DNA of 64,000 nt from Actinomycetospora chiangmaiensis DSM 45062 (GTDB lineage Bacteria; Actinomycetota; Actinomycetes; Mycobacteriales; Pseudonocardiaceae). The DNA is taken from the NCBI RefSeq assembly GCF_000379625.1, contig NZ_KB903217.1, positions 451,816-515,815 of the forward strand, given 5' to 3'. Made by a program: the position numbers and the translations under genes. The notes beneath the pieces are model-generated. The model was not told the DNA's origin and made no database searches. It worked only from the letters and a program-made list of their open reading frames with translations. Shown in pieces: positions 1-64,000 of the stretch (within the stretch, counting starts at the first letter, position 1; every line of letters begins with the position of its first letter).

Positions 1-405
1 GCTCTGCTCGCGTGCCTCGGCCCGTTCGCGTCGGAGACGATCGACTTCGCGGCGTAACTGCTCGGGCACGTGCACCGGGGGCGTGTCGCCGAGGTGCACG
101 AGCGCCATCGCGGCGCGCAGGTGCTGGTAGGCGCGGCGCCAGTCGCCGCGGTCGGCGAGGACCTCCGCAGCCGCCTCGTGGGCGCGCGCCTGAGCGGCGC
201 GGGCGGACCCGTCGTCCTGGGCGGCGGCGTCGAGACGGAGCGCCTCGTCGATCCCGACGATGGGCGCGGTGTCGAAGGTGCTGGCAGGAGGCTGGTTCGA
301 GCCGGTCCCGGGGATCTCGGCGACCGGGGTGACCGCTGCTGTCGCAGCCACCCCCGCCGACACCCGGCCCGGCGATCCGCCGACCGTGGAGCCCCTCACG
401 ACCAC
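1..405 (-). CDS. N-terminal part of a probable GGDEF-type signalling protein (cut by window edge)
   Basis: Only the first 135 codons are inside the window; the frame runs off base 1 without a stop. The GTG start was chosen because GAGGGAG lies six bases upstream. The first 45 residues are low-complexity. An alanine-rich helical segment follows (about residues 75-105, including GDWRRAYQHLRAAMALV, which looks like a TPR helix pair), then an Arg/Glu coiled coil ending RREVDRLRRERAEAREQS. In Pseudonocardiales this arrangement commonly precedes a GGDEF diguanylate cyclase domain. That domain would lie outside the window, so the function is inferred and not shown. Confidence 0.5.
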   Translation of the reverse strand, partial: MVVRGSTVGGSPGRVSAGVAATAAVTPVAEIPGTGSNQPPASTFDTAPIVGIDEALRLDAAAQDDGSARAAQARAHEAAAEVLADRGDWRRAYQHLRAAMALVHLGDTPPVHVPEQLRREVDRLRRERAEAREQS

Positions 406-617
406 CCGCCGCTCCCTCGAGTCCTCGCGCCCGTCCTGCCTCCAGTGTGCCGTGGATCGAAAGCTGTGCAACGTCCGCACCCCGCCCGCCAACCGAATCC
501 ACCGTCCGGTCGACGTGACTCTGCGTGGAGAATTCGGGCTGCTGCTCGTTCGGCCCCAGATTCCCGCACGACCGGGTGCTCAAGTTCGGGCGCCGTGACC
601 GCTCGTACTGTCAAGTT

Positions 618-1082
618 TCAGTCAGCACACGGAGCGTAGCTGGTCACGTGCGTGTCCCGGATCACGAAGTGCTTCGAACCGACGTCCTCGCGGACCTCCG
701 CGGTGCCCTGGCGGACGGTCACGGCCGCGGCCGCGACGTAGACGGCGCCCTCGGGTCGGCCGGTCTGGGGCAGTGTCGCGGGCGGTCGCCAGTCCGGGTC
801 GGGTCGCAGGGTTCGGGCCACGAGCCGCGTGTCGAGCGTGAGCTGCCCGAAGCAGCGGTCGGGCGGGAACGGCACCCCGTCGGCCTGCGTGGCGCGCAGG
901 AAGTCCGCCTGGGCGCGGGGGCCCGCCGTGGCGGCACGGTTCGAGGCGTCCACATAGGCGTCGATGAGCGCGCGGTCGGTCGTCGGGACCGCGGCCGCCC
1001 GGGGCGTCCCGGGCACGACCGTCCCGCAGCCGGCGAGACCCGCCGTCAGGACGACCGCGAGGACCACGCCGGCGGCGCGCAC
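618..1082 (-). CDS. Secreted lipoprotein of unknown function
   Basis: 154-residue protein starting MRAAGVVLAVVLTAGLAGCG: a hydrophobic signal peptide with lipobox LAGC, so Cys19 should be lipidated and the protein anchored outside the membrane. The rest has no domain I recognise; its end (about residues 100-154) is rich in Val/Ala and Arg/Asp. It lies 5 bases downstream of dusB on the same strand and is probably co-transcribed with it. A CTG nine bases further upstream, overlapping the dusB stop, is an alternative start. The lipoprotein nature is clear; the role is unknown. Confidence 0.75.
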   Translation of the reverse strand: MRAAGVVLAVVLTAGLAGCGTVVPGTPRAAAVPTTDRALIDAYVDASNRAATAGPRAQADFLRATQADGVPFPPDRCFGQLTLDTRLVARTLRPDPDWRPPATLPQTGRPEGAVYVAAAAVTVRQGTAEVREDVGSKHFVIRDTHVTSYAPCAD

Positions 1083-1087
1083 GCGGC

Positions 1088-2215
1088 TCAGCCGCCGGAG
1101 TGCATGACGTCCGCGCCGGCGGGCACGGTGGCGTCCTCGGGGTCGTCGAGCCAGCCCTCGGGCAGGGTCACGTGGCCCGGCGAGCCCTGTCGGCCGCGCG
1201 GGCCGTCGGCGTCGGGTGGGAACGGCTGGTCGGCCTCGAGGCGCGCGAGCAGCTCGTCGAGCCGCTCGAGTCCGTCGATCATGCCGAGCTCGCGGCGCAC
1301 CTCGGACCCGACCGCGAAGCCGTGGAGGTACCAGGACATGTGCTTGCGGGAGTCGCGGACGCCCTTGCGCTCGCCGTGGTGGGCGATGAGCAGCTCGACG
1401 TGGCGGCGCATGACGCCGGCGACCTGGCCCAGTGTCGGCGGGGTCGGCCGCTCCCGGCCCGCGAACGCCGCCTCCAGCTCGCCGAACAGCCAGGGGCGCC
1501 CCAGGCAGCCCCGGCCGACGACGACGCCGTCGCACCCGGTCTTCTCGACCATGGCCAGCGCGTCGTCGGCGGCGAAGATGTCGCCGTTGCCGAGCACCGG
1601 GACCTCGGCGGGCACGGCCTCGCGCAGCTCGGCGATCCGGCTCCAGTCGGCCTGGCCGGAGTAGCGCTGGGCGGCGGTGCGGGCGTGCAGGGCGACCGCG
1701 GCGGCGCCCTCGGCGGCCGCGATGCGCCCGGCGTCGAGGAACGTGACGTGGTCGTCGTCGATGCCGATGCGCATCTTGACCGTCAGCGGCAGCGGACCGG
1801 CCGCCCGCACGGCGGTGCGCACGATCGACTCGAAGAGCCGCCGTTTGTAGGGCAGCGCGGCACCACCCCCGCGTCGGGTCACCTTCGGCACGGGGCAGCC
1901 GAAGTTCAGGTCGACGTGGTCGGCGAGGTCCTCGGCGACGATCCGTTCGACGGCGCGGCCGATCGTCACCGGGTCGACTCCGTAGAGCTGCATCGAGCGT
2001 GGCGACTCGTCGTCGTCGAACGCGATCATCTCGGCGGTGCCGGGGTGGCGTTCCACGAGCGCCCGCGCGGTGATCATCTCGCACACGTAGAGCCCGGCGC
2101 CCTGCTCGCGGCACAGACGGCGGAACGGCGGGTTCGTGACGCCGGCCATCGGCGCCAGCACGACCGGGGCGGCCAGCTCGTGCGGACCGATGCGGAGGGG
2201 CTTCACAATCCCCAT
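1088..2215 (-). CDS. dusB: tRNA-dihydrouridine synthase (DusB type)
   Basis: FMN- and NADPH-dependent enzyme that reduces uridine to dihydrouridine in tRNA D-loops; cytosolic. 375 residues, the normal length. The N-terminus MGIVKPLRIGPHELAAPVVL leads into the family motif APMAGVTNPPFRRL. The FMN-barrel segment NFGCPVPKVTRRGGGAAL carries the active-site Cys, and GNGDIF and GRGCLGRPW occur in the expected order. The ATG at 2215 was preferred over in-frame upstream starts because the family N-terminus begins there; the upstream codons are Arg/Pro-rich non-conserved sequence. It heads a two-gene unit with the lipoprotein. Confidence 0.95.
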   Translation of the reverse strand: MGIVKPLRIGPHELAAPVVLAPMAGVTNPPFRRLCREQGAGLYVCEMITARALVERHPGTAEMIAFDDDESPRSMQLYGVDPVTIGRAVERIVAEDLADHVDLNFGCPVPKVTRRGGGAALPYKRRLFESIVRTAVRAAGPLPLTVKMRIGIDDDHVTFLDAGRIAAAEGAAAVALHARTAAQRYSGQADWSRIAELREAVPAEVPVLGNGDIFAADDALAMVEKTGCDGVVVGRGCLGRPWLFGELEAAFAGRERPTPPTLGQVAGVMRRHVELLIAHHGERKGVRDSRKHMSWYLHGFAVGSEVRRELGMIDGLERLDELLARLEADQPFPPDADGPRGRQGSPGHVTLPEGWLDDPEDATVPAGADVMHSGG

Positions 2216-2237
2216 TGTGCGCGCCGGGTCGGCCCGT

Positions 2238-2264
2238 CCCGGGCGAAGGGGTCCTTCGCCCGGG
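2238..2264. terminator. Perfect 12-bp hairpin between the Rieske/MBL gene and dusB
   Basis: Arms CCCGGGCGAAGG and CCTTCGCCCGGG are separated by only three bases. The hairpin lies downstream of the stop of the Rieske/MBL gene and just upstream of dusB, both leftward. There is no U-tract. A weaker relative (GGGCGACGGGGCCCTTCG) sits next to the stop at 2354. It is probably an intrinsic terminator-like or REP-like hairpin. Confidence 0.55.
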
Positions 2265-2353
2265 GAGGCGGGCCGTGGACGCCCCCGCCTGCTCGACCGC
2301 CCGGCGGCCGAGGGCGCCCGTCGCCCATTCATCCGGGCGACGGGGCCCTTCGG

Positions 2354-3955
2354 TCAGTCGGAGGTGAGCTTCTCGGCGCGGATCTCGTGGCCGGCGCTGG
2401 TGAGGCAGCGGCCGGTGGCGAGGTTGAACTTCCAGTTGTGGAGCGTGCAGGTGAGCACGTCGCCGTCGACGGCACCGAACTTCGACAGGTCGGCCGAGAG
2501 GTGCGGGCAGCGGGCCTGGACCTTCCAGCCGTCGAGCTCGATGTCGCGGCCGTCGTCGTTCGCGGCGTCGTACCAGTTCTCCACGTAGTCCATCCGCTCC
2601 TCGGACAGACACTTGAAGAACGTGTAGAGGTACTCGTTGTACTGGCCGACGCGGGTCGCGGCGAAGCGCACCGAGAGGAACAGCGAGTTCGACCAGTCGA
2701 CCTCGCCGGTGTCGACGTTGGTCTGGACCAGGGTGGCCGGGATGGTCCAGCGGTAGCGGGCCTGCTCGCCGTCGTAGGTCCGGATCTCGCGGCCGGCGAA
2801 GTCGAAGGCCAGCGCGAGCGTCCCCTCCTCGTCGACGCCCGGGGTGTCGGCGGGCATGCCGGTGAGGTCCATGCGGACCACGCCGCCGATGCCGTCACAC
2901 ATGTGGTCGGCGCGCTTCATCAGCGGCTCGATCCACTCCTTGAGTTGGCGCAGGATGTCCGGCTGGGGCGCCGACCAGGCGGCCTTCTGCGCCGCGATCG
3001 TCGGGCGGGCGCGCTCGGCGAATTCCCGGAGGTAGTTCTCCTTGTCGATGAAGATGCGCTCGACCTCGGCGTCGGCCATCGGGTGCGTCAGGTTCCGGAC
3101 GACGGGTCCCTCGATCTCCGCCGTCGTCCCCGGCAGCAGCAGGTGGCCCTGCTGCTGGGATCCGGCGGAGTTGCCCAGCTCGCGCATCCGACCGAGGAAC
3201 TCCCACTGGTCGGTGAAGATCGACTGGCCCTCGACGCCGTCGTAGCCCAGGCCGTTCCAGCGGAAGAGTTCGTCGTCGAGGAAGCAGGGCGGACCCGCCG
3301 TCGGGAAGATGTTCGGGGCGCCGACCTCGCGGATGTAACGCATCGCGCGGTCCTCCTGCCCGATGCGCTTGCGGCGGGCGAACTCGCGCTTGGCGGCCTC
3401 GGGCAGCTCGTAGACCATCGGCCACCAGATCGCGCCGGAGAACTGCGTGAAGTGCGCGTCGTAGGCTCCGAACCCGAGGAGTTCGGGGATGTCGAGCGGG
3501 TGCGCGTCGTTCTGGTTGACCACCCGCGCGGTGCCGTCGTCGAGCGAGAGCGCCGAGTCGCCGATCGGGCCGTCGCCCGGGCCCTTGAGCGAGGTGATCA
3601 TGATGCGCAGGCCGCCGTCGAGCTCGACCGGCTCGGAGGTGCGGGTGCGCACGAAGTGGCGGAAGCCGAGGTCGCGCAGCTCGTTCTCGAGCTCGTCGGT
3701 GGGGAAGTCGGGCAGCAGCACCCGCGCGTCCTTCGAGACGTTCTCGGCGAGGTTCTCGGCGTCGAAGTGGTCGCGGTGCAGGTGGGAGACGTAGAGGTAG
3801 TCGCACTGCCCGAGCGCGGCCCAGTCGAGCGCCGTGTTGTCGGGGAACGGGACCCACGACGCGAAGAACGTCGGGTTGGTCCACGGGTCGCACAGCACGC
3901 TGCCGCCCGTCGTCTCGAAGCGCATCCCGGCGTGTCCGGTTCCGGTGACCCGCAC
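2354..3955 (-). CDS. Metallo-beta-lactamase-fold hydrolase fused to a C-terminal Rieske [2Fe-2S] domain
   Basis: 533 residues. The N-terminal half is a UlaG/CMAH-like metallo-beta-lactamase fold with HLHRDH (His58, His60, Asp62, His63) as metal ligands. The C-terminus is a complete Rieske cluster site: Cys483-x-His485 (CPHL) and Cys503-x2-His506 (CTLH). The GTG start has GGAGGAGG just upstream; no signal peptide, so cytoplasmic. The combination recalls CMP-N-acetylneuraminate hydroxylase, but there, as I recall it, the Rieske domain is N-terminal. The substrate is unknown; no ferredoxin or reductase gene is adjacent. Confidence 0.85.
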   Translation of the reverse strand: MRVTGTGHAGMRFETTGGSVLCDPWTNPTFFASWVPFPDNTALDWAALGQCDYLYVSHLHRDHFDAENLAENVSKDARVLLPDFPTDELENELRDLGFRHFVRTRTSEPVELDGGLRIMITSLKGPGDGPIGDSALSLDDGTARVVNQNDAHPLDIPELLGFGAYDAHFTQFSGAIWWPMVYELPEAAKREFARRKRIGQEDRAMRYIREVGAPNIFPTAGPPCFLDDELFRWNGLGYDGVEGQSIFTDQWEFLGRMRELGNSAGSQQQGHLLLPGTTAEIEGPVVRNLTHPMADAEVERIFIDKENYLREFAERARPTIAAQKAAWSAPQPDILRQLKEWIEPLMKRADHMCDGIGGVVRMDLTGMPADTPGVDEEGTLALAFDFAGREIRTYDGEQARYRWTIPATLVQTNVDTGEVDWSNSLFLSVRFAATRVGQYNEYLYTFFKCLSEERMDYVENWYDAANDDGRDIELDGWKVQARCPHLSADLSKFGAVDGDVLTCTLHNWKFNLATGRCLTSAGHEIRAEKLTSD

Positions 3956-4042
3956 CAGCAGACCTCCTCCAGCTCGACAGCTGCTCCCGATTGTCCGCGT
4001 CGGCGCGACACGGGGGCCTCCCGGGTGGGGTATCCAGACCCC

Positions 4043-5077
4043 GTGACCCGACTCCCCGTCGACGGTGACCCGATCGCCGCCCTGCGAGCCGTCGCGTTCT
4101 ACTACGAGCGTGAGCGGGCCGACACCTATCGGGTGAAGGCGTACCGCACGGCGGCCGACCGGTTGGCCGAACTGTCGCCGGACGAGGTCGCGGCCCGCGC
4201 CGCCGCCGGCACGCTCACCGATCTCAAAGGAGTGGGCAGGAAGACGGCGGGCGTGGTGGCCGAGGTGGTGGCGACGGGGACGTCGTCGGCGGTGGAAGAG
4301 CTCGCCGCGAAGCACTCCGAACCCGTCGCGGGTGGGGTCGGGCTCCGGGCGGCGCTGCGCGGCGACTGCCACACGCACTCCACCTGGTCCGACGGCGGGT
4401 CGGACATCCTCGAGATGGCCCGGACGGCCCGCGACCTCGGGCACGCCTGGATGGTGCTCACCGACCACTCGCAGAACCTGACCGTCGCGAACGGGCTGAC
4501 GCCCGAGCGTCGTCGTCGGCAGTTCGACGTCATCGCGGCGGTCAACGAGGAGCTGGCGCCGTTCCGGCTGCTGCGCGGCATCGAGGTCGACATCCTCGAG
4601 GACGGGTCGATCGACGCGCCGGACGACCTGCTCGACGAACTCGACCTCGTCGTCGCGAGCGTGCACTCGAAGCTCCGCTCGCCGAGCGAGGAGATGACGG
4701 CGCGGATGGTGTGCGGGGTGTCGAACCCGTACGTCGACGTGCTCGGCCACTGCACCGGGCGGCTCGTCACGGGCGGCCGGGGCACGCGGCCGCCGTCGAC
4801 GTTCGACGCCGAGGCCGTGTTCGAGGCGTGCCTGGAGAACGGCGTCGCCGTGGAGATCAACTCACGTCCGGAACGGCTCGACCCGCCGCGGGATCTCCTC
4901 CGCCAGGCGCTCGAGGCGGGGTGCGAGTTCGTGGTCGACACCGACGCCCACGCGCCCGGCCAACTGGACTGGCAGCCCTACGGCTGCGAGCGGGCGGAAG
5001 AGTGCGAGGTACCGGTCGACAAGATCGTGAACACGCGGGGCGTCGACGACCTCCTCGCGTGGCGAACCCGCCTCTGA
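4043..5077 (+). CDS. PHP-domain metallo-phosphoesterase, PolX C-terminal-like
   Basis: 344 residues. The first 90 residues carry a DNA-polymerase-X-like helical region with a helix-hairpin-helix segment (LTDLKGVGRKTAGVVAEV). The PHP domain follows, with ligands in DCHTHSTWSDG, LTDHS, GIEVDI, ASVHSK, LGHCTGR, EINSRP and DTDAH. The order matches the C-terminal half of bacterial PolX proteins without the nucleotidyltransferase domain. It is probably a phosphoesterase or nuclease acting on DNA ends or small phosphates; the substrate is not predictable. It starts on GTG 87 bases from, and divergent to, the Rieske/MBL gene. Confidence 0.85.
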   Translation: MTRLPVDGDPIAALRAVAFYYERERADTYRVKAYRTAADRLAELSPDEVAARAAAGTLTDLKGVGRKTAGVVAEVVATGTSSAVEELAAKHSEPVAGGVGLRAALRGDCHTHSTWSDGGSDILEMARTARDLGHAWMVLTDHSQNLTVANGLTPERRRRQFDVIAAVNEELAPFRLLRGIEVDILEDGSIDAPDDLLDELDLVVASVHSKLRSPSEEMTARMVCGVSNPYVDVLGHCTGRLVTGGRGTRPPSTFDAEAVFEACLENGVAVEINSRPERLDPPRDLLRQALEAGCEFVVDTDAHAPGQLDWQPYGCERAEECEVPVDKIVNTRGVDDLLAWRTRL

Positions 5078-5096
5078 CCTGCGCGGATGAAGTCGT

Positions 5097-5125
5097 TTGC
5101 GGATCAGCGGATCCGCGCTTAGCGT
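5097..5125 (+). promoter_or_regulatory. Sigma-70-type promoter of the 5.1-kb small transcription unit
   Basis: TTGCGG (5097-5102) and TAGCGT (5120-5125) are spaced by 17 bases. A start 6-7 bases downstream would place the transcript 5' end at about 5132, three bases before the ATG of the first micro-ORF, that is, a nearly leaderless message. Confidence 0.55.
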
Positions 5126-5134
5126 GGTGGGTAC

Positions 5135-5161
5135 ATGGGAGAGGAGGTGGTCCGACGTTGA
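5135..5161 (+). CDS. Micro-ORF 1 (MGEEVVRR), candidate leaderless leader peptide
   Basis: Eight codons starting about three bases after the predicted transcription start and ending TGA, which overlaps the ATG of the next micro-ORF (TGATG). GAGGAGG inside this ORF would also serve as the ribosome site for micro-ORF 2. Its promoter spacing and coupling make it look deliberate; translation is unproven. Confidence 0.35.
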   Translation: MGEEVVRR

Positions 5162-5196
5162 TGAACGACAGGACTCGTGAGGTGTCCGTCAGCTAG
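5161..5196 (+). CDS. Micro-ORF 2 (MNDRTREVSVS), candidate leader peptide
   Basis: Eleven codons, translationally coupled to micro-ORF 1 by TGATG. An internal GGAGG (5143-5147) lies about 13 bases before the ATG. Codons Glu-Val-Ser-Val overlap the 5' strand of the alternative stems at 5181-5190, so a translating ribosome would change RNA folding. The function is unknown. Confidence 0.35.
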   Translation: MNDRTREVSVS

Positions 5197-5368
5197 CCGA
5201 CGTCAGGTCGTGGATTGACCGGCTCCCCCTCCGCGAGGGCGGACACGTCAGCTGGTGAATTCCCGACGGACACCGGACCCCCGGAGCGCTCGGAGTTGTC
5301 CATCCGAGCCCCTCGAACGCCGTTCGAGGGAAGCATGCTCCGGGGGTTTTCCATGTGCGCTTCGCGCT

Positions 5369-5410
5369 CGTGAGCACTTTCGGTGGCCATGGCGACTGAA
5401 AGTGCTCACG
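5369..5410. repeat. Intergenic 13-bp inverted repeat (GTGAGCACTTT family), likely bidirectional terminator
   Basis: CGTGAGCACTTTC and GAAAGTGCTCACG are perfect arms around a 16-base centre that itself contains GCCATGGC. It begins six bases past the stop of the leftward gene at 5416. A second intergenic palindrome with the same GTGAG-ACTT core occurs at 50781-50826. Confidence 0.6.
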
Positions 5411-5415
5411 GGTGT

Positions 5416-5808
5416 TCACAGCGCGGCGTGGCGCGCGTGCCCACCCGTCGTCGGGAACGGTATGGCGTCGCCCTCCCGACGACGGCGGCGGCCGCCGGTG
5501 CCGGCGATGGCCGGGGTGTCCCCGGTCGGCGGGGCGTCGTAGGAGTACGGCGCCTCGGCACGCCGGCGGGGGCGCTCCGGGCGCGCCGACCCCGGCACGA
5601 CCGGACCGTGCGGGCCGGTGCCCGGCAGGTTGCCCTGCCCGACCCACTGCGCCTCCTGCGCGACCCGGTAGGTCTGGCAGGGCCACGACGCGGTCCGCCC
5701 CGCCGTGTCGCGGCAGCCGCCGCAGCGTCCGGCGGCGTCGGGCACGTGCTCGGCCAGGACCCGGCGGACCAGGTCGGGCATCTCGGACATGACCAGGGCC
5801 ATCGACAT
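5416..5808 (-). CDS. Conserved hypothetical protein with CxxC pair
   Basis: 130 residues, start ATG with GGAGG seven bases upstream. The first 50 residues look structured (MSEMPDLVRRVLAEHVPD, then RCGGCRDTAG and WPCQTYRVAQEAQW). The Cys-x2-Cys and a further Cys could bind metal. The last 70 residues are Pro/Arg/Gly-rich and probably disordered. No family recognised. It lies 20 bases downstream of the L,D-transpeptidase gene and is probably in its transcript. Confidence 0.6.
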   Translation of the reverse strand: MSMALVMSEMPDLVRRVLAEHVPDAAGRCGGCRDTAGRTASWPCQTYRVAQEAQWVGQGNLPGTGPHGPVVPGSARPERPRRRAEAPYSYDAPPTGDTPAIAGTGGRRRRREGDAIPFPTTGGHARHAAL

Positions 5809-5828
5809 CGCGTGGCCTCCTAACGCGT

Positions 5829-6305
5829 TTACGGGAGGATCTGGACCTCGTCGTTGACCTGCAGGAAGTCGAAGAACGCCTTGGAGTCGTCGTCGCCGAG
5901 GTGCACGCACCCGGCGGAGGCACGCTGCAGGCTGCCGCCGTGGAAGGCGTCGCCCGGCGCGAAGAACACCGAGTACGGCATCGGCGCCTGGTTGTACTCG
6001 CGCGAGTGGTGGTACTGGTCCTTCCACATCACGTGGAAGACGCCGGTCGGGGTCTCGTTCCCCGGCCCACCCGTCGTCACCGGGACCGGACCGCGGACCA
6101 GCGTCCCCTTGCCGTCGCCGATCCACGCCTTCTGCTGCGAGATGCTCACGCAGGCCTTCGCGGTGACCGCGCAGGGCGGCGCTCCGGCGGCCGGGGCGGC
6201 GAGGGCGGGCACGGCCGCCGACAGCACCCCGACGCCGATGACGGCGGCGGCGAGTGCCGTCCGGACGAGACGACGGCGCTCGGAGTGCTCCTGATGACGA
6301 CCCAA
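5829..6305 (-). CDS. Secreted L,D-transpeptidase (YkuD domain)
   Basis: 158 residues. An N-terminal signal peptide (RTALAAAVIGVGVLSAAVPALAA) directs it out of the cell. The YkuD catalytic region follows, with His122 in FHGGS and the nucleophile Cys133 in SAGCVHL. Most YkuD enzymes have SHGC; here the second His is replaced by Ala. Such proteins form 3-3 peptidoglycan crosslinks or attach proteins to the wall. Start is TTG with GAAAGGA upstream; no ATG or GTG fits the signal peptide better. Two palindromes lie in its upstream region. Confidence 0.85.
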   Translation of the reverse strand: MGRHQEHSERRRLVRTALAAAVIGVGVLSAAVPALAAPAAGAPPCAVTAKACVSISQQKAWIGDGKGTLVRGPVPVTTGGPGNETPTGVFHVMWKDQYHHSREYNQAPMPYSVFFAPGDAFHGGSLQRASAGCVHLGDDDSKAFFDFLQVNDEVQILP

Positions 6306-6367
6306 CTCGTGTCCTTTCCCGACGGTCGTAGGGCGTTGCGGGGGCGACCATACGTCTCGGTCATGTC

Positions 6368-6383
6368 ACCGATCGCGATCGGT
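6368..6383. promoter_or_regulatory. Perfect 16-bp palindrome upstream of the L,D-transpeptidase
   Basis: ACCGATCGCGATCGGT, 63-78 bases upstream of the TTG start of the L,D-transpeptidase. A GTCAC/GTGAC inverted pair with a 10-base gap lies directly next to it. It is a candidate operator; the binding protein is unknown. Confidence 0.35.
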
Positions 6384-6623
6384 ACGGTCACGCAGAGTTG
6401 TGTGACGCTTTGATGCATCCGAGCGGCCGCGACCCGTCTGACCTGCGACGACAGCCGTGATTCGTGCCGTCGTGAGCCTGCTCTCCGCCGAAGGGTGCAC
6501 GGGTCGTGGTGCTCAGGTGGAGGAGGCGGGGGCGACCTGCGTGCGGTGTCCGGATCCCCCTTCCCGACGTCGGGTCGGTGCCGGCGCCGAGCGGGGCGGC
6601 GAGTGCGCCCAGTGGGCGAACGG

Positions 6624-6643
6624 TGCCGTAGTGGACTACGGCA
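6624..6643. promoter_or_regulatory. Perfect palindromic operator candidate upstream of the membrane protein gene
   Basis: TGCCGTAGT and ACTACGGCA, separated by GG, 53 bases before the ATG at 6696. The compact two-fold symmetry is typical of a TetR/MarR-type site, but no such regulator is adjacent. Confidence 0.4.
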
Positions 6644-6695
6644 GACACCGGCCCGGCCGCGTCGGACGCTGAGTCCTGCGAACGAGGGGGTCGTG

Positions 6696-7064
6696 ATGAG
6701 GCGTGTCGAGATCGGCGTGGTCGTGTTGGCGGTGCTGGGGCTGCTGGACGTCCTGAGTCCGTGGCTGACTCCGGCGCCACCCCAGGCGCCGCCCTTCGTG
6801 GACGCTCTCTCCATCGTGCTCGGCGTCCTGACGTGGTTGTTCCTCGCGGTGTGGGGGTTCCGCCGCTCCCGGGGCGCGCTGTGGGGCGCGGTCGTCGTCC
6901 GCGTGCTCTCGGCGCTGCAGGTGGTGCCCGCGTTCCTCGACGGCGTGTCCGGGGGCATCCTCGTGACCGGGGTGGTCCTCCTCGTCGCGACCCTGATCGG
7001 GATCGTGCTGGTCGCCCCGGCGTTGGGGCGCTCCCGGGCGGGGCGTGCCGCCGCGGATGCGTGA
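6696..7064 (+). CDS. Four-helix integral membrane protein of unknown function
   Basis: 122 residues, nearly all membrane. Four hydrophobic helices at about residues 4-24, 38-57, 62-81 and 85-108 are joined by short loops; the C-terminus is RSRAGRAAADA. Start ATG. No conserved motif suggests a transport or enzymatic role. It is transcribed alone, with a perfect palindrome in its upstream region. Confidence 0.7.
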   Translation: MRRVEIGVVVLAVLGLLDVLSPWLTPAPPQAPPFVDALSIVLGVLTWLFLAVWGFRRSRGALWGAVVVRVLSALQVVPAFLDGVSGGILVTGVVLLVATLIGIVLVAPALGRSRAGRAAADA

Positions 7065-7173
7065 ACGGCTCCTCCGACGCGTGGGGTGACACGGATCGGC
7101 CACCGACCTGTGGTCGGGACGGGTCGAGCAGCTGTGCCGACCGCACGCCGTCCCAGCTAGGCTCGCGACCAGC

Positions 7174-7246
7174 GGGCCTCTAGCTCAATGGGCAGAGCAT
7201 CGGACTTTTAATCCGCTGGTTGTGGGTTCGAGTCCCACGGGGCCCA
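7174..7246 (+). tRNA. tRNA-Lys (anticodon TTT)
   Basis: 73 bases. Acceptor stem GGGCCTC/GGGGCCC, D-arm GCTC/GAGC, anticodon loop CTTTTAA with TTT at 34-36, T-arm GTGGG-TTCGAGT-CCCAC and discriminator A. CCA is not encoded (CCG follows). Confidence 0.96.
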
Positions 7247-7254
7247 CCGGCTGC

Positions 7255-8268
7255 TCACCGCGGGTGGAAGCGGTCGCGGTAGCCGTCCCAGCTCCAGCGC
7301 CGGAGGAACGTCTCGGCCGCGAGCTCGCCGCTCTCCGTCAGCTCGTCCCGCGCCCGGCGGTCGAGCCAGAAGTCGACGGCTCCGACCGATCTCGTGTCGG
7401 CCCGGAAGACGCGTTCGGCGTTGCGGGGCTCGGCGAGGTAGGTCTGGTCATTCCCGACGACGGCGGTGACGACGCTGGAGACCAGGACCCCGAGCGCTCC
7501 GCACCGGGGAACGGGCAGGCCCGGGACGAGCGTGTCGACGGCACGCGGCAGGTCCTCGATCACGCCGGCGCCGAGCGTCGGCCACCGTGGCTGCTGTCCG
7601 TCCTGCCGGTCGAACATCTGCACCGGGAAGTTGCTCATCACACCGCCGTCGACGACCTCGTACGTCTCACCACCGGCGCCGGACATCCTGACCGGTCGGA
7701 AGAACACCGGGATCGACAGCGACATGCGCACCGCGTCGGCGACGAGCTGCTCGGCGGGGTCGACCGCGAACGCCGTCCGGTAGTCCCAGGGCAGGCGCAG
7801 GCCCTGCCCGCGGGTGATGTCGGTGGCGGTGACGACGAGTCGGTAGCCACGGTCGCCGCGCAGGAACGGGTCGCCGAGATCGTCGGGCGCGAGGACGAGG
7901 TCCGCGAACGTGCGGACACCCTTCGCGGCGAGTTTCCCGGCGACCCAGTCCCGGATGTAGTCGCCCCGGTACAGGCCCGACGTCGTCACGAGTCCGGCGA
8001 GCGCGCCGAGCACGGGGACGGGAAGGACCGGGTCGGGGACGCGGTCGTAGCGCAACTCGCCCATCGCTTCCCGCAGCTCCTCGCGGGAGTAGCCGGCGGC
8101 GATCAGGGCGGCCACGATCGCGCCCGCCGACGTGCCGCCCACCCGCCGGACCTCGAAGCGCTCCAGCAGCCGGTCGACCGCGCCGACCAACGCGATCCCC
8201 TTCACCCCGCCGCCCTGGAGGACGAGGTCGATCGGGTCCTTCGCCGCACCCACGTCGGGGTCACCCAC
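7255..8268 (-). CDS. Patatin-like phospholipase
   Basis: 337-residue lipid acyl hydrolase with the Ser-Asp dyad of the patatin family. Oxyanion-hole glycines GGGVKG are at residues 19-24, the nucleophile elbow GTSAG at 45-49 (Ser47), and the catalytic Asp207 is in DGG. No signal peptide, so it probably acts inside the cell on phospholipids or acyl esters. The GTG start overlaps the stop of the YdeI-like gene by eight bases, so the two are probably translationally coupled. It is convergent with the tRNA gene. Confidence 0.9.
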   Translation of the reverse strand: MGDPDVGAAKDPIDLVLQGGGVKGIALVGAVDRLLERFEVRRVGGTSAGAIVAALIAAGYSREELREAMGELRYDRVPDPVLPVPVLGALAGLVTTSGLYRGDYIRDWVAGKLAAKGVRTFADLVLAPDDLGDPFLRGDRGYRLVVTATDITRGQGLRLPWDYRTAFAVDPAEQLVADAVRMSLSIPVFFRPVRMSGAGGETYEVVDGGVMSNFPVQMFDRQDGQQPRWPTLGAGVIEDLPRAVDTLVPGLPVPRCGALGVLVSSVVTAVVGNDQTYLAEPRNAERVFRADTRSVGAVDFWLDRRARDELTESGELAAETFLRRWSWDGYRDRFHPR

Positions 8269-8851
8269 CCTTCGGCTGCCGCCACTGGTTCGCGCGGCGC
8301 CCCACGGCGGCCTCGCTGACGGTCTGATCGATCCGGCGCGTCCGCGTCGGGGCGGTCCTCGCAGCCTGGATCCACTCCAGGATCGCGCGACGGGCGGAGC
8401 GCGGGAAGCCTTCCCACTGCGAGCGCGCCGTGGGGACGGCGTCGAGCGCCGCCCGCAGGTCGTCCGGCTCGGTGAGGTTCTCGACGGCGTCGAGTGCGGT
8501 CCACGTGCCGTCGGCGCGGGCCCGCTCCACCGCCGCCAGACCGGCCGGGAGCATCAGGCCGGCGGCCGTCAGGCGCTCGACGCGTTCCTTGTTCACCCGC
8601 GACCAGTTGCTGCCCGGCCGCCGCGGGGTCAGCAGCCGGCGACTGCGACCCTCGTCGACGGTGCGCGGCTGACTGTCGACCCAGCCGACGCACAGCGCCT
8701 CGTCGACGATCTCGTCGTAGGTCAGGGCGGGGCCGTGGCCCTTCTTCCAGGTGACCAGCCAGATTCCCGAGCTCGTGGCGTGGTGCTCGGCGAGCCAGGC
8801 CCGCCACTGCTCGCGGGACTCCACCTGCACGCGGGGGAGGTCCTCGGTCAT
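8261..8851 (-). CDS. YdeI/OmpD-associated family protein
   Basis: 196 residues. The N-terminal domain (SSGIWLVTWKKGHGPALTYD, then EALCVGWVDSQPRTVDEG) and the central RRPGSNWSRVNKERVERL are hallmarks of the YdeI/OmpD-associated family. The C-terminal domain matches the short helical region of the same family (DLRAALDAVPTARSQWEGFP). The molecular function of the family is poorly defined; members are linked to stress and bacteriocin protection. First gene of a two-gene unit with the patatin. Confidence 0.85.
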   Translation of the reverse strand: MTEDLPRVQVESREQWRAWLAEHHATSSGIWLVTWKKGHGPALTYDEIVDEALCVGWVDSQPRTVDEGRSRRLLTPRRPGSNWSRVNKERVERLTAAGLMLPAGLAAVERARADGTWTALDAVENLTEPDDLRAALDAVPTARSQWEGFPRSARRAILEWIQAARTAPTRTRRIDQTVSEAAVGRRANQWRQPKGG

Positions 8852-8981
8852 GGCAGGTCGGGGCCGCGGGCGGCGACGAGGATCGGCACGGACCGGGTGC
8901 GTGCCGTGGGGTCGACAGTCACGGGTCAGAGGATCGCGAGTCCGACCGGTCCGGTCCAGCCCCCCGCCGGCCGGCACCTGG

Positions 8982-9179
8982 TCACGACGACGGCAGCAGC
9001 TCCCACGCCGTCGGCCACGGCACGGACGCCTCCGGGTCGGTCACCGGCTCCTCATGACCGGCGACCCGCACGCCACCGGAGACGATCGTGGCACGCGCCC
9101 GCTCCTCCCCGATCCCCGCGCCCGTCAGCCGCTCGAGCAGCGTGGCGGGACGGGGTTCGGGGCGCGGGTACTCGATCAC
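8982..9179 (-). CDS. Small conserved protein, S4-like
   Basis: 65 residues starting on GTG. The core TLLERLTGAGIGEERARATI followed by GGVRVAGHEEPVTDP resembles the alpha-loop-beta pattern of S4 RNA-binding domains, but it is short and the match is weak. PWPTAWELLP at the end resembles small proteins common in related actinobacteria. No operon partner within 70 bases upstream. Confidence 0.55.
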   Translation of the reverse strand: MIEYPRPEPRPATLLERLTGAGIGEERARATIVSGGVRVAGHEEPVTDPEASVPWPTAWELLPSS

Positions 9180-9254
9180 GTCCGCACGGTAGGTCGCGCG
9201 CGGACGCCCGGCCGGCTCCGACGGGCCGGGCGCTCCTCACACCACCGGGTCGGG

Positions 9255-10319
9255 TCAGAAGGTGATCAGCGGCTTGATGATCCCGTCGCGCTTGTGGGTC
9301 ATCATGTCGAAGGCCTCCTCCACCTGGTCGATGCCCATCCGGTGGGTGGTCATCGGGGTCGGGTCGATCTTGCCGTTCGCCATCAGCCGCATGAGGCGCT
9401 CCATGCGCAGCCGGCCGCCGGGGCAGAGGTCCGTGACGATCTTCTTGCCCGCCATCCCGAGGCCCCACGCGTCGAGCGGCATCGTCACCGTCGGGCCCGA
9501 CTCCCCGTGGTAGCCGACGTTCGACAACGTCCCGCCCGGCGCGGTGGCGTAGAGCGCGGCCTCGAACGTGACCTGGTTGCCCAGCGCCTCCACGGTGGAG
9601 TCCGCGCCGGCGCCGCCGGTGAGCTCGAGGATCTGCTCCGCCACGTTCCCCGACGACGGGTCGATCACCACGTCCGCGCCGAACCGGCGCGACATCTCCT
9701 GCCGGTTCGGGATGCCCTCGACGGTGATGACGAGCCCGGCGCCGCGCAGCTTCGCCCCGATCGTCGCGGAGAGCCCGACCGCACCCTGGGCGAAGATCGC
9801 AACGGTCCCGCCGACCGGGATGTTCGCGTTCTCGGCACCGATGATGCCGGTGGAGAGCATGTCGCAGGCGTAGACCGCGGCCTCGTCGGACAGGCCCTGC
9901 GGGATCGGCGCGAGGTTGTAGTCGGCGTCGTTGACGTGGAAGTACTCCGCCATGTTGCCGTCCTTCTGGACGGTGAACCGGTAGCCGCCGAGCGCCCCGC
10001 GGCACTGCGAGGTGTAGCCGGCCTGGCAGTTGTCGCAGGTGCCGTCGGGGGTCACTGCGTTGACCGCTACCCGGTCCCCGACCTGCACCGACGTCACCCC
10101 GGCCCCGATCTCGTGCACCACGCCGACGCTCTCGTGCCCGAGCAGGCGGCCGTCGGGCACCGGGAGCAGCCCCGCCACGGTGTGGACGTCGGAGGTGCAG
10201 ATCAACGCGGCCGTGGTCTTCACGACCGCCTCACCCGGACCCGCCGTCGGGATCTCCCGCTCGATCAGTCCGACCTTGCCCTGTCCGAGGATGGCGAGAG
10301 CCTTCATGGTGTCGGCCAT
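9255..10319 (-). CDS. Zinc-dependent secondary alcohol dehydrogenase
   Basis: 354 residues, medium-chain dehydrogenase family. Catalytic zinc ligands Cys41 (ICTSD), His62 (GHES) and an Asp in ACDMLSTG follow the Cys-His-Asp pattern of secondary (2-propanol-type) alcohol dehydrogenases. The structural-zinc loop is degenerate (CDNCQAGYTSQC). The Rossmann motif AQGAVGL sits mid-protein. Probably NAD(P)-dependent alcohol/ketone oxidoreductase in the cytosol. A 2-propanol dehydrogenase would fit the propane monooxygenase gene at 62 kb, but the two are 52 kb apart, so that link is only a suggestion. Monocistronic. Confidence 0.88.
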   Translation of the reverse strand: MADTMKALAILGQGKVGLIEREIPTAGPGEAVVKTTAALICTSDVHTVAGLLPVPDGRLLGHESVGVVHEIGAGVTSVQVGDRVAVNAVTPDGTCDNCQAGYTSQCRGALGGYRFTVQKDGNMAEYFHVNDADYNLAPIPQGLSDEAAVYACDMLSTGIIGAENANIPVGGTVAIFAQGAVGLSATIGAKLRGAGLVITVEGIPNRQEMSRRFGADVVIDPSSGNVAEQILELTGGAGADSTVEALGNQVTFEAALYATAPGGTLSNVGYHGESGPTVTMPLDAWGLGMAGKKIVTDLCPGGRLRMERLMRLMANGKIDPTPMTTHRMGIDQVEEAFDMMTHKRDGIIKPLITF

Positions 10320-10438
10320 TCGGTGGCCTCCGATCTCGTCGCTGAAATCTGGCCCGTCGACCGTCGCATGTGTCCTAGATCACCAGGCGGCTCCGGACAG
10401 AACATCTCGGCATCGGTCTCGTCGGGAAGGCTGTCCGC

Positions 10439-11413
10439 ATGCTGACGACCCGCTTCACCGCGCTCCTCGGCCTCGAGCACCCGATCGCGTTGGCGCCGAT
10501 GGGCGGCTCAGCGGGCGGGGCGCTCGCGGCCGCGGTCTCCAACGGCGGCGGGCTCGGCCTGCTCGGGGTCGGCAGTGGGAAGGACCCGGCGTGGGTGGAC
10601 CGCGAGCTCGACCTCGTCGCGACCGGCACCGATCGTCCCTGGGGTGCCGGGTTCCAGTGCTGGGCCGCGCCGGTGCGGGTCGTCGAGCAGGTCCTGGAGC
10701 GGGGCCCCTCGGCGATCATGCTGGCGTTCGGCGACCCGGCGCCGTACCTGGACGCGGTCCGCGGCAGCGACGCGCGGCTCATCGTGATGGTGACCGACCT
10801 CGCCGAGGCGCACCGCGCCGTCGAGGTCGGCGCGGACGTGATCGTCGCGCAGGGCACCGACGCCGGGGGACACGGCGGCTCGCGGGGCACGATCGGGTTC
10901 GTGCCGGTGGTCGCCGACCTCGCCGGCGACGTCCCGGTCCTGGCCGCGGGCGGGATCGGCGACGGCCGGGGGGTGGCCGCGGCGTTCGCCCTCGGTGCGG
11001 AGGGCGCCCTGCTCGGCACCCGCTTCCTCGCGACCCCGGAGGCGCTGACGAGCCCGGCGTACGAGAAGGCCGTGCTCGAGGGCGGCAGCGAGGACACCGA
11101 CCGGTCGAGCGTCTTCGACATCGCCCACGAGTCCGGCTGGCCCGCGCGGTGGACCGGTCGCGCGCTGCGCACCCCGTTCTCCGACCGCTGGCGCCACGAC
11201 GAGGAGACGCTGCGGACCGACCCCGAGCTGCGCCGCGAGTTCCGCGCGGCCGAGGAGCGCGGCGAGCCGGACGCGACGGTGGTCTGGGCCGGCGAGTCGC
11301 TCGACCTCGTCACCGACCTCGTGCCCGCCGCCGACCTCGTCGGCGCGATCGCCCGGGAGACCGAGGAGGTGCTGGCGCAGGTGAGCACCAAGTGGGGTCA
11401 TCGCCCCACGTAG
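10439..11413 (+). CDS. Nitronate monooxygenase-family flavoprotein
   Basis: 324 residues, FMN TIM-barrel of the 2-nitropropane dioxygenase/NMO family. Motifs in order: HPIALAPMGG at the N-terminus, IVAQGTDAGGHGG carrying the catalytic His, VPVLAAGGIGDGRGVAAA for phosphate binding, and GALLGTRFLATPEA. It oxidises alkyl nitronates to carbonyl compounds and nitrite. Closely related family members reduce enoyl substrates, so specificity is open. Starts on ATG; divergent from the alcohol dehydrogenase. Confidence 0.85.
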   Translation: MLTTRFTALLGLEHPIALAPMGGSAGGALAAAVSNGGGLGLLGVGSGKDPAWVDRELDLVATGTDRPWGAGFQCWAAPVRVVEQVLERGPSAIMLAFGDPAPYLDAVRGSDARLIVMVTDLAEAHRAVEVGADVIVAQGTDAGGHGGSRGTIGFVPVVADLAGDVPVLAAGGIGDGRGVAAAFALGAEGALLGTRFLATPEALTSPAYEKAVLEGGSEDTDRSSVFDIAHESGWPARWTGRALRTPFSDRWRHDEETLRTDPELRREFRAAEERGEPDATVVWAGESLDLVTDLVPAADLVGAIARETEEVLAQVSTKWGHRPT

Positions 11414-11431
11414 GGCTCACGGGAGCGGAGC

Positions 11432-11746
11432 TCACATCTCCCGCTCCAGGTGCGCTCGCACCGCCGTGCCGTCCTCGCTCATCCAGCCCTTGCTCTCGGC
11501 GTAGGAGAGCATCCCGGCGAACTCGTGGTCCCAGCCCTCGTCGACCTTCCCCGCGGCGAGACGACGGAGGGTCTCGACCGGGACCATCACGTGGTTGCCG
11601 TCGGGCAGCAGCTCCCCGCCGCCGTGCTCGGCCAGCACCTCGTGCAGCCGCGCCGGCGTGAGCCGCTGCTTGTACGAGGCGTACAGCTCGTTCACCCGGT
11701 CCGGCTGGTGCAGCGTGACGCCGTCGTCGGCGATGGCGAGGTACAT
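11432..11746 (-). CDS. Conserved hypothetical protein
   Basis: 104 residues, start MYLAIADDGVTLHQPDRVNE. It contains an Ala/Leu helical stretch (LTPARLHEVLAEHGG) and VMVPVETLRRLAAG, and ends with DEGWDHEFAGMLSYAESKGW. No signal peptide, no membrane segment, no family recognised. Convergent with the nitronate monooxygenase gene (18 bases apart). A strong hairpin separates it from the nitrile hydratase operon upstream. Confidence 0.6.
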   Translation of the reverse strand: MYLAIADDGVTLHQPDRVNELYASYKQRLTPARLHEVLAEHGGGELLPDGNHVMVPVETLRRLAAGKVDEGWDHEFAGMLSYAESKGWMSEDGTAVRAHLEREM

Positions 11747-11758
11747 GCGCCCACCCTG

Positions 11759-11792
11759 CCCGACGACGGGTGCCGGGGCACCCGTCGTCGGG
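11759..11792 (-). terminator. 16-bp hairpin terminating the nitrile hydratase operon
   Basis: CCCGACGACGGGTGCC and GGCACCCGTCGTCGGG form a perfect stem around GG, starting four bases after the stop of the accessory-protein gene. No U-tract, as is common in high-GC actinobacteria. Confidence 0.65.
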
Positions 11793-11796
11793 GGGT

Positions 11797-12213
11797 CTAG
11801 CGGGCGGGGTCCACCGCGACCGGCTCGCGGTGGGCCTCGTGGTGGTTCGCGTTCTTCGGCGTGGCCAGGACGGACCGCGTGCGGTCGTCCAGGTCGGCCT
11901 CGGAGAGCAGCCCGCTGCCCGCGAGGACGGTCTCCAGCGCGGTCAGCCAGTGCTCGTAGTAGCTCCAGGGCTCCTGGCCCTCGTGGGCGCCGTCGGCCTC
12001 CCACTGCTTGATCGACTCGATCAGCGAGAGCTGGAACTCCGACCACTCGTACTGCCCGGAGTGGTACGCGGCGACCGCGAGCGCGAACGCCCGCAGCTCC
12101 CACGGCTCCCGGAACGGGACGTCGCCGTCCCCGCCGGGCAGCCCGTAGACGAGGTCCTGCACCCGACGGCGGGCCTCGCCGAGCTCGGACTCCTCGCGGA
12201 TCGGCGTGCTCAT
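11797..12213 (-). CDS. Nitrile hydratase accessory (activator) protein
   Basis: 138 residues. It belongs to the small nitrile hydratase accessory family, which is also homologous to the N-terminal part of beta subunits and takes part in cobalt loading of the alpha subunit. Visible family features are PFREPWELRAFALAVAAYHSGQYEW and QEPWSYYEHWLTALE. The ATG overlaps the alpha-subunit stop (ATGA), so expression is coupled. Last gene of the operon before the hairpin at 11759. Confidence 0.85.
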   Translation of the reverse strand: MSTPIREESELGEARRRVQDLVYGLPGGDGDVPFREPWELRAFALAVAAYHSGQYEWSEFQLSLIESIKQWEADGAHEGQEPWSYYEHWLTALETVLAGSGLLSEADLDDRTRSVLATPKNANHHEAHREPVAVDPAR

Positions 12214-12839
12214 GCGGCGGCCTGGGGGGCCTTCGGGGCGCCGACCCCGATCATCGAGTCGCGGGTGACGAGCGCCTCGAGCTGCTCGGCCGACCAGCCG
12301 TCCGTGCCCTCCGGGCGCTGCGGGAGCACCCAGTAGCGCAGCTCGGAGCTGGAGTCCCACACGCGCACCTCGACGTCGTCGGCGATGGCGTAGCCGAACT
12401 CCTCGCGCAGCACCTTGCGGGGCTCGCGGACCATGCGCGAGCGGTAGGCCGGCTGCTTGTACCAGTTCGGGGGCAGCCCGAGCACCGGCCACGGGTAGCA
12501 GGAGCACAGCGTGCAGACGATGACGTGGTGCAGGTCGTCGGTGTCCTCGACGGCGACCATGTCCTCGCCCTGCAGCCCGCCGATGCCCATCTCGGCGCAC
12601 GCGGTGCTGGCGTTCTCCAGCAGCCTGGCCTTGAACACCGGGTCGGTCCACGCCCGCGCGACGACCTTTGCGCCCAGCTGCGGGCCCACCTCGTTCTCGT
12701 AGATCTCCGCGAGGCGGTCGACCGCCTCCGTCGTCATGAGGCCCTTCTCGATCATGATCGACTCGATGGCCTTGACGCGGGCGACGACCTCGGCCTGGTG
12801 GTCGGACGCGACGGGGGAGGTGGAGTGGCTGGCGCTCAT
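12210..12839 (-). CDS. nthA: Nitrile hydratase alpha subunit, cobalt type
   Basis: Catalytic subunit of the enzyme hydrating nitriles to amides. 209 residues. The metal-binding claw VCTLCSC spans Cys109, Cys112, Ser113 and Cys114. Threonine at position 110 is the signature of cobalt-containing enzymes (iron enzymes have serine). CYPWPVLGLPPNWYK and RVWDSSSELRYWVLPQRP are family-specific. In known enzymes two of the claw cysteines are oxidised to sulfinate and sulfenate. Start ATG overlaps the beta-subunit stop by ATGA. A Ni/Co transporter gene lies just upstream of the operon. Confidence 0.95.
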   Translation of the reverse strand: MSASHSTSPVASDHQAEVVARVKAIESIMIEKGLMTTEAVDRLAEIYENEVGPQLGAKVVARAWTDPVFKARLLENASTACAEMGIGGLQGEDMVAVEDTDDLHHVIVCTLCSCYPWPVLGLPPNWYKQPAYRSRMVREPRKVLREEFGYAIADDVEVRVWDSSSELRYWVLPQRPEGTDGWSAEQLEALVTRDSMIGVGAPKAPQAAA

Positions 12840-13543
12840 GCGGCGGTCTCCTGGGCGGTGGCGGGGACGATGTAGGGCTCCCAGACGTCGAAGGTGACCG
12901 TGCCGTTCGGCTCGGCCGACTCCTCGCCCCAGAGCTCGGCGTTGGTGAACTGGACGGTGTAGACGTGCTCCGGCGCCTCACCGAGGTCGTTGCCCGCGGT
13001 GTCCGGGTAGATCATCTCGCCGTGGGCCATGATCACGGTCCCGGTGCGGCCGCGGACGTAACCGGCCCGGCGGGTGTGGCCCTTGGGGACCTCGTTGACC
13101 ACGGTCACCCGGTCGCCCACGGCGAACTTCGGGGCCTTGTCACCGGGGCGGGCCGCCGTGGCGCCGGCCGGGATGACGGCCTCGATGAAGGCGACGAGCT
13201 CGCCGTCGGGGTCCTGTCCCTCGGGCAGTGGGGCGTCGGGGTTCTCCAGGTAGTACTGCGTGCGCTTCTCGATCTCCTCGGGGTCGAGGTGACCGAGCCG
13301 CACGCCGTGGTGGGTCACGGAGTGCACCCAGTGCTCGTAGTAGGTGGAGGTCAGGTACTCCACCGGCTCGATCTGCTCCATCCCGTAGCGGAAGGAGTCG
13401 ACGCCGAAGAACCCCGCCCGGAAGGCGAGCGGGAACATCGCGTGCGCGTGCTTCTCCCAGTCCGCCTTCCACACCGGCTCCTCCGGGGGCGGGGCGACGG
13501 CTCCGAGGCCGTCCTTCCCGCCGAGGTCGTGCAGTCCGTTCAC
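12836..13543 (-). CDS. nthB: Nitrile hydratase beta subunit
   Basis: 235 residues. The N-terminus MNGLHDLGGKDGLG is the canonical beta-subunit start. HAMFPLAFRAGFFGVDSFRYG and the C-terminal SH3-like barrel (FAVGDRVTVVNEVP, HTRRAGYVRGRTGTV, VYTVQFTNAELWG) complete the family. It forms the alpha-beta heterodimer and contributes arginines that contact the oxidised cysteines. GTG start; 26 bases downstream of the amidase gene. Gene order is amidase, beta, alpha, accessory. Confidence 0.95.
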   Translation of the reverse strand: MNGLHDLGGKDGLGAVAPPPEEPVWKADWEKHAHAMFPLAFRAGFFGVDSFRYGMEQIEPVEYLTSTYYEHWVHSVTHHGVRLGHLDPEEIEKRTQYYLENPDAPLPEGQDPDGELVAFIEAVIPAGATAARPGDKAPKFAVGDRVTVVNEVPKGHTRRAGYVRGRTGTVIMAHGEMIYPDTAGNDLGEAPEHVYTVQFTNAELWGEESAEPNGTVTFDVWEPYIVPATAQETAA

Positions 13544-13569
13544 GCGTTCCTCCTGGGTGTGGACTCGGC

Positions 13570-15111
13570 TCAGGCCTGGGCGACGACGGCCGTCGGGGAC
13601 GGGAAGCCGCCGACGGCCTGCTCGTAGGCGTGGGCGGCGCGCAGCACCGTGGCGTCCTCGTACTGGCGCCCCACGAGCGACAGACCGACCGGCACCCCGT
13701 CGACGAGCCCCGCGGGCACCGTGCAGACCGGGTGGCCGGTGACGTCGAACGGGGCGGTGTTGGCGAGCATCTCCAGCGCACGGCCCAGCCGTTCGACGAC
13801 GGGGGCGTCGCGGCCGGGGCGCACGCTCGCGCGCATCGCCATCGTCGGCAGGACGAGCAGGTCGACCTCGGCGAGCGCGGCGTCGTAGGCGGCGGCGAGC
13901 TTGGGGGCGAGGTTGCGGGCCATCGCGTAGTGCTTGCCGTGCGTGGTGTTCAGCCCGTACTTCCCGGCGAGCAGGACGAGCTTCACCGTGTCGGGGAACC
14001 GGCTCCCGTCCTCGGTCCAGCGCCGCCCGTACTGCTCCATGAGCTCCGGGTCGTAGAGCCCCTTCCAGTTCAGGCCGTAGCCGGAGTTCTCGATCATCTG
14101 CGAGGTGGCGCCCTCGGTGGCGATGACGTCCCAGATCTTCGGGCCGTGCAGGTGCCACGGCACCGACACCTCGCGCACGTCCATGCCGGCGTCGGAGAGC
14201 GCCGTGACGGCGGAACGCACGGCGTCGTCGACCTCGGGCTCGGACTCGGGGAGCCCGAAGCCCTCGCGCAGCACCCCGACCCGCAGCCCCGTCGCGTCCC
14301 GGGTGAGGGCGCCGAGGTAGTCGTCGGCCGCCACGCCGTTGGGCTGGCGCGGGTCCTGCCCGTCGGCGCCCGCGATCACCGAGAGCATGAGGGCGGCGTC
14401 GGTGACGGTGCGGGTGATGGGGCCGAGGTGGTCGATGCTCGCCTCGATGGGGAACGCCCCGGTGTAGGGCACGAGACCCCACGTCGGCTTGTGCCCGACG
14501 AGGCCGCAGTTCGCGGCGGGCATCCGGATCGACCCGCCCTGGTCGCCGCCGGTGGCCATGTCGACCACCCCGCCCGCGACGAGGGCCGCGCTGCCGCCCG
14601 AGGAACCGCCGGCACTGCGCGCCGGGTCCCAGGGGTTCTCGACGTCGCCGGTGTTGGCGGTGATGGAGGCGCCGGCGAAGCACAGGTCCTCGCAGACGGC
14701 CTTGCCGGTGATGGTCGCGCCCGCGTCGAGCAGCCGTCGGACGATCGTCGCGTCGGTGCTCGGCACGTACCCGTCGAAGGTGTCCGAGCCGTTGGTCATC
14801 GGGACGCCCGCGACCGCGGTGTTGTCCTTGATCGCGACGGTGCGCCCGGCCAACGGACCGTCGGACGCCCCGGTGATCGAGGTCGTCACGTACCAGGCGT
14901 TGTACGGGTTGTCCGCGGGGTCGGGCCGGGTCCACGCGCGCTCGGGGGTCGCCGGGGCCTCGGCGGCGTAGAGCTCCTCCACGGCGTCCCACGACCCGAG
15001 CAGGCCCGAGACGGCCGGGGCGAACTCGTCGACCGCCGCGTCGGACAACCCGAGGCCGTAGCCCGCGGCGACGGCGGCGAGGGCGTCGTGGTCCGGTGGG
15101 GGGAGCGGCAT
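13570..15111 (-). CDS. Amidase (amidase-signature family) of the nitrile pathway
   Basis: 513 residues, normal for the family. Hydrolyses the amide made by nitrile hydratase to a carboxylate and ammonia. Catalytic triad positions: Lys95 (AIKDN), cis-Ser170 (GGSSGGS) and Ser194 (GGDQGGSIRMPA), with the 24-residue Ser-Ser spacing expected. The central GHKPTWGLVPYTGAFPIEASIDHLGP resembles enantioselective nitrile-cluster amidases. First gene of the operon; a sigma-70-like promoter lies 40-69 bases upstream of its ATG. Confidence 0.93.
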   Translation of the reverse strand: MPLPPPDHDALAAVAAGYGLGLSDAAVDEFAPAVSGLLGSWDAVEELYAAEAPATPERAWTRPDPADNPYNAWYVTTSITGASDGPLAGRTVAIKDNTAVAGVPMTNGSDTFDGYVPSTDATIVRRLLDAGATITGKAVCEDLCFAGASITANTGDVENPWDPARSAGGSSGGSAALVAGGVVDMATGGDQGGSIRMPAANCGLVGHKPTWGLVPYTGAFPIEASIDHLGPITRTVTDAALMLSVIAGADGQDPRQPNGVAADDYLGALTRDATGLRVGVLREGFGLPESEPEVDDAVRSAVTALSDAGMDVREVSVPWHLHGPKIWDVIATEGATSQMIENSGYGLNWKGLYDPELMEQYGRRWTEDGSRFPDTVKLVLLAGKYGLNTTHGKHYAMARNLAPKLAAAYDAALAEVDLLVLPTMAMRASVRPGRDAPVVERLGRALEMLANTAPFDVTGHPVCTVPAGLVDGVPVGLSLVGRQYEDATVLRAAHAYEQAVGGFPSPTAVVAQA

Positions 15112-15150
15112 GGGGATCTCCAGGGGTCGCGACCGGGTGTGAACGCGAGC

Positions 15151-15180
15151 ACAGTAGGAACCTTCCGGGAGAAACGTCAA
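15151..15180 (-). promoter_or_regulatory. Promoter of the amidase-nitrile hydratase operon
   Basis: Read leftward: TTGACG (15180-15175), 18-base spacer, TACTGT (15156-15151). It lies just upstream of the amidase gene. The TCCACATGTG site at 15195-15204 is immediately upstream of the -35. Confidence 0.6.
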
Positions 15181-15194
15181 CAACCGCCGACGTA

Positions 15195-15204
15195 TCCACA
15201 TGTG
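15195..15204. promoter_or_regulatory. Candidate ArsR-type operator (TCCACATGTG), operon copy
   Basis: TCCACATGTG, with the CACATGTG palindrome, sits 15 bases upstream of the -35 of the amidase promoter and in the shared region with the Ni/Co transporter. The same ten bases recur at 18217 upstream of the ArsR gene. A common regulator is inferred. Confidence 0.5.
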
Positions 15205-15308
15205 ACGTCTGGATGACGACGTGACGATCCGCCGACGACCATCGACATGCTGAGACGACGCGGTTACGGTCCTGCCGCCGCCACCTGCCGTCGAGAAGGA
15301 GCATCCGG

Positions 15309-16388
15309 TTGACGACGATCGCCGCCACGCCGTCCGCCACCTGGTCGCGCGGGCACCGCCTCCGGCTCTCCGGCATCGTCGCCGTCATCGCGCTGCTGCA
15401 CGTCACGGGCTGGTCGCTCTACCTCGTCCTGACGGCGGGTCCGCTCGGCGCGGGCGCCTTCGCCGGCGCCGGGGTCCTCGCCTACGTGCTGGGCATCCGG
15501 CACGCGTTCGACGCCGACCACATCGCCGCCATCGACGACACGACCCGCCTCATGGTGCAGCGGGGCCGCCGCCCGGTCGGGGTCGGCTTCTTCTTCGCGA
15601 TGGGCCACTCGTCGGTGGTCGTGGCGCTCTCGCTGGTCATCGCGCTCGCCGCCGGCGCGGCCACGGTCGCGCAGGTCGACGCCTTCCGCGAGGTCGGCGG
15701 CACGATCTCGACCGTCGTCGCGATGGTGTTCCTCGCGCTGGTCGCGGTACTCAACGCGATGGTGCTGCGCGGCATCGTGAAGCTCTGGACCGACCTGCGG
15801 GCCGGGCGGCTCGACGAGCCCGAGCTCGAACGCCAGCTGCTCAACCGCGGCCTGGTCAACCGCATCCTCGGCGGCCGCGCCCGCGCCTGGATCCGGCACT
15901 CGTGGCACATGTACCCGCTGGGCTTCCTGTTCGGGCTCGGCCTGGAGACCGCCTCCGAGGTCACCCTCCTGACGCTGTCCGCGACCACGGCGTCGAGCGC
16001 GGGCGTCAGCGGCGGGGCCTCGCTGCTGGCCGCCCTGACCCTGCCGCTGCTGTTCGCGGCCGGGATGAGCGCGTTCGACACCGCCGACGGCCTGCTCATG
16101 TCGGTCGCCTACTCGTGGTCGAACCGGAACCCCGCGCGGCGGCTCTTCTACAACATCGCGACGACGGCGGCGACGGTCTCGGTCGCCGGGTTCATCGCGA
16201 GCGTCTACCTCGCAGGTGTCCTCGCCGACGACCTCGGCGTCACCGCGCTCGGGGGCTACGCCGGGCTCGCGGACGACTTCGAGCTGCTCGGCTACGTGAT
16301 CGTCGGCTTCTTCGTGCTGGTCTGGGGCGGGGCGGCGCTGATCTGGCGGCTCGGGCGCTTCGAGGAGCGGCACTCCGCCGCGACCTGA
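15309..16388 (+). CDS. Nickel/cobalt transporter, NiCoT (HoxN/NixA/NhlF) family
   Basis: 359-residue inner-membrane permease with about eight helices. The signature RHAFDADHIAAIDDTTR in helix II and GFFFAMGHSSVVV match the HX4DH and related metal-selectivity motifs of NiCoT transporters; LGLETASEVTLL is the third conserved block. Start is TTG with AAGGAG nine bases upstream. In Rhodococcus rhodochrous J1 the homologue NhlF supplies cobalt to nitrile hydratase. Divergent position next to the amidase operon suggests the same here. Nickel for the hydrogenase or a nickel ureohydrolase could also enter this way. Confidence 0.93.
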   Translation: MTTIAATPSATWSRGHRLRLSGIVAVIALLHVTGWSLYLVLTAGPLGAGAFAGAGVLAYVLGIRHAFDADHIAAIDDTTRLMVQRGRRPVGVGFFFAMGHSSVVVALSLVIALAAGAATVAQVDAFREVGGTISTVVAMVFLALVAVLNAMVLRGIVKLWTDLRAGRLDEPELERQLLNRGLVNRILGGRARAWIRHSWHMYPLGFLFGLGLETASEVTLLTLSATTASSAGVSGGASLLAALTLPLLFAAGMSAFDTADGLLMSVAYSWSNRNPARRLFYNIATTAATVSVAGFIASVYLAGVLADDLGVTALGGYAGLADDFELLGYVIVGFFVLVWGGAALIWRLGRFEERHSAAT

Positions 16389-16389
16389 G

Positions 16390-17817
16390 TCAGGGTGCCT
16401 CCCCGACCACCCGCAGCCGTCCGCCCACCGCCTCGGCCACGTAGAGGGTCGGGGCCACGAGGTCGCGCGTGCCGATGACGTCGGCGGCGCCGGTCCGCCG
16501 CCGCATCAGGGCCCGGCCGTGGCTCGCGGCCCCGCCGGCCGCGTCCAGGTGCCGCACCCGGGCGTAGCGGTGGATCGACTCGTAGATCGTCTCGGACAGC
16601 GCGGTGATCGCCGGTGCCCACGCGCCGTAGGCCGACCGGTACCGCCGCACCAGGTCGTCGTTGCCGGCGAGCGGGCCGTCCTGGAAGTACGCGAGCGCCG
16701 TGCGCAGGCCCTGCCCGGCGCGCTCCCCGATGTGGGCGAGCGTGGACTCCTCGAGGACCAACGAGACGGTGCGCACCGTCTCGCGCAGCCCGGCGGCCTC
16801 GGACTGCCGCTCGAAGGCCACCTCGTCCGCCCCGATGAGACTGCTCAGCACCAGCTCGGACCCCGAGGCGGTGATCCGCTCGATCACGCGGGCGAAGTCG
16901 GCGGTGCCGAGCGGGGTGAGCGACTCCCCGACGACCCGTCCGCCGGCCCGGGCGATCACGTGCCGGGCGGCCGCGTGCACCCCGTGGGACCAGACGTAGT
17001 CCTCCCCGACGAGGAACCACCGGCGGGACCCCGTCGTCGCCATCGTCGGGCCGACGAGCGCCTCGAGCTGCGCGCGCGGCCGTTCCCCGAAGCGCACGGC
17101 GGTCGGCGACACACCGCCGCCCTCGTTCAGCACCGAGTGGACCACCAGCACGTCGCGGCCGGCGAGGGCGCGGCGGACGGCCTCGAAGCTCGCCGAGGTG
17201 CTGTTGACGAACACCGCGTGGCACCCCAGCCGGGCCATGCGGACGGCCTCGGCCGCGGCCTGCCGCGCGTCGGTGCCGTCGTCGGCGGTCACGAGCCGGA
17301 CGGGGCTCCCGGCGATCCCGCCGTCGGCGTTGATCTCCGCGACGGCGAGCTCGGCCATCAGCTCGGCCGAGAGCGAGTACACCGCCCCCGGTCCGGAGGC
17401 GTTGGTGATCGCCCCCAGCCGCAGCGACCCGTCGTCGGGGGGTTCCGGCAGCGGGATCCCGCGCCGGTGCAGCAGCCACTCCAGGCCCCCGGTCGGGACC
17501 TCGGCGCGCAGCCGGACCCGGGTGCGGCCGGCGCCGGCGGGCGCGAGCCGCAGGCCGATCCGTCCCCGCCACGGCTGGGTGTGCTCGATGTCGAGCGCCA
17601 CCCCGGGCACCACGCGGGCCAGCCGTCCGAGGACCTCGACGTCCTGGCGACCGTCCCGGTCGAGCGGGAGCCGCAGGCTCACCGGTGCGCCGACGTGCAC
17701 GTCGTCGCAGCGCGCCCCGAACAACCACCCCGCCGCCCGCCCGGCCCCGAACAGCGCGAACAGCGCCTCCGGGGCGAGCGCCACCGTCTGCTCGACGGCG
17801 ACGGTGGTCGTGTCCAT
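16390..17817 (-). CDS. SRPBCC domain fused to an AmiC-like amide sensor
   Basis: 475 residues in two parts. Residues 1-120 look like an SRPBCC/START-type ligand domain (AVEQTVALAPEALFALFGAG, GVALDIEHTQPWRGRIGLRL). Residues about 130-475 form a type I periplasmic-binding-protein fold of the AmiC/branched-chain amino-acid-binding class (LGAITNASGPGAVYS, AEINADGGIAGSPVRLVTAD). There is no signal peptide, so it works in the cytosol as a sensor and not in an ABC importer. AmiC-like proteins (NhhC, NhlC in R. rhodochrous J1) control nitrile hydratase genes. The extra SRPBCC domain is unusual. It lies 30 bases downstream of the ArsR gene, same strand. Confidence 0.82.
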   Translation of the reverse strand: MDTTTVAVEQTVALAPEALFALFGAGRAAGWLFGARCDDVHVGAPVSLRLPLDRDGRQDVEVLGRLARVVPGVALDIEHTQPWRGRIGLRLAPAGAGRTRVRLRAEVPTGGLEWLLHRRGIPLPEPPDDGSLRLGAITNASGPGAVYSLSAELMAELAVAEINADGGIAGSPVRLVTADDGTDARQAAAEAVRMARLGCHAVFVNSTSASFEAVRRALAGRDVLVVHSVLNEGGGVSPTAVRFGERPRAQLEALVGPTMATTGSRRWFLVGEDYVWSHGVHAAARHVIARAGGRVVGESLTPLGTADFARVIERITASGSELVLSSLIGADEVAFERQSEAAGLRETVRTVSLVLEESTLAHIGERAGQGLRTALAYFQDGPLAGNDDLVRRYRSAYGAWAPAITALSETIYESIHRYARVRHLDAAGGAASHGRALMRRRTGAADVIGTRDLVAPTLYVAEAVGGRLRVVGEAP

Positions 17818-17847
17818 CGGGCCCCCTCCACGGTGTGACGTGGGAGC

Positions 17848-18186
17848 TCAGCCGGTCTCCTGCACGCCCCCGGACGACTCGCCGGCGGCCGCGGCGGCGT
17901 CGGTGATGCCCTGGCGCAGGATGGACTGCAGGAACACGAAAGCATCGCGGACGGCGCCGTCGGTGTCGAGGGAGTAGAAGCGGTTGCGGCCGTCCCGGCG
18001 CTCGCGCACGAGGCCCGAGGTCCGCAGGACGCGCAGGTGGCTCGACACCGTGGTCCGCCCGACGGCGTCGATCCGGCCGGCGATCTCGCCGACGCTCAGC
18101 TCCCCGTGCTCCCCGAGGGCGGCGAGGATGCGGCGACGCACGCGGTCGGAGAGAGCGTCGAACGCGAGCGTCTCGTTCTGCTCCAC
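17848..18186 (-). CDS. ArsR/SmtB-type winged-helix regulator of the nitrile hydratase cluster
   Basis: 112 residues. ALSDRVRRRILAALGEHGELSVGEIAGRI followed by VGRTTVSSHLRVLRTSGLVRERRDGRNRFYSL is a complete ArsR winged helix. No metal-site cysteines are visible, so the signal is probably not a metal directly. It is first in a unit with the AmiC-like sensor. In the J1 low-molecular-mass nitrile hydratase cluster, the regulator NhlD is reported as ArsR-like and works with AmiC-like NhlC. Start GTG. The TCCACATGTGG site 31 bases upstream may be its own operator. Confidence 0.88.
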   Translation of the reverse strand: MEQNETLAFDALSDRVRRRILAALGEHGELSVGEIAGRIDAVGRTTVSSHLRVLRTSGLVRERRDGRNRFYSLDTDGAVRDAFVFLQSILRQGITDAAAAAGESSGGVQETG

Positions 18187-18216
18187 GCGGGTGAAGCTAC
18201 CACGTGTCGATGGATG

Positions 18217-18227
18217 TCCACATGTGG
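18217..18227. promoter_or_regulatory. Candidate ArsR-type operator (TCCACATGTGG), regulator copy
   Basis: CCACATGTGG is a perfect 10-bp palindrome, preceded by T as in the copy at 15195. It lies between the ArsR gene and the guanidine-III riboswitch, fitting autoregulation. Confidence 0.45.
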
Positions 18228-18307
18228 GCACCAGGCGTGTCGGCGGGTCGCCCGTGACGGACCCGGGCGGAGGGGACACCGTGCTAATTTCCCCACGAGG
18301 CCGCCTC

Positions 18308-18358
18308 GGTCTCCGCCGACGAGGGTGGCCGTACCGGACCCTGCAAAGACGGCCACGG
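18308..18358 (+). ncRNA. Guanidine-III riboswitch (ykkC-III)
   Basis: The segment GCCGACGAGGGTGGCCGTAC, then CGG, then ACCCTGCAAAGACGGCCAC matches the guanidine-III consensus (CGACGAGG, GCCGTACC-GG, GCAAAGACGGC) as I remember it. GTGGCCGT (18325-18332) pairs perfectly with ACGGCCAC (18349-18356), and TCCG (18312-18315) can form the pseudoknot with CGGA (18335-18338). The 3' strand ends four bases before the AGGTGA ribosome site of the ureohydrolase, so guanidine binding probably controls translation initiation. Confidence 0.85.
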
Positions 18359-18369
18359 TGAGGTGACCG

Positions 18370-19533
18370 ATGTCCGAGCAGGGCCACTCCCACAGCGACG
18401 CCTTCGCGCAGCAGGAAGGCAAGTGGGCCCAGGAGGCGGAGGCGGCGATCTCGCTGTTCCGCCACGACGAGGAGATCGAGCGCGGGCTGGCCTTCGGCCT
18501 CTCCGGCTCGCCGACCCTCGTCGACCGCACGATCCCGACGTTCTCGCGCGGGGAGCTGCCGCACTTCGCGGGCGAGCGGGGCACGTTCCTCAACGCCCCC
18601 TACCTCGAGGACGTCAACCAGGTCGACGACGCCGAGGTGGCGATCTTCGGGGCGCCGGTGGACGCCGGCACCACCTACCGGCCGGGCACCCGCTTCGGCC
18701 CGCAGGGGATCCGGCGCTCGACCAACCTCTTCGGCACCTACTGCTACGAGCTGGGCGTCGACCTGCGCGAGCAGCTGAACATGGTCGACATCGGGGACGT
18801 CTTCACCATCCCGGGCAACCTGGAGAAGTCGTTCGACCAGATCAGCCAGGCCATCTCCCACGTGTACTCCCGCGGGGTGTTCCCGGTGGTCCTCGGCGGC
18901 GACCACTCCATCGGCTACCCGACGATCCGCGGGATCGCGCCGCACGTCGACGGCAACATCGGCATCATCCACTTCGACCGCCACGTCGACACGCAGGAGA
19001 CCGACCTCGACGAGCGGATGCACACCACGCCGTGGTTCCACGCGACCAACATCGCGAACGCCCCGGCGACCAACCTGGTGCAGATCGGCATCGGCGGGTG
19101 GCAGTCGCCGCGGGCCGGGGTCAAGGTCGGCCGGGAGCGCGGCACGTCGATCATGACGATCGGTGACGTCGAGCGGGTGGGCGTGGAGAAGATCGCCGAG
19201 ACCGCGCTCGAGCTGGCGTGGAAGGGCGCGAAGGCCGTCTACCTGTCGTTCGACATCGACGTCCTCGACGCCGGGTTCGTGCCCGGCACGGGGTGGCCCG
19301 AGCCGGGCGGCCTGCTGCCGCGGGAGGCGCTCAACCTGATCCGCCTCATCTCCGCCGCCGGCCTGTCCGGGCTGGAGATCGTGGAGTGTTCCCCGCCCTA
19401 CGACTGGGCCGAGCAGACCGCGCTCATGAGCTCCCGGATCGTGCTCGACTCCCTGGGCGTGCTCGTCCGGGAGGGACACCTCGGGAAGAAGGCCGCCGCG
19501 CGCGACCGGCACGCCTGGGGTCCGCAGGCCTGA
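18370..19533 (+). CDS. Ureohydrolase of the agmatinase family, predicted guanidine hydrolase
   Basis: 387 residues with a long N-terminal arm (about 85 residues) ahead of the arginase/agmatinase fold. Binuclear metal ligands: His179 (GGDHS), Asp203, His205, Asp207 (DRHVDT), Asp295 and Asp297 (SFDID). DRHVD replaces the usual DAHxD. VPGTGWPEPGG is the substrate loop. Annotated by similarity it would be called agmatinase. The guanidine-III riboswitch directly upstream and the long arm resemble the nickel-dependent guanidine hydrolase GdmH, which yields urea and ammonia. The product would be further nitrogen supply beside the nitrile/amide genes. Convergent with the predicted guanidine permease. 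Confidence 0.88.
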   Translation: MSEQGHSHSDAFAQQEGKWAQEAEAAISLFRHDEEIERGLAFGLSGSPTLVDRTIPTFSRGELPHFAGERGTFLNAPYLEDVNQVDDAEVAIFGAPVDAGTTYRPGTRFGPQGIRRSTNLFGTYCYELGVDLREQLNMVDIGDVFTIPGNLEKSFDQISQAISHVYSRGVFPVVLGGDHSIGYPTIRGIAPHVDGNIGIIHFDRHVDTQETDLDERMHTTPWFHATNIANAPATNLVQIGIGGWQSPRAGVKVGRERGTSIMTIGDVERVGVEKIAETALELAWKGAKAVYLSFDIDVLDAGFVPGTGWPEPGGLLPREALNLIRLISAAGLSGLEIVECSPPYDWAEQTALMSSRIVLDSLGVLVREGHLGKKAAARDRHAWGPQA

Positions 19534-19540
19534 GCCCCGC

Positions 19541-19571
19541 GGTCTCCTCCCGGGACGTCCGGGAGGAGACC
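19541..19571. terminator. Bidirectional terminator between ureohydrolase and permease
   Basis: GGTCTCCTCCCGG and CCGGGAGGAGACC form a perfect 13-bp stem with loop GACGT, exactly between two convergent stops (8 and 11 bases from each). Confidence 0.7.
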
Positions 19572-19581
19572 CGGGCACGGG

Positions 19582-21090
19582 TCAGGCCCGGCGCGACTCC
19601 TGGCGGCGCACCACGCGGTAGGCGGCGAGACCGAGCGCGAGGATCACGACGACCGCGATCACGGCCGAGTACTGCAGCACCCAGCCGCCGGACCCGTCGG
19701 GGTCGTAGACCGCTGCCCGCGGCCACCCGACGTTCACCAGCAGGAAGATCCCGAAGACGACGGCCACGACGTTGACCGGGATGCCCCAGCGGCCGAGGGA
19801 GAAGGTGCCGGGCTCGGGGTCGTGCCGGCCCGTGCGGCGCAGGCGGTGGTAGAGCCGGGGCACGGTGACGAACAGGTACGCCAGGTAGACGATCACCACC
19901 GAGATGCTCGTGACCGAGGCGAACACGCTCGACTGCCCGAGGTTGATCAGCAGCACGCCGATCGAGAGCACGCCGATCACGATGCTCGGCAGCACGGGCG
20001 TCTTCGTGCGCGGCGAGACCTTCGCGAGTGCCGCGGAGAACGGCAGCTGCCCGTCGCGGGCCATCGAGAACATCACCCGGGCCGCCGAGGTCGAGATGGC
20101 CAGCGCCGCGGAGAGGATGGACGCGGCGACGACGGCCAGGACGATCCGCCCGAACACGTCGCCCAGCTCGCTGGTCACGACCCAGGCGATGCCCTGCGAG
20201 GCCAGGTCGGGCGAGGCGATGTCGGGGGCGGCCATGAGCGTCGCGAGGATGAGCAACAGCCCGCCGACGCCGGAGATCACCATGCAGCGGACGATCGCGC
20301 GCGGGGTGGTCCGGCGCGGGTCGCCGGTCTCCTCGGAGAGCTCGGCGGCCGAGTCGAAGCCGTACATCACGTACGCCGCCATGAGCATGGAGGCGAGGAA
20401 CGGCCACACGTACGAGCCGTCGCCCTGGACGCCGTTGGTCTCGAACACGACCTGCGGTCCGCGCTGGGCGTGGGCGAACAGGGCGACGACCACGAGCAGC
20501 ACCCCGAGGATCTCGAGGGTCACCCCGACACGGGTGACGATCGCGACCCGGGTGACGCCGAGCAGCTGGACCGCCACGCAGACCACGATGCAGATCGTGC
20601 CCAGCACGATGGCGTTGAGGGCCCCGGTGCTCGACGTGGGCGACGGGTCACCGCCGACGATCTGGAAGCCGTCCCACACCTCCGGGAGCACCGCCTGCAA
20701 CGCGATCGCGATGGCGGCGACGGAGACGATGTAGCCGAGCTGCATCAGCCAGCCGGCCATCCACCCCCACGGGTCGGACGCGACGCGCCGGGACCACTGG
20801 TAGATCGCCCCGGCGATCGGGTAGCGCGCCGCGAGCTCGGCGAAGACCAGGCAGACGCAGAACTGCCCGAGGAAGACGATCGGCCAGGTCCAGATGTAGG
20901 CGGGTCCGCCGAAGCCGAAGCCGATGATGAAGAGCTGGAAGACCGTCGTCAGGATCGAGACGAAGGAGAAGCCCGACGCGAAGGACGCGAACGGGGTCAG
21001 CCCGCGGTGCAGTTCCTGGCGGTAGCCGAGTTCGCCCAGGTGGGCGGAGTCGTCGGGGGCCTGGGTGGGACGCTCGGCGGTGGCGCTCAT
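19582..21090 (-). CDS. APC-family permease under guanidine-I riboswitch control, predicted guanidine importer
   Basis: 502 residues, twelve predicted membrane helices. The first helix starts at about residue 30 with FASFASGFSFVSILTTVFQLF, then GGPAYIWTWPIVFLGQ and FAELAARYPIAGAIYQW, typical of the amino acid-polyamine-organocation superfamily. YGFDSAAELSEETGDPRRTTPRAI is the conserved loop. The ATG at 21090 was chosen; an in-frame GTG at 21099 is possible. The ykkC aptamer in its leader indicates a guanidinium or related cation substrate. Such permeases are known in guanidine-I regulons. Confidence 0.88.
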   Translation of the reverse strand: MSATAERPTQAPDDSAHLGELGYRQELHRGLTPFASFASGFSFVSILTTVFQLFIIGFGFGGPAYIWTWPIVFLGQFCVCLVFAELAARYPIAGAIYQWSRRVASDPWGWMAGWLMQLGYIVSVAAIAIALQAVLPEVWDGFQIVGGDPSPTSSTGALNAIVLGTICIVVCVAVQLLGVTRVAIVTRVGVTLEILGVLLVVVALFAHAQRGPQVVFETNGVQGDGSYVWPFLASMLMAAYVMYGFDSAAELSEETGDPRRTTPRAIVRCMVISGVGGLLLILATLMAAPDIASPDLASQGIAWVVTSELGDVFGRIVLAVVAASILSAALAISTSAARVMFSMARDGQLPFSAALAKVSPRTKTPVLPSIVIGVLSIGVLLINLGQSSVFASVTSISVVIVYLAYLFVTVPRLYHRLRRTGRHDPEPGTFSLGRWGIPVNVVAVVFGIFLLVNVGWPRAAVYDPDGSGGWVLQYSAVIAVVVILALGLAAYRVVRRQESRRA

Positions 21091-21160
21091 CGCGGGCACC
21101 CCGGGCGGGACGGGACGTGGCGGCGGGACACGGGGAGACCTCCGGCGGGGCTCGGACGGA

Positions 21161-21258
21161 TCTCCCGGGCTTTTGTCCCGCCGTGGAACGGGCCGTGGGC
21201 CCGCCTGGCCTCTCGGTCGCTGACCCGGCGCACGCCGGCGGAACCCTAGGCTCGCCCC
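21161..21258 (-). ncRNA. Guanidine-I riboswitch (ykkC) upstream of the permease
   Basis: Read leftward, the highly conserved ykkC blocks occur in order: CTAGGGTTCCG, then GGGTCAGCGACCGAGAG, then ACGGCGGGACAAAAGCCCGG followed by GAGA. These are the near-invariant parts of the guanidine-I aptamer. The aptamer ends about 70 bases before the permease start; I see no clear U-tract terminator, so the expression platform is uncertain. Confidence 0.92.
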
Positions 21259-21343
21259 ACCTCTCGCTGGTGAGTCGGGAGCGAGTACACGAGGCGTCCG
21301 TGTCCGGCGTGCGCCGCGGAGGTTCCGGGGAGGTTTCCCCGTG

Positions 21344-22174
21344 TTACGGCTTGCGGCCGACGGCGCCCGCCAGGCACTTCTGCGCGGGCAGCAGGTCGCG
21401 CAGCCGCGGACCGTCCGGCCACCAGTCGACCAGCAGGGAGAAGCCCGGGTCCACCAGCTCGAGGCCGGGCAGCATCCCGAGGATCTCGTCCTTCGTCCGG
21501 AACACGCCGCTGCCGAGCGGGCTGTGCACGAAGATGTTCTCCATGCGCCGCGCGAGCTCGGAGTTCTCGTCCTGCGGGTCGTAGAAGTGCGAGAGCGCCA
21601 CGTAGGAGCCCGACGGCAGGGCGTCGACGTAGGTCGCCATGATGTCGGCGGGCGGGCGCTCGCCGACGTAGTGGTGCAGCGTGCCGAGCTGGAGCAGGGC
21701 GAGCGGCTCGTCGAAGTCGATGAGCTCGCGGACGATCGGGTCGGCGAGCACCTCCTCCGGCTTCGTCAGGTCGGCCGGGGAGAAGCGGGTGAGCTCGTTC
21801 TCCTCGAGCAGGGCCCGGCCGTGCGCGACGACCGAGGGGTCGTTGTCGACGTAGACCACGCGGGTCTCGGGCGCGATCCGCTGGGCGGCCTGGTGGGTGT
21901 TCTCGGCGGTCGGCAGCCCGGACCCGAGGTCGAGGAACTGCCGGATGCCGGTCTGCTGCGCGATGAACCGCGTGACCCGGATGAGGAACTGCCGGTGGTC
22001 GACGGTGAACTGCTCGATCTCGGGCGCGACGGTCTTGAGCTTCTCGACGACCTCGCGGTCGACCTCGAAGTTGTCCTTGCCGCCGAGCGCGCAGTCGTAG
22101 ACCCGCGCGATGCTCGCCCGGGTCCGGTCGATCGTCGCCGCGGCTCTCGGAGAGGCCGTTCGCTCGATGCTCAT
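21344..22174 (-). CDS. SAM-dependent methyltransferase, PF04672 (DUF574) family
   Basis: 276 residues. The N-terminus SIARVYDCALGGKDNFEVDRE is the hallmark of this actinobacterial family. SAM-binding motif FLDLGSGLPTAENTH, then VYVDNDPSVVAHGRALL. No specific substrate is known; relatives occur near secondary metabolite and morphological genes. ATG start. It lies 86 bases downstream of the ykkC leader but on the opposite side of it, so it is not part of the guanidine unit. Confidence 0.9.
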   Translation of the reverse strand: MSIERTASPRAAATIDRTRASIARVYDCALGGKDNFEVDREVVEKLKTVAPEIEQFTVDHRQFLIRVTRFIAQQTGIRQFLDLGSGLPTAENTHQAAQRIAPETRVVYVDNDPSVVAHGRALLEENELTRFSPADLTKPEEVLADPIVRELIDFDEPLALLQLGTLHHYVGERPPADIMATYVDALPSGSYVALSHFYDPQDENSELARRMENIFVHSPLGSGVFRTKDEILGMLPGLELVDPGFSLLVDWWPDGPRLRDLLPAQKCLAGAVGRKP

Positions 22175-22263
22175 GCTGCTCCCGCCGACGTGGTTCGCGT
22201 CGTGGATCAGTGTGTCACTTTCAACTTCCCGTGCGGAGAGGCGTTCGCGGGCAGACTGCCCGG

Positions 22264-22761
22264 GTGCGGGATGCCGTCGGTGGGCTGTTGCTCCGGCTGG
22301 GTGACGCCCTGGGGGGTCGCGCCCGACGTGGCTGCACCGTCGACGAACGGTCCGTACTCGCCGCGGTCTTCGGCGCCGGGCTGGACCTCGACACGATCGT
22401 CGTCGTCCCCGACCGCGCCGGGCTGCTCGGGCTGACCGGACGTCCGGTCACGCTCGGCACGACGATCCACCTCAAGGGCCGGACCGGGGCGGGCCTGCTC
22501 GTGCACGAGGCGACGCACGTGTGGCAGTTCCACCGGCTGGGCGCCCGCTACACGCTCGACGCGGTCCGGGCCCAGTGCTCGCACCTCGGCTACGACTGGC
22601 GCGCGGCGGGCACGGACCGGTTCGCGGCGCTGAACGTCGAGGCCCAGGCGCAGTTCCTGCAGGACTGGGTGACCGATCCCGCCGTCGGGAACGCCTACCC
22701 GGCCCTGACGGCGGACGCACTCGCGAGCGTCCGCACCCCGAGCACGCCCACGACGACGTAG
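22264..22761 (+). CDS. Protein with HEATH zinc-protease-like motif (DUF4157-like)
   Basis: 165 residues. HEATHVWQFHRLG matches the HExxH zinc motif of DUF4157-type putative metalloproteases, preceded by ITIHLK-like strand sequence and followed by YDWRAAGTDRFAALNVEAQAQ. Start placed at GTG 22264 (MRDAVGGLLLRLGDAL), where homology-like sequence begins; upstream codons are not typical. No signal peptide. Its 3' end overlaps the convergent membrane-protein gene by 67 bases. Confidence 0.65.
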   Translation: MRDAVGGLLLRLGDALGGRARRGCTVDERSVLAAVFGAGLDLDTIVVVPDRAGLLGLTGRPVTLGTTIHLKGRTGAGLLVHEATHVWQFHRLGARYTLDAVRAQCSHLGYDWRAAGTDRFAALNVEAQAQFLQDWVTDPAVGNAYPALTADALASVRTPSTPTTT

Positions 22762-23255
22762 CCCGGCCAGAGGGCGAGGCGCTCGACCAGTCCGGACGCG
22801 CCGGGCGCGAGCCCGCCGAGGAAGAGCAGGCTCGCGACGATGCTCACGACGCCGAGGCCGGTCGCGGTCCGGCTGCGCCGCGTGGTCCCGGTGAGCAGCA
22901 GGGCGACCGGCTGGGCGAGGAACACCGGGGCGGAGACGACGAGATGGGCGACCGGCGCGGAGTTCAGCGGCGCCAGGCCGGTGGCGATCGAGGAGAGCCC
23001 GGCGATCACCCAGAGGACGGTCGTCGTCCGGCCGAGGTCGGACAGCAGCGCCCCGACGGCGAGCGTGGTCCCGAACAGCACGAACGCGCCGTTCATGACG
23101 GCGTGACCGGGGGAGACCGCCGCGACCCCGAGCTCGCTGATGGTGTCGCCGACGCGGCTGTAGGGGCCGGGCACGGTCGCGGCGATCACCAGCTCGACGA
23201 CGATGTACAGCGGCTGCGCCGTGCGCAGGAGGGCACCGAGGCGGCGAGCGTCCAC
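22695..23255 (-). CDS. DUF998-type integral membrane protein
   Basis: 186 residues with about six membrane helices. SRVGDTISELGVAAVSPGHAVMN resembles the conserved loop of DUF998 proteins. GTG start. The function is unknown. The last 22 codons overlap the convergent HEATH-motif gene on the other strand. Confidence 0.75.
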   Translation of the reverse strand: MDARRLGALLRTAQPLYIVVELVIAATVPGPYSRVGDTISELGVAAVSPGHAVMNGAFVLFGTTLAVGALLSDLGRTTTVLWVIAGLSSIATGLAPLNSAPVAHLVVSAPVFLAQPVALLLTGTTRRSRTATGLGVVSIVASLLFLGGLAPGASGLVERLALWPGYVVVGVLGVRTLASASAVRAG

Positions 23256-23275
23256 GGCTGCACGCTAGGGCCTGC

Positions 23276-23821
23276 CTAGCGGAGCGACGGCAGGTCGCCG
23301 TCGACGGTGGTGTCGACGACGAGGTGCGGCACCGGCGGCGGGACGTCCGGGCGCATGCGGGCGACGAAGGCGTCCCAGGCCGCGAGCTTGCCGGCGTCCT
23401 GGCCGCGCCCGCGCTGCTCGAGGCGCGCCCGCAACGTCGCCGGGTCGATCCGCACCCACAGCAGGCGCACCGGCTCGCCGCCCAGGTCCTCGACCCACGC
23501 CGACCACCGCGCCGGGTCCCGGATCTGCCCGGTGAACGGTGCGACGAGCACGACCGGGCAACCGTGCGCGCGGATCTCCCGGGCGGCCGCGGTGAGACCG
23601 GCGTACTCGTGGACCTTGACGTGCCCGTCGTACCAGGGCCCCTCCCGCTCCCCGTCGGGGCGACCGGCCGCGGCGAGGGTCGCGCCCACGAAGCCGCCGT
23701 AGAGCGTGTCCTTGTCGAGCAGCGCCGGATGCGGGTCGAGGCGGTCGGCCCACCGCGCGGCGACGGTGGACTTCCCCGCGCCCGGCGCACCGGCCACCAC
23801 CCACACCTCGGCCCCCGCCAC
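23276..23821 (-). CDS. P-loop kinase-like ATP-binding protein
   Basis: 181 residues. Walker A GAPGAGKS is at residues 11-18 right at the N-terminus, followed by [12 protein letters not shown] and a shikimate/gluconate-kinase-like lid ([22 protein letters not shown]). It is probably a small-molecule kinase of the AAA_33/zeta-like group; the substrate is unknown. GTG start 12 bases after the SDR stop, same strand, so the two form an operon. Confidence 0.75.
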
Positions 23822-23832
23822 GGCCGGCGACG

Positions 23833-24555
23833 CTAGACGGCACACCGGCCGCCGTCGACGTCGAGCACGGCGCCCTGCACGAACGACGAGCCCGGCGCGG
23901 CCAGGAACGCCACCGCGGCGGCGATCTCCGCGGGCGTCGCGGGCCGACCGGCCGGCGCCTTCGCGGCCATCGCGTCGAGCGCCGGCCCGAACCGCTCCAT
24001 CCCCTCGGTGCGGGTCGGGCCCGGGCTGACGGCGTTGACGCGCACGCCCGCGGGCTCGAACTCGACCGCCCACGCGCGGGTCAGCTGGGCCAGGGCGGCC
24101 TTCGACGCCCCGTACAGCCCGATGCCGGGCATCCCGTGTGCGGCCGCCATCGAGAGCACGTTGACGATCGCGCCCCCGCCCCGGGCGGCCATCCGCGGGG
24201 CGAGGGCCGCGACGAGGCGGTGCGGGGCCGCGACGTTCACGGCGAAGACGGCGGCGAGGTCGTGGTCGGTGACGTCGGGGGTGAGGCCGTCGGCGGGGAA
24301 CGTCCCGGCGTCGTTCACCAGCACGTCGACGTCCGCGGCCGTCGCGGCCAGCGCCCGGCACGACGCCGGGTCGGCGAGGTCGGCGGCGACGAACTCGGCC
24401 GAGCCACCGGCGCAGCGGATCGCCGCGACCGTGTCGGCGCCGCGCGCGGCGTCCCGGCCGTGGACCAGGACGTGGTGCCCGGCCGCCCCGAGCGCGTGGG
24501 CGACGGCCCGGCCGATCCCGCTGGTGGCGCCGGTGACGAGAGCAGAAGAGGTCAT
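23833..24555 (-). CDS. Short-chain dehydrogenase/reductase
   Basis: 240 residues, classical SDR length. Cofactor motif TGATSGIG near the N-terminus, NxAG-equivalent VNDAG, catalytic Ser in VLSMA and YGASK, and the C-terminal VLDVDGG. The Arg/His pattern after the glycine motif (VHGRDAARG) suggests NADP. Substrate not predictable. ATG start; divergent from the WYL regulator with a 54-base gap, which suggests the regulator controls it. Confidence 0.9.
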
Positions 24556-25528
24556 GCGCCGGACGCTACGAACGATACCGGGCAGGACCCGCCCGGTATC
24601 GTCGCGGACGTGCCACGACCCACCGTCCGGGTCCTCGCGCTGCTGGAGGCCCTGCAGCACGGCGGGCTCCACACCGTCGGGTCGCTGGCCCGCCGGCTCG
24701 AGGTCGACGAGCGGACGGTGCGGCGCTACGTGGCCCACCTGCAGGACCTCGAGGTCCCGGTGGAGTCGGTGCGGGGCCGCCACGGCGGGTACCGGCTCGC
24801 GCCGGGCTTCCGCATGCCACCGCTCATGCTCACCGACGCCGAGGCGCTCGCGACCCTCGTCGGGCTCGTCGCCGGGCAGCGGGCCGGGGTGGTCCCGGAC
24901 GCCGCGGGTAGCGCGGCGGCGAAGGTGCGGCGGGTCCTGCCGCGTGCCCTCGTCGACCGGCTCGACGCCCTGCTCGCGACCGTCGAGTTGACCGTGCCCG
25001 CCCGCGACGGCGTGGTCCCGGAGACCGGCGTTCTGCTGACCGTGGCCCAGGCGGCCCGGGACCGTCGGCCCGTCGAGATCAGCTACGCGGGCCGGGGGGT
25101 GCGCACGCTGCACCCGTACGGCCTGGTCGCCCACGACGGTCGCTGGTACGTGACGGGTGCCGACTCGGCGAGCGGGGAGGTGCGGACGTTCCGGCTCGAC
25201 CGGGTCGGGCGCGCGACCGTGCGGCCCGGCACCTTCGAGGTCCCGGCCGACGTCGACCCCACCGACCGGCTGCTCAGCGGCCTCGCCCGGGCACCCCGAC
25301 GCCACGAGGTCAGTGTGCGGGTGCAGGCGTCCGCACCCGCCGTCGGGAAGGCGCTGCCGCCCGGGCTGGCGGTGGTGGAGGAGCTCGCGGACGCCGGGTG
25401 GGTGCGGGTCCGGCTGCAGGTCGAGAGCCTCGACTGGGTGCCCGGTGTGCTCGCCGGGCTGGACGCGCCGTTCGAGGTCGAGGCCCCGGACGAGCTGCGC
25501 GCCCGGGTCCTCGCCCTCGCCGAGCGGC

Positions 25529-26749
<1,221 letters not shown>

Positions 26750-26819
26750 GCGGGACTCCTTCGTCGCGGTGGTCGATCGACCACAACACGCCGCCGCGGC
26801 CCGTGCAAGCGCCGGCCCG

Positions 26820-26978
26820 TCAGCGGCGCAGGGAGGACCGCTTCACACCGCCGAAGATCGCGGTCGCCACGAACAGGACGATGCCGACGATCGCGAGCCA
26901 GAACAGGCCCTTCACGACGAACCCGAGAACTGCGAGCACGAGCCAGACGACCAGGACGAGCAGGAGGATTCCGACCAT
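26820..26978 (-). CDS. Small hydrophobic membrane protein (52 residues)
   Basis: MVGILLLVLVVWLVLAVLGF followed by VVKGLFWLAIVGIVLFVATA: two hydrophobic helices with a basic C-terminal tail (GGVKRSSLRR). GGAGGATT lies just upstream of the ATG on its strand. Similar very small double-helix proteins are common in actinobacteria, often stress-induced; the role is unknown. A longer upstream in-frame extension is Arg-rich and unlikely. Confidence 0.7.
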   Translation of the reverse strand: MVGILLLVLVVWLVLAVLGFVVKGLFWLAIVGIVLFVATAIFGGVKRSSLRR

Positions 26979-27099
26979 GGTTCCGCACCTTTGCAGAATG
27001 GGGAGATCCGCTTCTCCCGGGTCCCGCGAGAGTGCCCAGGCGACCGGTCCGCGACGCTCCCGATCACGGTGACCCCGACGGGTCGCGCCCCGCCGATCG

Positions 27100-27129
27100 T
27101 TGCTCGCTGTGGTCTGGGTCACTTACCGT
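27100..27129 (+). promoter_or_regulatory. Promoter of the left DinB-like gene, conserved in its paralogue
   Basis: TTGCTC (27100-27105), 18-base spacer, TACCGT (27124-27129). The intervening TCTGGGTCAC and the -10 are repeated almost exactly at 43220-43249 before the paralogue. Confidence 0.55.
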
Positions 27130-27158
27130 GGACCCCTGCGGACCGGCAGGGGGCGACC

Positions 27159-27806
27159 ATGGACGACGCGACCCGGGCACTGCTCGCGCTCTGGGACACG
27201 ACCGGGGAGACCGTCGAGGGTCTGCGCCCGGACGACTGGGCCCGGCCTCTCGCCCGCACCGAACGGGCCCGGGCCTGCGCGGCCCTCGACACCGGCGGCA
27301 CCGACGTCACCGACCTCGTCACCCACCTCTGCGGGGTCCACTACGCCGGGCCCGGGCGGCTGCAGGAGGCACTCGCCGTGGCGCACGACCGCGCCGGGCG
27401 GCAGCTCACCCACGCCGCCCCGCACGGTGACGAGCTCGCCGCGCAGTGCCTCGACATGTGCCTGCACACCCACGACCTGCTCGCCGCCCTCGGCCGCGAG
27501 CTGGACCGCGACGCGGCCGAGCCGGCCGCCGCGGCGGCGTGCCGACTCGTCGTCGGGACGGTGCCGCGGCTGCTCGCCCACTCGCCGGCCCCGCGCGCGG
27601 CGCAGCTGCGGGTGGTGGTGCGGACGGCGGCCGGCGTGGTCATCGACCGGGTCGTCCCGACGACGGGCACCGGCGCCCCCGAGACCCTCGAGGCGGACGC
27701 GGTCGCCCTGCTGCTGACGCTCTCCGCCCGACGCGATCCGGCGGAACTCCCCGGCCGGGTCGCCTGCGACGGCCCGACCGCCCGGCGGGTGCTCGCCGTG
27801 GCCTGA
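27159..27806 (+). CDS. DinB/maleylpyruvate-isomerase-like protein, left paralogue
   Basis: 215 residues. LLALWDTTGETVEGLRPDDW, GGTDVTDLVTHLCGVHYAGP and CLDMCLHTHDLLAALGREL give a helical-bundle pattern with conserved His residues, reminiscent of DinB/mycothiol-dependent maleylpyruvate isomerases, but the match is loose. A paralogue lies at 43312, clearly related along its whole length, and both share the upstream promoter block. ATG with AGGGGG upstream. Convergent with the MFS gene (8 bases). Confidence 0.7.
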   Translation: MDDATRALLALWDTTGETVEGLRPDDWARPLARTERARACAALDTGGTDVTDLVTHLCGVHYAGPGRLQEALAVAHDRAGRQLTHAAPHGDELAAQCLDMCLHTHDLLAALGRELDRDAAEPAAAAACRLVVGTVPRLLAHSPAPRAAQLRVVVRTAAGVVIDRVVPTTGTGAPETLEADAVALLLTLSARRDPAELPGRVACDGPTARRVLAVA

Positions 27807-27814
27807 GCGGCGCG

Positions 27815-28933
27815 TCAGCTCATGCGCACGCGCAGCAGGGCGACGAAGGCGATCGCCGCGAGCACGGCGACGACGACGGAGAAGATGACACCCGCCGTCA
27901 CCAACCCGATGGCGGCCGACAGGACGCCCTCGCCGATGACCGGCAGCGAGATCGCCACGTACAGCACCAGGAAGAAGCTCGAGGCGACCTCGCTGCGCCG
28001 CTCCGGCGGGCTGCCCGCGTTCACCGCGCCGAGCCCGGCGCGGAACGACATGCCCTGGCCGACGCCCGCGATCGCCGCGCCGACGAGCAGGACCCACAGC
28101 GACGCCACCGCGACGGACAGGCCCACGACGAGGATCCCGACGACGAGGCCGACGCAGCCCGTGAGCAGCGCCGGGCGCAGCGAGAGCCGCGACGAGGCGA
28201 TCTGGCCGAGCGTGGAGAAGCCGAGCAGCGTGAACACCACGAGGCCGCTGACGAAGTGGTTCTCGATCCGCAGCACCGAGGTGAGGAACGCCGGGGACAC
28301 GGCGGTGAAGAGGCCGAGGACGGCGAACCCGGCGAAGCCCGCGATGGCCGCCCCGACGAAGACGCCCCGCACCTCCGCGGGCACCCCCAGCCGCTGCGGC
28401 GCCAGCGAGACCTTCCCGCCGGAGGCCTCGATCGGTTCCGCGACGAGGTAGGCGCCGATCGCGACGAGCAGCACCAGGACGATGTGCACGGCGTAGGGCA
28501 GGAACAGCGGGAACGGGGCGAACTCGGCGAGCGCGCCGGCGAGGACCGGACCGAGTCCGAGCCCGAGCATGTTCACGCACGCCGCCACGAGGCTGTAGCG
28601 CCCCTGGCGGCCCTCGGGGGCGAGGTCGACGAGGGTGGCGGTGGCCGTGGCGGTGAAGATGCCGGCCGAGAGGCCGGAGAGGACACGGCCGACGAACAGC
28701 GCGGTGAGGCTGTCCGGGATGAGGAAGACGGCGCTCGACACGGCCGCGAGCGCGAGACCGGGCAGCAGTACCGCCCGCCGACCCAGCTGGTCGGACAACC
28801 GCCCGAAGAAGATCAGCGCCGCCGCGACCCCGACCGCGTAGGCGGCGAAGATCAGCGTGACCACGATCTGGCCGAAGCCGATCTCGCGCTCGTAGAGCGG
28901 GTAGAGCGGGGTCGGCAGCGTGGCGCCGAGCAT
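27815..28933 (-). CDS. MFS transporter
   Basis: Major facilitator superfamily permease with YVVG-type helices and the conserved loop FGRLSDQLGRRAVLLPG between helices 2 and 3; PEGRQGRYSLVAACVNMLGLGLGP follows. From the first ATG (28933) it has 372 residues but lacks part of helix 1. In-frame codons back to about 29032 encode a plausible helix 1 (GPAAAVVVALAFLVTMLGAT) with GGAGG at 29036-29040, but no ATG, GTG or TTG, only ATC codons and a CTG. The true start is therefore probably upstream and non-canonical. Substrate unknown. Its right-hand copy survives only as a remnant at 43994. Confidence 0.82.
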   Translation of the reverse strand: MLGATLPTPLYPLYEREIGFGQIVVTLIFAAYAVGVAAALIFFGRLSDQLGRRAVLLPGLALAAVSSAVFLIPDSLTALFVGRVLSGLSAGIFTATATATLVDLAPEGRQGRYSLVAACVNMLGLGLGPVLAGALAEFAPFPLFLPYAVHIVLVLLVAIGAYLVAEPIEASGGKVSLAPQRLGVPAEVRGVFVGAAIAGFAGFAVLGLFTAVSPAFLTSVLRIENHFVSGLVVFTLLGFSTLGQIASSRLSLRPALLTGCVGLVVGILVVGLSVAVASLWVLLVGAAIAGVGQGMSFRAGLGAVNAGSPPERRSEVASSFFLVLYVAISLPVIGEGVLSAAIGLVTAGVIFSVVVAVLAAIAFVALLRVRMS

Positions 28934-29308
28934 CGTGACGAGGAAGGCGAGGGCGACGACGACGGCGGCGGCCGGGCCCCGCAGGCCCCGCCGGCCCTGT
29001 CTCGTGCCGGACTCGGACGTCGTGCTGATGATGGACCTCCGTCGGGGTCGGTCGACGGAGAGTTGTTCCCGCTACCGATCGGGCCTACGCGCCGGCCGCG
29101 GTCTCCTGCTCGCGCACGGTGTCGACGATGGACAGCAGCACGGCCGTGCTCGCGCCCGCGTCGGGTCCCGGCGGCCGCCGGCTCGTCGTGACCCGGTGCC
29201 ACCTACGTGTCGACGCCACTTACCACCCCCTGACCTCGGTGCCAGCCTCTGAACCTCCGCTGGTACCACCACTCGACGGTCCGGCCGTTGATCCTGCTGG
29301 GGGAACTC
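28934..29308. other. Intergenic region between MFS gene and hydrogenase operon
   Basis: Holds, from left, the probable uncanonical 5' part of the MFS gene (to about 29032), the remnant of the small VREQETAA gene (29085-29146), and about 160 bases of hydrogenase upstream region. No clear sigma-70 promoter was found for hhyS. Confidence 0.5.
29085..29146 (-). pseudogene. Remnant of the small gene encoding the VREQETAA tail (left copy)
   Basis: Leftward frame encoding ASTAVLLSIVDTVREQETAA then GA and TAG. 49 of 50 bases (29094-29143) are identical to 44075-44124, where the complete small gene ends the same way. Upstream of 29144 the similarity stops and no start codon with ribosome site fits, so this is a truncated copy. 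Confidence 0.6.
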
Positions 29309-30361
29309 GTGACCACTGCTGCTCCCGAGGACACGACCGTCCACATCCTCTGGATGAACGCCGGCCTGTCCTGCGACGGTGACTCGGTCGCCCTCACGGC
29401 GGCCACCCAGCCCTCCATCGAGGAAATCGCGCTCGGTGCCCTCCCCGGGCTGCCGACGGTCGCGGTGCACTGGCCCCTCATCGACTTCGAGTCCGGCCCC
29501 GACAAGGGCGCGGACACCTTCATCGAGTGGTTCTTCAAGGCCGAGCGCGGCGAGCTCGACGGCCCCTTCGTGCTCGTCGTCGAGGGCTCGGTGCCGAACG
29601 AGGCCATCAAGAAGGAGGGCTACTGGTCCGGGTTCGGCAACGATCCGGCCACCGGCCAGCCCCGGACCACCAGCGAGTGGATCGACCGCCTCGCGCCCAA
29701 GGCGGCCATCGTGCTCGCCGTCGGGACCTGCGCGACCTACGGCGGCATCCACGCCATGGCGGGCAACCCCACCGGCGCGATGGGCGTCGCGGACTACCTC
29801 GGCTGGGACTGGCGCTCGACGCTCGGCATCCCGATCGTCAACGTCCCGGGCTGCCCGGTGCACCCGGACAACCTCTCCGAGACGATCCTCTACCTGCTCT
29901 ACCAGGCCGTCGGCGCCGCGCCGATGATCCCGCTCGACGAGGGCCTGCGGCCCACCTGGCTCTTCGGCGCGACCGTCCACGAGGGCTGCGACCGCGGCGG
30001 CTACTACGAGCAGGGTCAGTTCGCGACGGAGTACGGCCGACCCGAGTGCATCGTCAAGCTCGGCTGCTGGGGCCCGGTCGTGAAGTGCAACGTGCCCAAG
30101 CGCGGCTGGATCAACGGCATCGGCGGCTGCCCGAACGTCGGCGGGATCTGCATCGGCTGCACCATGCCCGGCTTCCCCGACAAGTTCATGCCGTTCATGG
30201 ACCCGCCGCCCGGCAGCCGGATCTCCGGGGCCGCGAGCGGCGCCTACGGCGGGGTCATCCGCACGCTGCGCAACATCACGAAGAAGACCGTCGACGCCGA
30301 ACCGCGGTGGCGCCACCGGGGCACGACGCTCGACACCGGCCACCACCCCGTCGCGTTCTGA
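29309..30361 (+). CDS. hhyS: [NiFe] hydrogenase small subunit, group 1h type
   Basis: 350 residues. It carries the iron-sulfur clusters passing electrons from the NiFe site. Cys ligands are visible in LSCDGDS, GTCATYGG, NVPGCPVHPDN, HEGCDRGGYY, KLGCWGPVVKCN and CPNVGGICIGCTMPGFPD. There is no twin-arginine signal peptide, as expected for the cytoplasm-facing actinobacterial high-affinity group (1h, formerly group 5). GTG start with GGGGGAA upstream; the in-frame ATG-like start seven codons earlier is less likely. First gene of a long rightward operon. Confidence 0.93.
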   Translation: MTTAAPEDTTVHILWMNAGLSCDGDSVALTAATQPSIEEIALGALPGLPTVAVHWPLIDFESGPDKGADTFIEWFFKAERGELDGPFVLVVEGSVPNEAIKKEGYWSGFGNDPATGQPRTTSEWIDRLAPKAAIVLAVGTCATYGGIHAMAGNPTGAMGVADYLGWDWRSTLGIPIVNVPGCPVHPDNLSETILYLLYQAVGAAPMIPLDEGLRPTWLFGATVHEGCDRGGYYEQGQFATEYGRPECIVKLGCWGPVVKCNVPKRGWINGIGGCPNVGGICIGCTMPGFPDKFMPFMDPPPGSRISGAASGAYGGVIRTLRNITKKTVDAEPRWRHRGTTLDTGHHPVAF

Positions 30362-30374
30362 GAGGTCGAGCCCG

Positions 30375-32177
30375 ATGACCGCCACCGCACCGAAGCACTC
30401 GACGGACCTGAGGACCGACCTCGTCGAGATGGCCTGGGACCCGATCACCCGCATCGTCGGGAGCCTCGGGATCTACACGAAGATCGACTTCGGGGCGAAG
30501 CGCGTGGCCGAATGCCACTCGACGTCGTCGATCTTCCGTGGCTACTCCATCTTCATGAAGGGCAAGGACCCGCGGGACGCGCACTTCATCACCAGCAGGA
30601 TCTGCGGCATCTGCGGGGACAACCACGCGACCTGCTCGGTCTACAACCAGAACATGGCCTACGGGGTCCGACCGCCGCACCTGGGTGAGTGGATCATCAA
30701 TCTCGGCGAGGCCGCCGAGTACATGTTCGACCACAACCTCTACCAGGAGAACCTGGTCGGGGTGGACTTCTGCGAGAAGATGATCTCGGAGACGAACCCC
30801 GGGGTGCTGGAGCTCGCGAACCACACCGAGGCGCGGCACGCGGCCGAGCACGGCCACCGCACCGTCGGCGACATCATGCGGGCGCTCAACCCGTTCACCG
30901 GCGAGTTCTACCGCGAGGCCCTGCAGGTCTCCCGCTACACGCGCGAGATGTTCTGCCTGATGGAGGGCCGCCACGTCCACCCCTCGACGCTCTACCCGGG
31001 CGGCGTCGGCACCACGGCCACCATCCAGCTCTTCACCGACTACCTCTCCCGGCTGATGCGCTACGTGGAGTTCATGAAGCGGGTCGTGCCGATGCACGAC
31101 GACCTCTTCGACTTCATGTACGAGGCGCTGCCCGGCTACGAGGAGGTCGGCCGCCGGCGCGTGCTGCTCGGCTGCTGGGGCTCGCTCAACGACCCGGAGC
31201 ACTGCGACTTCGACTACCGCACGATGACGAACTGGGGACGGAAGATGTTCGTCACCCCCGGCGTCGTCGTCGACGGGAAGCTCGTCACCACCGACCTCGT
31301 CGAGATCAACCTCGGCATCCGCATCCTGCTCGGCAGCTCCTTCTACCGGGGCTGGGAGGACCAGGAGCGCTTCGTCCAGCGCGACCCGCTCGGCAACCCG
31401 GTGTCGGCGGACCACCCCTGGAACCAGCACACGATCCCGGCGCCGCAGAAGCGCGACTTCGACGACAAGTACTCCTGGACGATGTCGCCGCGCTGGTTCG
31501 ACGGGACCGAACACCTGCCGCTGGACACCGGCGGCGGTCCCATCGCGCGCCTCTGGGCGACGGCGCTCGCCGGCCTCGTCGACACCGGGAACGTCCGGTC
31601 CACCGGCCACAGCGTCGAGATCCACCTGCCGCGGACGGCCCTCAGGCCGGAGCGGAGTTTCACGTGGACCCCGCCGGTCGACAGGAGCGGGGCGCCGCTG
31701 TCCAACGCGATCGAGCGCGACCGCGCCCGCACCTACTTCCAGGCCTACGCGGCGGCGATCGCGCTGCACTTCGTCGAGAAGGCGATGGCCGAGGTGCGCG
31801 GCGGCAACACCAGGACCTGGGAGAGCTTCGTCGTCCCCGACGAGTCCGTGAGCTGCGGGTTCACCGAGGCCGTGCGCGGGGTGCTCTCCCACCACATGGT
31901 GGTGCGTGGCGGGAGGATCGCGAACTACCACCCGTACCCGCCGACACCGTGGAACGGCAGCGTCCGCGACCGGTACGGCACGCCCGGTCCCTACGAGGAC
32001 GCGGTGCAGAACACCCCGATCTTCGAGGAGAACACCCCGGAGAACTTCAAGGGCATCGACATCATGCGGGCCGTCCGCAGCTTCGACCCGTGCCTGCCCT
32101 GCGGCGTACACATGTACCTGGGGAACGGCAGGGCGCTGCACCGGGAGACCTCGCCGACGCAGCTGAACCTCCCGTGA
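30375..32177 (+). CDS. hhyL: [NiFe] hydrogenase large subunit, group 1h type
   Basis: 600 residues. The NiFe(CN)2CO centre is bound by RICGICGDNH (Cys77, Cys80) and FDPCLPCGVHMY (Cys573, Cys576). A 21-residue tail follows His579, to be cut off by the maturation protease encoded in this operon. RIVGSLGIYTKIDF is the usual N-terminal strand. It oxidises H2, in this group even at atmospheric concentration. Starts 13 bases after hhyS; the stop overlaps the next ATG (TGATG). Confidence 0.95.
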   Translation: MTATAPKHSTDLRTDLVEMAWDPITRIVGSLGIYTKIDFGAKRVAECHSTSSIFRGYSIFMKGKDPRDAHFITSRICGICGDNHATCSVYNQNMAYGVRPPHLGEWIINLGEAAEYMFDHNLYQENLVGVDFCEKMISETNPGVLELANHTEARHAAEHGHRTVGDIMRALNPFTGEFYREALQVSRYTREMFCLMEGRHVHPSTLYPGGVGTTATIQLFTDYLSRLMRYVEFMKRVVPMHDDLFDFMYEALPGYEEVGRRRVLLGCWGSLNDPEHCDFDYRTMTNWGRKMFVTPGVVVDGKLVTTDLVEINLGIRILLGSSFYRGWEDQERFVQRDPLGNPVSADHPWNQHTIPAPQKRDFDDKYSWTMSPRWFDGTEHLPLDTGGGPIARLWATALAGLVDTGNVRSTGHSVEIHLPRTALRPERSFTWTPPVDRSGAPLSNAIERDRARTYFQAYAAAIALHFVEKAMAEVRGGNTRTWESFVVPDESVSCGFTEAVRGVLSHHMVVRGGRIANYHPYPPTPWNGSVRDRYGTPGPYEDAVQNTPIFEENTPENFKGIDIMRAVRSFDPCLPCGVHMYLGNGRALHRETSPTQLNLP

Positions 32178-32725
32178 TGGCGGGCCACGGAACCCCCGGG
32201 GCCCCCGACGCCGCCCAGCTCGCGCGGGCCATCGAGGAGATCCTCGGCGAGCTCGCCGCCGCCGGGGAGGAACCTGCTCGGGCGGGGGAGGAGCTCATCC
32301 GCGTCCTGCTCGCCTTCTACGGCGCCGGGCTGGAGCAGCTGGTCTCGGTGGTGCGGGTCGCGGGCGGCGAGGACCTGCTGTACCGGCTCGGTGCCGACCC
32401 CTTGGTGGCGGCGCTGCTCGCGCTGCACGACCTGCACCCCGTCGACCTCCCGACGCGGGTCGGGCACGCCCTGGACACCGCACGCAGACGGCTCGGGAGC
32501 CACGGATCCGGGGTCGCGCTGGACCACCTCGAGCTGGACACCGGGACGGCGCACGTACGCCTCGGGAGCGGCTGCGGGGGCGGGGAGACGGTGCGCGACG
32601 TCGTCCGGCGGGCGCTGGGCGAGCTCGCGCCGGAGGTCGGCGACGTCGTGTTCCTCACCGAGCCCGCGAGCCCGGCCCTGGTCCAGATCGGGATGCGGCC
32701 GCCCGAGCTCGCGGCGGGGTCGTGA
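32177..32725 (+). CDS. NifU-like domain protein of the hydrogenase operon
   Basis: 182 residues. The C-terminal half has a NifU-like scaffold pattern (LDTGTAHVRLGSGCGGGETVRDVVRRAL); the usual CxxC is replaced by a single Cys followed by glycines. The N-terminal half is helical (LARAIEEILGELAAAGEE). Proteins like this are regularly found after group 1h large subunits and may help with iron-sulfur assembly or electron transfer. Coupled to hhyL by TGATG and to the next gene by GTGA. Confidence 0.75.
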   Translation: MAGHGTPGAPDAAQLARAIEEILGELAAAGEEPARAGEELIRVLLAFYGAGLEQLVSVVRVAGGEDLLYRLGADPLVAALLALHDLHPVDLPTRVGHALDTARRRLGSHGSGVALDHLELDTGTAHVRLGSGCGGGETVRDVVRRALGELAPEVGDVVFLTEPASPALVQIGMRPPELAAGS

Positions 32726-33423
32726 GCGCGGGGGGCGTCGCCGGGCTCCGGCGGTTCCTGGTCGCCCGCCCGGCGCCGGTCGTGGTGGAGCGGTGCGACC
32801 TGTGCGCGGCGGAGCTCCCCGGGGAGCACGGCCACCTGGTCCGCCCCGGCGAGCGCGCCCTGCGCTGCGCGTGCCGGCCGTGCAGCCTGCTCTTCGACGC
32901 CGAGCGCGTGGGGACCGACGGGGCCTTCGTCACCGGCTACCGGACCGTGCCCGACCGCTACCGCCGCGACCCCGCCTTCACGCTGACCGACGCCGCCTGG
33001 GACGCCCTGCAGATTCCGGTCTCGACGGCGTTCTTCCTGCTCGACTCCACCCGCGACGGCGTCCTCGCCTGCTACCCGAGCCCGGCGGGCGCCACCGAGA
33101 GCGAGCTGGGAATGGACTCGTTCGACGACGGCGTCGGCGCGACCCGGCTCGCCACCCTGCTCCGCCCCGACGTCGAGGCCCTGCTCGTGCGGCGCCCACG
33201 CGACGGCGGGACGGGCATCGATGGTCCAGCTGCGCTCCGCTGCGTGTCCGAATGCTTCCTCGTCCCGATCGACGCCTGCTACCGCCTCGTCGGGCTCGTG
33301 CGCACCACGTGGAAGGGGTTCGACGGCGGGGCGGCGGCGTGGGCGGCGATCGACGGGTTCTTCGCCGACGTCCGGGCGCGGGCGCGCGACCTGCGCCCCG
33401 ACGAGGGGGTGCCGACCCGATGA
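32722..33423 (+). CDS. DUF5947-type hydrogenase-operon protein
   Basis: 233 residues. RCDLCAAEL and CACRPCSLLFD supply four to five cysteines that could bind zinc or a cluster; the rest (ALQIPVSTAFFLLDST, VECFLVPIDACYRLVGLVRTTWKGFDGG) is characteristic of a family known from actinobacterial group 1h loci. Biochemical role unknown. GTG start overlaps the preceding stop (GTGA), and its stop overlaps the next ATG (ATGA). Confidence 0.75.
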   Translation: MSAGGVAGLRRFLVARPAPVVVERCDLCAAELPGEHGHLVRPGERALRCACRPCSLLFDAERVGTDGAFVTGYRTVPDRYRRDPAFTLTDAAWDALQIPVSTAFFLLDSTRDGVLACYPSPAGATESELGMDSFDDGVGATRLATLLRPDVEALLVRRPRDGGTGIDGPAALRCVSECFLVPIDACYRLVGLVRTTWKGFDGGAAAWAAIDGFFADVRARARDLRPDEGVPTR

Positions 33424-34088
33424 CGCTGCCGTTCCCGCGCTCGGCGCCGGGACCCGCGCTGCACTTCGCGGTGGAGTCCGCCGACCACGACCCGCACGCG
33501 ATGGGCCCGACGCTGCGGCTGCACGTCCGCATCGGCGACGCGACCGGGACGACGGTGCACGCGATCGCGCTGCGCACCCAGATCCGGATCGAACCCCGGC
33601 GCCGGCGCTACGACGAGGCCGAGCAGCACCGGCTCGTGGAGCTCTTCGGAGAGCCCGGCGACTGGTCCCGCTCCTGCCGGCCGATGCAGCTCGCGACCGT
33701 CGCCACCATGATCGGGACGTTCGCCGGAGCCACCACCGCCGTGGTCGAGGTGCCGCTGACCGCCGACGTCGAGGTCGCCTCGACCCGCTACTTCCGCGGC
33801 CTCGACGACGGCGAGGTCCCGCTGCTGCTGCTCTTCAGCGGGACGGTGTTCTACCGCTCCGCGCGGGAGGTCCAGGTCGGCCTCGTCCCCTGGCACGAGG
33901 AGGCCACGTTCCGGCTCCCGGTCGCGCTGTGGCGGGAGGCCATGGCCGCCCACCACGCCGGCACCGGGTGGGTCGCGCTGCCCGAGCACACGCTGGCGCG
34001 GCTCACCGCGTGGCGCGCCGAGCAGGCGCTGCCGAGCTGGGAGCAGACGATCGACGAGCTGCTGCGGCGCGCCGGGGGCACGTCGTGA
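33420..34088 (+). CDS. DUF6084-type hydrogenase-operon protein
   Basis: 222 residues. LHFAVESADHDPHAMGPTLRL, IALRTQIRIEPRRRRYDEAEQ and GEPGDWSRSCRPMQLATV are conserved-looking blocks of a beta-rich protein found with DUF5947 in group 1h clusters. No catalytic motif. It probably acts in assembly or as a structural partner of the hydrogenase. Overlapping start and stop codons on both sides show tight coupling. Confidence 0.72.
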   Translation: MTLPFPRSAPGPALHFAVESADHDPHAMGPTLRLHVRIGDATGTTVHAIALRTQIRIEPRRRRYDEAEQHRLVELFGEPGDWSRSCRPMQLATVATMIGTFAGATTAVVEVPLTADVEVASTRYFRGLDDGEVPLLLLFSGTVFYRSAREVQVGLVPWHEEATFRLPVALWREAMAAHHAGTGWVALPEHTLARLTAWRAEQALPSWEQTIDELLRRAGGTS

Positions 34089-35416
34089 GCGCGCCCGACC
34101 TCGACGACGTCGCCGGGATCGCCGACGCCGTCCTCTTCGAGGGCTACCTGCTCTACCCGTACCGGGCCTCGGCCCGGAAGAACGCGCTGCGCTGGCAGTT
34201 CGGGGTGCTCCTCCCGGCCGGGGCGGGAGCCGGCGAGCCGTCGGCCAGCCGCACCGAGTGCCTCGTCGAACCCCGTCCGGGCGCGCGGCTCTCGCTGCGG
34301 CTGCGGTTCCTGCACCGGCAGCGCCGCACCGTGCTCGACCCCGCCGGCGTCCCGTGCGAGCGGCTCGACGTCGACGGCGCGCCCCACTTCGGCTGGGACG
34401 AGGGCGTGCCCCGCCAGGTCGACGCCGAGATCGGGTTCGACGAGCTGGCCGGCGGACCGGTCACCGTCGCCGTCGCGGTCCCGGCGGCGCGGTCGGGGAC
34501 GCCGATCCACGACGGCGCGGGAACGGTGCGGGGCGCCTACGTGCGCGAGACCGACCCGCTCGTCGGCCGCGTCGTCGTCGGGGTCGACGCGCCCCCGGGC
34601 CCGTACGGGGCGATGCGGCTGCGCCTCGACGTCGTGAACGACGCGTGGGTCGCCGGCGACGGCGGACGCGAGCGGGCGCTGGACCGCGCGTTCATCGCCG
34701 CCCACACCGTGCTCGCCCTCGACCGCGGCACCTTCGTCTCGTCGACGGACCCACCGGAGTGGGCCGCCCCCGCCGTCGCGGCCTGCGTCAACGAGCACAG
34801 CTGGCCGGTGCTCGCGGGCCCGCCGGGGTGCACCTCGCTGCTGCTCGCGACCCCGATCATCCTCGCCGACCACCCCCAGCTCGCCCGGGAGAGCCCGACC
34901 GACCTCTTCGACGGCACCGAGAACGACGAGATCCTCACCCTGCGCACGGCCGCCCTCACCGACGCCGAGAAGCGCGAGGCGCGCGCCACCGACCCCCGCG
35001 CCGCCGACCTGCTCGACGCGATCGAGGCGATGGGCCCGGCGATGGTCGAGCGCCTGCACGGCGTGATCCGGCGCGACGGCCGCGCGCCGGACGACATCCC
35101 GACCCTGGCCGTCCCGGACGCGCCGTGGTGGGACCCCGGCGCCGATGCGTCGGTCGACCCGGCGTCGGACGCGGTGCTCGTCGGCGACGTCGAGGTGCGC
35201 GCGGGCAGCACGGTCGTCCTGTGGCCCCGCGCCGGCGGCGACGCCCAGGACCTGTTCCTGCGCGGGCGCCGCGGCACCGTGCAGGCCGTCCTGCACGACG
35301 TCGACGGCCTGGTGCACGTCGCGGTGTCGCTCGACGACGACCCGACCGACCTGCAGACCGCGCACGGCCGGTTCCGCTACTTCGCGCCCGACGAGCTGGC
35401 GGTGGCGCCGTCATGA
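34085..35416 (+). CDS. Conserved hydrogenase-operon protein of unknown function
   Basis: 443 residues. FEGYLLYPYRASARKNALRWQ is a distinctive N-terminal motif, followed by LRLRLDVVNDAWV, FVSSTDPPEWAAPAVAACVNE, SWPVLAGPP and LLLATPIILADHPQLARESP in the centre. A C-terminal SH3-like piece follows (GTVQAVLHDVDGLVHVAVSLDDD). I know similar genes only from actinobacterial high-affinity hydrogenase operons and cannot assign a reaction. GTG start overlaps the previous stop; the stop overlaps the protease ATG. Confidence 0.72.
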   Translation: MSAPDLDDVAGIADAVLFEGYLLYPYRASARKNALRWQFGVLLPAGAGAGEPSASRTECLVEPRPGARLSLRLRFLHRQRRTVLDPAGVPCERLDVDGAPHFGWDEGVPRQVDAEIGFDELAGGPVTVAVAVPAARSGTPIHDGAGTVRGAYVRETDPLVGRVVVGVDAPPGPYGAMRLRLDVVNDAWVAGDGGRERALDRAFIAAHTVLALDRGTFVSSTDPPEWAAPAVAACVNEHSWPVLAGPPGCTSLLLATPIILADHPQLARESPTDLFDGTENDEILTLRTAALTDAEKREARATDPRAADLLDAIEAMGPAMVERLHGVIRRDGRAPDDIPTLAVPDAPWWDPGADASVDPASDAVLVGDVEVRAGSTVVLWPRAGGDAQDLFLRGRRGTVQAVLHDVDGLVHVAVSLDDDPTDLQTAHGRFRYFAPDELAVAPS

Positions 35417-35949
35417 GGATCCTGGTGGCGGGGGTCGGCAACGTGCTGTGCTCCGACGACGGCTTCGGTCCCGAGGTCGCCGCGCGCCTGCTCGCCCGGC
35501 CCGCCGAGGTGCCCGCGGGCGTGGAGGTGGTCGACGTCGGCATCCGCGGCCTGCACCTGGCCTACCGCCTGCTCGACGGCTACGACGTGCTGCTGATCGT
35601 CGACGTGACCCGCCGCGGCGCGTCCCCGGGCGAGCTGTGCCTGCTCGAGCACGATCTCGCCGCACCGGCCGAGGCCGATCTCGATCCCCACGGCATGTCG
35701 CCCGACGCGGTCCTCGCGCTGCTCGACGGGCTCGCCCGGGACACCGCGGCGGGAGCGGGCGCCCGCGACGTCGTCGGGCGGGTACTGGTGCTCGGCTGCG
35801 AGCCGGCGGTCCTCGACCCCGGGATGGGTCTGAGCCCACCGGTGCACGCGGCCGTCGACGAGGCGGTCGCGGCGGTCGGCCGGGTGCTCGCGCGCCTGCT
35901 CGCCGGACAGGACTTCGAAGCCACGCGGAAGGAAGGGGTCGCACGATGA
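35413..35949 (+). CDS. Hydrogenase maturation protease
   Basis: 178 residues, HyaD/HupD/HycI family endopeptidase. VAGVGNVLCSDDGFGPEVA contains the nickel-sensing Asp of GN-x-D-G-x-G, and VEVVDVGIRGLHLAYRLLDGYDVLLIVD the second Asp region. It clips the C-terminal tail of HhyL after nickel insertion. ATGA overlaps on both sides. Confidence 0.92.
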   Translation: MRILVAGVGNVLCSDDGFGPEVAARLLARPAEVPAGVEVVDVGIRGLHLAYRLLDGYDVLLIVDVTRRGASPGELCLLEHDLAAPAEADLDPHGMSPDAVLALLDGLARDTAAGAGARDVVGRVLVLGCEPAVLDPGMGLSPPVHAAVDEAVAAVGRVLARLLAGQDFEATRKEGVAR

Positions 35950-36047
35950 TCAAACTGCTGGGGCTGGCGGCGCTGGTCGGGGTCGGCTGGGTCGCCTACG
36001 ACTCGCGCGGCGACATCCGCCGCTACCTGCGCATCCGGGCGATGTAG
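35946..36047 (+). CDS. 33-residue membrane protein (DUF6893-like) in the hydrogenase operon
   Basis: MIKLLGLAALVGVGWVAYDS then RGDIRRYLRIRAM: one hydrophobic helix and a basic C-terminal tail. The ATG overlaps the protease stop (ATGATCA), and hypA starts three bases after the TAG, so it is in frame with the operon logic. Similar very small proteins are recurrent in actinobacteria. It could anchor or adapt the hydrogenase to the membrane; that is inference. Confidence 0.7.
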   Translation: MIKLLGLAALVGVGWVAYDSRGDIRRYLRIRAM

Positions 36048-36050
36048 GCC

Positions 36051-36410
36051 GTGCACGAGTTCGGCGTCGCCGCGGCGGTGCTCGACGCCGTCGAGGCGCG
36101 CGCCGCCGGCCGGGACGTGCGCGCCGTGCGCCTGCACGTCGGGGCGCTGCAGCGCCTCGACCGCGACGTCTTCGACGCCGCCTTCGCGATGGTCGCCGAC
36201 GGCGGGGTCGCCGCGGGGGCGGCCCTGGACGTCGTCGAGGTCGCCGTCCGCGTGCGCTGCCGCGGGTGCGCCGCCACGACCACGGGCGACGAGCTCGTCG
36301 TCGCCTGCGGGACCTGCGGCGCCCACGACCTCGACCTCCTCGCCGGGGACGACCTCGTCCTGGAGTCGATCACCCTGACCGACACCCGCACCGAACAGGA
36401 GGTGGGCTAG
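36051..36410 (+). CDS. hypA: Hydrogenase nickel-insertion protein HypA
   Basis: 119 residues. The start MHEFGVAAAVLDAVE is the family's nickel-binding N-terminus; CRGC and CGTC form the zinc site near residues 68-90. HypA delivers nickel to the large subunit, normally with the GTPase HypB. No hypB is found in this window. GTG start three bases after the 33-residue gene; the stop abuts hypC. Confidence 0.92.
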   Translation: MHEFGVAAAVLDAVEARAAGRDVRAVRLHVGALQRLDRDVFDAAFAMVADGGVAAGAALDVVEVAVRVRCRGCAATTTGDELVVACGTCGAHDLDLLAGDDLVLESITLTDTRTEQEVG

Positions 36411-36686
36411 ATGTGCCTCGGCATCCCGGGCGAGCTGGTCGAGCTGCCCCACGACGACACGGACCTGGCGCTGGTGGCGGTCAGCGGCGTCCGGCGCAAG
36501 GTCAACGTCGGGCTGCTGGCCGGAGAGGAGGCGCTCGCCGTCGGCGACTGGATCCTCATCCACGTCGGCTTCGCCCTCGCGAGGATCGACGAGGAGGAGG
36601 CCGCGTCGGCGCTGCGTGTGCTGCGCCGGCTGGGCCCGGCCTACGACCAGGAACTGCAGGACTTCGCGACGACGGACGTGGGGTGA
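36411..36686 (+). CDS. hypC: Hydrogenase assembly chaperone HypC
   Basis: 91 residues. MCLGIPGELVEL has the essential Cys2; VNVGLLAGEEALAVGDWILIHVGFALARIDEEEA matches the family. It carries the Fe(CN)2CO intermediate with HypD and binds the immature large subunit. Directly follows hypA without a gap; its stop overlaps the hypD GTG (GTGA). Confidence 0.93.
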   Translation: MCLGIPGELVELPHDDTDLALVAVSGVRRKVNVGLLAGEEALAVGDWILIHVGFALARIDEEEAASALRVLRRLGPAYDQELQDFATTDVG

Positions 36687-37843
36687 GCCCGATGCGCTTC
36701 GTCGACGAGTTCCGGGACCCCGAGGCCGCCCGCCACCTGGCGCGGGGCATCGCCGAGCTGTGCGAGCCCGGGCGGCGCTACGCGTTCATGGAGGTGTGCG
36801 GCGGGCACACGCACACGATCTACAAGCACGGGTTGGAGGACCACCTGCCCGACGACGTCCGGCTCGTGCACGGCCCGGGCTGCCCCGTCTGCGTGCTGCC
36901 GATGGGCCGCGTCGACGACGCCATCGCGATCGCCGAGCACGACGACGTGATCATGACGGCGTTCGGGGACATGATGCGGGTGCCCGGCGGGCACGGTTCG
37001 TTCTTCGACGCGAAGGCCGCCGGGGCCGACATCCGGATGGTGTACTCGCCGCTGGACGCGCTGAAGATCGCGCGGAACAACCCCGACCGGCGCGTCGTGT
37101 TCATGGCGATCGGTTTCGAGACGACGGCGCCGTCGACGGCGATGACGGTGCTCCGTGCGCAGGCCGAGGGGCTGGAGAACTTCGCGGTCTTCGCCAACCA
37201 CGTCACGATCATCCCGGCGATCAAGGCCATCCTGGACTCGCCCGACCTGCGTCTGGACGGCTTCCTCGGCCCGGGCCACGTCTCGACGGTCATCGGGTGC
37301 CGGCCCTACGAGTTCATCGCCCGCGACCACGCGAAACCGCTGGTCACGGCCGGGTTCGAGCCGCTGGACATCCTCCAGTCCGTCCACTGGCTGATGCGTC
37401 AGCTCGCCGAGGGGCGCTGCGAGGTCGAGAACCAGTACAGCCGCGTCGTCCCGTGGGACGGGAACCGGCGCGCGCTCGAGGTGATCGGCCGCGTGATGGA
37501 GCTGCGGCCCTGGTTCGAGTGGCGGGGCCTGGGCTTCATCTCGCACTCGGCCATGCAGCTCCGTGAGGAGTTCGCGGCGTTCGACGCCGAGCGCCTCTTC
37601 GACGTCCCCGGGGTGCGGGTGGCCGACCCGAAGGCGTGCCAGTGCGGTGAGGTGCTCAAGGGCGTCCTCGAGCCGTGGGAGTGCAAGGTGTTCGGCACCG
37701 CGTGCACCCCGGAGACGCCCATCGGGACGTGCATGGTCTCGTCGGAGGGGGCGTGCGCGGCGTACTACAACTTCGGGCGCTTCAGCCGGGCCCGCGTCCG
37801 CGGGGCCACTCTGCTCGCCGACCCGGTGGTGATGCGGCGATGA
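36683..37843 (+). CDS. hypD: Hydrogenase maturation protein HypD
   Basis: 386 residues. FMEVCGGHTHTIYKHG, HGPGCPVCVLP, AIGFETTAPSTA, GPGHVSTVIGC and the C-terminal ACQCGEVLKG plus CMVSSEGACAAYY supply the catalytic and [4Fe-4S] cysteines. It is the scaffold on which iron is given CN and CO. GTG at 36683 was chosen because it overlaps the hypC stop like other starts in this operon; ATG at 36692 is an alternative. Confidence 0.95.
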   Translation: MSPMRFVDEFRDPEAARHLARGIAELCEPGRRYAFMEVCGGHTHTIYKHGLEDHLPDDVRLVHGPGCPVCVLPMGRVDDAIAIAEHDDVIMTAFGDMMRVPGGHGSFFDAKAAGADIRMVYSPLDALKIARNNPDRRVVFMAIGFETTAPSTAMTVLRAQAEGLENFAVFANHVTIIPAIKAILDSPDLRLDGFLGPGHVSTVIGCRPYEFIARDHAKPLVTAGFEPLDILQSVHWLMRQLAEGRCEVENQYSRVVPWDGNRRALEVIGRVMELRPWFEWRGLGFISHSAMQLREEFAAFDAERLFDVPGVRVADPKACQCGEVLKGVLEPWECKVFGTACTPETPIGTCMVSSEGACAAYYNFGRFSRARVRGATLLADPVVMRR

Positions 37844-38988
37844 CCTCCACCCCCGAGAGGGCCACCTGGGCCGAGGACGCGGTCGCGGCCCACGCCGGGT
37901 CCGAGCACCTGCGGACCGAGGAGCAGGTCCTCGAGCGCATCGAGCGGGCGCGCCGGCGCCGGCCGCGGGTGCGCGAGGAGCGGATCACGCTCGCGCACGG
38001 GGCGGGTGGCAGGGCGACGAGCACGTTGATCGAGGCGGTGTTCCTCGACGCCTTCCGGAATCCCGAGCTCGAGCGGCTCGGCGACGCGGCGGCCGTCGGG
38101 ATCGGGGTCGGCGACACCCGCATCGCCTTCACCACCGACTCCTACGTGGTCTCCCCGCTGTTCTTCCCCGGCGGCTCGATCGGCGACCTCGCGGTCAACG
38201 GCACCGTCAACGACCTCGCCGTCTCCGGCGCCCGCCCGCTGCACCTCTCGGCGGGCTTCGTGCTCGAGGAGGGCTTCGCGGTCGAGGACCTCCGCCGCAT
38301 CGTGGACGCGATGGCCGTGGCCGCCGACGCGGCGGGGGTGCGGATCGTCACCGGTGACACGAAGGTCGTCGAGCGCGGCAAGGCCGACGGCTGCTTCATC
38401 ACCACCGCCGGGGTCGGGCTGCTGGACCGGTCGGTCGTGCTCGACGCGGGCGCCGCCCGCCCCGGCGACGTCGTGATCGTCTCCGGCCCGATCGGCGACC
38501 ACGGCGTCACCGTGATGCTCGCGCGCGGCGACCTCGACGTGGAGTCCGACCTCGTCTCCGACACCGCGCCGCTGCACTCGCTCTGCGCCGATCTCCTCGA
38601 CGCGGGCGGCGACGGGGTCCGCGTCATGCGTGACGCGACCCGCGGCGGCGTGGCCACGATCCTCAACGAGATCGCGCGGGCGTCGGGGGCCGCGGTCGTC
38701 GTCGACGAGGCGGCCGTGCCGGTGCGCACGGAGGTCACCGGCGCGGCCGAGCTGCTCGGCATCGACCCGCTCTACATCGCGTGCGAGGGCCGCCTGGTGG
38801 CCGTGGTCGCCGAGGAGCGCGCCGAGGCCGTCCTCGCGGCGATGCGGGCCCATCCGACCGGCGCGGAGTCCGCCGTCATCGGGCGGGTCGCCGAGGACCC
38901 GCCCGGGCTCGTCCTGCTCCGCACGGCCTTCGGCGGCACGCGGATCGTCGACGTGCTCGTCGGGGATCCGTTGCCCCGGATCTGCTGA
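37840..38988 (+). CDS. hypE: Hydrogenase maturation protein HypE
   Basis: 382 residues, longer at the N-terminus than usual (about 45 residues before ITLAHGAGGRATSTLIE). AIR-synthase fold motifs GIGVGDTRIAFTTDSYVV, NGTVNDLAVSGARPLHLSAGF and RDATRGGVATILNEI. The protein ends PRIC, the C-terminal cysteine that receives carbamoyl from HypF and is dehydrated to thiocyanate. Last gene of the rightward operon; ATG overlaps the hypD stop. Confidence 0.95.
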   Translation: MTSTPERATWAEDAVAAHAGSEHLRTEEQVLERIERARRRRPRVREERITLAHGAGGRATSTLIEAVFLDAFRNPELERLGDAAAVGIGVGDTRIAFTTDSYVVSPLFFPGGSIGDLAVNGTVNDLAVSGARPLHLSAGFVLEEGFAVEDLRRIVDAMAVAADAAGVRIVTGDTKVVERGKADGCFITTAGVGLLDRSVVLDAGAARPGDVVIVSGPIGDHGVTVMLARGDLDVESDLVSDTAPLHSLCADLLDAGGDGVRVMRDATRGGVATILNEIARASGAAVVVDEAAVPVRTEVTGAAELLGIDPLYIACEGRLVAVVAEERAEAVLAAMRAHPTGAESAVIGRVAEDPPGLVLLRTAFGGTRIVDVLVGDPLPRIC

Positions 38989-39008
38989 GGGCCCGTTTCG
39001 CCGGCGTC

Positions 39009-39048
39009 GAGACCGACCCCGTCCGGCGGGTCTGCCGCCTCCGGTCTC
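39009..39048. terminator. Stem-loop between convergent hydrogenase operons
   Basis: GAGACCG (39009-39015) and CGGTCTC (39042-39048) enclose a further GC-rich stem (GGCGG-GTCT-GCCGCC). It sits in the 58-base gap between the hypE stop and the stop of the leftward SIS gene and may end transcription both ways. Confidence 0.4.
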
Positions 39049-39709
39049 ATACCCGGAACGTCTCGCGGACGAGCTCGGCCAGCACCTGGTAGACGCTGGT
39101 CTGTGCCTCCTGGATCCGGTGTACCGACGACGAGGGCATGACGAACAGGTGGTCGACGGTGCCGGGCTCGGCCATCCGCCCGCCGTCACCGCCCGCCAGC
39201 CCGACGGTCACCATCCCGACCCGTCGCGCGGCCGCCAACCCCGCCAGCACGTTCGACGATCCCCCGCTCGTCGAGAGCCCGAACGCGACGTCCCCCGGCC
39301 GACCCATCGCCGCCAGCGGCCGGGCGAACACCACCTCGAAGGAGACGTCGTTGGACAACGCCGTGAGGGCCGCGACGTCGGCGGTGAGGGCGACGGCGGG
39401 CAGTCCCGCGCCGAGACCGTCCGGGCGCATGAACGACGCCGCAACTGCCTGGGCGTCCGTGCTGCTCCCGCCGTTCCCGAACGCGAACAGCCGCCCGCCC
39501 GACCGGAACGAGTCCGCCACCGCACGAGCGCACGCGGCCAGGCCCTCGGCCTGCTCGCCCGCCACCCGCAGCCGCAGCGCGTCGATCTCGGCGACCTTCT
39601 CGCGGGTCGACCGGGCCACCTCCCCGAGCACGCGGTCCGCGGCCGACGCGCCCGACGCCCCCGTCGCCGCGTAGAGGAACGGGTAGAGCGACTCCAGCCC
39701 CCCGCTCAC
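39047..39709 (-). CDS. SIS-domain protein 2, phosphoheptose-isomerase (GmhA)-like
   Basis: 220 residues. A sugar-isomerase fold with GRLFAFGNGGSSTDAQAVAASF, LTALSNDVSFEVVFARPL and GDVAFGLSTSGGSSNVLAGL, much like GmhA, which isomerises sedoheptulose-7-phosphate. No other heptose gene is nearby, and members of this family recur in actinobacterial hydrogenase loci, so a role in the NiFe system or regulation is possible. GTG start overlaps the stop of the neighbouring SIS gene (GTGA): last gene of the leftward operon. Confidence 0.85.
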   Translation of the reverse strand: MSGGLESLYPFLYAATGASGASAADRVLGEVARSTREKVAEIDALRLRVAGEQAEGLAACARAVADSFRSGGRLFAFGNGGSSTDAQAVAASFMRPDGLGAGLPAVALTADVAALTALSNDVSFEVVFARPLAAMGRPGDVAFGLSTSGGSSNVLAGLAAARRVGMVTVGLAGGDGGRMAEPGTVDHLFVMPSSSVHRIQEAQTSVYQVLAELVRETFRV

Positions 39710-40326
39710 GCGACGCGCCCCGGCAGCGAGTCGGGGTTCTCGAGGAACACGTGCACCAGCTCCCAGAGCACGTGGTAGATCGTCACGTGCATCTCCCGGA
39801 CCACGGCCGGGTCCGACGACCGCGCGAGCACCAGGTGGTCGACGTCGGGCGACCCGGCGAGCAGGCCGCCGTCGCCCCCGGCGAGCGCGACCGTGAGGAG
39901 ACCGTGCTCGTGCGCGACCTCGAGGGCGTGCGCGACGTTCTCGCAGTGCCCATGGATCGACAGGCCCAGGGCGATGTCTTCCGACGCGGCCAGCGCACGG
40001 AGCGGGGTCGCGAACGTCTCGTGCGGCCCACCGGCCGTCAGGGCCGCCGTGAGCGTCGCAGCGTCGTTCGCCAGCGATACCGCCGGCAGGGCCCGCTTCC
40101 CGACGATGACGGGGTGCACGAACTCGACCGCGAGGTGCGCCGCGTCCGCCGCGGCCGTCCCGTTGCCGAAGGTCAGCAGCCGCCCGCCCGCGGCGAAGCG
40201 GCCCGCCATCGCCCGGCACGCGGCCGCGACCCCCTCGGCCTCGTCGGCGAGCGCGGCCGTCGCGGACCGCCGCCGGTCGAACGCCGCGACGACGGCCGCG
40301 GACTCCACATCACCCACGCCGCTCAC
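39706..40326 (-). CDS. SIS-domain protein 1, phosphoheptose-isomerase-like
   Basis: 206 residues, paralogue of the next gene (GRLLTFGNGTAAADAAHLAVEF, SLANDAATLTAALTAGG, EDIALGLSIHGHCENVAHAL). Key positions differ from GmhA: NGTAAAD replaces NGGSSTD and SIHGHCEN replaces STSGGSSN. It has thus probably lost the phosphosugar site and may be a structural partner of SIS protein 2. GTG start overlaps the hypF stop. Confidence 0.82.
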   Translation of the reverse strand: MSGVGDVESAAVVAAFDRRRSATAALADEAEGVAAACRAMAGRFAAGGRLLTFGNGTAAADAAHLAVEFVHPVIVGKRALPAVSLANDAATLTAALTAGGPHETFATPLRALAASEDIALGLSIHGHCENVAHALEVAHEHGLLTVALAGGDGGLLAGSPDVDHLVLARSSDPAVVREMHVTIYHVLWELVHVFLENPDSLPGRVA

Positions 40327-42599
40327 CCCACCACTCCCCGACGCACGTCCTGCGCCGCCGCCACCGCGGCCTGCCCGAGGCTGATCCCGCCGTCGTTGCA
40401 CGGCACCCGGCTCGGCACGAGGACATCCAGCCCGGCCGCCTCGAGCCCCGTCCGGACGCGCTCGAGCAGCACCTCGTTGACGAACACCCCACCGGAGAGC
40501 GCCACGGTTCCGACGCCGCGCTCCCCGGCCGCCTCGGCCACGGCCCCGACGGTCGCATCCGCGAGCCCGTGGTGGAACCGCGCGGCGATCCGCCCGACGG
40601 CGACGCCCGCGCGCAGGTCGTCGGCCGCGGCCTGCACGAGGTCGGTCCCCTCGAGCACGCCGTCACGCACCCGGACGGGGTATCCGCGCCGCTCGGAGGG
40701 GTCGACACGCTGTTCGAGCTCGATCGCCGCCTGGCCCTCGTAGGTCACGGTGTCCCGGACGTCCAGCAGCGCGGCGACGGCGTCGAAGAGCCGCCCGACG
40801 CTCGACGTCGCCGGCGACCGCACGCCGCGTCGCGCCATCGAGGCGACCGCGTCCCAGCGCTCGGCGTGGCGATCCCGAACAGCGAGCCCCCGCGCCTCCG
40901 GCAGGTGGGCGACGACCATCCGCCACGGCTCGCGCACCGCCGCCGCCCCGCCCGGCAGGGGCACACACGCCAGGTGTCCGACCCGCTCGTAGCCCGCGAG
41001 GTCGGCCAGCAGCAGCTCCCCGCCCCAGATCGTGCCGTCGTCTCCCAGCCCGGTGCCGTCGAACGCGACGCCGAGCACGGGCGGGTCGTCGGGACCCCGC
41101 CCGTGCTCGGCCAGGCAGGCCGCCACGTGCGCGTGGTGGTGCTGCACGCCGACCAGGGCCAGGTCCGGCTCCGCGTCCGCCCGCGCCAGCGCCTCGGCCG
41201 TCGAGAGGTACTCGGGGTGGCGGTCGTGGGCGAGCACGACGGGCTCGACGTCGAAGAGCCGCGCGAGGTGGCCGGTCATGTGCCGGAAGGATCGCAGCGC
41301 CTCGGGATTGGTGAGGTCGCCCAGGTGCGGGGAGAGGAACGCCCGCCGACCGCGGACGAGGCAGACCGTGCTCTTGACCTCCGCGCCGAGCCCCAGCACC
41401 GGCCGCAGGGCCCCGAACCCGAGCGCCACCGGCTCCGGGGCGTACCCCCGCGCCCGGCGGACCGGCAGCTCACGGCCCCGGTGCATCCGGACCACCGAAT
41501 CCTCCGTCCGCACGTGGATCGGGCGGTCGTGGGTCAGGAAGGCGTCCACGAGCGGCGCGAGCCGGTCCGCGGCGTCCGCGTCGTCGACGGCGATGGGTTC
41601 GTCGGAGAGGTTCCCGCTGGTCAGCACGAACGGGACGCCGAGCTCGGCGGCGAGCAGGTGGTGCAGCCCGGTGTAGGGGAGCAGGACGCCGAGGTCGCGG
41701 TTCCCCGGCGCGACGGCGGCCGCCACCGCCGCCCCGGGCCGGCGCCGCAGCAGCGTGATCGGGCGGCGCCGCGAGGACAGCACGGCCGCGGCCGCATCGT
41801 CGACGACGACGAGCCCGCGGGCGGTCGCGACGTCGGCGACCATCACCGCGAACGCCTTCTCCGCACGGTGCTTGCGCGCCCGCAGCCGCGCGACGGCGGC
41901 CTCGTCGTCGGCCCGCGCGGCGAGGTGGTACCCGCCGAGGCCCTTGACCGCGAGCACGGCGCCGTCGGCGAGCAGACCGGCCGCCGCCCGCAGCGCCGCA
42001 TCCCCGGAGCGGTCGCCGAGCCGCAGCGTCGGCCCGCACGCCGGGCAGCAGGTCGGCTGTGCATGGAAGCGGCGGTCGGCCGGGTCGCGGTACTCCGCGG
42101 CACACGCGGCACACATCGCGAAGCCCGCCATGGTCGTCGTGGCGCGGTCGTAGGGGACGGCGCGGACGATCGTGAACCGGGGGCCGCAGCGCGTGCAGTT
42201 GACGAAGGGGTAGCGGTGGCGCCGGTCGGCCGGGTCGGCGAGCTCGGCGAGGCAGTCGTCGCAGGTCGCGGTGTCCGCGGAGACCAGCGCGTCGCGCCGC
42301 CCGGTCACGGAGCTGACCCCGATGACGAACGTCGACTCGCCCCGCGGCGCCACCACGGCCGTCGTCACGGACTCGACGACGGCGAGGGCGGGCGGTTCCC
42401 GGCGCAGCGCGGCGAGGAACGCGTCGACCCCCTCGAGGCGGCCCTCGACCTCGGCGAGCACCCCGGTGCCGTCGTTGCCGACGAACCCGCCGAGATCGTG
42501 CGCCGTCGCGAGCGCGTGCACGTAGGGGCGGAACCCGACGCCCTGCACGATCCCCGACACCCGGACCTGCACGCGGCAGCGCTCCGCGGCGGCGGTCAC
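40323..42599 (-). CDS. hypF: Carbamoyltransferase HypF
   Basis: 758 residues with all four domains: acylphosphatase-like N-terminus (VQGVGFRPYVHAL), two zinc-finger repeats (CDDC, CTRCGPRF, CAAC, CCPACGPTL), YrdC-like (GAVLAVKGLGGYHLA, KAFAVMV, LTSGNLSDEP) and a Kae1-like domain with the metal ligands HHHAHVAACLAEH. It makes carbamoyl-AMP from carbamoyl phosphate and ATP and loads the HypE cysteine. GTG start overlaps the upstream HypC-like gene. Confidence 0.95.
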   Translation of the reverse strand: MTAAAERCRVQVRVSGIVQGVGFRPYVHALATAHDLGGFVGNDGTGVLAEVEGRLEGVDAFLAALRREPPALAVVESVTTAVVAPRGESTFVIGVSSVTGRRDALVSADTATCDDCLAELADPADRRHRYPFVNCTRCGPRFTIVRAVPYDRATTTMAGFAMCAACAAEYRDPADRRFHAQPTCCPACGPTLRLGDRSGDAALRAAAGLLADGAVLAVKGLGGYHLAARADDEAAVARLRARKHRAEKAFAVMVADVATARGLVVVDDAAAAVLSSRRRPITLLRRRPGAAVAAAVAPGNRDLGVLLPYTGLHHLLAAELGVPFVLTSGNLSDEPIAVDDADAADRLAPLVDAFLTHDRPIHVRTEDSVVRMHRGRELPVRRARGYAPEPVALGFGALRPVLGLGAEVKSTVCLVRGRRAFLSPHLGDLTNPEALRSFRHMTGHLARLFDVEPVVLAHDRHPEYLSTAEALARADAEPDLALVGVQHHHAHVAACLAEHGRGPDDPPVLGVAFDGTGLGDDGTIWGGELLLADLAGYERVGHLACVPLPGGAAAVREPWRMVVAHLPEARGLAVRDRHAERWDAVASMARRGVRSPATSSVGRLFDAVAALLDVRDTVTYEGQAAIELEQRVDPSERRGYPVRVRDGVLEGTDLVQAAADDLRAGVAVGRIAARFHHGLADATVGAVAEAAGERGVGTVALSGGVFVNEVLLERVRTGLEAAGLDVLVPSRVPCNDGGISLGQAAVAAAQDVRRGVVG

Positions 42600-42832
42600 C
42601 CCGCGCCCGCGGGATCGGCGGCCGCGTCGAGACGCGCGATGGCCTCCTTCGCGTGCACCAGCACGACGTCCCCGACCGCGGCGTCGACGAGCGCGACCGA
42701 GATCTCCTCGACGCCGAGACCGGTCTCGACCCGCGCGAGGGCGCCGTCGAGCACCGCCACCACCCGCACCGGGACGGCCTCGTCGGCGCAGGTCACGCAG
42801 ACCTCGCCGGCGCAGGGAGACGGCCCGGTCAC
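42596..42832 (-). CDS. Second HypC/HupF-like chaperone
   Basis: 78 residues. CAGEVCVTCADEAVPVRVVAV near the N-terminus, then VEEISVALVDAAVGDVVLVHAKEAIARL: a HypC fold with an N-terminal extension carrying three cysteines and without the Cys2 of classical HypC. Such HupF-like proteins accompany HypC in actinobacterial hydrogenase loci and may serve a different assembly step. GTG start overlaps the PadR stop (GTGA); the stop overlaps hypF. Confidence 0.82.
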   Translation of the reverse strand: MTGPSPCAGEVCVTCADEAVPVRVVAVLDGALARVETGLGVEEISVALVDAAVGDVVLVHAKEAIARLDAAADPAGAG

Positions 42833-43200
42833 GGGGCCGCCTCCCGCCGGTCCCGACCGCCGCTCGGGGCCAGGGCGGCCTCCCCGCAGCGGGTCAGGAA
42901 GCGGTGCACGAGGTGGTGGGTCACCTCGAGCAGCTCGATCTGGTGGCGCAGGGTGTCGGTGCCGGCGGCCGTCAGCGAGTACGTGCGCCGAGCGGGCCCG
43001 GACCCGGAGGTCGACCACGTCGAGCGCACGAGCCCCTCGCGCTCGAAGGCGCGCAGCGTGCGGTAGACCCCACCGGCGTCGAGGTCGTCGATGAAGGTGG
43101 CGTGGAGGCGTTCGACGAGGTCGTACCCGTGCGCCGGTCGTTCCCGGAGGAGCAGCAGCAGGCACGGGCGGACGAAGTTCCGTGGTTCGCACTCGCCCAT
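42829..43200 (-). CDS. PadR-family transcriptional regulator at the head of the hypF operon
   Basis: 123 residues. FVRPCLLLLLRERPAHGYDLVERL, GGVYRTLRAFEREGLVRSTW and RRTYSLTAAGTDTLRHQIELLE make a complete PadR winged helix. Start ATG chosen; a GTG 14 codons upstream is in frame. It is first in the leftward operon (PadR, HypC-like, hypF, two SIS genes), so it may autoregulate that operon. A near-perfect inverted repeat lies in the divergent region upstream. Confidence 0.88.
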   Translation of the reverse strand: MGECEPRNFVRPCLLLLLRERPAHGYDLVERLHATFIDDLDAGGVYRTLRAFEREGLVRSTWSTSGSGPARRTYSLTAAGTDTLRHQIELLEVTHHLVHRFLTRCGEAALAPSGGRDRREAAP

Positions 43201-43219
43201 CGCGGAGCCCCCGCCCGCC

Positions 43220-43249
43220 TTGCCGTGTGTGTTCTGGGTCACCTATCGT
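43220..43249 (+). promoter_or_regulatory. Promoter of the right DinB-like gene, conserved with the left copy
   Basis: TTGCCG (43220-43225), 18-base spacer, TATCGT (43244-43249). TCTGGGTCAC and the overall spacing equal the left copy at 27100-27129. Confidence 0.55.
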
Positions 43250-43262
43250 GCTCCTCGATTTG

Positions 43263-43289
43263 TGCGTTGCCAAGGTCTGCGGTAACGCA
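43263..43289. promoter_or_regulatory. Imperfect 9-bp inverted repeat downstream of the DinB2 promoter
   Basis: TGCGTTGCC and GGTAACGCA (one mismatch) with nine bases between, in the PadR/DinB-like divergent region. It is a candidate PadR operator; it has no counterpart before the left paralogue. Confidence 0.35.
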
Positions 43290-43311
43290 ATCGACGAGGG
43301 CGGCGGTCGAG

Positions 43312-43977
43312 ATGGACGACGTGTCGCGGGCCCTGCTGCGGCTCTGGGACGCCACCGACGACGCCGTCGCGGGCATGGACGCCGTCGACTGGTCGCGGCC
43401 GCTGGTCCCCTCCGGTGCGCCCGACGCCGTGGCCTCGGCGGTGCTGGGGACCGGCGGGACGGACGTCGCCGGCCTCGTCACCCATCTGACCGGAGTGCAC
43501 TACGCCGGACCGGACCGGCTGCGTGCCGCGCTCGCCACGGCCCACGAGCGGGCGGAGCGTGCCGTCCTCACGGCGGCGCCGTCCGAACGGACGCTGCAGG
43601 CACAGTGCCTCGACATGTGCCTGCACGCCCACGACCTGCACGAGGCGCTCGGCCTCGAGCTCGACCCGGCGGCCGCGGCCCCGGCCGCGGTGGCCGCGTG
43701 CCGGCTCGCCATCGGCTTCGTGCCCCGGCTGCTCCTGCGCACGGGCGCCCGCGCGGCCTGCCTGCACCTGCTGGTGCGCGACGGCGCGAACGGCCCGGTG
43801 GTGATCGACCGCATCGTCCGGGTGGGGGAGGGCGCCGCGGTCCCGACGGCGGAGGTGGACGCGGACGCCGGGGCGTTGCTGCTGCTGCTCGCCGGCCGCC
43901 GCGGGGCGGAGGAACTCGGCGGCGCGGGCCGGGTGGTCTGGAGCGGGCGTATCGCCGAGTCGCTGGTCGGCGTCTGA
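43312..43977 (+). CDS. DinB/maleylpyruvate-isomerase-like protein, right paralogue
   Basis: 221 residues, the same layout as the gene at 27159: LLRLWDATDDAVAGMDAVDW, GGTDVAGLVTHLTGVHYAGP, CLDMCLHAHDLHEALGLEL. The conserved histidines match. The two genes, their promoters and the neighbouring remnants mark a duplication flanking the hydrogenase locus. Function uncertain. Confidence 0.7.
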   Translation: MDDVSRALLRLWDATDDAVAGMDAVDWSRPLVPSGAPDAVASAVLGTGGTDVAGLVTHLTGVHYAGPDRLRAALATAHERAERAVLTAAPSERTLQAQCLDMCLHAHDLHEALGLELDPAAAAPAAVAACRLAIGFVPRLLLRTGARAACLHLLVRDGANGPVVIDRIVRVGEGAAVPTAEVDADAGALLLLLAGRRGAEELGGAGRVVWSGRIAESLVGV

Positions 43978-43993
43978 CCTGAGAGGCCCGGGC

Positions 43994-44045
43994 TCAGACG
44001 TCCGGGCGGCGGAGCAGCCTGACGAACGCGATTGGCGCGAGAGTC
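43994..44045 (-). pseudogene. Remnant of the 3' end of an MFS transporter gene (right copy)
   Basis: Leftward frame reads TLAPIAFVRLLRRPDV and TGA. The intact MFS gene at 27815 ends VLAAIAFVALLRVRMS and TGA, also convergent with and just after a DinB-like gene. Only about 17 codons remain; the rest of the transporter is absent, and the small VREQETAA gene follows directly. Confidence 0.6.
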
Positions 44046-44065
44046 GTTCGCGCGGTGGGACGCGG

Positions 44066-44236
44066 CTACGCGGTGGCCGCGGTCTCCTGCTCGCGCACGG
44101 TGTCGACGATCGACAGCAGCACGGCGGCACCGACGGCCTCGCGCCAGCGCGGCGCCGGCCGCTCGGCGGGCGTGGGGACGGGTGCGAGCGGACGCTGCGT
44201 GATCACGTTCGCCGAACCCATGAGCTGCTCGTCCAT
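44066..44236 (-). CDS. Small protein ending in AVLLSIVDTVREQETAATA
   Basis: 56 residues from ATG 44236 (MDEQLMGSANVITQRPL); ATG 44311 is in frame too, but the extra codons look non-coding. A proline-rich centre leads to PRWREAVGAAVLLSIVDTVR, possibly an amphipathic helix. The last 17 codons are nearly identical in DNA to the remnant at 29085. Function unknown. Confidence 0.5.
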   Translation of the reverse strand: MDEQLMGSANVITQRPLAPVPTPAERPAPRWREAVGAAVLLSIVDTVREQETAATA

Positions 44237-44594
44237 CACGTCCACCCCGCTTCCCGCCCGGCGCGCCCGTCGCGCCGGTCGTCGCACGTGTATCCGCAGA
44301 ATGGTCGGCATCCGTTACCCCGAAACGCCGCAGGTCCCGGATCGGATGAATTGGCAGCCGGAATCCTTCGGTCGGCGTATCCGTGGCCTCGATCGGCCGT
44401 ATCCCCCGGCGGGTGTCGAGGTGTCGTCCGGCGGGGGCTCCCCGGGTTCAGCCCCCGGACCGCGGCCCCGAGGTGTCACCCATCGGGCCTGCTCCGGGCT
44501 GATCCGTGACGTCTCGGCCGGCCGGAGGTGGAGGCGCCGACACGACGACGAGCCCGGGCGCAGGCCCGGGCTCGTCGTCGGAGGATCAGGTCGG
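44237..44594. other. 358-bp intergenic region
   Basis: No convincing gene. The A/T-richer part at 44290-44370 looks like a promoter-type region for the leftward small gene. Its right end is occupied by the strong hairpin at 44543-44580. Confidence 0.5.
44543..44580 (-). terminator. 17-bp perfect hairpin after the membrane-anchored repeat protein
   Basis: CGACGACGAGCCCGGGC and GCCCGGGCTCGTCGTCG with loop GCAG, starting 14 bases past the stop at 44595. Extremely stable; no U-tract. Confidence 0.75.
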
Positions 44595-45509
44595 TCAGCC
44601 GGGCGTGATGCTCCAGGAGCCCTCGGACGTCACCTGGACCAGCGCCGGGGCGTTCAGCGGAACCGTGCCGGTGTACGAGCCGATCTCGTTGACCGCCAGG
44701 TCGGTACCGAACAGGCTGCTGCCGGACACCGCCTGGACGATGAAGTTGCCCTCGCCCTTGTTGGTGACGGCCGCCGTGGACGAGTTGCCCGCGAGCTGGA
44801 TCACGTCGTCGCCCTTGCCCGAGACCGGGCCGTTCGCCTGGGTCGCCTGGTCCAGGCCGCCGATCTTCACCGTCCACGACCCGGTCGCCTTGATCGTCAG
44901 CCGGCTCGTCGTGCTCCCCGACTGCGCGTCGAGCCACTTCTTCCCGCTGTAGGAGCCGATCGTGTTCACGAGCAGCGACTCCGCGCCGTCGCTCTGGACG
45001 ATCGTGTTGCCGGAGCACTTGGGGCAGGAGAAGGCCATGACGGCCGTGCCCTCGGGCTTCTCGATGGTCACGACGTCGTCGCCCTTCCCGGAGTACGTCT
45101 TCGGGACGAAGGCCGGCGCCGCCGGGGCGGTCGTGCCCGTAGGTGCGGCGCTCCCGGCGGCCGGGGCGGAACCGGCCGCGGCGGTGGACCCGGTAGCGGC
45201 AGTGGGCGCAGCCGCAGGACCCTGACTGGCCACCGAGACGATGACCAGGAGCAGGAACGCGGCGGCGACGATCCAGGGCCACTTCCGACGACGCTTCACG
45301 GCACGCGCGGTGGCCACCGGAGCGGACGGGGTGCCGGCCCCTCGGATCTGCGCGACCGGGGCGGGTGCGACCGGAGCGGCCACGTGCTGCGCGCCCCGCT
45401 GCGTCGGTGCCCACGGGGCCACCCGCGCCTGCGGCGGGATCGCGATCGGCGCCGTCACCGCGTCGTCCTCGTACCGAACGTGAGCACTCCGTCGCGCGTC
45501 CACCGACAT
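44595..45509 (-). CDS. Membrane-anchored protein with a duplicated extracellular domain
   Basis: 304 residues. A cytoplasmic proline/alanine-rich tail (1-70), a basic stop KRRRKW and one membrane helix (77-95), an Ala/Thr/Gly linker (97-135), then two tandem copies of one beta-rich domain (about 137-215 and 227-304). Each copy begins SGKGDDV and contains NxIGSYxG and GSWxxxI blocks. FSCPKCSGNT in copy one carries a CxxC that copy two lacks. Orientation would put the repeats outside the cell. Binding role possible; unknown. ATG start. Confidence 0.72.
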   Translation of the reverse strand: MSVDARRSAHVRYEDDAVTAPIAIPPQARVAPWAPTQRGAQHVAAPVAPAPVAQIRGAGTPSAPVATARAVKRRRKWPWIVAAAFLLLVIVSVASQGPAAAPTAATGSTAAAGSAPAAGSAAPTGTTAPAAPAFVPKTYSGKGDDVVTIEKPEGTAVMAFSCPKCSGNTIVQSDGAESLLVNTIGSYSGKKWLDAQSGSTTSRLTIKATGSWTVKIGGLDQATQANGPVSGKGDDVIQLAGNSSTAAVTNKGEGNFIVQAVSGSSLFGTDLAVNEIGSYTGTVPLNAPALVQVTSEGSWSITPG

Positions 45510-45619
45510 GTCGTCCCCCGACTGGTCCGGCTGGCTGTGTCGAGGCGTCTATCGGCAGGATTCCTTGATCGTTACAGCGGTCTTCTGCCGCTCCGGGGTC
45601 GACGCGCGAGGATGAGCGG

Positions 45620-46828
45620 GTGCCGGACCCCGCCTACGACGTCGCCGCCCTGCGCGCCCGGTTCCCGGCGCTGGATGCGGGGTACGCGCATTTCGACGGG
45701 CCCGGCGGGTCGCAGGTGCCGGTCGAGGTCGCGCGGGCGGTCGCCGACACGTTGACGTCGCCGATCGCCAACCGCGGCACGACCTACCCGGCAGCGCGGA
45801 ACGCGGAGCTGGTCGTCCTCGCCGCGCGGCAGGCGATGGCCGACCTGCTGGCCGCCGACCCCGGCGGGATCGTCTTCGGCCGGTCCATGACCGAACTGAC
45901 GATGTCGCTCGCCCGCACCCTGGCCGTGGGCTGGTGCCGCGGCGACGAGGTGGTGGTGACCCGGCTCGACCACGACGCGAACGTCCGGCCGTGGGTGATC
46001 GCGGCCGAGCGCGCCGGGGCGACGGTGCGGTGGCTGGACCTCGACCCGGCGACCGGCGAGCTCGACGACGTGGCGACGGTCCTGTCCGACCGCACCCGGC
46101 TCGTCGCGGTGACCGGCGCGTCCAACCTGATCGGCACGCGGCCCGACCTGCCCGCGATCGCCGCGGCGGTGCACGCCCGCGGGGCCCTGGTCGTGGTCGA
46201 CGGCGTGCACCTCACCGCCCACGCGTCGATCGACGTCGCCGCGCTCGGCGCGGACGTCTTCCTCTGCTCGCCCTACAAGTTCCTCGGACCCCACTGCGGG
46301 GTGCTCGCCGCCGCCCCCGCGTTCCTCGAGACGCTGCACCCGGACAAGCTGCTGCCCTCGACCGACGCCGTCCCGGAGCGCTTCGAGCTGGGGACGCTGC
46401 CCTACGAGCTGCTGGCCGGTACCACCGCGGCGGTCGACGTCCTCGCCTCTCTCGGCGGGGACGACCGCACCCGCCGGCACCGGCTCGTCGTCGGGATGGC
46501 CGCGGTCGAGGCGCACGAGGACCGGCTGCGACGGCGCATCGAGGACGGCCTCGCGGCGCTGCCCGTGGAGGTGCTGAGTCGGGCGCGCCACCGCACGCCG
46601 ACGCTGCTCGTGCGGCTCCCCGGCGGCGGCCGGGAGGCCTCGGCGTTCCTCGCCGACCACGGCGTGTTCGCCCCGAGCGGGTCGTTCTACGCCCTCGAGC
46701 CCGCCCGGCGGCTCGGTCTCGGCGACGAGGGCGGGCTGCGGATCGGGCTCGCGCCCTACTCGGACGACGACGACGTCGACCGCCTGCTGAACTCGTTGGG
46801 GGAGGCGTGCCGGAACGGATCCAGCTGA
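45620..46828 (+). CDS. Class V PLP-dependent aminotransferase, cysteine-desulfurase-like
   Basis: 402 residues. HFDGPGGSQVPVEVARAVADTL, NRGTTYPAARNAE, FGRSMTELTMSLARTL, VDGVHLTAHASIDVAALGAD and SPYKFLGPHCG with the PLP lysine match the cysteine-desulfurase-like family (SufS/CsdA relatives). There is no conserved catalytic Cys loop, so activity may be on other substrates. GTG start. The next gene begins inside its last 22 bases. Confidence 0.87.
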   Translation: MPDPAYDVAALRARFPALDAGYAHFDGPGGSQVPVEVARAVADTLTSPIANRGTTYPAARNAELVVLAARQAMADLLAADPGGIVFGRSMTELTMSLARTLAVGWCRGDEVVVTRLDHDANVRPWVIAAERAGATVRWLDLDPATGELDDVATVLSDRTRLVAVTGASNLIGTRPDLPAIAAAVHARGALVVVDGVHLTAHASIDVAALGADVFLCSPYKFLGPHCGVLAAAPAFLETLHPDKLLPSTDAVPERFELGTLPYELLAGTTAAVDVLASLGGDDRTRRHRLVVGMAAVEAHEDRLRRRIEDGLAALPVEVLSRARHRTPTLLVRLPGGGREASAFLADHGVFAPSGSFYALEPARRLGLGDEGGLRIGLAPYSDDDDVDRLLNSLGEACRNGSS

Positions 46829-47118
46829 GGCGCGCCAAGGGCTGGCGCAAGCCCGAGGGGGCCGTCACCGTCGCGCGGCCGTCGTCGTGGGGCAACCCGT
46901 TCAAGCTCGGCGAGACGCTCGACGTCGACGGCACGACGGTCACGCTCGACCGCGACCTGATGATCGCGCTCTACCGCCGCTGGCTCGGCGAGCACCCCGA
47001 GCTGATCGAGCGGGCACGGGAGGAGCTGGCGGGTCACGACCTCGCGTGCTGGTGCCGCCCCGACGAGGCGTGCCACGCCGACGTGCTGCTGCGGGTCGCC
47101 GCCGGCGGAGATCCGTAG
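46807..47118 (+). CDS. DUF4326-type protein
   Basis: 103 residues. IQLRRAKGWRKPEGAVTVARPSSWGNPFK and LAGHDLACWCRPDEACHADVLL are the defining blocks of DUF4326, a small family with a conserved CWC motif often found in phage and actinobacterial genomes. Reaction unknown. GTG start (GGGGGAGGC upstream) overlaps the preceding gene by 22 bases, implying co-expression. Confidence 0.85.
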   Translation: MPERIQLRRAKGWRKPEGAVTVARPSSWGNPFKLGETLDVDGTTVTLDRDLMIALYRRWLGEHPELIERAREELAGHDLACWCRPDEACHADVLLRVAAGGDP

Positions 47119-47277
47119 AGCCAGCACAGCGCGACCGGGCGTGCACCCGCCGTCATGACGGGTCCGGATCGTCCCCTTCGCACAGGTCATCGGCGTGCGG
47201 CTTGACGTGTCGGTGACATGGAGGACACATGACCTTCTGAGAGTGGACGGGCCCCCGCCCCGGCTCGAAGGAGCTCG

Positions 47278-48822
47278 ATGACCGCCACCGCTCCACCCAC
47301 AGCGCCACCCGAGGCCCGGCACGGCCGCCTCGCCGACAACGCCCTCGGCCTGCCCTCGGTCCTCTTCTGCATCGTCACCGGGGCCGCCCCGCTGACGGCG
47401 ATGCTCTTCAACGTCCCCGTCGCGGTCAACGGCGGTGGCTGGGCCGCGCCCGCCGCGTTCGGGATCGCGACGATCGCGCTCACGATCTTCTCGGTCGGCT
47501 ACATCGCGATGTCGAAGCGGGTGACGAGCGCGGGGGGCTTCTACACGTTCGTCAGCCGGGGGCTCGGCCGCGTGGTGGGCGTCGGCTCGGGGCTGCTCAT
47601 CGCGCTCTGCTACATGATCTTCGTCGGCGCCGTCATCGGCGTCATGGGCTACTTCGCGGCCACGACCGTCGAGACGTTCACCGGGCTCGCGCTGCCGGCC
47701 TGGCTCTACATGGCCCTCGGTCTCGCGGTGATGAGTCTGCTCGCCTGGTTCCACATCGAGCTCACCGCGAAGGTGCTCGGCGTCATGCTCGTCGCCGAGG
47801 TGCTCGCCCTGATCGTCCTCTCGCTGGCCGTCTTCGTGGCCGGTGGCGCCCAGGGCTTCTCGGCCGCGCCGTTCGACCCCTCGCAGGTGTTCGGCAACGC
47901 CGGCGCGCTGCAGATCTTCGGGACGACGGCGGCCGGCATCGCCCTGTTCGCGGCCTTCTGGTCCTGGGTCGGCTTCGAGATGGCGCCGAACTACGCCGAG
48001 GAGTCCCGCGACCCGCACCGGATCGCGTCGATCGCGACCTACGGGTCGGTGATCGGGCTCGGCATCTTCTACATGTTCGTCTCGTACGCCTTCGTCACCG
48101 GCTGGGGACTCACGGGCAGCGTGCAGGCCGTGTCCGACCAGCTGAACGGCACGTACGCCTCGGCCTTCTACCCGCTCTCCGACCGCTTCGTCGGCGGCTG
48201 GCTGACCGTGATCCTCGAGATCCTGGCGGTCACCAGCTCGTTCGCGTGCGCCATGGCGTTCTACAACACCTCGGCGCGGTACCTGTTCGCGCTCGGCCGG
48301 GAGGGCGTCCTGCCGCGGGCGCTCGCGCGGACCTCGAAGCACCACGGGCCCGGCGTCGCGGCCATGACGACGACGGCGATCGTCGCGCTCTACATGCTCG
48401 GCTTCACCCTCTACGACCCCTCGACGGAGGCCGCGCTGACCAAGCTCGGCACCTGGTCGCCCCTGCTCGGGGTGCTCGGCATCCTCGCCGTGCAGGCGCT
48501 GGTCTGCGTCGCGATCATCCGCTACTTCCTGACGACCGGCCGGGACGGCTTCAACGTCCTGACGACGCTGGTCGCGCCCGTCGTGGGGTGCGCGGCCATG
48601 GTCGGCGCGTGCTACCTGCTCGTCGACAACCGCGCCGCGCTCGCCGCTGCGGAGGGCGTCCCGTTCATCACCCTGCTGCCGTACGTGCCGGTGGTGATCT
48701 TCGCCGTCGGCGTCGTCATCGCCCTGGTCCTGCGCACGAGGAGGCCCGAGGTGTACGCGGGACTCGGCCACTTCTCCCTGTCCGACCCCGAGCTCGACGC
48801 CCCGCAGGAGGTCGCCCGATGA
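47278..48822 (+). CDS. APC-family permease co-expressed with an amine oxidase
   Basis: 514 residues, twelve helices. LPSVLFCIVTGAAPLTAMLFNVPVA and GGFYTFVSRGLGRVVGVG begin the APC fold; SWVGFEMAPNYAEESRDPHRI is the conserved loop. ATG start with AAGGAG. Its stop overlaps the ATG of the copper amine oxidase gene, so it is very likely the importer of the amine that enzyme oxidises. Confidence 0.9.
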   Translation: MTATAPPTAPPEARHGRLADNALGLPSVLFCIVTGAAPLTAMLFNVPVAVNGGGWAAPAAFGIATIALTIFSVGYIAMSKRVTSAGGFYTFVSRGLGRVVGVGSGLLIALCYMIFVGAVIGVMGYFAATTVETFTGLALPAWLYMALGLAVMSLLAWFHIELTAKVLGVMLVAEVLALIVLSLAVFVAGGAQGFSAAPFDPSQVFGNAGALQIFGTTAAGIALFAAFWSWVGFEMAPNYAEESRDPHRIASIATYGSVIGLGIFYMFVSYAFVTGWGLTGSVQAVSDQLNGTYASAFYPLSDRFVGGWLTVILEILAVTSSFACAMAFYNTSARYLFALGREGVLPRALARTSKHHGPGVAAMTTTAIVALYMLGFTLYDPSTEAALTKLGTWSPLLGVLGILAVQALVCVAIIRYFLTTGRDGFNVLTTLVAPVVGCAAMVGACYLLVDNRAALAAAEGVPFITLLPYVPVVIFAVGVVIALVLRTRRPEVYAGLGHFSLSDPELDAPQEVAR

Positions 48823-50765
48823 CCGCGCTGGACGAACCCCAGGTCTCCGTCACCCACCCGCTCGAGCCGCTGACCGCCGACGAGGTGGCCGCCGCGGCGG
48901 CGATCCTCAAGGAGGCGCGGGGGCTCGGCCCGATGGCCCGCTTCGTCTTCATCCACCTCCACGAGCCGTCGAAGGCGGACCTCGCGAGCGGCCGTGACCT
49001 CCCCCGGGAGGCCGAGCTGGTCGTCTACGAGCGGGCCGACAGGACGCTCTACGAGGCGGTCGTCTCGCTGACCGACCAGTCGGTCGTGGCGTGGGTCCCG
49101 CGTCCGGGGGCGCAGGCGCCGATCATGGCGGAGGAGTTCTTCGCCACCGAGGACATCGTCCGCGCCGACCCGCGCTGGCAGGAGGCCATGCGGCGGCGCG
49201 GGATCGAGCAGTTCGACCTGGCCATGATCGACCCGTGGGCGTCGTCGTGGACCGGCCCGGCGGACGACCCGACGGCCCGACGCATCGTGCGGCCGCTGAC
49301 GTGGCTGCGCTCCGCGCCGGGGGAGCACGGCTACGCCCGGCCGGTCGAGGGTCTGATCGTCACCGTGGACCTCGACCTGCGGGAGGTCGTGGACATCGAG
49401 GACCACGGGATCGTCGACCTGCCGCCGCAGCCCGCCAACTACGAGCAGCCCTGGATCCACGACCCGGCCAACGTGCCGCGGGTCGAGACGATCCGCGACG
49501 ACGTCAAGCCGATCGAGATCACGCAGCCCGAGGGGCCGAGCTTCACGATCGACGGCCACGCCGTGTCCTGGCAGAAGTGGCACCTGCGGATCGGGTTCAC
49601 GCCGCGCGAGGGACTCGTCCTGCACGACGTGTCCTACGACGACCGCGGCACCCGCCGCCCGATCCTGCACCGCGCCTCGCTCGCCGAGATGTACGTGCCC
49701 TACGGCGACCCGGCGCCGACCCACCGGTTCAAGAACGTCTTCGACCAGGGCGAGTACGGCGTCGGCTGGCTCGCCAACCCGCTGACCCTGGGGTGCGACT
49801 GCGTCGGCCACATCCAGTACTTCGACGGCGTCGTCAACGACCAGGACGGCGGGGCCGTCGTCATCCCGAACGCGATCTGCATGCACGAGGAGGACACCGG
49901 GATCGCGTGGAAGCACACCGACTTCCGCACCGAGAAGGTCGAGGTCCGCCGCCGGCGCCGCCTCGTCATCTCCTCGATCGTCACCGTCGGGAACTACGAG
50001 TACGGCTACTTCTGGTACCTCTACAACGACGGCATGATCGAGTACGAGGTCAAGCTCTCCGGCGTGATCTCCACCGGCGCCATCCCGGTCGGTGACGTCC
50101 CCGAGCACGGCACGCTCGTCGCCCCCGGCCTCTACGGCCCGCACCACCAGCACTTCTTCTGCGTGCGGCTCGACATGACGGTCGACGGCGCGGCGAACAC
50201 GGTCACCGAGATCGATTCGACGCCCTCCCCGCCCGGCCCGGCGAACCCGCACGGGAACGCGTGGGTGACCACCCGGACGCCGATCACCTCGGAGGCCGGC
50301 GGCGCCCGCGACACGGCGCCCGAGCGGGCACGGTTCTGGAAGATCGAGAGCGCCACGGAGACCGGACCGACGGGCGCGCCGACCGCCTATGCGCTGATGC
50401 CCGGCTCGACGGTGCCGCCGATGTACTCGCCGGAGGCCGTCTTCGCCCCGCGGTCCGGTTTCACCGAGCACACGCTCTGGGTCACCGCGAACGACCCGTC
50501 CCAGCGCTTCGCCGCGGGCGACTACCCGCTGCAGGCGCCGGTGGGGACGGGCCTGCCGCACTACCTCGAGGGCGACCGTCCGCTCGAGGGCTCCGACGTC
50601 GTCGTCTGGTACACCTTCGGCGCCCACCACGTGGTGCGACCGGAGGACTGGCCGGTGATGCCGGTGTCGACGATCGGCTTCATGCTCCGGCCGTCCGGGT
50701 TCTTCGACGGCAACCCGGCCCTGGACCTCCCGGCGAGCGCCGCGCACGGGGAGCCCTGCCACTAG
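48819..50765 (+). CDS. Copper-containing primary amine oxidase
   Basis: 648 residues. It deaminates primary amines to aldehydes with release of ammonia and H2O2. The cofactor tyrosine Tyr393 lies in VGNYEYGY (converted to topaquinone), and copper ligands His443 and His445 lie in HHQHFF; a third His lies near the C-terminus. No signal peptide, so cytoplasmic. ATG overlaps the permease stop. Together they form an amine utilisation operon. Confidence 0.95.
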   Translation: MTALDEPQVSVTHPLEPLTADEVAAAAAILKEARGLGPMARFVFIHLHEPSKADLASGRDLPREAELVVYERADRTLYEAVVSLTDQSVVAWVPRPGAQAPIMAEEFFATEDIVRADPRWQEAMRRRGIEQFDLAMIDPWASSWTGPADDPTARRIVRPLTWLRSAPGEHGYARPVEGLIVTVDLDLREVVDIEDHGIVDLPPQPANYEQPWIHDPANVPRVETIRDDVKPIEITQPEGPSFTIDGHAVSWQKWHLRIGFTPREGLVLHDVSYDDRGTRRPILHRASLAEMYVPYGDPAPTHRFKNVFDQGEYGVGWLANPLTLGCDCVGHIQYFDGVVNDQDGGAVVIPNAICMHEEDTGIAWKHTDFRTEKVEVRRRRRLVISSIVTVGNYEYGYFWYLYNDGMIEYEVKLSGVISTGAIPVGDVPEHGTLVAPGLYGPHHQHFFCVRLDMTVDGAANTVTEIDSTPSPPGPANPHGNAWVTTRTPITSEAGGARDTAPERARFWKIESATETGPTGAPTAYALMPGSTVPPMYSPEAVFAPRSGFTEHTLWVTANDPSQRFAAGDYPLQAPVGTGLPHYLEGDRPLEGSDVVVWYTFGAHHVVRPEDWPVMPVSTIGFMLRPSGFFDGNPALDLPASAAHGEPCH

Positions 50766-50780
50766 CGGAGGTGCCCGCGG

Positions 50781-50826
50781 CCTGTGAGTACTTCTCCGTG
50801 CCAGGACACGGACAAGTGCTCACAGG
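50781..50826. repeat. Intergenic 20-bp inverted repeat (GTGAG-ACTT family), terminator-like
   Basis: CCTGTGAGTACTTCTCCGTG and CACGGACAAGTGCTCACAGG match in 18 of 20 positions around a six-base loop, 16 bases after the amine oxidase stop. It shares the GTGAG/CTCAC-ACTT core with 5369-5410. Confidence 0.6.
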
Positions 50827-50863
50827 CGCGCAGCGCACCCCGATCGGGCTACGGTGCCGCGCC

Positions 50864-52135
50864 ATGGTGGCCGGTGCTGGGCATGCTCGCCGTGTGACGG
50901 CTGTGGCAGGTGTGGTTCTGGTGGGGGTGCTGCTGGCCGGCTGCGGCTCCGTTCCCGACGCCGGGTCGGTGCCGGTGCCGGCGCCGTCCCCGGCGTCGGC
51001 GATGTCTCCGGCTCCGGTGTCGACGCCCGCTCCGAGCAGCGCGGATGCCCTTTCCGCGGCCGTGCAGCGCGTCCTCCCGACCGCGTACGAGCGGCTCGCC
51101 GCGAACGCCGACAGCCTCGACCCCGCCCAGGGCTATCCCCGGTCCGTGACCGCCGGGAAGGGCACGTGGACCACGAAGCCGGTCGACGACTGGACCTCCG
51201 GCTTCTTCCCCGGCGAGCTCTGGCTCGCGCACACGCTGACGCGGGACCCGGCCTGGGTCGCGCGGGCGCAGCGGTGGACCGCGCCGATCGCCGGGCAGGT
51301 CACGCGCACGGACACCCACGACCTCGGCTTCGTGGTGGACGACAGCTTCGGCGCCCAGCAGGACCAGACCGGGCAGGGCGCGCAGCAGGTCGTCACCGCC
51401 GCGCGGTCGCTCGCCACCCGGTACTCGCCGACCGTGAAGGCGATCAAGAGCTGGGACACCGAGGGCGACGACGACAAGCGCGGGTCGTGGCGGTTCCCCG
51501 TCATCATCGACACGGTGATGAACCTGGCGCTGCTCGACCGCGCGGCGGCCCTGCCGGGCGGCGACCCGGCCTGGAAGGGTCTCGCGACCCAGCACGCGCT
51601 CACGGCCTCGACGACGAACATGCGCCCCGACGGGAGCATCGCGCACGTGGCCGTGTTCGACCCGTCGTCGGGACAGCTGGTGAAGCGCGACACGTGGCAG
51701 GGCGCCGCACCTGACTCGACCTGGAGCCGCGGGCAGGGCTGGGCCATCCACGGCTTCGCGGCGCAGGCCCGCGTGGCCGGCAACGCGGAGCTGCTCGCGG
51801 CCGCCCGGAAGGCCGCGGACTGGTGGCTCGCGCACACCGCGCCGGGCGCCCGTGTGCCGCCGTGGGACTTCTCGCGGCCGGGCGAGGAGCGCGACACGAG
51901 TGCGGCCGCCGTCGCCGCGTCCGGCCTGCTCGACCTCGCCGCGCAGACCGGGGACGCCCGCTACCGGCAGGCGGCGCTCGAGACGCTCGACGAGCTCGCG
52001 ACCCGCGACGTCGCCCCGGACGGCCCCGCCCTGCTCGCGCACGCCGCCGGGGGGAAGCCGCAGGGCAGCGAGGTCGACGTCGGGCTGGTCTACGCCGACT
52101 ACTACTTCCTCGAGGCGGTCGGCCGCGCGTCGTAG
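50864..52135 (+). CDS. Secreted lipoprotein, glycoside hydrolase family 88-like
   Basis: 423 residues. Lipoprotein signal (AVAGVVLVGVLLAGCGS), then a Ser/Pro linker to about residue 65. The alpha/alpha-barrel domain has DDWTSGFFPGELWLAHTLT, HDLGFVVDDSFGA, WSRGQGWAIHGFAAQ and the C-terminal SEVDVGLVYADYYFLEA, as in GH88/GH105 unsaturated glucuronyl hydrolases. The substrate could be unsaturated uronic-acid oligosaccharides. ATG start. Its last 34 bases overlap the convergent HxlR gene. Confidence 0.83.
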   Translation: MVAGAGHARRVTAVAGVVLVGVLLAGCGSVPDAGSVPVPAPSPASAMSPAPVSTPAPSSADALSAAVQRVLPTAYERLAANADSLDPAQGYPRSVTAGKGTWTTKPVDDWTSGFFPGELWLAHTLTRDPAWVARAQRWTAPIAGQVTRTDTHDLGFVVDDSFGAQQDQTGQGAQQVVTAARSLATRYSPTVKAIKSWDTEGDDDKRGSWRFPVIIDTVMNLALLDRAAALPGGDPAWKGLATQHALTASTTNMRPDGSIAHVAVFDPSSGQLVKRDTWQGAAPDSTWSRGQGWAIHGFAAQARVAGNAELLAAARKAADWWLAHTAPGARVPPWDFSRPGEERDTSAAAVAASGLLDLAAQTGDARYRQAALETLDELATRDVAPDGPALLAHAAGGKPQGSEVDVGLVYADYYFLEAVGRAS

Positions 52136-52473
52136 TCCGCCCGCGCCGCCTCGACGTCGGGAATGTGGACCTCGGCCCACCGCGTGAGCTGCTGCACGAG
52201 CCCGACGAGATCGCGGCCGAGGCCGGTGAGCGCGTACTCCACCCGCGGCGGCACCTCGGCGTACACCGTGCGCCGCACCAGCCCGTCGCGTTCGAGGCCG
52301 CGCAGGGTCTGCGTGAGCATCTTCGGCGTGATGCCGCCGATGCGGCCGGCGATCTCGCCGTGGCGCAGCGTGCCCGCCGCGAGGGTGCTCACGACGAGGA
52401 CGCTCCAGCGGTCCCCGATCCGGTCCAGCGCCTGACGGCTCGGGCAGCTCGCGTCGAAGAGGTCGGCGTCCAC
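52102..52473 (-). CDS. HxlR-family regulator, divergent from a qorB-like gene
   Basis: 123 residues. CPSRQALDRIGDRWSVLVVSTLAAG, GGITPKMLTQTLRGLERDGLVRR and VEYALTGLGRDLVGLVQQLTRW give a complete HxlR winged helix; the single Cys near residue 10 could sense electrophiles or quinones as in QorR/HypR relatives. GTG start. The pairing HxlR/QorB is common in many bacteria. Confidence 0.9.
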   Translation of the reverse strand: MDADLFDASCPSRQALDRIGDRWSVLVVSTLAAGTLRHGEIAGRIGGITPKMLTQTLRGLERDGLVRRTVYAEVPPRVEYALTGLGRDLVGLVQQLTRWAEVHIPDVEAARADYDARPTASRK

Positions 52474-52590
52474 CTGCTCACTATCTCCGAGGTACCTACG
52501 GCACTTCAAGGTGCTCGCTCTCCGACGGGAAGTGAGTGACGACGGGGCCAGTTGACCGGGGCAGTGACCCCGCCTGCCGAAGGAGAAGCC

Positions 52591-53457
52591 GTGTACGTGA
52601 TCACCGGAGCCACCGGAGCCCTGGGACGCCTCGCCGTCGAGTCGCTGCTCACCCGGGTGCCCGCAACGCAGGTCCGCGCGACCGGGCGCCGTGCCGAGGC
52701 GCTCGGGGACCTCGCCGCCCGCGGCGTCGACGTCCGTCGCGCGGACTACACCGACCCGGCGTCCCTGGCGGCGGCGTTCGCGGGCGCGACCCGCGTGCTG
52801 TTCGTGTCGGGCAGCGAGAACGGCGCCCGGCTCCCGCAGCATCGCAACGTCGTCGAGGCCCTCGCGGCCGCCGACACCGTCGAGCTCGTGGCGTACACGA
52901 GCATCCTGCACGCGCAGACGTCCGACCTGGTCCTCGCCCCCGAGCACGCCGCGACCGAGCGGTTGCTCGCCGACGCCGGGCTGCCGACCGTGCGGCTGCG
53001 CAACGGCTGGTACGTCGAGAACTTCCTCGGCGCGCTCCCGACGACGCTCGAGCACGGCATGGTGGGCGCCTCCGGGGAGGGCCGCTTCGACGCCGCGAGC
53101 CGGGCCGACTTCGCCGAGGCCGCCGTCGTCGCCCTGACCGGCGGCGCGTCGGCGGGCGACGTCCTCGAGCTCGGGGCGCCCGGGTTCACCCGCGGCGAGC
53201 TGGCCGCGGAGATCGGCCGGGCCGCGGGCCGGCCGGTCACCTACACCGACCTGCCCGTCGCGGACTACACCGCGGTCCTGGTGGGGGCGGGCCTGCCCGC
53301 CGGGGTCGCCGAGATGCTCGCCGACAGCGACCGGGGCGCGGCGGCCGGCCTGCTCACCGTTCCCGGCGACGACCTCGCCCGGCTGCTGGGCCGTCCGGCG
53401 CAGCCCTGGGCGCAGGTGGTGGAGCAGGCCGTGCGGGCGGCACTCGTCACCCCCTGA
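52591..53457 (+). CDS. QorB-like NADPH:quinone oxidoreductase (atypical SDR)
   Basis: 288 residues. MYVITGATGALGRLAVESLL is the NAD(P) site; LVAYTSILHAQTSDLVLAPEH and LRNGWYVENFLGALP match the NmrA/QorB family. It reduces quinones at the expense of NADPH. GTG start with AAGGAG six bases upstream, chosen over an upstream in-frame GTG. The divergent HxlR regulator at 52473 probably controls it; AGGTACCT lies between them. Confidence 0.88.
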   Translation: MYVITGATGALGRLAVESLLTRVPATQVRATGRRAEALGDLAARGVDVRRADYTDPASLAAAFAGATRVLFVSGSENGARLPQHRNVVEALAAADTVELVAYTSILHAQTSDLVLAPEHAATERLLADAGLPTVRLRNGWYVENFLGALPTTLEHGMVGASGEGRFDAASRADFAEAAVVALTGGASAGDVLELGAPGFTRGELAAEIGRAAGRPVTYTDLPVADYTAVLVGAGLPAGVAEMLADSDRGAAAGLLTVPGDDLARLLGRPAQPWAQVVEQAVRAALVTP

Positions 53458-53508
53458 CCAGGGCGTTCCTCCGTCCGTGGGGGCAGGCGCGGCGGTACTG
53501 TCCGGTTC

Positions 53509-54459
53509 GTGTGCGCCGCGCCCGGGTCAGCCCCGGACGATCCCCCGTACCGCCAGGTCCTGCTCGTCTACAACCCGCACAGCACCGGGGGCGGCGAGGG
53601 AAAGGCGCACACGCTCGCCCGGGACCTGCGGGCCCTCGCGCCCGACCTCGACGTCGAGCTGGTCCCCACCGAGTACGCCGGTCACGCCCGCCGGATCGCC
53701 GAGAGCGCGGCCCGCACCTTCCGGCCGCTCGTGGTCTCGGTGTCCGGCGACGGCGGCTACAACGAGGTGGTGGACGGCGCGATGGCCGGCGGCGACGGAC
53801 ACCGCACCGGCACCGTCGTCGCGGTCACCTCGGCCGGCAACGCCAACGACCACCGCCGCGTCACCCGCCGCCGCCCGCTCGCCGAGGCGGTGGCCGAGCG
53901 GAACGTCGAGTACCTCGACGTGCTCCGGCTGGACATCGGGTCGGGCACCACCCGCTACGCCCACTCCTACATCGGCCTCGGCATCACGCCCGTCGTCGCG
54001 CTGGCGATCGAGCAGCACGGGAAGGGCACGGTCCGCGAGCTCATCACCACCGCACGGGAGTTCCTCCGCTTCCGCCCCTTCGAGATCGAGCTCGAGGCGT
54101 TCGAGGGCGAGTCGCGCGACGGCGTGGGGGTCGGCGAGTACCTGGGGCGGCGCCGCTACGACAGCCTCATCGTCGCCAACCTCTCCGAGATGGCCAAGTA
54201 CGCCCGCCTCTCCGAGGGCGACCCCGCCGACGGCCGCTTCGAGATCGTCTCGATCCCGCACCGCGGGCGGTTCCGGCTGCTGCTGACCGGGCTGCGGGCC
54301 GCGTGGCAGGGGCTCGGGTGGCAGCCGAGCGCGCGCCACCTGCGCTTCCGCACCATCGAGGAGCTGCCGTTGCAGCTCGACGGCGAGGTCATCACCCTGC
54401 CCGCCGACACCTCCGTCGCGATCACCCTCGTCCCCGGCGCCCTGGCGACCGTCCGGTGA
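53509..54459 (+). CDS. Diacylglycerol-kinase-catalytic-domain protein
   Basis: 316 residues. LLVYNPHSTGGGEGKAHTLA, VVSVSGDGGYNEVVDGAM (the nucleotide site GDGG) and VTSAGNANDHRR are the conserved motifs of DAGK/sphingosine-kinase-like lipid kinases. Typical actinobacterial members phosphorylate lipids or retain only the fold. GTG start. Its stop overlaps the next GTG. Confidence 0.88.
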   Translation: MCAAPGSAPDDPPYRQVLLVYNPHSTGGGEGKAHTLARDLRALAPDLDVELVPTEYAGHARRIAESAARTFRPLVVSVSGDGGYNEVVDGAMAGGDGHRTGTVVAVTSAGNANDHRRVTRRRPLAEAVAERNVEYLDVLRLDIGSGTTRYAHSYIGLGITPVVALAIEQHGKGTVRELITTAREFLRFRPFEIELEAFEGESRDGVGVGEYLGRRRYDSLIVANLSEMAKYARLSEGDPADGRFEIVSIPHRGRFRLLLTGLRAAWQGLGWQPSARHLRFRTIEELPLQLDGEVITLPADTSVAITLVPGALATVR

Positions 54460-54785
54460 GCGCCGCCGAGGACCTCGGGCTCGCCCGCGACGAGACCCGC
54501 GCCCGGATCACCGCGCTCGAGGCGCAGGTCGCGAACATCGTCGAGACCGCGTCCTCGAGCTCCGGCGACGACGAGCACGACCCCGAGGGCCAGACCGTCG
54601 CCTACGACCGCGCCCAGGCGCAGGCCCTGCTCGCCCTCGCCCGCGCCGACCTGGCCGAGATCGACGCCGCGTTCGCCCGGCTCGATGCGGGCACGTACGG
54701 GATCTGCGAGGTGTGCGGCCGCGAGATCCCCGGCGAACGCCTCGAGGCCCGCCCGGCCGCCCGGCGGTGCGTGCGGCACGCCTGA
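54456..54785 (+). CDS. DksA/TraR-type zinc-finger protein
   Basis: 109 residues. A coiled-coil-like N-terminal half (RITALEAQVANIVETASSSS) and the finger CEVCGREIPGERLEARPAARRC, with the last ligand changed to His (CVRHA). DksA-like proteins bind RNA polymerase. GTG overlaps the lipid-kinase gene stop (GTGA), so the two form one transcript. Confidence 0.88.
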   Translation: MSAAEDLGLARDETRARITALEAQVANIVETASSSSGDDEHDPEGQTVAYDRAQAQALLALARADLAEIDAAFARLDAGTYGICEVCGREIPGERLEARPAARRCVRHA

Positions 54786-54803
54786 TCGGCCCTTCCTCTG
54801 TGG

Positions 54804-54835
54804 CAGCGAAGCGTCGTTGCTGTCATCCAGTGGCA
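54804..54835 (-). repeat. REP-like repeat, copy 1
   Basis: On the minus strand CTGCCACTGGATGACAGCAA followed by CGACGCTTCGCTG. It contains a TGACAGC...GCTG hairpin half and lies just after the DksA-like gene. The adjacent bases also form AGTGGC-AGGTTC-GCCACT. Confidence 0.6.
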
Positions 54836-54908
54836 GGTTCGCCACTTCGTCGGGCGCGGTGCCGGCAATGCGTCACTGCGGGCACTGGACGCCGGGGATC
54901 CGGCTCCG

Positions 54909-55433
54909 TCAGGGCCGCCGGAACACCTCCCCGGCAGGCCGGACCGGCTTGTCACCCGCCGCGGCGACGAACCGCTCCTCCGCCCGCCCCGCCGTGTCCG
55001 ACGCCATCGCACTCTCCCCGAGGCGAGCCGCGACGGGCCCGAGCAGGTCCGCCGACCTGTCGTCGGGAAGGGCGGTGAGCAGCATCCGTTGGTGCATCCA
55101 GGCCGTGAGCCGCTCCTCGTCGGCCTTCGGCAGCACCACCTCCGCGGCCCAGGTCGGAGCGAGCGACAGCTCCTCGAGCAGGAGGCCGGCCAGCACGCGG
55201 CGGAGGCGGGAGACGCCCGTGCGGTAGAGGTCCTGACGGCGGATGCGGTTGCGCAGCATCCGCGCGGCGCCGACGTCGAGCAGGGTCCGGCCGTCGTGCA
55301 CCGCGCCGCCGAGGCCGAGCGGCGTGGTCGTCCACCACGCGTACAGCCCGGGCGCGCCCGGGAGGTCGGCGACGGTCGCGTCGAGGTCGCCGGGGGTGGC
55401 GGCGAGCAGGGCGGCGGCCTCGTCGGGGGTCAC
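54909..55433 (-). CDS. GIY-YIG-like nuclease-related protein
   Basis: 174 residues. APGLYAWWTTTPLGLGG (GLYAWW as the GIY-like strand), LLDVGAARMLRNRIRRQDLYRTG and SRLRRVLAGLLL follow a GIY-YIG-type pattern, but the YIG part is degenerate. No other motif. GTG start. It lies between REP-like repeats. Confidence 0.6.
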   Translation of the reverse strand: MTPDEAAALLAATPGDLDATVADLPGAPGLYAWWTTTPLGLGGAVHDGRTLLDVGAARMLRNRIRRQDLYRTGVSRLRRVLAGLLLEELSLAPTWAAEVVLPKADEERLTAWMHQRMLLTALPDDRSADLLGPVAARLGESAMASDTAGRAEERFVAAAGDKPVRPAGEVFRRP

Positions 55434-55485
55434 GGCGCGAGTCTGCCGTGGCCGACGGGGTCGCGACGTCGACGGTGTGACGTCA

Positions 55486-55518
55486 CTGCCACTGGATGAC
55501 AGCAACGACGCGCTGTCA
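55486..55518 (+). repeat. REP-like repeat, copy 2
   Basis: CTGCCACTGGATGACAGCAA then CGACGCGCTGTCA, lacking TTC compared with copy 3. It can fold as TGACAGC...GCTGTCA. Confidence 0.6.
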
Positions 55519-55547
55519 CGACGAGGGTCGGCGAGGATGTGGAGATC

Positions 55548-55583
55548 CTGCCACTGGATGACAGCAACGACGCTTCGCTGTCA
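55548..55583 (+). repeat. REP-like repeat, copy 3
   Basis: CTGCCACTGGATGACAGCAA then CGACGCTTCGCTGTCA, with arms TGACAGC and GCTGTCA. Its last three bases are the stop codon of the leftward MFS gene, so it probably serves as its transcription end. Confidence 0.6.
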
Positions 55584-56768
55584 TGGCGCGGCGGTCCGGG
55601 CCCGCAACGACCCCGCCAGCACCACCGCGCCCACGGCCGCCACCGGCACGAGCAGGAGCCCCGTGCCGACCGTAGACGCGTCCGCGATCCCGCCGATCAG
55701 GGGCGGGGTCACGAGGAAGCCGAGGCGGGCGAGGAACCCGACGACGGCGATGCCGTCCCCGGCGCGCACCCCCGGGACGTCGCCCGCCGCCGCGAAGGCG
55801 AGCGGGAAGAGGGTCGCGACGCCGAGCCCCGCGACCGCCCAGCCGACGACGGCCGCGACCGGGTGCGCCACGAGCAGTGCCACCGCCAGTGCGACCGCGG
55901 CCACGAGCGCCCCGAGCCGGGCGATCCGGACGGCCCCGAACCGGTCGACCACGCGGTCGCCGCCGACCCGGCCCACCGTCATGAAGACCTGGAACGCGAC
56001 GAAGGGCAGGCCCGCGACGAAGGCACCGGCCCCGAGGTCGTCGCGCAGGTACACCGCGCCCCACGAGGCCGACGAGTCCTCCACCGCACCCGAGCACACC
56101 ATCAGCCCGGCGATCGCGAGCAGCCCGACGACGGCGGGCCGCGACCGCAGCACCGCGCGGACGCCCACGGAGGGTTCCTCGAGGTCGTGCGGCGGGTCCG
56201 GGACCGTGAACACCCACGCCGCCGCCGACGTCACCACGAGGACGACCGTGACCGCTGCGAGGTGCCACCCGATCGGCACCCCGAGCCCGGCCGCCCCCGC
56301 CCCGAGCAGCCCGGCCCCGACCGCCGCCACGCTCCACGTCGCGTGCAGCCCGTTGATGATCGAGCGGCCGTAGCGGCCCTGGACGACGAGGCCCTGCGCG
56401 TTCATCGCCGCGTCCGTCCACGCGTCGGTGACCCCGAGGACGAACAGCACCGCCGCGAGCGCCCACCACGCCGGCGCCACCGCCACGAGCGGGAGCAGCA
56501 GGGCGCCGAGCAGCGAGATCGACGCGGCGACCCGCCCGCTGCCGAACCGCGCGATCAGGGGTCCGGCGAGCACCCCGACCAGCAGCGCCGCCGCGGGGAA
56601 CGCCGCGATGGCGGTCCCGAGCTCGGCGTCGGAGAGCCCCAGGCCGTCGCGCAGTGTCGGGAAGCGGGGGACCAGCGAGTTGTAGGTCGCGCCGTTGACC
56701 GCGAACAGCGCCATGACCGCGCCCCGGGCCCTGCGGTCGACCGGGACCGTGACGACGTCAGAAGGCAT
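55581..56768 (-). CDS. MFS transporter (YbjJ-like)
   Basis: 395 residues, twelve helices. ATYNSLVPRFPTLRDGLGLSDAELG and the loop GRVGGDRVVDRFGAVRI are MFS features resembling the YbjJ subgroup. Substrate unknown. The ATG start overlaps the end of the radical SAM gene by 11 bases, so this is the last gene of a four-gene leftward operon. Confidence 0.85.
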   Translation of the reverse strand: MPSDVVTVPVDRRARGAVMALFAVNGATYNSLVPRFPTLRDGLGLSDAELGTAIAAFPAAALLVGVLAGPLIARFGSGRVAASISLLGALLLPLVAVAPAWWALAAVLFVLGVTDAWTDAAMNAQGLVVQGRYGRSIINGLHATWSVAAVGAGLLGAGAAGLGVPIGWHLAAVTVVLVVTSAAAWVFTVPDPPHDLEEPSVGVRAVLRSRPAVVGLLAIAGLMVCSGAVEDSSASWGAVYLRDDLGAGAFVAGLPFVAFQVFMTVGRVGGDRVVDRFGAVRIARLGALVAAVALAVALLVAHPVAAVVGWAVAGLGVATLFPLAFAAAGDVPGVRAGDGIAVVGFLARLGFLVTPPLIGGIADASTVGTGLLLVPVAAVGAVVLAGSLRARTAAP

Positions 56769-57819
56769 ACCGGACCGTCAGCCAGGGCGCGTGCACGCCG
56801 ATCAGCTCGCGCATCCGCGCGACGGCCCGGCGCTTGACGTCCACCCGGTAGCGCACGTTGTCCTGGCCGTTCTGGGAGGTCTTGCGCTCCTGCGCCTCCG
56901 GGCGCCAGAGCACGTCCTCGGCCTTCGGGTGCCAGCCCAGGTTGACCTCGTGCAGCCCCTCGTTGTGGGTGAGCAGGATGACCTCGCACGCCGCCTGGGC
57001 CTTCGCCGCGGGGGAGAGCCGGTCGGTCAGCTCGTCGAGCAGCGTCGCCCACCGGCGCTGCCAGCCCTCGCGCAGGACGACGGGGGAGAAGTTGAGGTGG
57101 ACCTCGTAGCCCGCCGTCAGGAAGTCGTCGACGGCGCCGATGCGCTCGTCGATCGAGGAGGTCCGCAGGTCGAGCAGCTGCGCGTCCTCCGGCGGCATGA
57201 GCGAGAAGCGGACGCGGGTGGAGCCCTGCGGGTCGAGGTCGAGCAGGGCGCGGTTGACGTACTTCGTCGCGAACGACGCCTGGGCCCCGGCGAGCCCCCG
57301 GAAGTGCGCCACGGCGTCCGCGACCGCGTCACTGACCAGCGCGTCGACCGAGCAGTCGGAGTTCTCCCCGAGGTCGTAGACCCACGCGGTGCCGCACTGG
57401 TTCGGCTCGGGCTTGGGGCCGGTCCGCGCGAGGTGGCGGGTGACGGCGCGCAGGATGGCGTCGACGTTGGTGAACACCGTGATCGGGTTCGCGTAGCCCT
57501 TGCGGCGCGGCACGTAGCAGTAGGCGCAGGCCATCGCGCAGCCGTTCGCCGACGACGGCGCGATGAAGTCCGCGGACCGTCCGTTGGGTCGCACCGCGAG
57601 CGACTTCTTCTCGCCGAGCACGAGGTTCTCGGCCTTGACCCGCACCCACCGCGACACGTTGCCGGCGTTGCCGTGCAGCTCCGGGATGGCCCAGTGGGAG
57701 TCGACCTCGCGGACCTCGGCGTCGGGGAACCGGGCGAGCACCTCCTGGCCCCGCATCGAGCACAGCGACGCGGGCTCGGCCCAGACCGTGCGGATGTCGA
57801 GAAGGTCTAGCCCGTCCAT
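56758..57819 (-). CDS. Radical SAM protein of the spore-photoproduct-lyase-like (SPL) family
   Basis: 353 residues. The radical SAM cluster site is CAMACAYCYVPRRKG (Cys-x3-Cys-x2-Cys). FATKYVNRALLDLDPQGSTRVRFSLMPPED and LNFSPVVLREGWQRRWATLLDEL match SPL-like proteins common in non-sporulating actinobacteria. A DNA photoproduct repair role is possible but not established. ATG start; overlaps the NERD-type gene by 13 bases. Confidence 0.88.
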   Translation of the reverse strand: MDGLDLLDIRTVWAEPASLCSMRGQEVLARFPDAEVREVDSHWAIPELHGNAGNVSRWVRVKAENLVLGEKKSLAVRPNGRSADFIAPSSANGCAMACAYCYVPRRKGYANPITVFTNVDAILRAVTRHLARTGPKPEPNQCGTAWVYDLGENSDCSVDALVSDAVADAVAHFRGLAGAQASFATKYVNRALLDLDPQGSTRVRFSLMPPEDAQLLDLRTSSIDERIGAVDDFLTAGYEVHLNFSPVVLREGWQRRWATLLDELTDRLSPAAKAQAACEVILLTHNEGLHEVNLGWHPKAEDVLWRPEAQERKTSQNGQDNVRYRVDVKRRAVARMRELIGVHAPWLTVRYAF

Positions 57820-58916
57820 GTGTCCGAGCGGCGCGCCACCGCGTAGGTCTCCTCGATCGCGGCGGCGGTGAGCCGGTCGCCGCGGCTGCGCAGCGCCCGG
57901 GCCAGGTCGCCGGCGCGGGTCACGATCACCCCGCGGGGGCGGCTGTGGTTCACGATCGTCGCGCCGACCACCACGACGACGGGTGTGACCGCCGGCGGGT
58001 TGAGCACCTCCTCGAAGCCCGCGGCGAGCGCGATCCCCTCGGCGAGTCGGTCGGCGACCTCCTCGCCGAGCGTGCGGATCCGGGCGAGGTCGACGTGCTG
58101 CCCGTCGACCTCGAGGCCGTCGCTGGAGGCGTGGACCTTGGAGCCGGGCTGCGGTCGGTCCTCGAGCACGAACACCCCGCCGGGGCAGATGACGAGGTGG
58201 TCGAGGGTCACCGTCTCGCGGCCGACCACGAGGTCGATCCCGTGCAGCATCCGCCAGCGGGCGGCGCGCCCGAGCCGCGTCGACACCGGTGCGGCGAGCT
58301 CCCGGCTCAGCGACTGGGCCACCTCGAGGCGCGCGTCGGCCTGCCGCCGCAGGGCGACGTCGTCCTCGCGCCGTCCTTCCCGCCGGGCCTGGGCGGCCCG
58401 CCGGGCGAGGCCGTGATCGGGGGTGTACCGCGCGAAATCGACCCAGTCCAGCGCCGGGCGCTGCCCGCTCCGTCCGTGCCCGGCCGCGCGGGGCCCGCCG
58501 TCGTCGAACGCGTCGAAGCGGTAGCCGTCGGCGGAGTCCGCCGACCAGCCGCCGGCGGGCGTCGGCACGCCCGCCTCCAACGCCGCCGCCGGACGGCGGA
58601 TCGGCTCCGCCTCGCGCGCGGGCGCGTCCCGGTCCGGGCCGGTGCCGCGCGGCCGCGGGAAGCTCAGGGTGTCGCGCATGCGCCGCCGTCGGCTCGGCGG
58701 CCGCAGCGGTGCCCCGTCCTCCCCGAAGCCGGGGAAGGGGTCGAGGCCGTGCGCGGCCAGCCACTCGTCGAGCTCCGCGGTGAACGTCGCGCGGAAGGCG
58801 GGCGGGACGTCGCTGACCTCGCCGGTCTCCAGGTCGTAGTCGCCGAGGCGGCTGCCGTACGGGGAGATGACGACGACCTTGTCCCCCCGTCCGAGACGGT
58901 TGCGGCGGGCCGGCAT
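57807..58916 (-). CDS. NERD-domain-like protein
   Basis: 369 residues. The N-terminal 60 residues (GDKVVVISPYGSRLGDYDLE) and a disordered middle (70-160) precede a nuclease-related domain at about residues 215-340. That domain reads RWRMLHGIDLVVGRETVTLDHLVICPGGVFVLED, with a typical NERD ending VVVVGATIVNHSRPRGVIV. Co-transcribed with the radical SAM and DUF2505-type genes, so a DNA repair context is plausible. ATG start one base from the preceding stop (TGATG). Confidence 0.75.
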   Translation of the reverse strand: MPARRNRLGRGDKVVVISPYGSRLGDYDLETGEVSDVPPAFRATFTAELDEWLAAHGLDPFPGFGEDGAPLRPPSRRRRMRDTLSFPRPRGTGPDRDAPAREAEPIRRPAAALEAGVPTPAGGWSADSADGYRFDAFDDGGPRAAGHGRSGQRPALDWVDFARYTPDHGLARRAAQARREGRREDDVALRRQADARLEVAQSLSRELAAPVSTRLGRAARWRMLHGIDLVVGRETVTLDHLVICPGGVFVLEDRPQPGSKVHASSDGLEVDGQHVDLARIRTLGEEVADRLAEGIALAAGFEEVLNPPAVTPVVVVVGATIVNHSRPRGVIVTRAGDLARALRSRGDRLTAAAIEETYAVARRSDTWTG

Positions 58917-59455
58917 CAGGGCTCGACCCCCGACCCCGTCGCTCCGTTCGCCCCGGCCCGTCCGTCGAGCCAGCGCGTGATGTTGTCGTGCTCGATCCGC
59001 GTCAGCTGCCGCACCCCGTCGACCACCGCGCCCTCGACGAACACCCCCGCGAAGGGGATCGTCACCGAGACGGCCACGTCCACGTCGAGCACGCAGGCCG
59101 TCGGGTCGCCACCCACGCCGTCCACCGACATCGTCCCCTCCGCCCGGACCGGCGCCCGGGGCACGCTCACCTCGACCGTGCCCGCGCACCGATCGTCCGA
59201 CAAGTGCCATCGCTCGGTGCGCCGCAGCACCAGTCCGCCGGTCAGCAGCCGCCCGATCGCGGGCGGCACCTGACCGGTCGGCACCGGCTGGCGCACCACC
59301 ACCTCCAGGCGTGAGCCGTGCACCTCGTGGCGCTCCACCTCGCCCCCGCCGCCCGCGTCGAGCCGGGCCCGGTGGAAGTCCGGGTCGGCGAGCGCGCGGG
59401 CGAAGGCGGCGACGGGGTGGTGGTACTCCCGGCCGGCCTGGAGACGGGTCGTCAC
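58916..59455 (-). CDS. DUF2505-type protein (START-like fold)
   Basis: 179 residues. REYHHPVAAFARALADPDFHRARLDAGG begins the family; VVVRQPVPTGQVPPAIGRLLTGGLVLRRTERW and VSVTIPFAGVFVEGAVVDGVRQLTRIEHDNITRWL follow. It is a lipid-transfer-like fold of unknown ligand. First gene of the four-gene leftward operon, GTG start, 38 bases from the divergent polymerase gene. Confidence 0.82.
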   Translation of the reverse strand: MTTRLQAGREYHHPVAAFARALADPDFHRARLDAGGGGEVERHEVHGSRLEVVVRQPVPTGQVPPAIGRLLTGGLVLRRTERWHLSDDRCAGTVEVSVPRAPVRAEGTMSVDGVGGDPTACVLDVDVAVSVTIPFAGVFVEGAVVDGVRQLTRIEHDNITRWLDGRAGANGATGSGVEP

Positions 59456-59493
59456 ATCAGGACATTGTGCCCGGCCGGGGCACACTGGACCTC

Positions 59494-60765
59494 GTGTCGG
59501 ACGCGCGCGTCGGGAGCGGGGGGCGATCTCCGGGTGCCGCCACGATCCTGCACGCGGACCTCGACGCGTTCTACGCCTCGGTCGAGCAGCGGGACGATCC
59601 CGGGCTGCGCGGCCGGCCCGTCCTCGTGGGCGGCGGCGTGGTGCTGGCCTGCAGCTACGAGGCGAAGCGCGCGGGGGTGCGCACGGCCATGAACGGCCGG
59701 CAGGCGCGCGCCCTGTGTCCCGACGCCGTCGTCGTGCCCGCGCGCATGGAGGCGTACTCCGCGGCGTCGAAGGACGTGTTCGCGATCTTCCGGGACACGA
59801 CCCCGCTGGTGGAGGGGCTGTCGATCGACGAGGCGTTCCTCGAGGTGGGAGGCCTCGCCCGGCTCGTGGGGAGCCCGCGCGACATCGCGGCGCGGCTCCG
59901 GGGTCGGGTGCTCGCCGAGGCGGGGCTGCCCATCACGGTCGGGGTCGCGCGGACGAAGTTCCTCGCGAAGGTGGCCAGCGGGGTCGCCAAGCCCGACGGG
60001 CTGCTGGTGGTGGAGCCGGACGCCGAGCGCGAGTTCCTGCACCCGCTGCGGGTCGAGCGGCTGTGGGGCGTGGGGACGGTGACGGCCGCGAAGCTGCACG
60101 GGATGGGGATCCACACGGTCGCCGACGTGGCCGACCTCGGCGAGTCCGCGCTCGTGTCCCTGCTCGGCCCCGCGGCCGGGCACCACCTGCACGCCCTCGC
60201 GACGTTCTCCGACCCGCGCCGCGTCACGCCCGGCGTGTCCCGCCGCTCCATCGGCTCGCAGCGCGCGCTCGGCAACCGCCGCCGCAGCCCCGAGGAGCTG
60301 GACACGATCCTCGCCGGCATCGTCGACCGGCTCGCCCGCCGCCTGCGCGACGGCGGCCGTACCTGCCGCACCGTCGTGCTCCGGCTGCGGTTCGGCGACT
60401 TCACCCGCGCCACCCGGTCCCACACGTTGCGCACCGCCACCGACCGCACCGCACCGCTCGACGCCGCCGCCCGCGAGCTGCTCGATGACGCGATGACGAT
60501 GATCCTGCAGAAGGGGATCACGCTGATCGGGCTGTCGCTGGCCAACCTCGACCGCGACGGGCGCGAGCAGCTCGAACTCCCCCTCGAGGAGCGTGAGGAC
60601 CCGCACACGGCGCTCGCGGGCGCCGGACCCGAGCGCGACCCGGCGGCCCTCGACTCCGCCCTCGACGCCGTCCGCGCCCGCTTCGGCTCCGCGGCGGTCG
60701 GCCGCGCGACGCAGCTCGGCCGCGACCCGGGGGTCTCGGTGCCGGTCCTGCCCGAGCACGAGTGA
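59494..60765 (+). CDS. dinB: DNA polymerase IV (Y family)
   Basis: 423 residues. ILHADLDAFYASVEQRDDPGLRGRPVLVGG carries the first Asp pair, CSYEAKRAGVRTAM and GLSIDEAFLEV the catalytic DE. VGVARTKFLAKVASGVAKPDG and the helix-hairpin-helix VERLWGVGTVTAAKLHGMGIHTVADVADL complete the enzyme. A short acidic C-terminal tail may bind the clamp. GTG start (MSDARVG). It copies damaged DNA. Divergent from the repair-like operon. Confidence 0.93.
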   Translation: MSDARVGSGGRSPGAATILHADLDAFYASVEQRDDPGLRGRPVLVGGGVVLACSYEAKRAGVRTAMNGRQARALCPDAVVVPARMEAYSAASKDVFAIFRDTTPLVEGLSIDEAFLEVGGLARLVGSPRDIAARLRGRVLAEAGLPITVGVARTKFLAKVASGVAKPDGLLVVEPDAEREFLHPLRVERLWGVGTVTAAKLHGMGIHTVADVADLGESALVSLLGPAAGHHLHALATFSDPRRVTPGVSRRSIGSQRALGNRRRSPEELDTILAGIVDRLARRLRDGGRTCRTVVLRLRFGDFTRATRSHTLRTATDRTAPLDAAARELLDDAMTMILQKGITLIGLSLANLDRDGREQLELPLEEREDPHTALAGAGPERDPAALDSALDAVRARFGSAAVGRATQLGRDPGVSVPVLPEHE

Positions 60766-60897
60766 CCCCTTCCCGACGACGGGTCGGGCCGGGTCGGGTC
60801 TCCCGGAGCTGCCGCGAGCGTGACGTCGGGCAGGCCGGAACGGCCCGAAACCTGCGTGGTGCAGAACCTCGCGAGACGGCGTGGATCTCGGCCTGCG

Positions 60898-60918
60898 GGT
60901 GTCTCCGTCTGAGACACC
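60898..60918. promoter_or_regulatory. Operator candidate GGTGTCTC-N5-GAGACACC
   Basis: Perfect 8-bp arms spaced by CGTCT. TGTCTC-N-GAGACA sites are known for Fis-type GAF activators such as AcoR/MimR relatives. No such regulator is in the window, so the partner is open. Confidence 0.5.
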
Positions 60919-60998
60919 AACTGCTGTCAGTACCCACTCGTCGCACCGCTCTACCGGCCTGACCAGCGACGAACGGTCATTCGGGCGGGTTCGACGGC

Positions 60999-61019
60999 GA
61001 TGTGCAGCATCTGCACATC
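60999..61019. promoter_or_regulatory. Operator candidate GATGTGCAG-CAT-CTGCACATC
   Basis: Perfect 9-bp arms around CAT, about 160 bases before the IclR-type gene. Symmetry and length fit an IclR- or GntR-type site; likely controls the regulator and/or prm genes. Confidence 0.5.
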
Positions 61020-61178
61020 CAAACGGTGATGTTGACCACAGACCCTCCGGCCGCGTTCAGTGACCCAGGTCTCGCCGAGGAGCACCGCTCCGGCGAGGCC
61101 ACCGGGCCCCCCACCACAGCGGGCCCGTCCGACCGGGTCGTCGTGACCCGGTAGCACCGTCGGCGGAGAGGAGACGCG

Positions 61179-62105
61179 ATGTCGGACCAGACCCGTTCCG
61201 GCGGCCGCTCCCTCAAGACCGCCGCGGAGGCTCTCGCGGCCCTGCGCTACCTGGCGGCGGCCCGCGACGGCGTCACCGCCGAGGGCCTGGGCACCGAGAT
61301 CGGCAAGAGCTCCGCCACCGCGCGGTACCTGCTGAACACCCTGTGCCAGGAGGGCTACGCCCGGCGCGACGGCCACACCGGGGTGTACCGCCTCAGCGAC
61401 GCCCCGCCGTGGGGCGACCCGTGGGGCACGGCCGAGGACACCGACGCGGACACCACCGAGGACGGGGAGACCCCGAACGCCCCGGAGCCGGTGGCCGACG
61501 GCCTGCGCCCGCTGCGCCGCGAGGACGACCCGGTGAGCCGCTACGAGCTGCCCGAGAGCCTGGCCGACGCGGTCACCGAGCTGTACTGGCGCACGCGGCA
61601 GCGGTCCTACCTCGCGCGCTGGGACGGCGACGCGACCGTCATCGTCGACGCCCGGGGGCACCAGGGCCTGGCCCGCATCCCCGACCTGCGCGAGCGCATC
61701 CCGGTCGCCCAGGCCCACGCGCTCGCGGTGACGAAGGCGCTGGTCGCGACCTCCTCGGAGATCGAGGAACTGCTCCTCGCCCAGCCCGACCGCACGGCGT
61801 TCACCGCCACCACGATCACCACGACGCCCGGGCTCGAGCAGGAGTTCGCCCGGGTGCGCCGCGACGGCGTGGCCGTCGACCGGGAGGAGTTCGCCGAGGG
61901 CTTCTGCTGCGTCGGCGCACCGATCGTCGCCCCCGACGGCCGGGTCGCCGCGAGCATCGCGGTCTCCAGCCCGGCCCGGCGGTTCGCCCAGGACGGCGAC
62001 GCCCTGACCACCGCGGTCCGGGAGGTGGCCGCCACCGCGATGCGCGAGTGGCGGGCCCGGGTCGCGGCCGTCCGGACCGACGACGAGGAGGTGAGGCCGG
62101 CGTAG
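61179..62105 (+). CDS. IclR-family regulator upstream of propane monooxygenase
   Basis: 308 residues. Winged helix [45 protein letters not shown]; an acidic linker ([19 protein letters not shown]) not typical of the family; then the IclR effector domain ([55 protein letters not shown]). ATG with GGAGAGGAG upstream. The gene is 73 bases ahead of prmA, same strand, so it probably regulates it. Confidence 0.87.
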
Positions 62106-62178
62106 CTCACCCGGACCGCACCGCGGTCCACCCGCACGACCCAGACGAAGAACATCAGCCCTTTCCGAGGAGGAAAGC

Positions 62179-63831
62179 ATGAGCCGTCAGAGCTTGGCGA
62201 AGGCTCACCAGAAAATCCAGGAACTCTCCTGGGAGCCGCAGTACCACGAGCCGTACATGAAATACGGCACGGACTACACCTTCCGCAAGGCCGCCAAGAA
62301 GGACCCGCTGAAGCAGGTCCTCCGGTCCTACTTCCCCATGCAGGAGGAGAAGGACAACCGCGTCTACGGCGCGTCCGACGGCGCGATCCGCGGCAACATG
62401 TTCCGCCAGGTGCAGGAGCGCTGGCTGGAGTGGCAGAAGCTCTTCCTGTCGATCATCCCGTTGCCCGAGATCTCGGCGGCGCGGTCGATGCCGATGCTGT
62501 TCCAGGCGGTTCCGAACCCGGAGCTGCACAACGGCCAGGCGATCCAGATGATCGACGAGGTCAGGCACTCGACGATCCAGCAGAACCTCAAGCGCCTGTA
62601 CATGAACAACTACATCGACCCGGCGGGGTTCAACAACACCCTCCGGAACTTCCACTCGGACTACTGCGGCACGATCGGGCGGCAGTTCGCCGAGGGCTTC
62701 ATCACCGGTGACGCGATCACCGCGGCCAGCATCTACCTGACGATCGTCGCCGAGACGGCCTTCACGAACACCCTGTTCGTGGCCATGCCCGGTGAGGCGG
62801 CCGCCAACGGTGACTACCTGCTGCCGACGGTGTTCCACTCGGTCCAGTCCGACGAGTCGCGCCACATCTCGAACGGCTACGCCACGCTGCTCATGGCGCT
62901 GTCGGACGAGGACAACCGCCAGCTCCTCGAGCGCGACCTGCGGTACGCGTGGTGGAACAACCACCGCGTCGTCGACGCCGCCATCGGCACGTTCATCGAG
63001 TACGGCACCAAGGACCGCCGCAAGGACCGCGAGTCCTACGCGGAGATGTGGCGTCGCTGGATCTACGACGACTACTACCGGGCCTACCTGCTGCCGCTCG
63101 AGAAGTACGGCCTGGTGATCCCCCACGACCTCATCGAGGAGTCGTGGAACCAGATCTGGAACAAGGGCTACGTCCACGAGGTCGCGCAGTTCTTCGCCAC
63201 CGGTTGGGTCGCCAACTACTGGCGCATCGACGGCATGACCGACGAGGACTTCGAGTGGTTCGAGTACAAGTACCCGGGCTGGTACGACCGGTACGGCAAG
63301 TGGTGGGAGAACTACAACCGGCTCTCGCGGCCGAACGGCCACCACGCGATCGTCGCCGAGGACGTCGACTACGTGTACCCGCACCGCTGCTGGACCTGCA
63401 TGGTCCCCTGCCTGGTGCGTGAGGACATGGTCGTCGACAAGGTGGACGGCCAGTGGCGCACCTACTGCCACGAGGCCTGCCGCTGGACCGACGCCGTCGC
63501 GTTCCGGCCCACCTACGAGGGTCGCGACACGCCCAACATGGGCAAGCTCGTCGGCCACCGCGAGTGGGAGACGCTGTACCACGGCTGGAACTGGGCCGAC
63601 GTCATCCAGGACATGGGCTTCGTGCGCGACGACGGCAAGACGCTCACGGCGCAGCCGCACCTGGACCTCGACCCGAAGAAGATGTGGACGCTCGACCACA
63701 TGCGGCGCATGCCGCACGTGGCCAGCCCGAACGTCATCCTCAACGAGATGAGCGACTCGGAGCGCGAGGCGTTCGTGGCGGACTACAACGCTCAGGGCCC
63801 GGCCGGCCGTCCGGCCAACGCCACGTCCTGA
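62179..63831 (+). CDS. prmA: Propane monooxygenase hydroxylase large subunit (soluble diiron)
   Basis: 550 residues, matching the usual length of PrmA/ThmA-type large subunits. The N-terminus [20 protein letters not shown] is PrmA-like. Diiron ligands include Glu127-x2-His130 (IDEVRHS) and Glu226-x2-His229 (SDESRHIS). [20 protein letters not shown] and [13 protein letters not shown] are the C-terminal blocks. It hydroxylates short alkanes, in relatives also ethers such as tetrahydrofuran; exact substrate is open. It needs reductase and coupling proteins (prmB-D), expected to the right of the window. GAGGAGG precedes the ATG. Confidence 0.93.
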
Positions 63832-63867
63832 TCCGTTGTCCTAGTCCGTCGACGGACGAGCAGTAAC

Positions 63868-63900
63868 CCGCGGGGGGCCGGTGATCCCGGTCCCCTGCGG
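63868..63900 (+). terminator. Hairpin 36 bases after prmA
   Basis: A 14-bp stem (CCGCGGGGGGCCGG with CCGGTCCCCTGCGG, two G-U pairs) around TGATC. No U-tract. It may attenuate transcription or protect the prmA mRNA end; the last 100 bases of the window contain no gene start I can support. Confidence 0.45.
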
Positions 63901-64000
63901 CGTCCTCCGGGCAGGTGCGTCGATCCCGCCGCGGACCTCCCGCTTCTCCTCCCGCAGTTCCGGTCCCGGCCGTGCTCCGTCCCCGACCGGGTGGAGCCGC

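Follow-up and report, generated by a model that had tools for sequence, protein, structure and literature searches.

Two guanidine aptamer classes at facing genes

A convergent gene pair of Actinomycetospora chiangmaiensis DSM 45062 very probably forms a guanidine-assimilation module under two-class RNA control: a gdmH-type gene on the plus strand faces an APC permease gene on the minus strand, and each has one leader aptamer, predicted as guanidine-III for the former and guanidine-I for the latter. This two-class pairing is not a one-off and recurs across actinobacteria. The locus lies in a 64,000-nt stretch (hereafter the window; GCF_000379625.1, contig NZ_KB903217.1, positions 451,816–515,815 of the forward strand), and the 5.86-Mb genome was searched in whole. 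In window coordinates, the features of the locus are:

18294..18358, plus strand: predicted guanidine-III riboswitch aptamer (ykkC-III), a diverged member (RF01763, 34.1 bits, E 1.3e-4)
18370..19533, plus strand: gdmH-type gene of an arginase-family enzyme, probably a Ni-dependent guanidine hydrolase; the family name would make it an "agmatinase" (phmmer, residues)
19541..19571, no strand assigned: 13-bp perfect hairpin between the genes, which may be a bidirectional terminator but has no T run (folding)
19582..21090, minus strand: permease of the APC family and putative importer of guanidine; ATG at 21090, in-frame GTG at 21099 (PF13520, E 1.6e-52)
21087..21131, minus strand: 14-codon reading frame from a conserved SD-GTG, its TGA overlapping the permease ATG (sequence)
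21132..21167, minus strand: possible expression platform, aptamer tail GGGAGA against UCUCCC between the SD GGAGG (21139–21143) and the GTG (folding)
21160..21260, minus strand: predicted guanidine-I riboswitch aptamer, ykkC subtype 1 (RF00442, 62.1 bits, E 7.4e-10)

The preliminary description had placed a guanidine-III aptamer ahead of the agmatinase-like gene and a guanidine-I aptamer ahead of the opposing permease gene, and the Rfam covariance models bore out both. The two matches are significant, cover the full models (1–67 of 67 for RF01763, 1–107 of 107 for RF00442) and are the top matches to these models in the whole 5.86 Mb (E 4.6e-5 and 2.7e-10, respectively). Both fall 1–2 bits short of the Rfam gathering scores (36 and 63), so that a default scan of the window at those scores listed neither aptamer; a rescan by E-value gave both. 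Guanidine is the predicted ligand of each.

Inspection of the guanidine-III element showed an ACGAG motif and an 8-bp P2 (GUGGCCGU/ACGGCCAC) that is complementary by reading; the ACGA core is invariant in 42/42 aligned guanidine-III rows. The pseudoknot helix (P1) is reduced, being one base short relative to other rows, and CAAAGA takes the place of the usual ACAAGA. Pair 32–57 is non-standard in exactly three rows (the window, L153 and L154), and pair 34–55 is gapped in the same three, where shifting the gap leaves three G-C pairs by reading. Single-strand folding of this leader, which draws no pseudoknots, gave no usable off-state model.

Has the element decayed in these Actinomycetospora, so that guanidine is no longer sensed there and the permease alone is guanidine-controlled? 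The score lies below the gathering cut-off, with above-cut-off matches reaching 37.5 to 68.8 bits in 87 of 200 relatives, and the non-standard pair and shortened strand of the three rows point the same way. However, (i) two positions of the 65-nt element vary among three Actinomycetospora species while the sequence ahead of it has drifted, so that the element looks constrained; and (ii) ACGA and P2 are intact and the element ends 11 nt before the gdmH start codon, similarly close as in other members. We consider decay unlikely and retain the prediction of a guanidine-III aptamer that responds to guanidine.

Between the genes, the preliminary description had placed one bidirectional terminator. 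The 13-bp hairpin is indeed there, and the segment 19536–19576 folds with a z-score of -5.3 on either strand, but it has no T run, and a consensus scan of 17800–21800 detected no intrinsic terminator and no promoter. Strong hairpins of different sequence occupy the same gap in close relatives (z -4.1 in L153; an 18-bp stem, z -7.5, in L154), and a function as bidirectional terminator is plausible.

The remaining neighbour of gdmH is an ArsR-type regulator gene; a Ni chaperone is not among the neighbours, and a gene of the HypA family (a Ni chaperone family) is found elsewhere in the window. A NicO gene at 15309–16388 was not counted in the module. Judged by fetched flanks, NicO lies near gdmH only at L033/L153 and L154 among GdmH loci, and at L159 it adjoins an SMR gene with guanidine-III where gdmH is absent.

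Recurrence of the pairing in actinobacteria

Our main sample comprised 80 GdmH loci, the best 80 of 584 confirmed relatives, and is biased, being skewed to mycobacteria. Besides the window, both classes are present at 26 loci (23 of the 80 and three further fetched loci), and at 26/26 guanidine-III sits on gdmH and guanidine-I on the transporter gene. L153 duplicates L033 and was counted once in this tally. The arrangement had been described as unusual; this needs correction because 26 more loci carry the same class-to-gene pairing, 24 of them divergent. With the window included, 24/27 two-class loci are divergent and the three convergent ones all belong to Actinomycetospora. The aptamers of divergent loci are separated by 116–158 nt. 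The transporter is APC at some loci and SSS at others (SSS in 22/24 divergent loci; PF00474 was confirmed on two of these proteins, L066 and L156), and thus two unrelated transporters stand under one switch class.

These counts depend on how weak matches were treated. At a limit of E 0.5, guanidine-III gave 77 matches, of which 68 were tabulated and nine (E 0.063 to 0.49) discarded as chance; one of the nine (L087, 3198–3275, E 0.46) sits just ahead of gdmH, and counting it would make L087 a two-class locus. Weak matches at L074 (E 0.042), L082 (E 0.085) and L097 (E 7.7e-4) were retained. For guanidine-I, the match at L095 (E 0.47) was discarded out of 44. At the Rfam gathering scores, both classes were recovered at 9 of the 11 two-class loci tried, the misses being the Actinomycetospora relatives L033 and L154. 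A look at 200 genomes, in which two match lists were compared by eye under stricter filters with the weakest guanidine-III matches unlisted, found both classes at most 10 kb apart in at least five (G000, G001 and G003 convergent; G120 and G151 divergent).

Other arrangements also exist. Guanidine-I precedes gdmH itself at single-class loci (8/80, and L170–L172), and no guanidine switch was detected at 16/80 GdmH loci. Fourteen guanidine-III loci were fetched from other Actinomycetospora genomes, and at 12 of them guanidine-III precedes an SMR gene. A close SMR exporter was not found in the three convergent-locus Actinomycetospora species.

Transport, hydrolysis and a proposed mechanism

Folding of the permease leader suggests how guanidine-I may act. 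The isolated tail-to-start segment, with the aptamer left out, folds at -20.2 kcal/mol with 5/5 SD bases paired (energy z -1.9 against linker shuffles). The aptamer tail is able to pair around the ribosome-binding site in 27 of 31 scorable transporter leaders. SD and tail are both paired in 27/27 scored leaders, compared to 27% among 5400 shuffled linkers (62% when the SD alone is considered), but the scored loci are kin and hence not 27 independent cases. Energy z-scores across leaders are just -0.1 to -3.9; the shuffles were mononucleotide and folding was again of the segment without the aptamer. The GTG behind the SD opens the 14-codon frame in the window and starts the permease itself in L153 and L154.

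What does the permease carry? Family, riboswitch and guanidinase context make it a putative guanidine importer. Alternatively, it might carry an amino acid, an amide or urea, or work outward, with guanidine-I answering stress: its top named model is TIGR03428 "permease, urea carboxylase system" (610.9 bits, below the cut-off of 740.45), guanidine switches often sit on exporters (PMC12186494, available text), and guanidine-III is on SMR genes in other Actinomycetospora, as noted above. Such a role is improbable given that a transporter is paired with the hydrolase at 27 loci, an unrelated SSS protein in 22 of them, that the importer predicted for Nitrospira is an APC permease beside a guanidinase (PMC11410670, available text), and that no close SMR exporter was found in the three species.

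The enzyme is probably a Ni-dependent guanidine hydrolase of GdmH type. It matches the Nitrospira guanidinase 9fek with a phmmer E of 3.9e-159 (227/359 aligned positions identical) and 7esr/7oi1 with 3e-148. Each of the ten published residues for metal binding and specificity is present (T, H, D, H, D, H, D, D, W, E), including the six metal ligands H179, D203, H205, D207, D295 and D297; the residue comparison has 90 rows, with both L033 and L153. T102, H218 and W309 correspond to Thr 105, His 222 and Trp 313 in Nitrospira numbering, which are needed for a guanidinase call (PMC11410670, available text); the numbering of the chain exceeds the published one by two, as set by matching residues. 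The TIGR01230 agmatinase model scores 170.2 bits, below its equivalog cut-off of 174.3. The earlier reassignment of both genes, from agmatinase and amino-acid permease to guanidine use, is thus upheld for the enzyme by its residues, the Nitrospira match and the TIGR01230 score; the permease is a putative guanidine importer by its context. A second arginase-family gene (G000:C28), 36% identical to the window enzyme, was set aside.

Enzyme and switch could also serve another guanidino compound, such as methylguanidine or agmatine. In crystals, guanidine-III also accommodates methylguanidine, aminoguanidine, ethylguanidine and agmatine (PMC5696562, available text), and the matching family models carry the name agmatinase. 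Yet the enzyme has the Thr and Trp on which specificity for guanidine depends, together with the His that is required (criteria of PMC11410670), and the guanidine-I riboswitch is said, in the available text of the same report, not to recognise metabolites bearing a guanidino group, which makes a different substrate very unlikely; guanidine remains the preferred one.

For guanidine-I itself, all 37 columns invariant over 25 aligned rows (the window among them) are present in the window copy. It has A within CCGAG-A-G, a column that has A in 23/25 rows and G and C in a single row each (C in L133) and that by our reading of the alignment corresponds to A46. Although ykkC subtype 2 RNAs (ppGpp or PRPP) have the same fold, 2a and 2b carry a pyrimidine where guanidine-I has A46 (PMC6031431, available text) and the gene context is that of guanidine, so that a subtype 2 identity is extremely improbable.

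How would the module work? According to the published mechanism of the guanidine-III class, ligand binding makes the ribosome-binding site accessible and shields the mRNA. We propose that guanidine in the cell binds guanidine-I of the permease leader, freeing a ribosome-binding site that would otherwise be held in a hairpin by the aptamer 3' tail, and so yields more importer. Guanidine would also bind guanidine-III of the gdmH leader, exposing its ribosome-binding site and protecting the mRNA; both switches would thus be ON switches. GdmH would hydrolyse guanidine, yielding urea and ammonium; a urease encoded in the genome (urease alpha was found) would complete the breakdown, which may permit growth on guanidine. 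A urea/guanidine carboxylase route was sought with TIGR02712 over the whole genome, and none of 25 matches is above cut-off. Most span just the first ~440 positions and are biotin-carboxylase-like by reading. Three adjacent matches on contig C13 jointly cover positions 2–1075 in separate frames; we take them as other biotin-dependent genes, and they may alternatively be a split relative.

Known guanidine loci and why two classes

Each half of the arrangement is already known. ykkC-III in speB and emrE leaders, and ykkC with speB, were reported in 2010 (PMC2864571); two classes in one locus, as in the window, are not described in the available text of that report. Nitrospira inopinata resembles the window in having an APC permease and a guanidinase of the same type under guanidine-I control (PMC11410670), but in the available text a single guanidine-I leader precedes permease and guanidinase in line, whereas the window has facing genes with separate leaders of two classes; the window permease is likened to that of Nitrospira by family and gene context alone. 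Synechocystis GdmH (sll1077) is of the same family (213/354 aligned positions identical to the window enzyme); unlike in the window, its gene is in a guanidine-I operon with an ABC importer and Ni-delivery genes (PMC12186494, available text). Two guanidine classes in one import-and-degradation locus are likewise known, from the carboxylase locus of Raoultella terrigena, Erwinia rhapontici and Klebsiella michiganensis (PMC12186494). There, according to the available text, classes I and II go with a carboxylase, an ABC importer and genes in line; the window has I and III and a hydrolase. Mycolicibacterium and relatives share with the window guanidine-III on gdmH and guanidine-I on the transporter and differ in their divergent genes, their 116–158 nt between aptamers and the SSS transporter of 22/24 divergent loci.

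Why should one ligand have several riboswitch classes? Two-class loci place two of them next to each other, each on a different function within the same pathway. A tentative reading, which we hold possible but doubtful, is that the classes are not interchangeable: the importer would retain guanidine-I and the hydrolase guanidine-III since the differing platforms or affinities of the two classes time the response (import or enzyme first), with the importer swapped between APC and SSS, and the layout between divergent and convergent, while class assignment stays constant. The guanidine-I aptamers that head gdmH at single-class loci argue against it. If true, the SSS proteins would be a new guanidine importer family, and two-class loci would be a natural test case for the persistence of more than one riboswitch class per ligand.

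Because 27/27 two-class loci share one assignment, dose-response and timing of the two classes can be compared within one cell. Within Actinomycetospora, guanidine-III on the SMR exporter gene (12 fetched loci) versus the hydrolase (three) contrasts shedding with using guanidine. The pairing further suggests a guanidine re-labelling for a set of actinobacterial genes named "agmatinase", "amino-acid permease" and sodium:solute symporter.

Two guanidine aptamers and the genes they precede

Three matches came up when window 17800-21600 was scanned with the covariance models of all Rfam families. Two are guanidine aptamers, each lying before one of two facing genes; the third, a microRNA family on an intergenic hairpin, is a chance match (E 3.7). 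The features of the locus are:

18294-18358, + strand: guanidine-III aptamer (34.1 bits, E 1.3e-4)
18370-19533, + strand: gdmH-type ORF, 387 aa, arginase family
19582-21090, - strand: APC-family permease gene, its ORF ending at 19582
21160-21260, - strand: guanidine-I aptamer (62.1 bits, E 7.4e-10)

These covariance-model matches to both classes confirm the two aptamers of the preliminary description, whose coordinates for them were correct. A default Rfam scan of the window reported neither, because both score 1-2 bits below the gathering scores of their families (63 for RF00442, guanidine-I; 36 for RF01763, guanidine-III); genome-wide, each is the top match of its own family. The Rfam scan placed an Ms_IGR-5 actinobacterial small RNA at window 5133-5354 (+ strand, 80.2 bits).

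Among solved structures, the enzyme is closest to 9fek (E 3.9e-159) and 7esr/7oi1 (E 3e-148), described as guanidinases (PMC11410670); with the window enzyme as query, they stand more than 300 bits above guanidinobutyrase and agmatinases. It is identical to the 9fek chain at 227 of 359 aligned positions, and falls 4 bits short of the cut-off of the curated agmatinase model. All ten residues named for the Nitrospira guanidinase (six metal ligands, T105, H222, W313 and E344; PMC11410670) are retained in the window enzyme and in 86 of 90 GdmH-like rows, which contain both L033 and its duplicate L153; the exceptions are W to S in three rows (L158, L161, L165) and H to N in one (L080). In those three Actinomycetospora loci, the GdmH-like gene with the specificity Trp replaced by Ser lies behind a permease-like gene and is convergent with a guanidine-III SMR gene; it possibly encodes a hydrolase of another guanidino compound.

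The best named model for the permease is "permease, urea carboxylase system" (610.9 bits, below its cut-off of 740.45). The Nitrospira APC permease that is encoded beside the guanidinase, under guanidine-I, is described as a predicted guanidine importer (PMC11410670; PMC12186494), and the window permease, alike in family, leader and neighbour, is a putative counterpart. At window 21087-21131 (- strand), a conserved Shine-Dalgarno (SD) sequence and GTG open a frame of just 14 codons, and the TGA ending it overlaps with the ATG of the permease; the counterpart GTG of L153 and L154 starts the permease itself. Either a leader peptide with coupled restart or a difference of one base may explain this short frame.

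The genome carries a urease alpha gene and has no match above cut-off to TIGR02712 (urea/guanidine carboxylase), which fits a route from guanidine through urea to ammonium. The preliminary description had moved both genes from agmatinase and amino-acid permease to guanidine use. For the enzyme, the ten residues and the missed agmatinase model support this well; the guanidine reading of the whole locus is, from sequence, well supported and unproven.

Possible control of translation

At what level would the aptamers act? In transporter leaders, base pairing is possible between the conserved guanidine-I tail GGGAG and a run of pyrimidines directly behind the SD, which would close the SD. We folded this segment, without the rest of the aptamer, in the 27 of 31 transporter-linked leaders that could be scored (L077 has no SD word; in L090, L092 and L155 the script found no start). 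At least three SD bases and at least four tail bases were paired in 27/27, compared with 27% of mononucleotide linker shuffles (n=5400; SD alone 62%, tail alone 32%), a comparison in which the loci are kin. Fold energies were modestly low against shuffles (z -0.1 to -3.9; window -1.9). Among seven scored leaders with guanidine-I on gdmH, the SD was paired in three and the tail in six. Together with the lack of a T run after the window's guanidine-I aptamer, the SD/tail pairing points to translational control of the transporter, unlike the terminator control given as usual for this class (PMC12186494).

For guanidine-III, guanidine is described as stabilising the pseudoknot, with the ribosome-binding site exposed and the mRNA protected (PMC12186494; PMC5696562). 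In the window, a GAGG sits between this aptamer and the gdmH ATG. Across the family the pseudoknot and P2 covary, with two-sided changes in 28 cells versus 6.8 in shuffles, kinship being kept in. The element is near-identical among the three species with convergent genes, where the preceding sequence has drifted; it has diverged from the family by (i) loss of one pseudoknot pair, (ii) a strand one base short and (iii) CAAAGA for ACAAGA.

Spread of the two-class module

We ran models of our own (guanidine-III from 42 rows, guanidine-I from 25) on 100 loci, including the best 80 of 584 confirmed GdmH relatives, a set leaning to mycobacteria.

Guanidine aptamers in the best 80 of 584 GdmH loci
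III on gdmH alone: 27
III on gdmH, I on SSS transporter: 21
III on gdmH, I on APC permease: 2 (L033, L099)
I on gdmH: 8
I on SSS gene only: 2
I on APC gene only: 2
III on SMR gene: 1
I on another gene: 1
No guanidine aptamer: 16

With three more fetched beyond the 80 (L154, L155, L156), at least 26 two-class loci exist besides the window, and in 26/26 guanidine-III is on gdmH and guanidine-I on the transporter. L074 is included despite a weak guanidine-III match (21.5 bits, E 0.042); L033, L154, L155 and L156 fed model training and match by construction, and the other 22 lay outside training. Of 11 two-class loci run against Rfam's own models, 9 showed both classes at gathering level, L033 and L154 being the misses; two compared match lists place both classes within 10 kb in at least 5 of 200 relatives. 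Counting the window, 24/27 loci are divergent, with aptamers 116-158 nt apart, and 3/27 are convergent: the window, L154 and L033 (Actinomycetospora NBRC 106378, GdmH 99% identical to the window's). The arrangement had been called unusual, which its 26 further occurrences do not bear out; what is rare is the layout. The locus is thus a recurrent actinobacterial two-class guanidine module in a rare convergent form.

Several loci differ in detail. In Nonomuraea (L056, L068, L089), no guanidine aptamer was detected between a divergent gdmH/SSS pair, where guanidine control has apparently been lost or replaced. A very weak guanidine-III match (L087:3198-3275, + strand, E 0.46), directly before gdmH and opposite a guanidine-I/SSS leader, is possibly a decayed copy. 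The ykkC RNA of L133 (genome G123) has C in CCGAGAG where others carry A (one G), and is possibly a subtype 2 aptamer. A SAM riboswitch (L155:1754-1928, + strand) lies 3 kb off a divergent guanidine-I/guanidine-III pair.

A 2010 study described ykkC-III in the emrE and speB leaders, and ykkC together with speB (PMC2864571). In Raoultella and others, one assimilation locus is described with classes I and II (PMC12186494), whereas the window combines I and III. Among nitrifiers, ykkC-III is described in two comammox genomes, with guanidine genes not nearby (PMC11410670). We did not meet the I and III pairing on importer and hydrolase among the matches listed in the literature searched, and do not claim its absence from print.

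A GdmH tree of 90 rows was built quickly, with SH-aLRT as its sole support measure and 26/86 inner branches open. In it the window's clade belongs to a starred set of 11 that also takes in Quadrisphaera, Cellulomonas, Streptomyces, Asanoa and three Mycolicibacterium-type rows, and that lies away from the large divergent group of mycobacteria. On this tree, at least 8 changes are required for the element upstream of gdmH and at least 6 for the two-class state, which is consistent with a module assembled or lost repeatedly, rather than inherited as a single frozen locus.

Among loci fetched, a NicO-type nickel/cobalt transporter gene is near gdmH solely in L033/L153 and L154. The window's copy (15309-16388, + strand) adjoins a PRK07235 amidase gene, and a long ORF neighbouring it probably contains, going by its translation, a nitrile-hydratase-like sequence. 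A [NiFe]-hydrogenase-like cluster occupies window 29288-36686 (+ strand):

29288-30358, + strand: hydrogenase small subunit, match below NCBIfam cut-off
30375-32174, + strand: hydrogenase large subunit, match below NCBIfam cut-off
36051-36410, + strand: HypA, above Pfam cut-off
36411-36686, + strand: HypC

Other Actinomycetospora genomes contributed 14 guanidine-III loci, and the aptamer precedes an SMR exporter gene in 12 (L157-L168) and gdmH in 2 (L153, L154). A close SMR (at least 59% identity) occurs in 14 of 18 genomes of the genus and is absent from the window's genome (G000) and from G001, G003 and G010 (best matches 31-36%). Of these four, the first three have the convergent module; in G010, gdmH stands under guanidine-I and an APC permease gene comes after it (L172). 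G005 and G013 combine a close SMR with guanidine-I on gdmH and then an SSS gene (L170, L171). Judging from these counts over related genomes, guanidine-III would serve export in most Actinomycetospora and hydrolysis in the window's group.
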